Of a DNA stretch of 27,166 bases, positions 1 to 27,166 are shown one piece after another (the stretch's first letter is position 1; every line of letters starts with the position of its first letter). The notes under the pieces were generated by a model. That model did not search any database. It worked only from the letters and a program-made list of their open reading frames with translations, and was not told the DNA's origin. The DNA lies in IMG/VR virus record IMGVR_UViG_3300021964_000419, positions 1 through 27,166 of that record. One strand, given 5' to 3'. The stretch comes from a virus. Position numbers and translations under genes: made by a program.

Positions 1-414
1 TTACTCATTCCCTAGTTGGTTTTTAATAAACGAAAGGTGTGAACGGAAGTTCTCCCACATTAACTTTGAAGACATATAAAGTTGTTTCCAAGCGTGGTGG
101 TCGTCTTCTGCCTCTTTGTACTTTCGCTTCATAGCAAAGGTCTGAAGTTCAGACGTCCTTTCAGCCTCAGCGTTAGAACACTCTAGTTCTTTTTTAACCC
201 TTCCCACTGTTGTGTAATGTTCAAACTCGTAGTCTAGCTTGGTTTGCGTGGCTTGACGCTTCGCAACAACCTCTTGATGGGCAATAGTGGCTATTAAAGA
301 AGTAAGTGTTACCTCAGCCCTAACTAGCATATTAGGGTCAATCTCTGGGTTCTTGCCTTCGGTTGAGTACCAGTGAGCAATACCGTGTACTTTGTCTTGT
401 AATTCGCTAAACAT
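1..414 (-). CDS. Small alpha-helical phage protein, function unknown
   Basis: Complete 137-aa protein whose stop codon is at the very edge of the window. I place the start at the ATG at 412-414 (MFSELQDKV) rather than at an in-frame start 57 bases upstream: this gives an 8-base overlap with the stop of the upstream gene, a usual arrangement for translational coupling, and the extra N-terminus would be unlike the rest. The protein is almost entirely charged helix, rich in Glu, Lys and Ala (for example KKELECSNAEAERTSEL and KRKYKEAEDDHHAWKQLY), so an extended helical or coiled-coil fold is likely. The pattern of an early SLIATI segment followed by long helices recalls small helical proteins found beside recombination genes in many phages, but I cannot name the family. 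It is the last visible gene of a minus-strand operon. Confidence 0.75.
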   Translation of the reverse strand: MFSELQDKVHGIAHWYSTEGKNPEIDPNMLVRAEVTLTSLIATIAHQEVVAKRQATQTKLDYEFEHYTTVGRVKKELECSNAEAERTSELQTFAMKRKYKEAEDDHHAWKQLYMSSKLMWENFRSHLSFIKNQLGNE

Positions 415-772
415 AAAAATAAGAGTTATAGATGTCCTTGTCCCAAAATAGTTTGTACTCAAAGGCGTCACAGTACTCTACAAACCGCGCAACGTTTTCG
501 GGCTGGGGTAGTAGTGTTCCGTAAATCTTGAACACGTTAGCGTCCACTGTAACAACGTCCAAAATATCAGGGTTGTTAAAGAACATTATTATTCTTTCTT
601 TAAACCTTGATGGTTGGGGTGGTAGTGGCTTGTGGTAAAGGTCGTGAACTTTAATAAGCTCCTTTTGGTTAGACACGTCAAAAATAGCATCCACAAGGGT
701 TCTTACTTGTGTGACTCCACGATACTTTTTATCGTAGTCGTCTTGATACCTTAGTAAATCATATTCGGTCAT
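407..772 (-). CDS. Hypothetical phage protein (121 aa)
   Basis: A 121-aa protein starting with ATG at 770-772 (MTEYDLLRYQDDYDKK). It is acidic and aromatic-rich with no signal peptide, membrane segment or metal motif that I can see. A short Pro-rich turn (HKPLPPQPSRF) sits near residue 50. Its start lies 13 bases behind the stop of the next gene upstream and its stop overlaps the next gene downstream, so the three minus-strand genes very likely form one transcript. I do not recognise the family and infer no function beyond early phage gene, from position and orientation opposite to the virion genes. Confidence 0.7.
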   Translation of the reverse strand: MTEYDLLRYQDDYDKKYRGVTQVRTLVDAIFDVSNQKELIKVHDLYHKPLPPQPSRFKERIIMFFNNPDILDVVTVDANVFKIYGTLLPQPENVARFVEYCDAFEYKLFWDKDIYNSYFYV

Positions 773-785
773 TGGGCAATAGTAG

Positions 786-1070
786 TTATTTTTTCTTACG
801 CAAAAGCGCTTTTTCTGACAATGTTTTCAACCTTTTTTTAGCACTTGGTAAATCAAACTCGGTAAAAGCCCACTTACCAAAGGCGTTGGCGTTGGGGTAA
901 CGGACAATACTTCTACGAGCGTTTACTTTGTGTTCAAAAACCTCGTACCTTGGTTCAGTGCCTCCCGTTACAAGGTAGATGTACCCGTAGCGTGATTTAG
1001 CAATTTGTTTGAAGTGATAACCCTTTACCTCTCCTTTGCCGTCAAAGTCTTTTTTAAGCTGTCTTAGCAT
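786..1070 (-). CDS. Small basic phage protein, function unknown
   Basis: A 94-aa protein starting with ATG at 1068-1070, preceded by an A-rich leader (AAAACACAAAA) typical of Bacteroidota genes. The N-terminal half reads like a small beta-rich unit (YHFKQIAKSRYGYIYLV, then YEVFEHKVN); the C-terminus is a basic helix ending in LLRKKK. The arrangement YEVFEHK .. RYPNANAFGKWAF .. DLPSAKKRL is one I associate with short phage proteins of unknown role that hold an aromatic FG-WA motif, but I cannot name the family. First gene of the three-gene minus-strand operon; a promoter and a stable hairpin lie in its roughly 100-base leader. Confidence 0.7.
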   Translation of the reverse strand: MLRQLKKDFDGKGEVKGYHFKQIAKSRYGYIYLVTGGTEPRYEVFEHKVNARRSIVRYPNANAFGKWAFTEFDLPSAKKRLKTLSEKALLRKKK

Positions 1071-1087
1071 TTTTGTGTTTTAAAACA

Positions 1088-1119
1088 AAGAAGGAGGACT
1101 TCTAACTTCCCTCCTTCTT
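1088..1119 (-). terminator. Leader hairpin: intrinsic terminator or attenuator
   Basis: Perfect 10-bp inverted repeat (plus strand AAGAAGGAGG at 1088-1097 and CCTCCTTCTT at 1110-1119) with a 12-base loop. Read on the minus strand the hairpin is followed by TGTTTTAAAAC, so it can act as a terminator in that direction. It lies behind the HNH gene at 1223-1759, for which it would be a natural terminator, but also downstream of the promoter at 1175-1204 and upstream of the gene at 786-1070, where it would act as an attenuator. The following T-run is short and interrupted. Confidence 0.55.
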
Positions 1120-1174
1120 CTTGCCCTTTGCGAAAACTCCTAACAATCGGTTAAAATTTATAATTGTTAAAGTG

Positions 1175-1204
1175 CAAACATAAGTAAAAAATATTAACCA
1201 CCAA
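1175..1204 (-). promoter_or_regulatory. Bacteroidota-type promoter for the minus-strand operon
   Basis: Read on the minus strand: TTG (1204-1202), a 19-base spacer, then TATGTTTG (1182-1175). This fits the known Bacteroidota primary-sigma consensus TTG / TAnnTTTG with normal spacing. The expected start site is near 1168, about 100 bases ahead of the ATG at 1070, with the hairpin at 1088-1119 between them. Confidence 0.55.
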
Positions 1205-1222
1205 GAAGTTTTTTGTTTTAAA

Positions 1223-1759
1223 TCACAAATCATGTTCTTTTTTGTGACAACCACCGCAGAGTATTTCTAAGTCTTTAATCTTTTCGCTGAACACATTGTT
1301 GTAGGTATTGTGGTGTATCTGAAGGTTTTTGGTTTTACCGCACCTCTCGCACTTTTCGCCTCTAAGGTAAAATAAACCAAACCTCATTAACTTCCATTGG
1401 TCACTAGACAAGTACTTATAGTATTTCTCCTTGTGGGCTGTTTCTTTTTTCTTCGGGGATAGCTTCTTTGGAGTCCCCTTAACTTTCTTTTTTCTTCGGG
1501 GCGACCTAGCGACCCTCTTGTGCTTTTTCCTAAACTTCTTAACCTCGTCAACGCCCTCAATAAACAGCATTAGTTGTTTGTTTGACAGGCTTTCAATCTT
1601 CACGTCGCGCTTAAACGACCTACAGGGTTCGATTCCAATTATATCAAACTCTGCCTGAGTAAGGCTTCTACGCCTCTTGAATATGCTCAAAAAGTCATAC
1701 TCTAGCTTACCTCTGTCTAATTTGCCGTAGTCATAATCCTCCTGCTGCCAAGTGTACAT
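1223..1759 (-). CDS. HNH endonuclease
   Basis: A 178-aa protein starting with ATG at 1757-1759. The C-terminal third is a textbook HNH domain: a CxxC pair at residues 137 and 140 (CERC), the catalytic HH at 149-150 (IHHNTYNN), and a second zinc pair CGGCHKKEH at 168-176. The HH-N-H core cuts DNA with a single metal ion; the two Cys pairs bind structural zinc. Ahead of it lies a strongly basic linker (about residues 75-110, rich in KKK and RRK) likely to hold DNA. It stands alone between the minus-strand operon and the non-coding stretch. It could be a free-standing homing-type nuclease or a replication/packaging nuclease; the sequence does not separate these. No clear TAnnTTTG promoter was found directly upstream. 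Confidence 0.85.
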   Translation of the reverse strand: MYTWQQEDYDYGKLDRGKLEYDFLSIFKRRRSLTQAEFDIIGIEPCRSFKRDVKIESLSNKQLMLFIEGVDEVKKFRKKHKRVARSPRRKKKVKGTPKKLSPKKKETAHKEKYYKYLSSDQWKLMRFGLFYLRGEKCERCGKTKNLQIHHNTYNNVFSEKIKDLEILCGGCHKKEHDL

Positions 1760-1790
1760 ACAGTAAATATAAATATTTTTTTAAAGCCAT

Positions 1791-1821
1791 TTGCTTTTAA
1801 TCAATTTTTTTATTACCTTTG
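1791..1821 (+). promoter_or_regulatory. Strong Bacteroidota-type promoter for a small RNA
   Basis: TTG at 1791-1793, a 20-base AT-rich spacer, then TACCTTTG at 1814-1821. This is the best match in the window to the host consensus (TTG, 19-21 bases, TAnnTTTG). The expected start is close to 1827-1829. No gene begins within the next 300 bases, so the transcript is probably a non-coding RNA. Confidence 0.65.
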
Positions 1822-1826
1822 CAGTC

Positions 1827-1975
1827 CTGAGTTAAAAGTTCTCAGTGGGCGAGTTAGTGGCGTGCCTAATCAAAAAGTAACTGTCACACGGTGAAACCTC
1901 ATCGACAAGCAGGGTAAAGTCACACTTAAGTAATTGGGTTCACCTCGCGCACACGTGCGCTTGCGCGTTCTTTTA
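1827..1975 (+). ncRNA. Candidate structured small RNA of about 150 nt
   Basis: Bounded by a strong promoter at 1791-1821 and a GC-rich terminator-like hairpin at 1946-1967 followed by TTCTTTTATTT. It is richer in G and C than its surroundings and has no convincing reading frame. Visible pairing: a 5' hairpin CTGAG (1827-1831) with CTCAG (1841-1845); a possible long-range pair GGTGAA (1890-1895) with TTCACC (1939-1944); and a small inner stem TTAG..CTAA near 1854-1869. The 7-mer GTCACAC occurs twice (1883-1889 and 1919-1925). I do not recognise tRNA, tmRNA, 6S, RNase P or a hammerhead core. It could be a phage regulatory RNA, or the remains of something else. Confidence 0.45.
1946..1975 (+). 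terminator. Intrinsic terminator of the small RNA
   Basis: GC-rich hairpin, either CGCGCA (1946-1951) with TGCGCG (1962-1967) or the alternative GCGCA (1947-1951) with TGCGC (1956-1960), followed by TTCTTTTATTT. It stands out sharply from the AT-rich surroundings. Confidence 0.5.
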
Positions 1976-2136
1976 TTTAAGTGGCTTTTTCTCTATTGCT
2001 GTCTCCGATATTTCCTATCTTTAAGCAGTGTTTTGGTTGATAACAACTACAGAGTAAACAACCACAGATTCCCTACCAAAAAAATAAATCAGTGCACCCT
2101 TTTACAGAAGTCGCAGAAAATTATTATGTTTGCGAT
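1976..2136. other. AT-rich intergenic stretch, no gene seen
   Basis: A 68-codon open frame crosses this stretch (1934-2140), but it begins inside the terminator hairpin and reads as low-quality hydrophobic sequence, so I do not call it a gene. A TAnnTTTG match (TATGTTTG, 2125-2132) lies at its right end without a TTG at the usual distance. Nothing else convincing was seen on either strand. Confidence 0.4.
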
Positions 2137-2304
2137 ATGACAAAAGAATAATTTATCACCAAAGCAAAAAATCTTGCAGTTGATTTTTGGGCAATGAACT
2201 TACATGACGGAACTTACGAATCACATTTACGAAAGTTATTAGGTGATTACAAAAGTGAGCAATGTGGTATACACGTTTTTAGGCACAGTACGGATTATGA
2301 ATGA
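2137..2304 (+). pseudogene. Small gene broken by an in-frame TAA, or a 36-aa gene from an internal ATG
   Basis: From ATG 2137 the frame reads MTKE, then TAA at 2149-2151, then continues as FITKAKNLAVDFWAMNLHDG and on to a TGA at 2302-2304. The sequence after the stop is good protein-like sequence in the same frame, and replacing TAA by GAA would give a natural helix (MTKEEFITKAKNLA), so one point mutation explains it. The remaining intact part from ATG 2194 encodes 36 aa (MNLHDGTYESHLRKLLGDY..). Its stop overlaps the ATG of the next gene by 8 bases, the spacing expected of a real coupled pair. A weak TATGTTFG-like element is not needed: the exact TATGTTTG at 2125-2132 would start RNA near 2138, which would favour the internal ATG. 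Function unknown. Confidence 0.45.
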
Positions 2305-2500
2305 TTTAGATAAAAGAAACAAAGTAGAAGCATTTAAAAAAGAATTGAAAGAGTTGATTAATAAATATGATTTTGGTAAAGACGAATTAGATAGCTATAA
2401 TGGGGAGGATAGGTTCATAGGAACGGACATCTATTTTACCATAGATGGCGAAAGGTATGCTGCTGAAACTTTATCTGAAATTTTAGATGAATGTGTTTAG
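2297..2500 (+). CDS. Small hypothetical protein (67 aa)
   Basis: I take the ATG at 2297 (MNDLDKRNKVEAF) as the start; a longer in-frame version from about 2243 would run through the end of the preceding small gene and has poor sequence. The 67-aa product is acidic, with an N-terminal Lys/Glu-rich helix (KVEAFKKELKELINKY) and a beta-hairpin-like end (IGTDIYFTIDGERYAAE). No recognised family. It overlaps the preceding small frame by 8 bases and is followed 4 bases after its stop by a long imperfect inverted repeat, so the two frames plus the repeat may be a mobile cassette. The relation to the surrounding phage genes is unclear. Confidence 0.6.
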   Translation: MNDLDKRNKVEAFKKELKELINKYDFGKDELDSYNGEDRFIGTDIYFTIDGERYAAETLSEILDECV

Positions 2501-2503
2501 TAT

Positions 2504-2618
2504 TATGCCTAACGGTTTGTATATGAAACGTAGCCGAATTGTCAGTTTAAACCTGACTAAACAGATACAAGTGATAACTACTTATATGCTCACCTTTAGT
2601 TCACAATAACGGAGTTAT
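2504..2618 (+). repeat. Long imperfect inverted repeat resembling an integron attC site
   Basis: Directly behind the small gene. The left arm begins TTATGCCTAACGG and the right arm ends CGGAGTTATAA; TTAT..AAC pairs with GTTATAA if GCCT is bulged. Further pairs appear inside: ATAT..GTAG (left) with CTACTTATAT (right), TTGTAT with ATACAA, and a central hairpin GTCAG-TTTAAAC-CTGAC at 2541-2557. Bulged, one-sided pairing over about 115 bp right after a short ORF is the shape of integron attC sites. GCCTAAC fits the R'' box RYYYAAC, but GTTATAA fits the R' box GTTRRRY only in part. No integrase gene is in the window. Confidence 0.4.
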
Positions 2619-2636
2619 AAATGGTTATTACCCCAA

Positions 2637-2668
2637 ATAACCACCTACTACTTAATTATATACCTTTG
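2637..2668 (+). promoter_or_regulatory. Phage promoter, member 1 of a 32-bp family
   Basis: ATAACCACC at 2637-2645, then TTAATTA, then TACCTTTG at 2661-2668. The -7 box is a perfect TAnnTTTG; the usual TTG at -33 is absent and its place is taken by the ATAACC box. The expected start is near 2674, 13 bases before the ATG at 2687. The same layout recurs at 5996, 8724 and 14519. Confidence 0.6.
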
Positions 2669-2686
2669 TTTAAAATTAGCAAAAAG

Positions 2687-2971
2687 ATGGAATTTAAGAG
2701 TTACGCAAAACTATCACAAGAAGACGTTCAAGCCACACAGCTCTCAAAGAGCGGGCTTAAAAACCTTGTCAAAACAAAGGCTAAAGTAGCCTCAAACATT
2801 CAAGTTGACCTAGCAGGAAAAACACCTCGACTAAGCGTTACAGCACCTAACGGAAGCAAATCAGTAGCTTACGCAGGAGACTTTCTTTTAAAGCACCCAG
2901 ACGGTTCATTTACTGTTGAGTCCAAAGATTCTTTTAAAGGCTCTTATGTAGAGACTAAAGAAGCTGAGTAA
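2687..2971 (+). CDS. Small phage protein with a GDFLLKHPDGSF motif
   Basis: A 94-aa protein. The ATG at 2687 is chosen because the in-frame ATG at 2621 lies upstream of the promoter at 2637-2668. The N-terminal part is Lys/Ser/Ala-rich (SQEDVQATQLSKSGLKNLVK); the C-terminal half ends with AYAGDFLLKHPDGSFTV and ESKDSFKGSYV. This last pattern (GDF-ll-pDGs-v-s-d-F---Y) is common in short phage proteins and in accessory domains, where it forms a small beta unit, but its function is not known to me. It opens the plus-strand block of nuclease and chaperone genes and is followed after 3 bases by the next gene. Confidence 0.7.
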   Translation: MEFKSYAKLSQEDVQATQLSKSGLKNLVKTKAKVASNIQVDLAGKTPRLSVTAPNGSKSVAYAGDFLLKHPDGSFTVESKDSFKGSYVETKEAE

Positions 2972-2974
2972 ACC

Positions 2975-3244
2975 TTGGAGTTCCCTTCTTTTGAAAATAT
3001 CAGAAAAGTTACTGTTGGTGACGTAAAAGACGGCATGACTTACCTTGTTGGAGGCTTTCAACGAAAAGGAAAAGTTAAAGTTGTCGCAATAGAAGCATTC
3101 CACACCCTAATGTATCACACCTCGGATGAGGTGATAATGTTATCTATTATTGTAAAAGATGTAGAAACTGGGGCTGTATATAAATGGTTTGACCTATCTT
3201 TGAGGGAAATTTCTAAGATAGAGTATTTTGATAAGTTACAATAG
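2975..3244 (+). CDS. Small beta-rich phage protein (89 aa), TTG start
   Basis: An 89-aa protein starting with TTG at 2975, three bases after the preceding stop; the first in-frame ATG would lose 20 residues of good sequence (EFPSFENIRKVTVGDVKDG). The body reads as alternating beta strands (MTYLVGGFQRKGKVKVVAI, EVIMLSIIVKDVETGAVYKW), like a small SH3- or KOW-type barrel. No catalytic motif is visible. Its end overlaps the next gene by 17 bases, so the two are probably translated together. No family recognised. Confidence 0.65.
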   Translation: MEFPSFENIRKVTVGDVKDGMTYLVGGFQRKGKVKVVAIEAFHTLMYHTSDEVIMLSIIVKDVETGAVYKWFDLSLREISKIEYFDKLQ

Positions 3245-4016
3245 ATACATTTTTGAAGTTCCTGAAAAGGATGCGTTTAAAAGAGGAGACCTGTACTTTG
3301 AAGCAAAGTTCGGCTCAGAGCACGACAACATGATTCACTACGGCAAGTTGGTTGAAAAACCAAAGAATGCCAAGCTGAAAATAAAAAAAGGAGAAATAGT
3401 TTACTTTTCCCACCTCGCTAAAAACTTTGATTCTCGAATTGAAAAAGACGGCAAGGTTTACTATTGCATAGACAGTGGGTTTGCCGAAGGGCAACACGAC
3501 CTCTCACAAATACTTCTTTGTACAACAGACAGACCCCTTGGAAACGTTACCATTGTTGAGCGAATCGAAGAGCCAGAGGAGAATTACAAGGTAGGCAGTA
3601 TCTTTCTAAAACCAAAGCCCGACACACTTGAAAACGAGTACAGGGTAGTTATGTCAAACAAGTTCGGCGTAGGTACGCACATAATCATAGTAGAGGGAGC
3701 GGACTACGACTTTGAAGATAAAGACCACAAAGAAATGATTGCTGTTCAAGACGAGAATATTGTGGCATCAATCCACAACGATGAGCTAGTACCTTACGGG
3801 AACTTTGCGATTGTAGAACCTGATGACGATAGAAGCGACGAAGACTTTGCTGAAAGAAACGGAGTGTTAGTTGAGAAAAGACGTGTTTTAACGGGGCGCG
3901 GAAAGTGGGGCGAAAGGAAGATTCTTTACCACAAAATAGAGTCAAATACGTTTGAGTTTAAAAAAATGCCGTTTGTTGGTGTTGAGAAAGAAGATATTTA
4001 CTATATTTGCGACTAA
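3228..4016 (+). CDS. Probable co-chaperonin with three tandem GroES-like barrels
   Basis: A 262-aa protein from TTG 3228 (MISYNRYIFEVP); the next ATG is at residue 35 and would cut the first barrel. I read three copies of a GroES-like pattern. Copy 1 (about 5-98) has HYGKLVEKP, then IKKGEIVYFSH and DGKVYYCIDS..QILLC. Copy 2 (about 107-180) has GSIFLKP, then GVGTHIIIVEGADYDF and EMIAVQDENIVASI. Copy 3 (about 184-262) has YGNFAIVEPDDD, NGVLVEKRR, KILYHKIES and VGVEKEDIYYI. Each ends in the GroES signature of a residue-contacting strand followed by an acidic-Ile turn (DENIVASI compared with GroES ESDILAIV). GroES is normally about 95 aa with one barrel; T4 gp31 is a phage single-barrel case. The role would be to help the host GroEL fold phage capsid protein. 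The fold call rests on pattern reading only. Confidence 0.5.
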   Translation: MISYNRYIFEVPEKDAFKRGDLYFEAKFGSEHDNMIHYGKLVEKPKNAKLKIKKGEIVYFSHLAKNFDSRIEKDGKVYYCIDSGFAEGQHDLSQILLCTTDRPLGNVTIVERIEEPEENYKVGSIFLKPKPDTLENEYRVVMSNKFGVGTHIIIVEGADYDFEDKDHKEMIAVQDENIVASIHNDELVPYGNFAIVEPDDDRSDEDFAERNGVLVEKRRVLTGRGKWGERKILYHKIESNTFEFKKMPFVGVEKEDIYYICD

Positions 4017-4018
4017 CG

Positions 4019-4360
4019 ATGAAGCAATACAAGAACTTATCCAAAGAAGAGTTACTAGAGATTATCTTTGTTTTAACAAGCGAGTCGTCTAAAATAAGAG
4101 CTTACACAGCTTTAAAAAAACAAGTGGACGGGATGGTTGAGTACTTAAACAAAAACCAACTAGCAAGCACCACAAGTCTATCTGACAAGGACGATAAAAC
4201 TTGGGACAGAGGCAAATCACTTTTAAAAGACCTTCCCGACCACATAACCCACCTAGAGAAGTTAGAGAAAGTTTTCTTTAGCACCGAAAAGTCCTACGTT
4301 GAAAAAGCGGCAGAAGGAAGTTTAGAGTCTTTTTTGTTAGACCGTGAAAAGGGTAAGTAA
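4019..4360 (+). CDS. Hypothetical helical protein (113 aa)
   Basis: I choose the ATG at 4019, two bases after the preceding stop, over an in-frame TTG 12 bases upstream. The 113-aa product is highly charged and helical (KQYKNLSKEELLEIIFVL at the N-terminus, then ITHLEKLEKVFFSTEKSYVEK near the end), with a polar Ser/Thr/Asp-rich middle (TTSLSDKDDKTWDRG). No metal motif, membrane segment or known domain is seen. Its last 17 bases overlap the GTG start of the HNH gene downstream, which suggests coupled translation. The function is unknown; its position next to two DNA-processing genes only hints at a DNA-related role. Confidence 0.7.
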   Translation: MKQYKNLSKEELLEIIFVLTSESSKIRAYTALKKQVDGMVEYLNKNQLASTTSLSDKDDKTWDRGKSLLKDLPDHITHLEKLEKVFFSTEKSYVEKAAEGSLESFLLDREKGK

Positions 4361-4703
4361 AAAACAATCGAAATCAAACCGAAGCGTATCAAAAGCGAAA
4401 GCGGAATTTTTGGAGGATTTTTTAGACGAGTGGGGTTACTTATTCTGTCGTGGATGTGGAACTTCAAGTGGACGCATAGATATTTCTCACCTAGTACCAA
4501 TAGGTTACAACAAGTCCTTAGAAAGCGAAAGCACAAATCTCACATTGCACTGCCGAACTTGCCACAGGATTTACGAAAACCAACTAGAGGGAGTGGAAAA
4601 GATGTTTGACTACAAAGAGAATTTAAGCCGAGTACAAGATTTGGACGAGGGATACTATAATTTAATAAAGAACAAACATGGCTTCACAATGGGCGAAATA
4701 TGA
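4344..4703 (+). CDS. HNH-family nuclease (119 aa), GTG start
   Basis: Starts with GTG at 4344, inside the end of the preceding gene. The N-terminus is very basic (KRVSKKQSKSNRSVSKAK). The core is a zinc-type HNH fold: CRGC at residues 35-38, then DISHLVP with His49 as the likely catalytic His, Asn65 in STNLTLHC, and the second pair CRTCH at 70-74. The spacing fits short stand-alone phage HNH proteins; NinG-type recombination nucleases have a comparable CxxC..H..N..CxxC layout, but the His is in a single HL rather than HH. It overlaps the exonuclease gene by 26 bases, so the two nucleases are probably made together and may act in the same replication or recombination step. Confidence 0.75.
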   Translation: MKRVSKKQSKSNRSVSKAKAEFLEDFLDEWGYLFCRGCGTSSGRIDISHLVPIGYNKSLESESTNLTLHCRTCHRIYENQLEGVEKMFDYKENLSRVQDLDEGYYNLIKNKHGFTMGEI

Positions 4704-5640
4704 CAAGTTAATACTTGAGCATTACAAGCATAACGAGAAAAACTTCATCAAAATAGCAAAAACTATTCTTGGGGAAGAAAAGACTACAAAAGATGTAGAC
4801 CTCTTAAGAACTTACGCTCGTAGATTAATAGATAGCCGAGGCTTACGAGATGTAAAGGGCGCTAAGGTGCTTATATTCGACATAGAGACATCTCACACGG
4901 AATACCAAACAAGAGTTTTCAGCCCTTGGAATCAAAACCTAAGACCCGACGACATAATAAAGCCTTGGTATATTTTGTGTTGGAGCGCAAAGTGGTTGTT
5001 TGAAGATGAGATTTACAACGCTAAGTGTTCTAAGAAAGAGGTGAAAAAGGGTGACGACAAAAGGATTGCTCAAGCTCTTTGGAACATGATGGACGAGGCT
5101 GATGTAGTAATTGCCCACAACTTAAATAAATTTGACAGAAAGATAGCCCAAACAAGGTTTTTAAAGAACGGTATGTACCTACCCTCACCTTACCAAACAA
5201 TAGATACTCTTTTACATGCAAGAAAGCAATTTAAGATTCCGTCAAACAGATTAGACTATTTGGGTGAGTATTTAGGAGTCGGTAGAAAGTTAGAAACAGA
5301 AAAAGGACTTTGGGATAAAGTAGAGGACGGAGACGAAGGAGCGATGGAGCGTATGCAAAGCTACTGTGATGTTGATGTTGAGCTTTTGGAAAGGGTTTAC
5401 CTTGAGCTTAGACCGTTTATTCAACCACATCCAAACTTAGGTCTTTTCATTGAAAACAACTTTGACCAAACGTGTCCTTCTTGCGGTGGAAACCACTTGT
5501 CTGTTATTGGTGAGTACGCAACAACGGTAAATACTTACGACGCTTACAGGTGTGATGACTGCGGAAGCCAAACAAGAGCGAGAAGAGCAAACACACCTTT
5601 AAAGTCAAATCAACACATAACTTCTAGTATTCCAAGGTGA
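4678..5640 (+). CDS. DnaQ-type 3'-5' exonuclease with C-terminal zinc ribbon
   Basis: A 320-aa protein from ATG 4678. An N-terminal helical region (1-58) precedes an RNase H-like exonuclease: Exo I motif FDIET with Asp68 and Glu70; Exo II motif AHNLNKFD with Asp153; Exo III motif YCDVD with Tyr229 and Asp233 (YxxxD type). These acidic residues bind the two catalytic metals in proofreading exonucleases. Near the end two Cys pairs, CPSC (266-269) and CDDC (292-295), form a zinc ribbon, then a basic tail (SQTRARRAN). The polymerase part of a family A or B enzyme is missing, so this is a stand-alone exonuclease for replication, recombination or host DNA breakdown. It is the last gene of the tightly overlapping block. 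Confidence 0.85.
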   Translation: MASQWAKYDKLILEHYKHNEKNFIKIAKTILGEEKTTKDVDLLRTYARRLIDSRGLRDVKGAKVLIFDIETSHTEYQTRVFSPWNQNLRPDDIIKPWYILCWSAKWLFEDEIYNAKCSKKEVKKGDDKRIAQALWNMMDEADVVIAHNLNKFDRKIAQTRFLKNGMYLPSPYQTIDTLLHARKQFKIPSNRLDYLGEYLGVGRKLETEKGLWDKVEDGDEGAMERMQSYCDVDVELLERVYLELRPFIQPHPNLGLFIENNFDQTCPSCGGNHLSVIGEYATTVNTYDAYRCDDCGSQTRARRANTPLKSNQHITSSIPR

Positions 5641-5680
5641 GGGCGTATAAATACTACATTAACCCTTTAAAACAACTATA

Positions 5681-5779
5681 ATGATGGGCGAAAACTACAA
5701 AGATAAAAGCGCTATAAACAATGGAAAAATAAAGGTGGTAAAAGGTAATTTTATTTGGGCAAAACGAAGAAAGAACTAA
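5681..5779 (+). CDS. Possible 32-aa small protein
   Basis: ATG at 5681 (a second ATG follows directly) opens a short frame reading MMGENYKDKSAINNGKIKVV and on to a basic end (WAKRRKN). It fills the gap after the exonuclease. The basic composition and A-rich leader fit a real small phage protein. However, the adjoining frame 5742-5996 looks coding well ahead of its first start codon, so the two may be one gene split by a frameshift. Confidence 0.4.
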   Translation: MMGENYKDKSAINNGKIKVVKGNFIWAKRRKN

Positions 5780-5782
5780 GGT

Positions 5783-5790
5783 TAAGTTTG
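5783..5790 (+). promoter_or_regulatory. Weak TAnnTTTG promoter element
   Basis: TAAGTTTG matches the -7 consensus and would start RNA near 5797, just ahead of the TTG at 5808. The nearest TTG upstream (5755-5757) is 25 bases away, too far for the usual spacing, and the ATAA box of the phage promoter family is missing. Confidence 0.2.
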
Positions 5791-5807
5791 TACCTTATAT
5801 TGGTTTA

Positions 5808-5996
5808 TTGCAAGAGTTTGTAGGGTATGATAGTAATTTGAAAGCTAATATAGTTTATAAAAAGTGCCTGCAAAACCGAAAGTTTGAGATAGCTAAACAG
5901 ATAAAAGAAAAGTACAAATTAGTAGATAAGTACGATGATATGGTTATGGTATTAGCCATTGCTTCGATGGCTCAAGACAAAGCGGATAACACATAA
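5808..5996 (+). CDS. Small hypothetical protein (about 62 aa)
   Basis: From TTG 5808 the frame encodes 62 aa (QEFVGYDSNLKANIVYKKCL .. MVMVLAIASMAQDKADNT). The frame stays open and protein-like back to 5742 (VILFGQNEERTKVKFVPYIG), yet no standard start codon occurs before 5808. The true N-terminus is therefore uncertain: a non-standard start, or a frameshift from the 32-aa frame before it. The C-terminus ends in a short hydrophobic helix (DDMVMVLAIASMA). The stop TAA (5994-5996) touches the promoter ahead of the portal gene. No known family. Confidence 0.5.
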   Translation: MQEFVGYDSNLKANIVYKKCLQNRKFEIAKQIKEKYKLVDKYDDMVMVLAIASMAQDKADNT

Positions 5997-6027
5997 TAAC
6001 CACCATTATATTAATTACCTACCTTTG
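5996..6027 (+). promoter_or_regulatory. Phage promoter, member 2, ahead of the portal gene
   Basis: ATAACCACC at 5996-6004, TTAATTA, and TACCTTTG at 6020-6027. The 9-base upstream box, the TTAATTA core and the TACCTTTG are identical to member 1 with identical spacing. The start is expected near 6033, 15 bases before the portal ATG at 6048. No TTG is present at -33. Confidence 0.65.
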
Positions 6028-6047
6028 CAATAGAGCAAAAAAAGGCA

Positions 6048-8438
6048 ATGTTTAGTTTCCCCGATTTACTTGCGTCTAAGTCAGATAAGAAAAGCAAGAA
6101 ATATATTTTAGATTACGCTAAAGCCATTTGGTACGAACAGTATCAAGGTGACAGCTATCACTCTTCCGAAGACAGGCTTCGTAAGATAGAAAACATAAAT
6201 TGGGCAACAGGCCAAGAAGACATCACCTACCTTCACTCTTGCGTTTCAACAGGAGATGAATCTTACGCAAACATAAATTGGAACGTAGCCAACCCTATTG
6301 TAACCCTTGTTAACGACTTTGTAAACAGAACAACCTCTAGGGACTACGACTTACTTTGTGAGGCTTTAGACCTGACAAGCAAGGGAGAGTACGACAAAGA
6401 ACTAGCAAAAAGAAAAGGTGAACTTCGCTTAAAAAAGGAAGCTGCTGACTTTGCTCAAAACGGCATTATGTTAATGCCTGAGGAGCAAATGGAGAAAACC
6501 CCCGACTCTATTGAAGAGATTGAAATAGACATGGAGCTAAACTACAAAGCCCCGTTTGAAGAGGCTTACGAAGCCGCTTTGGGTCAAGTGTTTCAAAACA
6601 ACAGAGATTATTGGACGCGAAGAAAATACGCCTTTAACTTAATGACAAACCAAATTGCCGCCTCTAAAACAGAGTACGACCAATTTGCAAACCCAACAAT
6701 TAGAGCCGTTCATATTCCAAACTTTATTTACTCTTACTTCACAGAAGAAGATGCTTCCGATTGGAGGTACTTTGGAGAAGTGCAGGAACTAGAGATTTCC
6801 GAGGTAATGATTCAAACCAACGGAGAGGTTGACAAAGAAGAGCTTTACAGAGCCGCCCACGCTTACCAAGGAGAAATGGGTAACAGAAATTGGGGCATGG
6901 GAAAGTACGACTCTTGGAGGTCTCAGGTTAGTTGGAGTGACATACAAGATATGAAAGTCTTGGTTCTTGACTTTATTTTCAGAAGCTCAGATAAATTCAA
7001 GTGGAGAAAGAAATTAAAAGGAGACTCGTTTTTCTTTGACATGGTAGACGAAAGCTACACCAAGGAAAACAAAAGAAATGTTTCAGAGGTAGTCGAAAAA
7101 ACCGTAGAGACTATTTACAAAGGAAAGTGGATTATAGACACGGACATGGTTTATGATTACGGAATGGCAAAAAACTTACTCCGTAAAAAGATAGATGGTC
7201 TTTACGAGTCAAAGGTTGAGTGCCCTTACCGAGTGGTTGCCCCAGATATTCTTGACATGGTAACTAAGTCCAAAGTAGAGCAAATGCGCCCTATTGCGGA
7301 GATGATGATGATTCTCGACTTAAAAAGACAGCAACTTGTTAACGAGTCTCGTCCTATGGGTATTGCCATTAACGTTGACGCTATTCAAGCAGCAGGAGAG
7401 TCGTATGACGGGTACGACGAGATGGAAGCTCAAAAGATGTTTGACGAGGTAGGTACTATTTACTACTCGTTAAAAACAGAAGACGGCGCACCTATCAACG
7501 ACCCAAAACCAATCAGAGAGCTTGTGAACGGTATTCCAGAAAACGTACTTCTACTTCAGCAGATGTACGACTATGGTTTGCGTAAGCTTTACGAGATAAC
7601 AGGGTTTAACCAAACCACCTCTATTGATAAGGACGCTGCGGTTGGTATAGAAAAGATAAAGGAGAAAGCTCACCAAAACTCCATCAGACACCTTACAGAA
7701 GCTTACACTAAGTTAATTGAGGCAACGGCAGAGAACGTTGTTTTAATGGTAAGAGAATCTATCAATATGTCTGTTGGCATGGACAAAGCTTACGCTAAAG
7801 CTATTGGTAAGGAGCGCGTTGAAATGATTAAGTTAACCAAAGAGTTAACAATGGCAGAAATCGGCGTAAAAATACAGTACCGCCCAACTGACCTAGAAAA
7901 AGAACAACTCGAAAGAGATTTAGGAATAGCCCTTGACCGCAACCAAATATCTATTGACATGGCTATGGTCGTAAGAAGGGTTGCCGCTCAAAGTATAAAA
8001 GTTGCAGAAAGGGTGATGCAACACCTAATGAAGAAGTTCAGAAAGCAAGCCCAAGAGGAGTCAATGATGCTTCAACAGCAAAACGCTCAGGTACAATCAC
8101 AAGCGGCTATTACTTCCGAGGAGGAAAAACGAAAAACACTCAGGGCTAAAACAGACGAAGAAATAAGAAAGCTAGAGATAGAATACTTATTGAGAAACAA
8201 CTTAATGAAGTCTGAGTACTTTGAGAAAAAAGGACTAGAGGTAATAAAAGGAGAAATAGACATTGAGTTAATCAACGAAAGCTCCAAAGACGCTGACGGG
8301 TCGCTAGATATTTCTACTCCGTCAAGCCCTAAGCAAGGAGGTAAAGGTTCTCCAAAAGCACCAACCCCTAGAGTAGTACCGCAACCTCAAGACGACGCTC
8401 AAAGAAGAGTCGCGGCTAATTCTCAACCAAAAATTTAA
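6048..8438 (+). CDS. Portal protein
   Basis: A 796-aa protein from ATG 6048. In the virion twelve copies would form the ring through which DNA is packaged and ejected. It has the size, composition and gene position (before scaffold, capsid and terminase) of the large portals of podoviruses; no single-residue signature exists for this family. The middle (about 430-620) carries the typical portal stem/wing run: VEQMRPIAEMMMILDLKRQQ, then YDYGLRKLYEITGFNQTT, SIDKDAAVGIEKIKEKAHQN and a long helix (LTEAYTKLIEATAENVVLM). The last 130 residues are a charged coiled coil (EEEKRKTLRAKTDEEIRKLE), then a Pro/Ser/Gln-rich flexible tail. Its stop overlaps the stop of the opposing regulator gene. Portals near 800 aa are known from Bacteroidota podoviruses, including crAss-like phages; I cannot say how close this one is. 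Confidence 0.85.
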   Translation: MFSFPDLLASKSDKKSKKYILDYAKAIWYEQYQGDSYHSSEDRLRKIENINWATGQEDITYLHSCVSTGDESYANINWNVANPIVTLVNDFVNRTTSRDYDLLCEALDLTSKGEYDKELAKRKGELRLKKEAADFAQNGIMLMPEEQMEKTPDSIEEIEIDMELNYKAPFEEAYEAALGQVFQNNRDYWTRRKYAFNLMTNQIAASKTEYDQFANPTIRAVHIPNFIYSYFTEEDASDWRYFGEVQELEISEVMIQTNGEVDKEELYRAAHAYQGEMGNRNWGMGKYDSWRSQVSWSDIQDMKVLVLDFIFRSSDKFKWRKKLKGDSFFFDMVDESYTKENKRNVSEVVEKTVETIYKGKWIIDTDMVYDYGMAKNLLRKKIDGLYESKVECPYRVVAPDILDMVTKSKVEQMRPIAEMMMILDLKRQQLVNESRPMGIAINVDAIQAAGESYDGYDEMEAQKMFDEVGTIYYSLKTEDGAPINDPKPIRELVNGIPENVLLLQQMYDYGLRKLYEITGFNQTTSIDKDAAVGIEKIKEKAHQNSIRHLTEAYTKLIEATAENVVLMVRESINMSVGMDKAYAKAIGKERVEMIKLTKELTMAEIGVKIQYRPTDLEKEQLERDLGIALDRNQISIDMAMVVRRVAAQSIKVAERVMQHLMKKFRKQAQEESMMLQQQNAQVQSQAAITSEEEKRKTLRAKTDEEIRKLEIEYLLRNNLMKSEYFEKKGLEVIKGEIDIELINESSKDADGSLDISTPSSPKQGGKGSPKAPTPRVVPQPQDDAQRRVAANSQPKI

Positions 8439-8704
8439 CGAGGCACGGTTAAGCAAACCTCAAAAAAGGTAACAAGGTTTAGGTTAAACGCAGCAGCGAT
8501 TCTAACCAAGTACTCTATTTTAAAGTCTTGTTTACCGCTTTCCATTGTTGATATGATGTTTTGTTGAACGCCCGAATACCACTCAAGGTTCTGCTGTGTG
8601 ATTCCGTGTTTCTCTCTTAAGAACTTAATTCCACGTCCCACAAACTTCTTTGCAATCCTTAAATCTAATTCTAGTTGGTCTGGGTTGTTGTCTACGTCTT
8701 TCAA
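8435..8704 (-). CDS. XRE/Cro-type helix-turn-helix regulator
   Basis: An 89-aa protein read against the virion genes. The start is TTG at 8704-8702; no ATG is available upstream in frame, and the promoter at 8735-8762 would start RNA about 24 bases before it. Residues 24-72 are a classic XRE domain: GIKFLREKHG, then ITQQNLEWYSGVQQNIISTM with the recognition helix over SGVQQNIISTME, and ESGKQDFKIEYLVRIAAAF. Such proteins bind DNA as dimers and usually repress their own and the facing promoter. Its promoter overlaps that of the scaffold-capsid block, and its transcript would run antisense into the portal gene (the stops overlap). Likely a repressor or timing switch of the capsid block; target unproven. 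Confidence 0.8.
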   Translation of the reverse strand: MKDVDNNPDQLELDLRIAKKFVGRGIKFLREKHGITQQNLEWYSGVQQNIISTMESGKQDFKIEYLVRIAAAFNLNLVTFFEVCLTVPR

Positions 8705-8723
8705 TGGCTTATGTGTATATATG

Positions 8724-8755
8724 ATAAAACCCTACAAATATAGTGATTATTTTTG
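8724..8755 (+). promoter_or_regulatory. Phage promoter, member 3, ahead of scaffold and capsid genes
   Basis: ATAAAACCC at 8724-8732 and TATTTTTG at 8748-8755, exactly the 32-base span of the other members. The start is near 8761, some 20 bases before the ATG at 8782. No TTG at -33. It is more divergent than the members at 2637 and 5996, and lacks TTAATTA. Confidence 0.5.
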
Positions 8756-8762
8756 TAACCAA
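8735..8762 (-). promoter_or_regulatory. Promoter of the XRE regulator gene
   Basis: On the minus strand: TTG (8762-8760), a 17-base spacer, TATATTTG (8742-8735). It fits the host-type consensus. It overlaps the plus-strand promoter at 8724-8755, so both cannot be used on the same DNA at once. The two -7 boxes are extended into a dyad, TACAAA (8733-8738) and TTTGTA (8752-8757), a possible operator. Confidence 0.5.
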
Positions 8763-8781
8763 GTTTAATTAAAGAAAAAAG

Positions 8782-9960
8782 ATGGATAACGAGCAAAAAG
8801 CATCGCTATTAAAGCAGCTTCACTCAAAAGAAGAAGCGCCAAAACAAGAAGAAATTAAAGCGGAAGTAGAGCAATCTACGGAAGCTACTAAGGCTCAAGA
8901 AGCCGATAAAGACAGTTCTTTGAAAGACTCAAGTAACACAGAGTCAAATACAGAATCCACTCAAGAAGAGGTAGCCTCGCAAGAGACTGCCACTACTGAG
9001 GCCACCACTGAACAAACCTTGGAAGACCACCAAGAAACGTTCGATTGGAAAGCCGAAGCTGAGAAGAACGGGTATGTCGCCAAGGATGGATACTACAACT
9101 TAGATGAAGACGAATACATCAAAAAGTTAGTAGAGTTCAAACAAAACGGCATTGACATTACAAGCCCTGACTTCCTTCTTGAGCAGAATGTTGATTACGC
9201 TAAGTACAATCCCGAAGTCCCAAAGGATGCCCTTGAGGTTATCGCCAAAGACTTAAAGGTTTCTAATCCTGACGCAACTCAGGATGACATAAACTACTTA
9301 GTGGAAAGAGAGTTTGGTATTCTTTACGAAAACACTCCGACTCAAAGAGATGACGAACTTGATGACGAGTACCGAGATAGGCTTAATAAGTTTAACTCGG
9401 ACAAAAGGGATGCTGAAGTTCAGTCCAGATTTAAAGCTCGCCAAGCACTAAAAAACTTGACAGCTAGACAGGAAGAACTAAGGCTACCAAAACAAGAAAT
9501 ACAAAATACTCTAACTCAACAAGAAATAGAAGCACAAAGAAAAGGGTTTAAAACTCAAGTCAAAGAAGCTTTTAAGGATTTTGATTCTATCAACGTGAAG
9601 GTCGGAGACAATGACTATTCACTTGAAATACCCACCGAAATTACAAAGAGTTTAGGAAGCGATTTGTTGGAGAATGTAATATTTGAAAACAAGGCTTTCT
9701 CAAGCTACGTTAAGGAGGATGGTAATATTTCTTACCGCGAACTAGGAGAAGACTACGCATGGTTCAAACCTGAAACCCGAAGCATCTTAATTGCAAAACT
9801 ATTAAGTCAATCAAGTGCCGAGGCAACAGAAAAGGTAGCAAAGAGTATCAATAACGCGGAATTGCCGACTAAACCTTCTGCGCCAAGCAAAAGTCCCGAA
9901 CAAACTTTAACGGGAAAAGCGCTTTTGGCTTATCAGATGAGGAAAAGGAGGCAAAATTAG
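8782..9960 (+). CDS. Capsid scaffolding-type protein
   Basis: A 392-aa acidic protein from ATG 8782, placed between portal and major capsid genes, the usual scaffold position. The first 90 residues are low-complexity and rich in Glu, Thr, Ser and Gln (EATKAQEADKDSSLKDSSNT). A mixed middle follows (WKAEAEKNGYVAKDGYYNLD), then a charged helical region (TARQEELRLPKQEIQNTLTQ), and a short basic C-terminus (AYQMRKRRQN). A disordered acidic N-terminus, central coiled coil and basic C-terminal helix is how scaffolds that bind the capsid protein are built, as in P22. No protease motif is seen. The function rests on position and architecture rather than on conserved residues. Confidence 0.65.
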   Translation: MDNEQKASLLKQLHSKEEAPKQEEIKAEVEQSTEATKAQEADKDSSLKDSSNTESNTESTQEEVASQETATTEATTEQTLEDHQETFDWKAEAEKNGYVAKDGYYNLDEDEYIKKLVEFKQNGIDITSPDFLLEQNVDYAKYNPEVPKDALEVIAKDLKVSNPDATQDDINYLVEREFGILYENTPTQRDDELDDEYRDRLNKFNSDKRDAEVQSRFKARQALKNLTARQEELRLPKQEIQNTLTQQEIEAQRKGFKTQVKEAFKDFDSINVKVGDNDYSLEIPTEITKSLGSDLLENVIFENKAFSSYVKEDGNISYRELGEDYAWFKPETRSILIAKLLSQSSAEATEKVAKSINNAELPTKPSAPSKSPEQTLTGKALLAYQMRKRRQN

Positions 9961-9993
9961 AATTATTAACAAAAACTAAAAACGTAGAAAAAA

Positions 9994-11418
9994 ATGGCTA
10001 CAACTTTTAACAGAACGCCAACCAACCAAAACTACCTCAACTCTCTTATTGTTGACGGAAGTTACACTGGTGGCTTAACATCATCTATGCCAGAGGTGGA
10101 CGACGAATTGACACGTCCCTTTGGAATGGGTTATTTATCAAGCTTAGTTTCCCATATTGGAAACAAGAACGTGGTAAAGAACTCTCACTATTCTCACGCG
10201 GAAGAAAACAGAATCCGTGACGTAATCGTTGCAACTGCTACGGCGGGTGCTGCTAACGCTTCAGTAACTTTCACTGTAGACGCTACTAAAAGAGCTTCTA
10301 TCTCTGAGAGCGCTGCTCCTGAGTACATTGCTACAGGAACTACTGATGTGACTATGCCACAGAAGGATGACGTAATTCTTGTTCCAGACGGTTCTAACGG
10401 ATGGGTTCAGTGTGTTGTAACAAGCACAGTTGACGGGTCTTTCCAATTTACTGCTGTTCCAAAAATTACAGGAGAAAACATCCCAACGGTAACAACTGCT
10501 GTTGAGATTCCTATTGTTGGAAACCAATTCGGTGAGTTCTCAGACGAGCCTGAAGCAGTAAACCCAACGCTTACTTCTTACACCAACAACACTCAAGTTT
10601 TCCGTAGACTTGCGAAAGTTTCAAGAACGGCTATGAACCAACTTACTTGGTTTGACAATCTTGGACAAGGAAACAACGAGTCTTACTGGTTTTACGAAGG
10701 TGTTCGTACACAACGAGCTAACCTACAAAACGACAAGGAGACGACTCTTTTAGTAGGCCAAGCGGTTACTAACACAACTCTTGCAAACACAGCAGGCTTT
10801 GAAACAAACAAAGCTACAAGTGGTTTGATTCCGTTTATTGAGGCGGGTGGACAAAGAGAGCAGTACACAGCAGGTTCACTTGCTTTGACTGACCTTAAAT
10901 CCATGTCTCTTAAACTTTACAAGCAAAGAGGTTCTACCGAAAACATGCTTGTTGGTGGACATGACCTTACAATGGAAATCAGTGACTTGCTTCGTACAAG
11001 TCCTGGTCTCGTAGATGGTGGTGTTAACTACGCAGGTATCGGAGGAGAAGAAAGAGCAGTAAGCTTAGACTTTGCTTCGTTTAAGTACGGAGGTATCTCT
11101 TATCACTACAAGCCACTAGAGGTAATGACAACTCCTGAGCTTTTGGGCGCAGAAGGATTGACTTATAAAAACATGGGTCTTGTTATTCCACTTGGTAACG
11201 TAGTAACTTCAATGGATGAGTTCGGTAACGATACTGCGTCTGTTCCTAACTTGAGAATTAACGTTCTTGAAGACAAAGAACACGGAGATGCTGAATACAT
11301 CGAAGTAGCTCGTCAAGGGCTTGCAACAGATGGTAGTGACGGAATGTACGTTAACTTACTTTCTGAATGTGGATTTGAAGGTTTCGCGCCACAGCGATTC
11401 GGACAGTTCTACGTCTAA
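9994..11418 (+). CDS. Major capsid protein
   Basis: A 474-aa protein from ATG 9994, just behind the scaffold-type gene, before a strong terminator. The length and mixed alpha/beta sequence suit an HK97-fold capsid protein. The N-terminal arm (1-70) is followed by an inserted beta-rich domain (about 75-180; many Val/Thr strands such as ASVTFTVDATKRASI), then a helix region with FRRLAKVSRTAMNQL, a spine-helix-like segment (YWFYEGVRTQRANLQNDKE), and a C-terminal A-domain-like part with SLKLYKQRGSTENMLVGG and YHYKPLEVMTTPELLG. Several regular glycine turns and no low-complexity stretches fit a high-copy shell protein. Codons are more uniform than in neighbouring genes, as expected for high expression. 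Function inferred mainly from order and length. Confidence 0.8.
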   Translation: MATTFNRTPTNQNYLNSLIVDGSYTGGLTSSMPEVDDELTRPFGMGYLSSLVSHIGNKNVVKNSHYSHAEENRIRDVIVATATAGAANASVTFTVDATKRASISESAAPEYIATGTTDVTMPQKDDVILVPDGSNGWVQCVVTSTVDGSFQFTAVPKITGENIPTVTTAVEIPIVGNQFGEFSDEPEAVNPTLTSYTNNTQVFRRLAKVSRTAMNQLTWFDNLGQGNNESYWFYEGVRTQRANLQNDKETTLLVGQAVTNTTLANTAGFETNKATSGLIPFIEAGGQREQYTAGSLALTDLKSMSLKLYKQRGSTENMLVGGHDLTMEISDLLRTSPGLVDGGVNYAGIGGEERAVSLDFASFKYGGISYHYKPLEVMTTPELLGAEGLTYKNMGLVIPLGNVVTSMDEFGNDTASVPNLRINVLEDKEHGDAEYIEVARQGLATDGSDGMYVNLLSECGFEGFAPQRFGQFYV

Positions 11419-11439
11419 CAATCAAAAGGTAACACATTT

Positions 11440-11480
11440 GGGGGAGAGCCTTTTAAATCTCCCCCTTTTTTAATTTAATT
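11440..11480 (+). terminator. Strong intrinsic terminator after the capsid gene
   Basis: Perfect 8-bp stem GGGGGAGA (11440-11447) with TCTCCCCC (11458-11465), a 10-base loop, then TTTTTTAATTTAATT. It begins 21 bases after the capsid stop. No clear promoter follows before the next gene at 11492, so that gene and the terminase probably depend on read-through. Confidence 0.85.
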
Positions 11481-11491
11481 GAAACAAAAAC

Positions 11492-12559
11492 ATGAAACAA
11501 AAACCAAGAGGCGTTTACTTTATCGCCATAGAAAAAAAAGACCCTGCAATGGGCAGCAAATACGGAATTAACGTTTCGTCTTCATCAGTATCAATTCCTA
11601 AAGTTTGTATGGCTTATTCCTCCGAGAAAAAGGATGTCGTTATGATTGGTTACGACCCAACAAAAAAAGACATTTACGTGGACGAGTGGGGTGATAGATA
11701 CAACGGAAAAGACATTAAGGAAGTTACCGAAATGATTGACCGTAACGCTGATAAAATTAAAATCAGCCAAACAAAAGGAAAGTACGTAGCTGCCGCAGAT
11801 TGGAAGCTAGCCAAGTACCTTAGAGCCTGTCCTTTCAATAAAGATGTAAAACACGAAGCTAACCCAAAAACAACACCTACTTTTTACGAGCTAAACTTTG
11901 AAGCTGACGCTAAGAAGAAAGTTCAAGACGATAAAGCTCAAACACAAGCAAAAGCTTTAGTTTACGCTTCTGACTTTGAAACCAAAAGAGCTTACTGTAT
12001 AGCGAAGAGTATCCCTACAACAGACACTCACGGCGCACCTATTTCGGATGCAGAGCTAGAAGTTAACTTGGTTTACAAAGCCTCTCAAGAGCCTGAAGAC
12101 TTCCAACGAGAGTTTAACTCAGCGGAGATTTGGAACGCTTACTACATCAGAACAGCGATGGAGCGAGGGTTTATTTACGAGCAAGACGGCGGCAGAGTTT
12201 TAGTTGACAACGTAGGTACTATAGTTAAGTCTGCTCCTGTTGGGCAAAGTGCTATTGTTGCTTTGGCTAAAGGCGCAGCTACAAACAAGCCAAAGGACGC
12301 TTTAGCGATTGACTCTTTAAAGGATATGATTGAAGGTAAGCAAGAAAAGAAAACCCCAGTGGAAACAACAACCACTAACGAGGACGTTATCTTTAAGGCG
12401 CTTAACTACAACTTGATTGAAAAGTCTGACGACATCTTCCTTTTTGAGGGCAAGAACTTAGGTAGCTCCAAAACAGGATTATCCAAAAGGTTAGAGCAAG
12501 AGGGAGTTTTAGAAAAGCTCACTAAACTTGTAGAGCTTGAGGACGATAACCAAAGCTAA
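11492..12559 (+). CDS. Hypothetical protein between capsid and terminase genes (355 aa)
   Basis: A 355-aa protein from ATG 11492. The N-terminus is beta-rich (GVYFIAIEKKDPAMGSKYG, DVVMIGYDPTKKDIYVDEW), and the centre is helical and Lys/Ala-rich (FEADAKKKVQDDKAQTQAK, DAELEVNLVYKASQEPEDF). A Thr/Lys-rich linker (KQEKKTPVETTTT) leads to a C-terminal 55-residue unit (VIFKALNYNLIEKSDDIFLF) that looks like a separate small domain. I see no catalytic, metal or membrane motif. By position it could be a head-completion protein or fill the role of a small terminase subunit, which is otherwise not seen here, but nothing in the sequence shows this. The stop overlaps the TTG start of the terminase by 23 bases. 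Confidence 0.75.
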   Translation: MKQKPRGVYFIAIEKKDPAMGSKYGINVSSSSVSIPKVCMAYSSEKKDVVMIGYDPTKKDIYVDEWGDRYNGKDIKEVTEMIDRNADKIKISQTKGKYVAAADWKLAKYLRACPFNKDVKHEANPKTTPTFYELNFEADAKKKVQDDKAQTQAKALVYASDFETKRAYCIAKSIPTTDTHGAPISDAELEVNLVYKASQEPEDFQREFNSAEIWNAYYIRTAMERGFIYEQDGGRVLVDNVGTIVKSAPVGQSAIVALAKGAATNKPKDALAIDSLKDMIEGKQEKKTPVETTTTNEDVIFKALNYNLIEKSDDIFLFEGKNLGSSKTGLSKRLEQEGVLEKLTKLVELEDDNQS

Positions 12560-14522
12560 GGAAGCTTGTAAGATAGCTTACGAATCTTTTGAAAGAAACA
12601 GGAACATAAGGGGGTACGAGGTAACGCTACCCCAACCCCCTCCTATTTCTTCCATAGCTAACTATGGCGAAAAAGACGAGTCCAAGCGTAAGTTTCCTTA
12701 CAAGGAACTCCCCGAAAACGTAACAAAGGAAATAGCCACGCGAGAATTAGACCGTCGAAAAAACGGCTTTTGGTTCTTTAACGGCTCTGACTCTAACTTA
12801 AACCTAGAGTACATAACGGGGCATCACTACATGATGCTTCAATACTTCCCTATTGTAAGAGAAGACGGCACAACGGGTAACGCTGACTTTGTTGATGCCC
12901 AACAAGATGCTTACTTTGTTTGGGAATGCCTTGAGAATAACCCCAAGAGTTACGGGATGTTGATGTTCTCAGGTCGTCGTTTCTTTAAGACCACCTTTGC
13001 AGTAAACATTGGTTACTGGCGAACCACAGGAGGCTCTAACCGAAACTTCGGGGTACAATCAAAGACTTACAAGGATTCCAAAGAAACTGTTTTTAGAGAC
13101 AAGATAGTAAAAGCTTGGCGAAATATGCACCCCTTTTGGAGACCTGCCGACACGGGCAACCAAAACCCGACAGGCTCTATTGAGTTTACTGTTCCTAGAA
13201 AACGAAGCGCCACAAAGAAAGTAACACAAGTTCTTGACTCTTACATTTTAACCTATCCAAACAAGGACGAGGCAGTGGACGGTACACGTAACTACACTAT
13301 GTACCAAGATGAGATAGCTAAAACAGAAAAAGATGTTGACCCAAGAAACAGATACTACGTAGCAAGGGAAACTTGCTCTATGAGAGATAAGGTAGTCGGG
13401 AAACTTATTCTGACCACTACTGTTGACGAGATGGAGAAAAAATCCTCTCAAGAAGTAAAAAAACTTTGGGATGAAAGTGATTGGAGCGACAGAAGTAAAG
13501 AAACAGGCAGAACCATTAGTGGGCTTGGTCGGTACTTTAACCCCGCAGACAGGGGGTTTATTGTTGACCAATGGGGATATTCAGACGAAGCGGCTGCAAG
13601 AAAACACCACTTAGCGGAAAGAAAAGCTAGGTCGGGTAGTACTTTAATATCTTACATAAGAAAGTACCCGTTAAGCGAAGATGAGATTTTCCTTTCAAGC
13701 ACCGACGCCTCTATTGTCGCGGTGGAAAAGGTTGAGGAGCAACTAAGCTACAACGAAAAAAACAACGTTAGCACCGTTCTTTATAAATTAATGTGGGACG
13801 AGGTAGACGTTTCGGTAAAAGCTATTCCCGTGTCTTTTGAAAAAGACGATACGGGTGATACGGGAGGTTACTTTGAGTTTGGAGAGTTACCCGAAGAAGA
13901 GGCTCGGAACAAGTACGCTTGGAGTGGTTCTTTGAGAGTTCCAATAGGAAGGGCTATTAAGTTAGGGGTTGACCCCGTTGACCACAAAAGCGTTTCTTAC
14001 GGAGACGGCTCTAGGGTTGCTATGTTAGGATTAAAGTACAAATCCCACTGGACGGTAAGGTACGTTACTAGACCCGATAACCCAAACGATTTTTACGAAG
14101 ACATGATTAAGTGCTGTGTGTTTTGTTCGGCGGAGTTAAACGTGGAGAACCAAAAGCAAGGCTTGATTAACTACTTTAGAGAACGGGGTTACGAGAAGTA
14201 CCTTACACACAACCCCCTTGAAAAAAACCACCTAAAAAGACAAGCTACCGTTGGAACACCCACTACTGGAACAAACCAACGGGAGCAGTGCATGGACAAG
14301 TTAGTGATTCACACTTGGGAGCAAATAGGAAGCCAAGAAGGTGGTTATGGTGTTTGTCCGTTTGAAGAAACTTTAAGAAATTGGTTGGCTTTTGAGTCTA
14401 ACGATTGGACAAAATACGATGAGACGGTTGCTACTATGATGGCTATTTTAGCTTGGGAAACACCAAAAGTTCCACCCCGACCTTCAAAAAAATCTCTTCC
14501 AAGGCGTAAATTCCGAAAATAA
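12537..14522 (+). CDS. terL: Terminase large subunit
   Basis: A 661-aa DNA-packaging motor, from TTG 12537. A stop codon lies two codons upstream in this frame and the next ATG is deep in the protein, so TTG is the only good start. ATPase part: Walker A variant SGRRFFKTT (about 145-153), Walker B MYQDE (about 255-259, acidic pair D258/E259), and coupling motif ILTTTV (291-296). Nuclease part with RNase H fold: LGVDP (Asp479), NVENQ (Glu537) and KYDETVA (Asp628), the usual three metal-binding acids. The tail is basic (KKSLPRRKFRK). It would pump DNA through the portal and cut the concatemer. The R-R-F-F-K-T-T loop lacks the common Gly before Lys, as in several other terminases. Its stop overlaps the next phage promoter. 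Confidence 0.93.
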   Translation: MRTITKAKEACKIAYESFERNRNIRGYEVTLPQPPPISSIANYGEKDESKRKFPYKELPENVTKEIATRELDRRKNGFWFFNGSDSNLNLEYITGHHYMMLQYFPIVREDGTTGNADFVDAQQDAYFVWECLENNPKSYGMLMFSGRRFFKTTFAVNIGYWRTTGGSNRNFGVQSKTYKDSKETVFRDKIVKAWRNMHPFWRPADTGNQNPTGSIEFTVPRKRSATKKVTQVLDSYILTYPNKDEAVDGTRNYTMYQDEIAKTEKDVDPRNRYYVARETCSMRDKVVGKLILTTTVDEMEKKSSQEVKKLWDESDWSDRSKETGRTISGLGRYFNPADRGFIVDQWGYSDEAAARKHHLAERKARSGSTLISYIRKYPLSEDEIFLSSTDASIVAVEKVEEQLSYNEKNNVSTVLYKLMWDEVDVSVKAIPVSFEKDDTGDTGGYFEFGELPEEEARNKYAWSGSLRVPIGRAIKLGVDPVDHKSVSYGDGSRVAMLGLKYKSHWTVRYVTRPDNPNDFYEDMIKCCVFCSAELNVENQKQGLINYFRERGYEKYLTHNPLEKNHLKRQATVGTPTTGTNQREQCMDKLVIHTWEQIGSQEGGYGVCPFEETLRNWLAFESNDWTKYDETVATMMAILAWETPKVPPRPSKKSLPRRKFRK

Positions 14523-14550
14523 CACTTACTAATTTTCCTTTGTATCTTTG
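14519..14550 (+). promoter_or_regulatory. Phage promoter, member 4, ahead of the tail block
   Basis: ATAACACTT at 14519-14527 and TATCTTTG at 14543-14550, again a 32-base span with no TTG at -33. It overlaps the terminase stop codon. The start is expected near 14557, 22 bases before the ATG at 14579. Confidence 0.55.
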
Positions 14551-14578
14551 TGAACAAGAAAACTTCACAAGGCAAAAA

Positions 14579-15802
14579 ATGGCAACTTCAAGTACAGCTA
14601 TAACTTACACAACTGCGTTAGCTTACAGCTCAAAGACAATTACTTTTCAAGATACCTCTCCAACTTACGGTTCGGGCGACCTTTCTTGGGCGGAAGCAAG
14701 TAACGCAATATTAGCAAAAATAACTTCTCCTGACGGGGTGGTTGATTATAACAACACTAACGGCTCAAGCCCCGACGCAACGGGCGTAGACGCGAGCTTT
14801 ACCACAAACCTACCAGTTGACGGCGACGGAAACGTAAAGCAAGGAAGGTATACTGTAAGGCTTACTTACTTTGACGTAACAGACACAGGGCTCTCAAACG
14901 CTTTTTACCGAGATTACGAATTTGAAGTTTCTTACGCTAGTCCTGTTCACGATATTGATATTTCTCACAGTGTCATTAACCCTGTTTTCTTCAAGTCAGT
15001 AGACAACACGGTTTACGATAAAAACGCAGTTACGCCAACAATTACAAGAGACCACAGGCTTTACTATCCAAGCGCTATTGGAGGGTTTAACCAAGTAACA
15101 ACAAAAACTTTAAACACTAACCTTTTCTACACAGGGGTAAGCGAGGTTTACCTAAAAAGCACACTTACTTACACCTTTACAAGTGGTAACTACTCAGACG
15201 CTAGTGGAACACCTGTTAACTTCTCAGTAACAGACATCATCACATCTAGGGTAGATTACACGGTAAGCGGAGTAACTTCTACTTGTGACTTCTACTGTGC
15301 GATGAAAGAGGTTTACAATAACTACTACACTTACAAAACTACAGACGTTGGAAGAGCAAACGGATATTGGGCGCAATACCAAGAAGCAAACTTTGCTTGG
15401 CAAATGTTGGACGAAAGCATCAACTGTGGTAAGAGTGTTGATATGCAAACTTATGTTGACCGCCTTAATATTATATTGGGTGATGCGTGCGGTTGCTCTG
15501 ATTCTACAACGTCTGTTCAAGTTGTAGGAATAGGAACAGTAACAAACATTGACAGGGTTTACGAACACACGACACCTACGCCAATAACCGCTTACACTTT
15601 CTTAATTTCTGAAGGTGCTACTACTTCTTCTACTTCTACTGACGCTGCTTTGGTTGGTCTTACTTTCCAAAAAGACTTTATAGTAACGGCAGACGGAAGC
15701 ACTGTAACGGGTGGAAGTTTTAACAGTGTAACAGGAGAATACACCTTTCCTTTTACAGTAACGGCTGGAACTGAAATTCAAGCAATCATCATAAAACCTT
15801 AA
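14579..15802 (+). CDS. Beta-rich virion protein (407 aa)
   Basis: I place the start at ATG 14579 (MATSSTAITYTTALAYSS); an open frame 39 bases longer would begin inside the promoter. The first 140 residues are Ser/Thr/Asp-rich beta strands like an Ig- or jelly-roll-type domain (QGRYTVRLTYFDVTDTG). The middle (about 235-310) changes to a helical, Cys-containing unit (STCDFYCAMKEVYNNYYTY .. LNIILGDACGCSDS). The C-terminal 90 residues are again beta-rich and end in TAGTEIQAIIIKP. As the first gene of the tail block, it may be a head fibre, a decoration or an adhesin-like tail protein. I do not recognise the family. The five Cys residues clustered in the middle are unusual for a phage virion protein and may bind metal or form disulfides. 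Confidence 0.75.
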   Translation: MATSSTAITYTTALAYSSKTITFQDTSPTYGSGDLSWAEASNAILAKITSPDGVVDYNNTNGSSPDATGVDASFTTNLPVDGDGNVKQGRYTVRLTYFDVTDTGLSNAFYRDYEFEVSYASPVHDIDISHSVINPVFFKSVDNTVYDKNAVTPTITRDHRLYYPSAIGGFNQVTTKTLNTNLFYTGVSEVYLKSTLTYTFTSGNYSDASGTPVNFSVTDIITSRVDYTVSGVTSTCDFYCAMKEVYNNYYTYKTTDVGRANGYWAQYQEANFAWQMLDESINCGKSVDMQTYVDRLNIILGDACGCSDSTTSVQVVGIGTVTNIDRVYEHTTPTPITAYTFLISEGATTSSTSTDAALVGLTFQKDFIVTADGSTVTGGSFNSVTGEYTFPFTVTAGTEIQAIIIKP

Positions 15803-15811
15803 CAACAAAAA

Positions 15812-16465
15812 ATGAAGCATTTAATATCACTTATTTTTTTAATCGCAAGTTTATCGTCTTTTGGGCAGTATAGAAATATGAACCAAAAGTTAAACTTTGT
15901 GAACGGCTTTAAGGTAAGCGACACAATAAAGGTTGACTCTGCGGCTATATTCGGTTCTGGACAGGTGTTAAGGATTCAAGACACAACAGCAAGCACTTGG
16001 AACATAATTAGGTCGGGGTCAGTTTCAACAGACACTAGCTTTTTTAGTAGGTCTGCCAACACCCTTGTGCCTAAAACTAGCACCGACACTATTGGTTCTA
16101 TCACTAACGCTGTAGTCGCCAAGACTTTTTCAAGCTGTGTAGGTGAGTTTGGTCTTGATAACTCTACGGTGGGTTTAAAAACTTTAATACCAATTACGAC
16201 CTGTAACATAGATACAATAACCTACTCTGACGCAACACCAATAGGTTTTCAGTCAAAGGTAACAAACATTTCCAACGTAAGACAAGGTACTGTACTAACC
16301 CTTGTTGGTGGATTTAGGGAAAACGCAGTGGATTCATCTATGGTATTAATAGATTCTCCTCCTTTGTATCTTAACGGACACGACACGCTAAGGTATAGGT
16401 CGTCCATTACACTTTGGTTTAAGGACGCTAATACCATCATAGAACTACACAGAAGCGATAACTAA
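15812..16465 (+). CDS. Secreted-type protein in the tail block, with signal peptide
   Basis: A 217-aa protein from ATG 15812. Residues 1-18 (MKHLISLIFLIASLSSFG) form a clear Sec signal peptide with cleavage before Gln19, the pattern typical of flavobacterial exported proteins (..SFGQ). The mature part is Ser/Thr-rich and beta-type, with repeated short strands (DTIKVDSAAIFGSGQVLRI, NAVVAKTFSSCVGEFGL) resembling tail-fibre or adhesin repeats. The C-terminal part (about 135-217) reads like a compact beta sandwich (VTNISNVRQGTVLTLVGGF). A signal peptide is unexpected in a protein coded between virion genes: it could be a surface-exposed superinfection or receptor-masking factor, or a host-derived domain reused in a fibre. 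It lies 9 bases behind its neighbour and 4 bases ahead of the next. Confidence 0.7.
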   Translation: MKHLISLIFLIASLSSFGQYRNMNQKLNFVNGFKVSDTIKVDSAAIFGSGQVLRIQDTTASTWNIIRSGSVSTDTSFFSRSANTLVPKTSTDTIGSITNAVVAKTFSSCVGEFGLDNSTVGLKTLIPITTCNIDTITYSDATPIGFQSKVTNISNVRQGTVLTLVGGFRENAVDSSMVLIDSPPLYLNGHDTLRYRSSITLWFKDANTIIELHRSDN

Positions 16466-16469
16466 AAAA

Positions 16470-17417
16470 ATGTCGGTATCCGTCAACAAGGTATATACTA
16501 TTTGCCAAGACTTAATAAGAAAGAGTCAGAGTGGCGGTTATTTCGATGAAACGGTATTTAATCGCTATGCTGATATGGCTCAAAAAGGTTACTACAATGA
16601 CCTTTACAAGCAAAACGAATCAAACCAATACTCAGACGACTCACTTCAAGACTTGGATGTGCAACCTATTGTCATATCGTTAAGTGACGGCAAGGGAGCG
16701 TACCCTAGCGACTATTGGCACAATCAGTTTCTACAACTTCCTTACAAAGTAAAAAACAGAACAATAAACGTTGAAGTGGTTCAACCCGCAGAACTAGCCA
16801 TGAGACTCTCTAGTGAGTTCATTGCCCCAAACGAGCAAAACCCTGTTGCTGTTCTAAAGGATAACTACTTGGAGGTTTACCCAACAACCACCCCGCAAGT
16901 TGAAATGTCGTACCTTAGAGAGCCAACAAGCCCTTTTTGGAACTACACAGTTAGCTCAGGGCGTAAAGTTTTCGCAGCAGCAAGTGGAACGGGTGTTAAC
17001 GTGAACGCTAAGAAAAACGTTTACTTTAACACAAACAACGTTGACCTAACAAAAAACACCATTACAATAAACCGTCACGGATTTCACACATCTCAAGCCG
17101 TTCTTTACGACAACAACAGTGGAACAAACATTGGTGGGATAGCAACTACAACTGATTACTTTGCTATTGTGGTTGATTCCAACACTATTAAGTTGGCTTC
17201 TTCTACTGCCAACGCTTTGGCAGGCACTGCACTAGACCTTACAACAACCCCAAGCGGGGAGAGTCAGTTTTTCCAAGTGAACGCCCCTGACCACTCAACA
17301 GACTTTGAGATAACCGAGTACAATTTACCAAAGATAGTAGCAAGAATTTTAGCCCTTATGGGAATAAGTGTACGCGAGTACGAAATAACACAAATAGCAA
17401 GTGGCGCAACGGAGTAA
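16470..17417 (+). CDS. Connector/ring-type tail protein with an inserted HGF module
   Basis: A 315-aa protein from ATG 16470. Residues 1-170 (VNKVYTICQDLIRKSQSGGY, then NQFLQLPYKVKNRTINVEV) and the last 40 (EITEYNLPKIVARILALMG) look like an adaptor protein of the head-tail joint: an N-terminal helix that packs on the portal, a beta middle and a C-terminal helix. Between them, residues 193-265 hold a beta-rich module (NRHGFHTSQAVLYDNNSGTN, then DYFAIVVDSNTIKLASSTAN) that also occurs in the 1247-aa protein downstream. The overlap with the next gene is 17 bases. Function inferred from position and helix-beta-helix layout; the family is not certain. Confidence 0.65.
   Translation: MSVSVNKVYTICQDLIRKSQSGGYFDETVFNRYADMAQKGYYNDLYKQNESNQYSDDSLQDLDVQPIVISLSDGKGAYPSDYWHNQFLQLPYKVKNRTINVEVVQPAELAMRLSSEFIAPNEQNPVAVLKDNYLEVYPTTTPQVEMSYLREPTSPFWNYTVSSGRKVFAAASGTGVNVNAKKNVYFNTNNVDLTKNTITINRHGFHTSQAVLYDNNSGTNIGGIATTTDYFAIVVDSNTIKLASSTANALAGTALDLTTTPSGESQFFQVNAPDHSTDFEITEYNLPKIVARILALMGISVREYEITQIASGATE
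17046..17265 (+). repeat. HGF-type beta module, copy A
   Basis: Codes residues 193-265 of the connector-type protein. The pattern is HGFHTSQAV, GTNIGGI, YFAIVVDSNTIKLASS, ANALAGTALDL. It matches copy B at 19142-19363 at the protein level (hGf-TgdqV, Y-vI-Vd--TIkLA, NA-aGTA-di). Similar modules are common in marine phage structural proteins. Confidence 0.6.
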
Positions 17418-18024
17418 AAGGTCATACGCAGAGCAGGTTCTACGGATGCTAGAACCAAGGTTAAAGCCCGAAACAAAAATAAACATTCGGGAAGTGGAGT
17501 CAGCACTTTCAATCGTGCGCGACCAAGTGGCTACCATTTATTTAAACCAAGCTATTTGGGGAAACGAACTAGGTTTATTCGGAGAGTTCATCACATCTTA
17601 CCAACTAGAAGTAAAGCGTGATAGTGAACGAGGAGTAACTTACGTTGAACTACCTGTAAGAGTTTTAGACGTAGCAAAGAAGTACGGGGTTTACCAAGTG
17701 TTCTCCCGAAAGGACATGGCTAACTTGTTTATTCCAGTAAGCAACTCTTTTAACTTCATGTACGGCGGAAGCGAAGCCTCTAGTCTAGAGGGCATGAACG
17801 GGTATCTTTTTGAAGGAAACAAACTCATATTTACCGTTGACCAAGAAGAGGGGCAAAGCGTTCAAGGTAACTTGGTTGTGGTGAGCGACGACTTAGATTC
17901 CTTTGATGAGTTTCCAGTAGCAGCCTCTATTGTACCTGACATTATAAAAGGAACGGTAGAGTTAATGTCCATTGAGAAGCAAATACCTGAAGATATTATT
18001 AACGACGAAATTGACCAACCTTGA
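17401..18024 (+). CDS. Virion protein of the connector/ring group (207 aa)
   Basis: A 207-aa protein starting with GTG at 17401, inside the end of the preceding gene. The N-terminus is basic (AQRSKRSYAEQVLRMLEPRL), followed by KINIREVESALSIVRDQVAT, a helix with a shape common in neck proteins, and a beta-rich body (SYQLEVKRDSERGVTYVEL, NGYLFEGNKLIFTVDQEEG). The C-terminus is acidic and helical (KGTVELMSIEKQIPEDIIND). No enzymatic motif seen. The position between two other short connector-like genes and ahead of the large tail protein suggests one of several stacked rings of a podovirus tail. The stop TGA overlaps the TTG start of the next gene (TTGA). Confidence 0.65.
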   Translation: MAQRSKRSYAEQVLRMLEPRLKPETKINIREVESALSIVRDQVATIYLNQAIWGNELGLFGEFITSYQLEVKRDSERGVTYVELPVRVLDVAKKYGVYQVFSRKDMANLFIPVSNSFNFMYGGSEASSLEGMNGYLFEGNKLIFTVDQEEGQSVQGNLVVVSDDLDSFDEFPVAASIVPDIIKGTVELMSIEKQIPEDIINDEIDQP

Positions 18025-18662
18025 TAAAGTTAATTGAAATAGTAAAAAAGTACGCCCGAAGACAAGGCAAGGACAGTGCCCACGACTTTGACCGCTACAT
18101 TGACTCTGCTATCGCAGGCTTGCGGGAACTTAGTTGGGACGTTAACGGCGTTACGGCAGAAGGCGTTTACACTCTTGACGAGCAAAACTGCGTTTCTATT
18201 CCTAACGATTACATCCGTCACATTTTAGTTCGAGGTATTATTTCAAACAAATCCCACGTTGACTTAATTCTGTCTACATCTAAACCTAGAAAGGATGACT
18301 GCGGAGACGACCCGTTTGAAAGCACCTTTGAGTTCAGAGGAACGTTTGTGGAAAATAGAGCAAAGGGAAGATTAGAGTTCGGCACTGAGTACAATTTTAA
18401 CAAGGTTTGGATTCGGTACACGGCCAACCCTGAAAAAGTAAACGGAAACCACTTAGTGCACGAGTACTTGGAAGAAGCTTTGTTAAAATGGATGCACTAC
18501 GACCTTTACAGGTTTAGGTCAACCACATCAGCGGGTGAGCGAAATATTAGGTTTTCGGAGTACGTTACCGCAAAGAACCACGCAAGGAAAAGATTAAAGT
18601 CTCGTAGGAGGGAAGAGTTGAGTGCTTCCATTCGTCGCTCAAGGAAACGTCTGAAATTTTGA
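18021..18662 (+). CDS. Neck or tail-ring type protein (213 aa), TTG start
   Basis: A 213-aa protein beginning with TTG at 18021 in a TTGA overlap with the preceding stop. The N-terminal helices (IKLIEIVKKYARRQGKDSAH, YIDSAIAGLRELSWD) precede a beta section (EGVYTLDEQNCVSIPNDYIR, KGRLEFGTEYNFNKVWIRY). The end is long, helical and very basic (HEYLEEALLKWMHYDLYRFR, then a stretch rich in KR including KRLKSRRREE and RRSRKRLKF). An aromatic-rich helix after a beta body is typical of tail tubular or head-completion proteins in podoviruses, and the basic tail may contact DNA in the channel. No named family can be assigned with certainty. Confidence 0.65.
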   Translation: MIKLIEIVKKYARRQGKDSAHDFDRYIDSAIAGLRELSWDVNGVTAEGVYTLDEQNCVSIPNDYIRHILVRGIISNKSHVDLILSTSKPRKDDCGDDPFESTFEFRGTFVENRAKGRLEFGTEYNFNKVWIRYTANPEKVNGNHLVHEYLEEALLKWMHYDLYRFRSTTSAGERNIRFSEYVTAKNHARKRLKSRRREELSASIRRSRKRLKF

Positions 18663-21600
18663 AAGAAGAAGTTAGAGTTTTTACGGGCGGCTTAAATAAA
18701 GACGACGACCCCCGATTTGTGCCGAACGGGGATTGGATAGACGCTTTAAACGTATCCATCGCTAACCAAGAAGGCGTTAACGGAAACATCGTAGCTGAGA
18801 TAGGCGCCGAGCAAATATCTCTCTACCAATCTACGGGTAGCGCTTCTTACTCTTTACCTTCGGGAACAAACACATCCATTGGTTCTTTTGACGACCCAAC
18901 AAGGGGTTATACTTATTGGTTTATTCACAACCAAAACGACAACCACGTAATACTAAGATACGAGTACTCTACTAACATTGCTCGATTGGTTTGGGAAGAT
19001 AACTCTTACGACCAAGTTTACAATCCGTACAACGGAGATTACCAAGGCGGGTACTCAGCCTCAACAGCTTACTCAAAGGAAGAAATAGTTTCAGACAGTG
19101 GTTCTTTTTACAGATTACTTAGGGAAGATTACGTAGCACAAGTAACTGCTTCCGCAATAAGCACGGGAGCAGACACGATAACTACTAACACAAACTATTT
19201 TAAGACAGGCGACCAAGTAACCACAAGTGCTGCTATTGGTAGTATTTCAGCGGGAGATTATTACGTTATTTACGTAAACGCCACCACCATCCAATTAGCC
19301 ACAACCTTCGGCAACGCTTTTTCGGGAACTGCAATAAACATTACGGGTACGCTAAGTGGAACACCTACTATAACAGACTCAATAGGTCTTTCAAACGAGT
19401 CTGTTTGGACTGACTTATCTGATACTTTAAACTTTAGCTTAAGCTATCCTATTTACGCCTCTACGGTAGTTGAGTCAAGCGGGAAGTCGTACTTAATTTG
19501 GACTGACAACAACGAGCAGCCCTCCATGCTTAACGTAACAAACATAGCTTCTTTTGGCACTTACTATCCGTACATAGAAAGAAGGTTCTTAGACCTTTAC
19601 GCTTTCCAACCACAGCACCCACCTACGGCTGCTTACGCAAGCGACACAAGTGTTGACCAAAACAATACGGCTCAAAAAACACTACAGTTTAGGTGCGCTT
19701 GGAAGCTAAGAGACGGAAGAACTACTGTTATGAGTCCTATATCTAGGATTCCAATGCCTACTGTTTCTAACTACAACGATATTCAAATAGACAACAAGGT
19801 TACAATAAAGCTACCCTTGTATTGCGGCGATAGTTCAAATGTAATTGATGAGATTCTTGTTTACGTAAAAGAAAATGGGGATAACAATACGGGGGATTGG
19901 TACTTAGTTGACAGTGTAGATGTATCGGAAGAGACTCCTGTTGAGCAAGACTATCCTTTTTCAGATACCTATATGTGGTACATCTCTTACGACTTCTTTA
20001 ACACGTCTACTCTTTCTGCCGTACCAACAAACGTACAAGACCAAATACAAGACTTTGTTCCGTTAAAATCTAAAACACTAGCGATTTCTGGTAACGGGAG
20101 GCTCTTACTTGGTAATAACGAAGACGGCTTTGATTTCGACACAAGTACTTTAGATGTTAGTATTAACGCAATAACTAGAAGTTCAGGGTTGGCTACAACT
20201 GACCCCCCTGAGTCTGGATTTAAAAAAGCTTGTCGTTATCCCATAGGTATTGTGTACGGTGATAGAAGCGGAAGACTCTCTAACGTCTACAGAAACGATG
20301 ACATGGTTTTTGATGTTCCGTATTGGAGCGGGACAAACCAAGGTGCTGTTCAGTGCGAGTTGCAAGTAGGGCACGCTCCTCCATCTTGGTCAGAGTTTTG
20401 GATACCTGTTTATGCGGGAAACCAAACTATGACTAACTGGGTTCAGTCCGCTGTTGATAGCGTTCATACAACTTCGTTTTTGTTAAAAGATGTTTTTGAC
20501 TACAATTCAAACAAGACTGATGCAGGATACAACTATGCTTTTTCTAGTGGTCAAAACGCTAGAATGATTTACGACACAAGCGGCAGTGCTTTTTTAGCGG
20601 GCACTAACGGGGACGCAAGGGTATTTGGCGCTTCTAGCTACTTATTACAAGCTGACATAACTGCTTTTACAACTGCTTTAGCTAATGATGATTTAGTAGA
20701 AGTTTACACTAAAAAGGGTAACGTATCTTCTAGTGAAGAACTTATTTGGTACGAAATGGGTTGGTCTTTTAAGATAGAGACTGACAAAAACGGAAACAAA
20801 GTACACGGAGGTAAAAACGAATTTACAAATAATTTTTCTCCTTCTCGTTCTCAAATAATTGGTTCGGGCGCACAAGACTGTGTGGTTGTGTTAGACCAAG
20901 CAGATTGTTACGTAAGGTTTGCGGATGACGTAGAAAGCACTGCTTCGGGTTACAAGACGTTCGAGTACACAGATTTATTTCCCTTTAAGGAGTCTGATGT
21001 AAGTACTATTGGAAGACCAAACGTGTTTAACCCTGACTACAAAAAACAAAGACGAGAGCAAGAGATAGTCTACTCTGAGCCTTTGGTAGACAACACGGAT
21101 TTCTTTGGCATTAATAGGTTCTTTGATGCAAGCTTTAACGACTCTTTAAACAATGAGTACGGGGATTTAAACGTGCTTCACTCTGACGGAAACGAGTTGC
21201 TTTGTGTTCAAAAAACAAAGACTTCTAGGATGCTCGCCAACAAGAACTTCATATTTACAGCAGACTTACAAAGCCTTGACATTCAATCAAATACATTCCT
21301 TTCAAAGCCACAATATTTTCCACAAGAGTTCGGCACACAGAATCCCGAAAGCTTTGCTGAGTACGGAGGGGTTAAGTTTTGGGTAGATAGGTTAAAGGGT
21401 GCTGTGTTAAGATGTGCGGGTTCTCAAATAGAGAACATAGGGCAAATAAAAATGTCCACTTACTTTGAGCAGAACTTACCTTACCCTTACCCTTATAATG
21501 ATAACGCGGATGGGAACAATAATAAGATATACGGAGGATATAGTATAAGAGACAACTCTTACTATATCACAATGGACGCACACAAAATAATTAAAAGGAT

Positions 21601-22402
21601 TGTGGATAGTTCTAACGCCCCTACTTATGTTATAACTATGACAGACCTTGATATGGAGGATGGTACTTTTGATAGGTTGGTAGATTTTGGAACAGTACCC
21701 ATAAAAAAAATTGTTGGGATGAATTACAATTCTCCTATTTTCGGAATGACGGTAACGGCTAGTGACTCTTCTGCGAAAACAATAACCGTTGATATAGGCA
21801 CTTCTATTGGAAGTGATGCAGCTTATACCATATACGTTCCTTACGTTGATACATTATCTTTCTCCAACGATAGGGGAAGATGGATAAGTCTTCACGATTT
21901 TAAGCCAGAATGGATAGGCTCAAGTGCCAATTCACTTTGTACCTTTAGTGGCGGTAAAATATACGTGCATCAGCTAAGCAGTTACACGACAGATTTTTTT
22001 GGTGAGAACTTTAACTATTGTAGGTTCTACGAAGATGTTTACGGTGTTTACGAGGTTTACAACTCCTTCTTGGAGTTTCCGTTTAACAAAGAACCAAACA
22101 GAAGCAAAGAACCTATAACTGTTTGGACAGACTCAAACCAAGTTTACAGCATTGACTACGCAGTTAACAACGATGGGCAAATAACAGAAACAGCCCTTGG
22201 GGACTACGAAGAGTTTGAAGGGGCTTATTGGTCGCCTATTTTCAGAGACAAAACAACGTCGGTTGTACCGTATCCACTACTTGAGGGTGATGAGATGAAA
22301 GGTAAGTATCTTAAAGTAAGGCTAAAAACTGTAACTGACGGAGCACAACAGTCTTCAATATCTAGCACGACCTTAAAGTACAATAATAGTAACCTAACAT
22401 AA
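18659..22402 (+). CDS. Large tail protein, nozzle/stabilization type (1247 aa)
   Basis: A 1247-aa protein from TTG 18659, again in a TTGA overlap with the preceding gene. The N-terminus VRVFTGGLNKDDDPRFVPNG, followed by DWIDALNVSI, matches a start common to large tail proteins of Bacteroidota and other podoviruses (F-GG-n-D-dpR--p-G-y--a-N). The rest is nearly all beta: YTYWFIHNQNDNHVILRYEY, SGKSYLIWTDNNEQPSML and many similar strands, as in a propeller-based tail nozzle. Residues about 162-235 hold an HGF-type module shared with the gene at 16470. Near residues 950-1010 a run of PYPYPYNDNADGNNNKIYGG marks a flexible loop. It would close the tail tip and hold DNA in place. There is no signal peptide or hydrolase motif. 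An exact family needs structural comparison. Confidence 0.75.
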   Translation: MKEEVRVFTGGLNKDDDPRFVPNGDWIDALNVSIANQEGVNGNIVAEIGAEQISLYQSTGSASYSLPSGTNTSIGSFDDPTRGYTYWFIHNQNDNHVILRYEYSTNIARLVWEDNSYDQVYNPYNGDYQGGYSASTAYSKEEIVSDSGSFYRLLREDYVAQVTASAISTGADTITTNTNYFKTGDQVTTSAAIGSISAGDYYVIYVNATTIQLATTFGNAFSGTAINITGTLSGTPTITDSIGLSNESVWTDLSDTLNFSLSYPIYASTVVESSGKSYLIWTDNNEQPSMLNVTNIASFGTYYPYIERRFLDLYAFQPQHPPTAAYASDTSVDQNNTAQKTLQFRCAWKLRDGRTTVMSPISRIPMPTVSNYNDIQIDNKVTIKLPLYCGDSSNVIDEILVYVKENGDNNTGDWYLVDSVDVSEETPVEQDYPFSDTYMWYISYDFFNTSTLSAVPTNVQDQIQDFVPLKSKTLAISGNGRLLLGNNEDGFDFDTSTLDVSINAITRSSGLATTDPPESGFKKACRYPIGIVYGDRSGRLSNVYRNDDMVFDVPYWSGTNQGAVQCELQVGHAPPSWSEFWIPVYAGNQTMTNWVQSAVDSVHTTSFLLKDVFDYNSNKTDAGYNYAFSSGQNARMIYDTSGSAFLAGTNGDARVFGASSYLLQADITAFTTALANDDLVEVYTKKGNVSSSEELIWYEMGWSFKIETDKNGNKVHGGKNEFTNNFSPSRSQIIGSGAQDCVVVLDQADCYVRFADDVESTASGYKTFEYTDLFPFKESDVSTIGRPNVFNPDYKKQRREQEIVYSEPLVDNTDFFGINRFFDASFNDSLNNEYGDLNVLHSDGNELLCVQKTKTSRMLANKNFIFTADLQSLDIQSNTFLSKPQYFPQEFGTQNPESFAEYGGVKFWVDRLKGAVLRCAGSQIENIGQIKMSTYFEQNLPYPYPYNDNADGNNNKIYGGYSIRDNSYYITMDAHKIIKRIVDSSNAPTYVITMTDLDMEDGTFDRLVDFGTVPIKKIVGMNYNSPIFGMTVTASDSSAKTITVDIGTSIGSDAAYTIYVPYVDTLSFSNDRGRWISLHDFKPEWIGSSANSLCTFSGGKIYVHQLSSYTTDFFGENFNYCRFYEDVYGVYEVYNSFLEFPFNKEPNRSKEPITVWTDSNQVYSIDYAVNNDGQITETALGDYEEFEGAYWSPIFRDKTTSVVPYPLLEGDEMKGKYLKVRLKTVTDGAQQSSISSTTLKYNNSNLT
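19142..19363 (+). repeat. HGF-type beta module, copy B
   Basis: Codes residues about 162-235 of the large tail protein: TGDQVTTSAAIGSISAG, YYVIYVNATTIQLATT, GNAFSGTAINI. It aligns with copy A at 17046-17265. Here the HGF start is replaced by NYFKTGDQV, so this copy is the more diverged at its beginning. Confidence 0.6.
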
Positions 22403-22417
22403 AAAACATTAAATTTG
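22386..22417 (+). promoter_or_regulatory. Weak promoter-like element
   Basis: TAAATTTG at 22410-22417 fits TAnnTTTG, and ATAGTAACC lies at the position of the ATAA box. The expected RNA start falls almost on the ATG at 22425, so any transcript would be nearly leaderless. It may be chance in AT-rich intergenic sequence. Confidence 0.2.
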
Positions 22418-22424
22418 TAACAAT

Positions 22425-23330
22425 ATGGACCCAACAATGATTATGTCCGCCCTTGGGGCACTTGGGGAAAGTGCGGAAAGAAACAAGCAAGCTCGGGGAG
22501 ACCAAGTTAACGCAGGTTTTGATATTTTAGCAGGGATACAGCAGTACAAGTACGGTAGAGGCCAAGCTAGACAAGCCAAGAACACCCAAGTTGACAACAT
22601 GAAAAACATCCGTGAGGCTTTTGCTCAAATCGAAGCAGCAGAGCAAAACTTGTCGGATTTAGAAAGAGTTAGCTCAGAAGTTGTTGGGGGTTATAAATCT
22701 TTAGCCGACCAAGGAATTGCCGAGGAATCTTACCTTAACCAAGAGGAGCAAATAGCTAGAAGTGCCGCAGCAGGGGTGCAGTACCTTCAAGGCTCAAGGG
22801 CGGGTATTAGAGGAATCGGAAACTTAGCGCGAGGCACAACAGACGCTTACCGCGAGTTAAACGCTATTGACGCCCAAGCGAGATTAGATAACCAAAGAGC
22901 GTACCTTGATAAGAAGTTACAAACCCAAGGGTTAATTAGCCAAGCAAGAGATTACGCAAGTGCTTTAAGAACAGGCCGCCAAGCAGAACAAGTAGCTTAC
23001 CAACAAGGCTTAGAGTTTGCGGGGCAACAAAACAAAATCGGCGGAATAACAAAAATAGGCGAGGGTGCTAGTCAACTAGCGGGGAGTTCAGGCGGCATGG
23101 GTGGTACTGCTAGTGACATGATGGGTGGTAAAAAAAGTGACCCGTATGTGAATCCTGACTTTAACCCTAATTGGCAACCACCAACAGGCATAGGGTATGA
23201 GTTTGGTCAAAACCAAACCCCAATAGGCTCTACATCACAAATGCAAGGAATAGGTGGTGGTAATTACGGAAACAGTACCTTCGGTCAGTCTTTAGGTGGT
23301 TTTAATCGCAGTGGATACAGTTTGATATAA
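22425..23330 (+). CDS. Internal virion (DNA ejection) type protein, 301 aa
   Basis: A 301-aa protein from ATG 22425. A Met/Ala/Gly-rich hydrophobic start (MDPTMIMSALGALGES) leads into long Ala/Gln/Arg-rich helices (ILAGIQQYKYGRGQARQAK, FAQIEAAEQNLSDLERVSSE, AIDAQARLDNQRAYLDKK). The C-terminal 80 residues are disordered, Gly/Asn/Gln-rich (GGMGGTASDMMGG, PNWQPPTGIGYEFGQN). This make-up is that of the ejection proteins of T7 and P22 (gp14 or gp7 type), which sit in the capsid and form a channel into the host. Neighbouring large helical genes support this. The stop overlaps the next ATG (TAATG). No enzymatic motif seen. Confidence 0.65.
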   Translation: MDPTMIMSALGALGESAERNKQARGDQVNAGFDILAGIQQYKYGRGQARQAKNTQVDNMKNIREAFAQIEAAEQNLSDLERVSSEVVGGYKSLADQGIAEESYLNQEEQIARSAAAGVQYLQGSRAGIRGIGNLARGTTDAYRELNAIDAQARLDNQRAYLDKKLQTQGLISQARDYASALRTGRQAEQVAYQQGLEFAGQQNKIGGITKIGEGASQLAGSSGGMGGTASDMMGGKKSDPYVNPDFNPNWQPPTGIGYEFGQNQTPIGSTSQMQGIGGGNYGNSTFGQSLGGFNRSGYSLI

Positions 23331-24613
23331 TGGCTTTAAGTACAGGTATATTACAACAAGCTCCAAGTGATGAGCTACAACGCAGAAGGCTTCGTTTACA
23401 AGAAGACCTTGCTCGTCAATCTGAAATTGAAAGACAAGGAAAAAAGAGAGCAAAGCAACTTGAGGTTGACAACGACTTAAAGGTTCCCGCTTATCGGGAG
23501 TACTTGAACAGAGATATTTCCAAGTACAAAAAAGATGTGCTTTCAGGGCAATTTTCCGAAGCTGAACTAAACCGAAGAAAAACAGAGATTCTTAATAGGC
23601 AGGCAGCAATGAAGTCCGTTGATAATATTGTTGACAAGGCTTATGAGGCTTATAGCTTAGGAAAGGTAAAGGGCGTTAAGGATGACGTTAACTCCTTAAA
23701 TATGTTGTGGCTTGACCCAAACAGTGCTATAGAGGGTTTAGACTTTCCATCAGTTTTAAAAGGAGGGGCTTCGGTAGCGGCTAGAATATCACAGCCTGAA
23801 GCTGACCCGATGGGATTTATTACCAATGAAGGCGCTAAGATAGCCAAAGCTTTTTTATCTTCTGCCGACCCTGAGTACAAAAAAATAGCAACACAAGACA
23901 ACAGAACCTTCGGCGAAATTACTAGAGACCTAAAGCAAAGCAACCCTGAAATGCTAGAGGCGCTACACAAAGCAATGCTATCTAATAGAGGTTTTAGAGA
24001 GGGCTTGGCTATAGAAAAAGATTCTTACGAAGGTATTGACGATTACTACTACGAAATGTACGCAGATATGGTACCAACAAGAAGTAATCGTCAAGCAGAC
24101 GCTTCAATACCGAGTCCAAAAGACGATGATGATACTGGGTGGCGTAAGGGAGCATACTCAAACAAAAGATATAGGCTTTCACAAATAGATTTAGCAGAAG
24201 AAGCTCAAGGCGGAAAGGCGAAAAAGTATATCAAGGGATACGATGCAACTAGGATAGTAGGTGGAGACCCTGACTTAGCTCAGTTCTTTGATAAGGATGG
24301 TAAATCGCTAGAAGGAAGACCTAACTCTGTTATAAAAGAGGGTAATAAAGAGTTTATTAATTTGCTATCTGAGGACATTACGGGTAGGGAAAGAATTGTA
24401 AAAGTACCCTTAACAGACATGAATAAGACAAGGTTATTTAATTACCTTGACATTGACGAGAGCATTCACCAACAGTTTATGGGTGGTAAGTCTTCCACGA
24501 AAAACGATGATGTGTCAAGTGGCGCTCCGAAGGTGGGGGATAAAAGAAAGACAGAATTAAGAAAGGCGATGTCAGGTCAAGCGCCTCCATTACCACCTAG
24601 TCAAAGAAAATAA
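23330..24613 (+). CDS. Helical internal-virion type protein, 427 aa
   Basis: A 427-aa protein from ATG 23330, sharing one base with the previous stop. The first 110 residues are highly charged helices (DELQRRRLRLQEDLARQSEI, RQGKKRAKQLEVDN), the middle mixes helix and loops (GFITNEGAKIAKAFLSSADP, YEGIDDYYYEMYADMVPT), and the last 60 are polar, Lys/Pro-rich (GDKRKTELRKAMSGQAPP). No signal peptide, membrane segment or catalytic motif seen. Co-translation with the 301-aa protein upstream and the giant protein downstream suggests a three-protein ejection complex like T7 gp14-gp15-gp16. The roles within it are inferred from order only. Confidence 0.6.
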   Translation: MALSTGILQQAPSDELQRRRLRLQEDLARQSEIERQGKKRAKQLEVDNDLKVPAYREYLNRDISKYKKDVLSGQFSEAELNRRKTEILNRQAAMKSVDNIVDKAYEAYSLGKVKGVKDDVNSLNMLWLDPNSAIEGLDFPSVLKGGASVAARISQPEADPMGFITNEGAKIAKAFLSSADPEYKKIATQDNRTFGEITRDLKQSNPEMLEALHKAMLSNRGFREGLAIEKDSYEGIDDYYYEMYADMVPTRSNRQADASIPSPKDDDDTGWRKGAYSNKRYRLSQIDLAEEAQGGKAKKYIKGYDATRIVGGDPDLAQFFDKDGKSLEGRPNSVIKEGNKEFINLLSEDITGRERIVKVPLTDMNKTRLFNYLDIDESIHQQFMGGKSSTKNDDVSSGAPKVGDKRKTELRKAMSGQAPPLPPSQRK

Positions 24614-24616
24614 AAT

Positions 24617-27166
24617 ATGAACGAGGAATATCTACAAGAGATTTACAATATAATGGGAGGAAAAGAAGCGGGTATTAACTACGACGCTTTTAAAACTGAC
24701 GTTTCTAGTAACAAGGAATACAACAAGCAAGTTTTTGATTTTGTTTATTCGGGAGCAGAAGGTGTTGATTACAATGCTTTTGCGTTTGACACGGGGTTAA
24801 AAAAAAAAGAACCTACACAATCTGTGGAGTCACCTTTACAAGAAGGCGAAGAAGTTTCTGTATCAGTTGGTGAAATAGGGTTACCAACGGTAAGGGGAGA
24901 TATTACCGCTGAACAAGGTAAAATAGAGATACCTAAAGTTTTACAACCAATAAGCGATTACAAAGAGGCTGACTTTGGAGAGTTAAACCCTATGGCTATG
25001 TACGGGGACTTTCAAAGAAACGAGTCTATATTAGCTGACGTAAACGAAAAAATAAACAAGTACGAACAAGCACAATCCCAAACCACAACATCTTCTGAGA
25101 TGGTGGGTAGGGGCATTGGCGGCGCAGATTTATCTAAAGACCTAGCTGAGTTAAAGAATCAAAGACAGCGATTAATGAGTACTCAAAAGGGGTTGTCTAG
25201 CAAAATGCTCACGCCCCTTATAAAAGAATCACAGCAGTTATACTTAAATGAGGACGGTACTGTAAAAGACGGGTTCTATAGTAGTAACGTATATGGGCTA
25301 AAAACACCCAACATTAAGGCAATAAACGAACTTGCTAAAAACATGGTAAGGGACGAAAGTTTAAGGGTAAAGTTTGCTGAAGAACTACAGCAAGACATTG
25401 ACTTTAATATTAACGTAAACCAAGAAGAGTTAAACAAAGTTGCGTTAGAGAAGATTGAGTCTCAAATGCCAAAGATAAAAGAACAAAGAGACCAAGAGTT
25501 CGAGAAGCAATACGGAGATATTCTTGCTAAAGATTTATCAAAAGCAACACACCAATTAGACGAGGTTTCAACTAAGTTAAAGGGAGAGTACGAGCAAGAG
25601 TCAGCTACAATAAACCAAGAGATAAGCGCAATAACCGAACAGTACAAGTCTATTGAGCAACAAATAAATTCAGCACAATACACAAGTCAAGAAGAGGTAG
25701 ACATTGCAAACCAAGAGTTAAAAAAGGCTTACAGTGATTATCAAAAATCATACTCTGAGGCTATAGATAAAAACTCAGAGCTTTTAACTCAGTATAACGC
25801 AAGGATAAACAACGAGGTAGCAAAACTACAAGAAGCATATCAAGGCAAGGTAAACCAAATGGCTTCTGAGTTTGAAGAAAAAAATCCTATATCTAAAGAG
25901 ATTATTGACAAGGCTTATGGTGAGGCTTTGGCAGAGCAAATGGCAAAAGCTAAAAAGGCAAAGCAGTTCGTTGTTTCACAGGGTGGTATTCCACTTAGAT
26001 TCGGCACTTCTACTTTATCTTCTTTCGGCACATTCGTGGAAATGGTAGGGGCTACATTTGGTGGAGATGGCGAGACAGGTAAAAAAATGCAACAGTATTT
26101 CCAACCAACAATAGACCCCATAAAAGGGTTTAAGGATTTGACTGTAAACAGCCTTACAGAGAGCGCGGGTAATTTAGTAGGTAGTATGTTGCCTAGTATT
26201 ACGGCTTCTATGGCAACAGCAGTAGCTACCAAAAACCTTTCGGCTTCCGCTAGGATAATGTCAACAGCTTTAGCAGGTTTTTCTACTGAGACTGCTGACC
26301 TAATGGGGCGTTCTTACAGGGAGGCTTTAAAAAGAAGCGGGTCTGTTGAGGAAGCTCAAAACGCAGCCAAGCAAACATTTGACTCGCAACTATTAATAGC
26401 ACCTACTTATGTTTTAGACGCACTTCCGTTTGTTGGTGGTATTAAAGGCATAAGCAATCCTGTCCTTAGATTTGGCGCAAACGGGGCTTTAGAGTACTCC
26501 TCAGAAACCTTTCTACAAGAATACCCTCAGACTTTATTTGAGACCGCCATTGCTGAAACTGGTGACGCTACAAGGGCGGGTGAGTTCGCTTCTCTTGAGT
26601 CGTTGGAGGAGACAGCAGCTAATACCCTTCCAGTCTTTTTAATGGGCGGTGGAATAGCTCAGACAGCGCCTACGGCAGCAACCCCAACTCCCGACCAATT
26701 CCTTCAAAAAATAGAAAAAGTTTTGAGGGCAAAGGGTGAGACGGGCGTAGCTAGACTATTATCTGAGTTACACCTTTCTGGCTCTATAACTAAAGATGAA
26801 ATGGAGTCGCTGTCTGCTGTGGCGAGCGCCATAGATATAAATAACTCAGAAGAGTATAACGCAATAAAATACAGAAGAGATTTAACGTACTTAGCTAAAG
26901 AAAACGAGTCTGACGCTGCTAAGATTAAAATAATGGACAAGCAAATAAAGGCTTACGACTCTATGTTAGAGGCAATGCTTGAAGGTAAAAATGTAAAGAC
27001 TCAGAAAGTAAAAATAGGCGGAGACGAATTTTTTAAAGTAACAGATAACCCAATACAAAAATTAGAACAAGATGAAAAAGTACAGCAAGAAGAAACCTTG
27101 CAAGAGCAAGAGAACGTCAACCAAGAAGAAATCAACCAAGAAGAGCAGCTACGGCAAGAAGAGCAA
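24617..27166 (+). CDS. Giant virion protein, 5' part (850 codons, open at the window end)
   Basis: Begins at ATG 24617, three bases after the previous stop, and stays open to the last base; its real length is unknown. Residues about 5-65 are a tandem pair of a 30-residue motif (YLQEIYNIMGGKEAGINYDA and YNKQVFDFVYSGAEGVDYNA). About 190-430 is long Gln/Glu-rich coiled coil (INQEISAITEQYKSIEQQIN). Hydrophobic, Gly/Ala-rich helices follow near 455-480, 516-556 (LVGSMLPSITASMATAVA), 592-614 (LLIAPTYVLDALPFVGG) and 665-688. The visible end is a Gln/Glu/Asn repeat (QEEINQEEQLRQEEQ). Membrane-active helices in a giant protein after two helical virion genes fit an ejection protein such as T7 gp16, often carrying lysozyme or polymerase domains later on. 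No such domain lies in the visible part. Confidence 0.75.
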   Translation, partial: MNEEYLQEIYNIMGGKEAGINYDAFKTDVSSNKEYNKQVFDFVYSGAEGVDYNAFAFDTGLKKKEPTQSVESPLQEGEEVSVSVGEIGLPTVRGDITAEQGKIEIPKVLQPISDYKEADFGELNPMAMYGDFQRNESILADVNEKINKYEQAQSQTTTSSEMVGRGIGGADLSKDLAELKNQRQRLMSTQKGLSSKMLTPLIKESQQLYLNEDGTVKDGFYSSNVYGLKTPNIKAINELAKNMVRDESLRVKFAEELQQDIDFNINVNQEELNKVALEKIESQMPKIKEQRDQEFEKQYGDILAKDLSKATHQLDEVSTKLKGEYEQESATINQEISAITEQYKSIEQQINSAQYTSQEEVDIANQELKKAYSDYQKSYSEAIDKNSELLTQYNARINNEVAKLQEAYQGKVNQMASEFEEKNPISKEIIDKAYGEALAEQMAKAKKAKQFVVSQGGIPLRFGTSTLSSFGTFVEMVGATFGGDGETGKKMQQYFQPTIDPIKGFKDLTVNSLTESAGNLVGSMLPSITASMATAVATKNLSASARIMSTALAGFSTETADLMGRSYREALKRSGSVEEAQNAAKQTFDSQLLIAPTYVLDALPFVGGIKGISNPVLRFGANGALEYSSETFLQEYPQTLFETAIAETGDATRAGEFASLESLEETAANTLPVFLMGGGIAQTAPTAATPTPDQFLQKIEKVLRAKGETGVARLLSELHLSGSITKDEMESLSAVASAIDINNSEEYNAIKYRRDLTYLAKENESDAAKIKIMDKQIKAYDSMLEAMLEGKNVKTQKVKIGGDEFFKVTDNPIQKLEQDEKVQQEETLQEQENVNQEEINQEEQLRQEEQ

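Follow-up and report, generated by a model that had tools for sequence, protein, structure and literature searches.

A conserved -33 box points to a candidate phage-specific class of late promoters in a clade of Bacteroidota phages

We describe a family of promoter-like sites in two related phage species, in which an ordinary host-type -7 element, TAHHTTTG, stands behind a clade-specific box placed where the host -33 element would be. These sites are probably the late promoters of the clade, served by host polymerase carrying sigma-A together with a phage-supplied contact at the -33 box. The motif, its fixed spacing, its conservation, its strand and gene context, and its absence from the host genomes searched all point in this direction, and from them we infer promoter activity, late timing and a phage factor.

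Late-strand sites in the window and in a second species

The window, a virus record of 27,166 bases (IMGVR_UViG_3300021964_000419), holds part (27 kb) of the genome of a phage that we call A. An IMG/VR search with its terminase and capsid returned a near-identical fragment (G001) and five further contigs at ~73-75% protein identity to the window. These five represent one second species, B, with 98.3-99.99% mutual identity over long shared stretches, and two contigs overlapping at both ends yielded a species B circle of 60,236 bases. DNA identity between B and the window is ~70% (about 65-74% where the two align). The plus strand of B carries late genes (portal, capsid, terminase, tail and lysis) and the minus strand early genes (primase/helicase, single-strand binding protein, exonuclease and GroES); in both species these labels are drawn from gene content, not from expression. 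A search among viral contigs for the early region of A gave no match. A and B are best read as a two-species clade of Bacteroidota phages. The structural block of B closes with a giant gene (27156-34316; 2386 aa) that matched nothing in PHROG and nothing in Pfam above a curated cut-off; its orthologue in A, at window 24627-27166, seems to be truncated by the end of the window.

The window holds five putative late promoters:

2637..2668, plus strand: P1, -33 box ATAACCACC (2637-2645), -7 box TACCTTTG (2661-2668); ahead of a block whose first gene encodes 94 aa (2687-2971) and which includes an HNH nuclease and a DnaQ-like exonuclease; orthologue at B 2609
5996..6027, plus strand: P2, -33 box ATAACCACC (5996-6004), -7 box TACCTTTG (6020-6027); ahead of the portal gene, 6048-8438; orthologue at B 6235
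8724..8755, plus strand: P3, -33 box ATAAAACCC (8724-8732), -7 box TATTTTTG (8748-8755); ahead of a gene of 392 aa (8782-9960), itself 5' of the capsid gene; orthologue at B 9404
14519..14550, plus strand: P4, -33 box ATAACACTT (14519-14527), -7 box TATCTTTG (14543-14550); next gene 14579-15802; orthologues at B 15145 and in variant G005
22386..22417, plus strand: P5, -33 box ATAGTAACC (22386-22394), -7 box TAAATTTG (22410-22417); next gene 22425-23330; orthologue at B 24082

The sites at 2637, 5996, 8724 and 14519 on the plus strand had been picked out in an earlier, sequence-only reading of the window, and all four are present. The fixed 32-base span that it proposed also holds, with the correction that ATAA begins 31, not 32, bases before the final G of TAnnTTTG. 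Its count of four copies overlooked P5 (22386-22417), an ATAG form with one mismatch to the pattern, which emerged from a one-mismatch search and inspection against B, where the box at 24082 is likewise ATAGTAACC. The nine-base box and TTAATTA core that it saw at both 2637 and 5996 are indeed common to these two sites in the window, but neither the full box nor the core is conserved in B. At P4, the ATAA (14519-14522; B 15145-15148) shares bases with the TAA that ends the terminase gene, in A and B alike.

The ATG of the following gene lies 18, 20, 26 and 28 nt past the final G at P1, P2, P3 and P4, respectively, and the -7 box of P5 ends 7 bases before the next ATG. In F. johnsoniae, the primary-sigma -7 consensus is TAHHTTTG, transcription starts 4-5 nt downstream, and the -33 element is weak (PMC6847099). 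With such host starts after the G, the leaders would measure ~13-24 nt, in line with what had been claimed, although the start would be nearer than the 6-7 bases then assumed.

A search of species B with the motif, which the sequence-only reading had recommended for relatives of the phage, found further copies in the whole genome, all ahead of late-strand gene starts. Exact-pattern sites lie on the plus strand at 2609, 6235, 9404, 15145, 34898, 36164 and 40686, and the ATAG form at 24082. All eight stand immediately 5' of gene starts; five are orthologous to window sites and three are additional. They serve the nuclease block, the portal, the pre-capsid gene, the post-terminase gene, the tail and, last in position, the endolysin. 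One more exact match, at B 55550 on the minus strand, is inside coding sequence and scores low.

Three host-type promoters with TTG, which had been named as a contrast to the family, are real; they are listed here together with the HTH regulator gene:

1204-1175, minus strand: TTG-N19-TATGTTTG, ahead of minus-strand genes
1791-1821, plus strand: host-type, with TTG; downstream lies a stretch that is conserved in an alignment with B and has no gene of at least 80 aa
8762-8735, minus strand: TTG-N17-TATATTTG, promoter of the HTH regulator gene, with its expected start at the P3 box; same geometry in B (9444, minus strand)
8435..8704, minus strand: Cro/C1-type HTH_3 protein of 89 aa (Pfam HTH_3, E 2e-8), conserved in B (9116-9382)

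Apart from the HTH_3 protein, no DNA-binding regulator was seen to be common to A and B. The TTG promoter of the HTH_3 gene and P3 face each other head-on within window 8704-8782 and have ~35 bases in common, as they do at B 9383-9463, so that each start falls within the control region of the other. In B, none of the early minus-strand genes is served by the new class, and several, like the HTH gene, have TTG promoters. The view of a single family with a fixed span and a box in the -33 register, next to early and regulatory genes that carry TTG promoters instead, is thus borne out. The phage factor and the simultaneous timing of the blocks that were proposed with it are putative.

Immediately after the strong TTG promoter at 1791, ~190 bases are conserved (window 1822-2010, plus strand; B 1182-1365), with GAGTTAAAAGTTCTC.GT.GGCGAGTTAGTGGCGTGCCTAA and further blocks identical in A and B. 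Rfam and tRNA searches of this stretch gave no match; it is possibly a phage non-coding RNA.

Shape, statistics and distribution of the motif

The window has four matches to ATAAN20TANNTTTG and none to the reversed pattern; 100 dinucleotide-preserving shuffles put the expected number for the former at 0.16 +/- 0.39 (maximum 2). Together, A and B hold 13 sites, which count as eight independent positions because the two species are related. In every one of the 13, the start of the box lies 24 bases from the start of the -7 element, the site is on the late strand before a gene start, and the -7 element keeps TA and TTTG with no G between (TAHHTTTG). None has TTG or TTTG in the -33 register, where ATAA or ATAG is found.

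Comparison of the five orthologous pairs indicates which positions are held. The first four box bases (ATAA or ATAG) are identical at 20/20 positions and the six fixed -7 bases at 30/30. The three box-internal bases agree at only 5/15 positions and the spacer at 47/75, together 52/90, a difference from the box that is significant (Fisher p 7e-5); the flanks, too, agree at only about half of their positions. Since the box is conserved while its internal bases and the spacer have diverged, the signal can be written as (A/G)ATA(A/G)NNNCC fixed 24 bases before TAHHTTTG.

Because the box had been picked by eye, we also scored every 4-mer at each offset between -60 and -4 relative to the 104 TAHHTTTG elements of A and B (14,592 tests). 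ATAA at -24, present in 12 copies, came out on top (corrected p 4e-8). The same scan of Panino, a distant relative, placed TTGG at -23 and TTTG at -24 among the top signals; as the latter is the offset of ATAA, the new box fills the -33 slot of host-type promoters. The absence of TTG by which the class was originally set apart is insufficient as a definition, since RNA-seq of F. johnsoniae shows the host -33 element to be weak (PMC6847099); it is the positive box that defines the class.

Across 149 Bacteroidia genomes, the pattern stood at chance level (8 matches vs 6 for the reversed control), and the three matches in G126 all lie inside genes; a host-promoter origin of the box was rejected on this basis. 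There was no excess of the pattern in elemoF, Panino, phi38:1, phi18:3, Gundel_1 or Calle_1. When all IMG/VR contigs were scanned twice with 16-base patterns, promoter-like placement recurred only in species B. The matches outside B look like chance by position, which speaks against a wider distribution. Among them, the unrelated phages L267 and L278 show an isolated lookalike ahead of a gene, and neither contig holds a class that would support it.

By inspection, elemoF (NC_055853.1) has gene-start promoters at 26094, 36837, 39355 and 40194 that are TTG-less, with TTATTTCG-like spacers before TATCTTTG, and Panino (PP540027.1) has sites of the same look at 36510, 42025, 46712 and 52628, around its portal and terminase genes. 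These structural-gene promoters, which look like a class of their own, have no TTTG at -33 and carry TATCTTTG after T-rich, TTTCG-like spacers; several other Panino promoters carry TTTGGT. In elemoF, the scan detected ATTT ahead of the -7 element (corrected p 0.01). This suggests that the elemoF/Panino phages and the A/B clade have a two-class logic in common and that their late signals differ.

The reader of the box and rival explanations

In the mechanism that we favour, host RNA polymerase with its primary sigma factor would recognise the ordinary -7 element TAHHTTTG, while the clade-specific (A/G)ATA(A/G)NNNCC box would stand where the host -33 TTTG belongs, 24 bases from the -7 element. 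An early phage-encoded protein would most likely contact the box at the face normally taken by sigma region 4, and the polymerase would thereby be re-aimed to the structural and lysis genes, as by MotA/AsiA at T4 middle promoters. The B proteins that we scanned included no member of an RNA polymerase family, and a six-frame search of three whole contigs (G000, G002 and G006) gave no match to Sigma70_r4 (PF04545; 14/14 control genomes positive), so the host polymerase is the likely reader. The same absence of sigma-70 region 4 in these three led us to rule against a phage sigma factor. Some points weigh against the mechanism: the -7 element alone may suffice, as the host -33 element is often weak (PMC6847099), and the class comes from two species of one clade, with an imperfect box at P5.

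Candidate readers encoded by B are the HTH_3 protein, a protein with a Bac_DnaA_C domain and a helical protein of 122 aa (53329-53697), whose AF2 model, with a pLDDT of 56, is of too low confidence to be informative. The early genes at B 51198-51797 and 53017-53376 encode a stand-alone DnaA domain IV (Bac_DnaA_C, E 2e-24) and a GroES-like co-chaperonin. Recognition of a DnaA box is expected to involve a CAC core. Most of the boxes described here are without one, and a DnaA-type reader is therefore not favoured even though B encodes the Bac_DnaA_C protein.

The strongest alternative, which we nevertheless consider unlikely, is that these are ordinary host sigma-A promoters, at which the ATAA box needs no phage factor, being recognised by the sigma factor of the particular host or by the alpha subunit of its polymerase, while any late timing comes from something else. 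The -7 elements do fit TAHHTTTG, and the weakness of the -33 element in F. johnsoniae (PMC6847099) leaves room for it. However, the class is at chance level in the 149 Bacteroidia genomes, these phages have TTG promoters at their early and regulatory genes, and a box with conserved C bases in a fixed register is unlike an A+T-rich upstream preference.

We give less credence still to the box ATAANNNCC acting as an operator for a phage repressor such as the HTH_3 protein, which would hold the late genes off early and leave later transcription to the -7 element alone. Both A and B have kept the HTH_3 gene, and in each of them the P3 box lies at the expected start of that gene's own TTG promoter, an autoregulatory position. 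Yet the box takes the exact TTTG register with fixed spacing at every late promoter, neither of which an operator needs, and inspection of the sites shows that it is not palindromic, contrary to what a dimeric C1-type protein would lead one to expect. Chance or recent copying, as A+T-rich coincidences or one duplicated cassette, has the shared nine-base box and seven-base core of P1 and P2 in its favour, but it is refuted in practice by the comparison with B, where orthologous pairs in a ~70%-identical relative keep the boxes over diverged spacers and three extra sites lie elsewhere in the genome, and by the shuffle expectation of 0.16, which makes it highly improbable.

Relation to known promoter systems and significance

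A host polymerase re-aimed by a phage contact at the -33 box would have its closest counterpart in T4, whose middle promoters keep the -10 element and replace the -35 element with a MotA box centred at -30 (PMC2988021). Like the A/B class, they combine a host -10-type element with an upstream box of phage type, which sits in the -30/-35 register and varies little in its spacing (PMC2988021, PMC6755090), and they serve one temporal gene class, a timing that for A/B is taken from gene content. In contrast, the A/B box is (A/G)ATA(A/G)NNNCC and not the MotA box (a/t)3TGCTTtA, the host sigma factor would be the Bacteroidota sigma-ABfr with TAHHTTTG, the phages belong to another lineage, and the genes served are structural and lysis genes instead of middle genes. 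About 30 B proteins scanned gave no Pfam match to the MotA/AsiA families. The likeness to T4 is, by analogy, one of way of working and not of family membership.

Bacteroidota primary-sigma promoters, TTTG / TANNTTTG (PMC6847099), resemble the A/B sites in the TAHHTTTG -7 element, the start expected 4-5 nt downstream and the short A-rich leader; they differ in that the A/B sites have (A/G)ATA(A/G)NNNCC, and no TTTG, in the -33 register. The late promoters that we propose for elemoF and Panino are likewise found at structural genes, with TATCTTTG and no TTTG at -33, whereas they lack the ATAA box and have ATTT (elemoF) or, by inspection in both, TTATTTCG-like spacers. The crAss-like phages phi14:2 and crAss001 are also Bacteroidota phages whose late genes are thought to be read by the host polymerase (PMC8375218). 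Their early genes, however, are served by an RNA polymerase carried in the virion (PMC8375218), whereas the scanned B proteins included no polymerase family. In the literature that we searched, there was no account of a promoter class that is specific to phages and uses the Bacteroidota -7 element.

We tentatively extend this to a broader proposal, which we hold as possible and somewhat doubtful: a phage protein unrelated to MotA/AsiA would replace recognition by sigma-ABfr region 4 and read (A/G)ATA(A/G)NNNCC at -33 as the mark of a dedicated late class, with other lineages using differently built TTG-less late promoters. Little has been described of transcription control in Bacteroidota phages. 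A defined box in an exact register offers a direct assay for the missing factor, lets the late operons of this phage clade be called from sequence, and could serve Bacteroidota genetics as an inducible late-promoter part. If true, the broader proposal would mean that Bacteroidota phages redirect the host RNA polymerase in a manner not described before.
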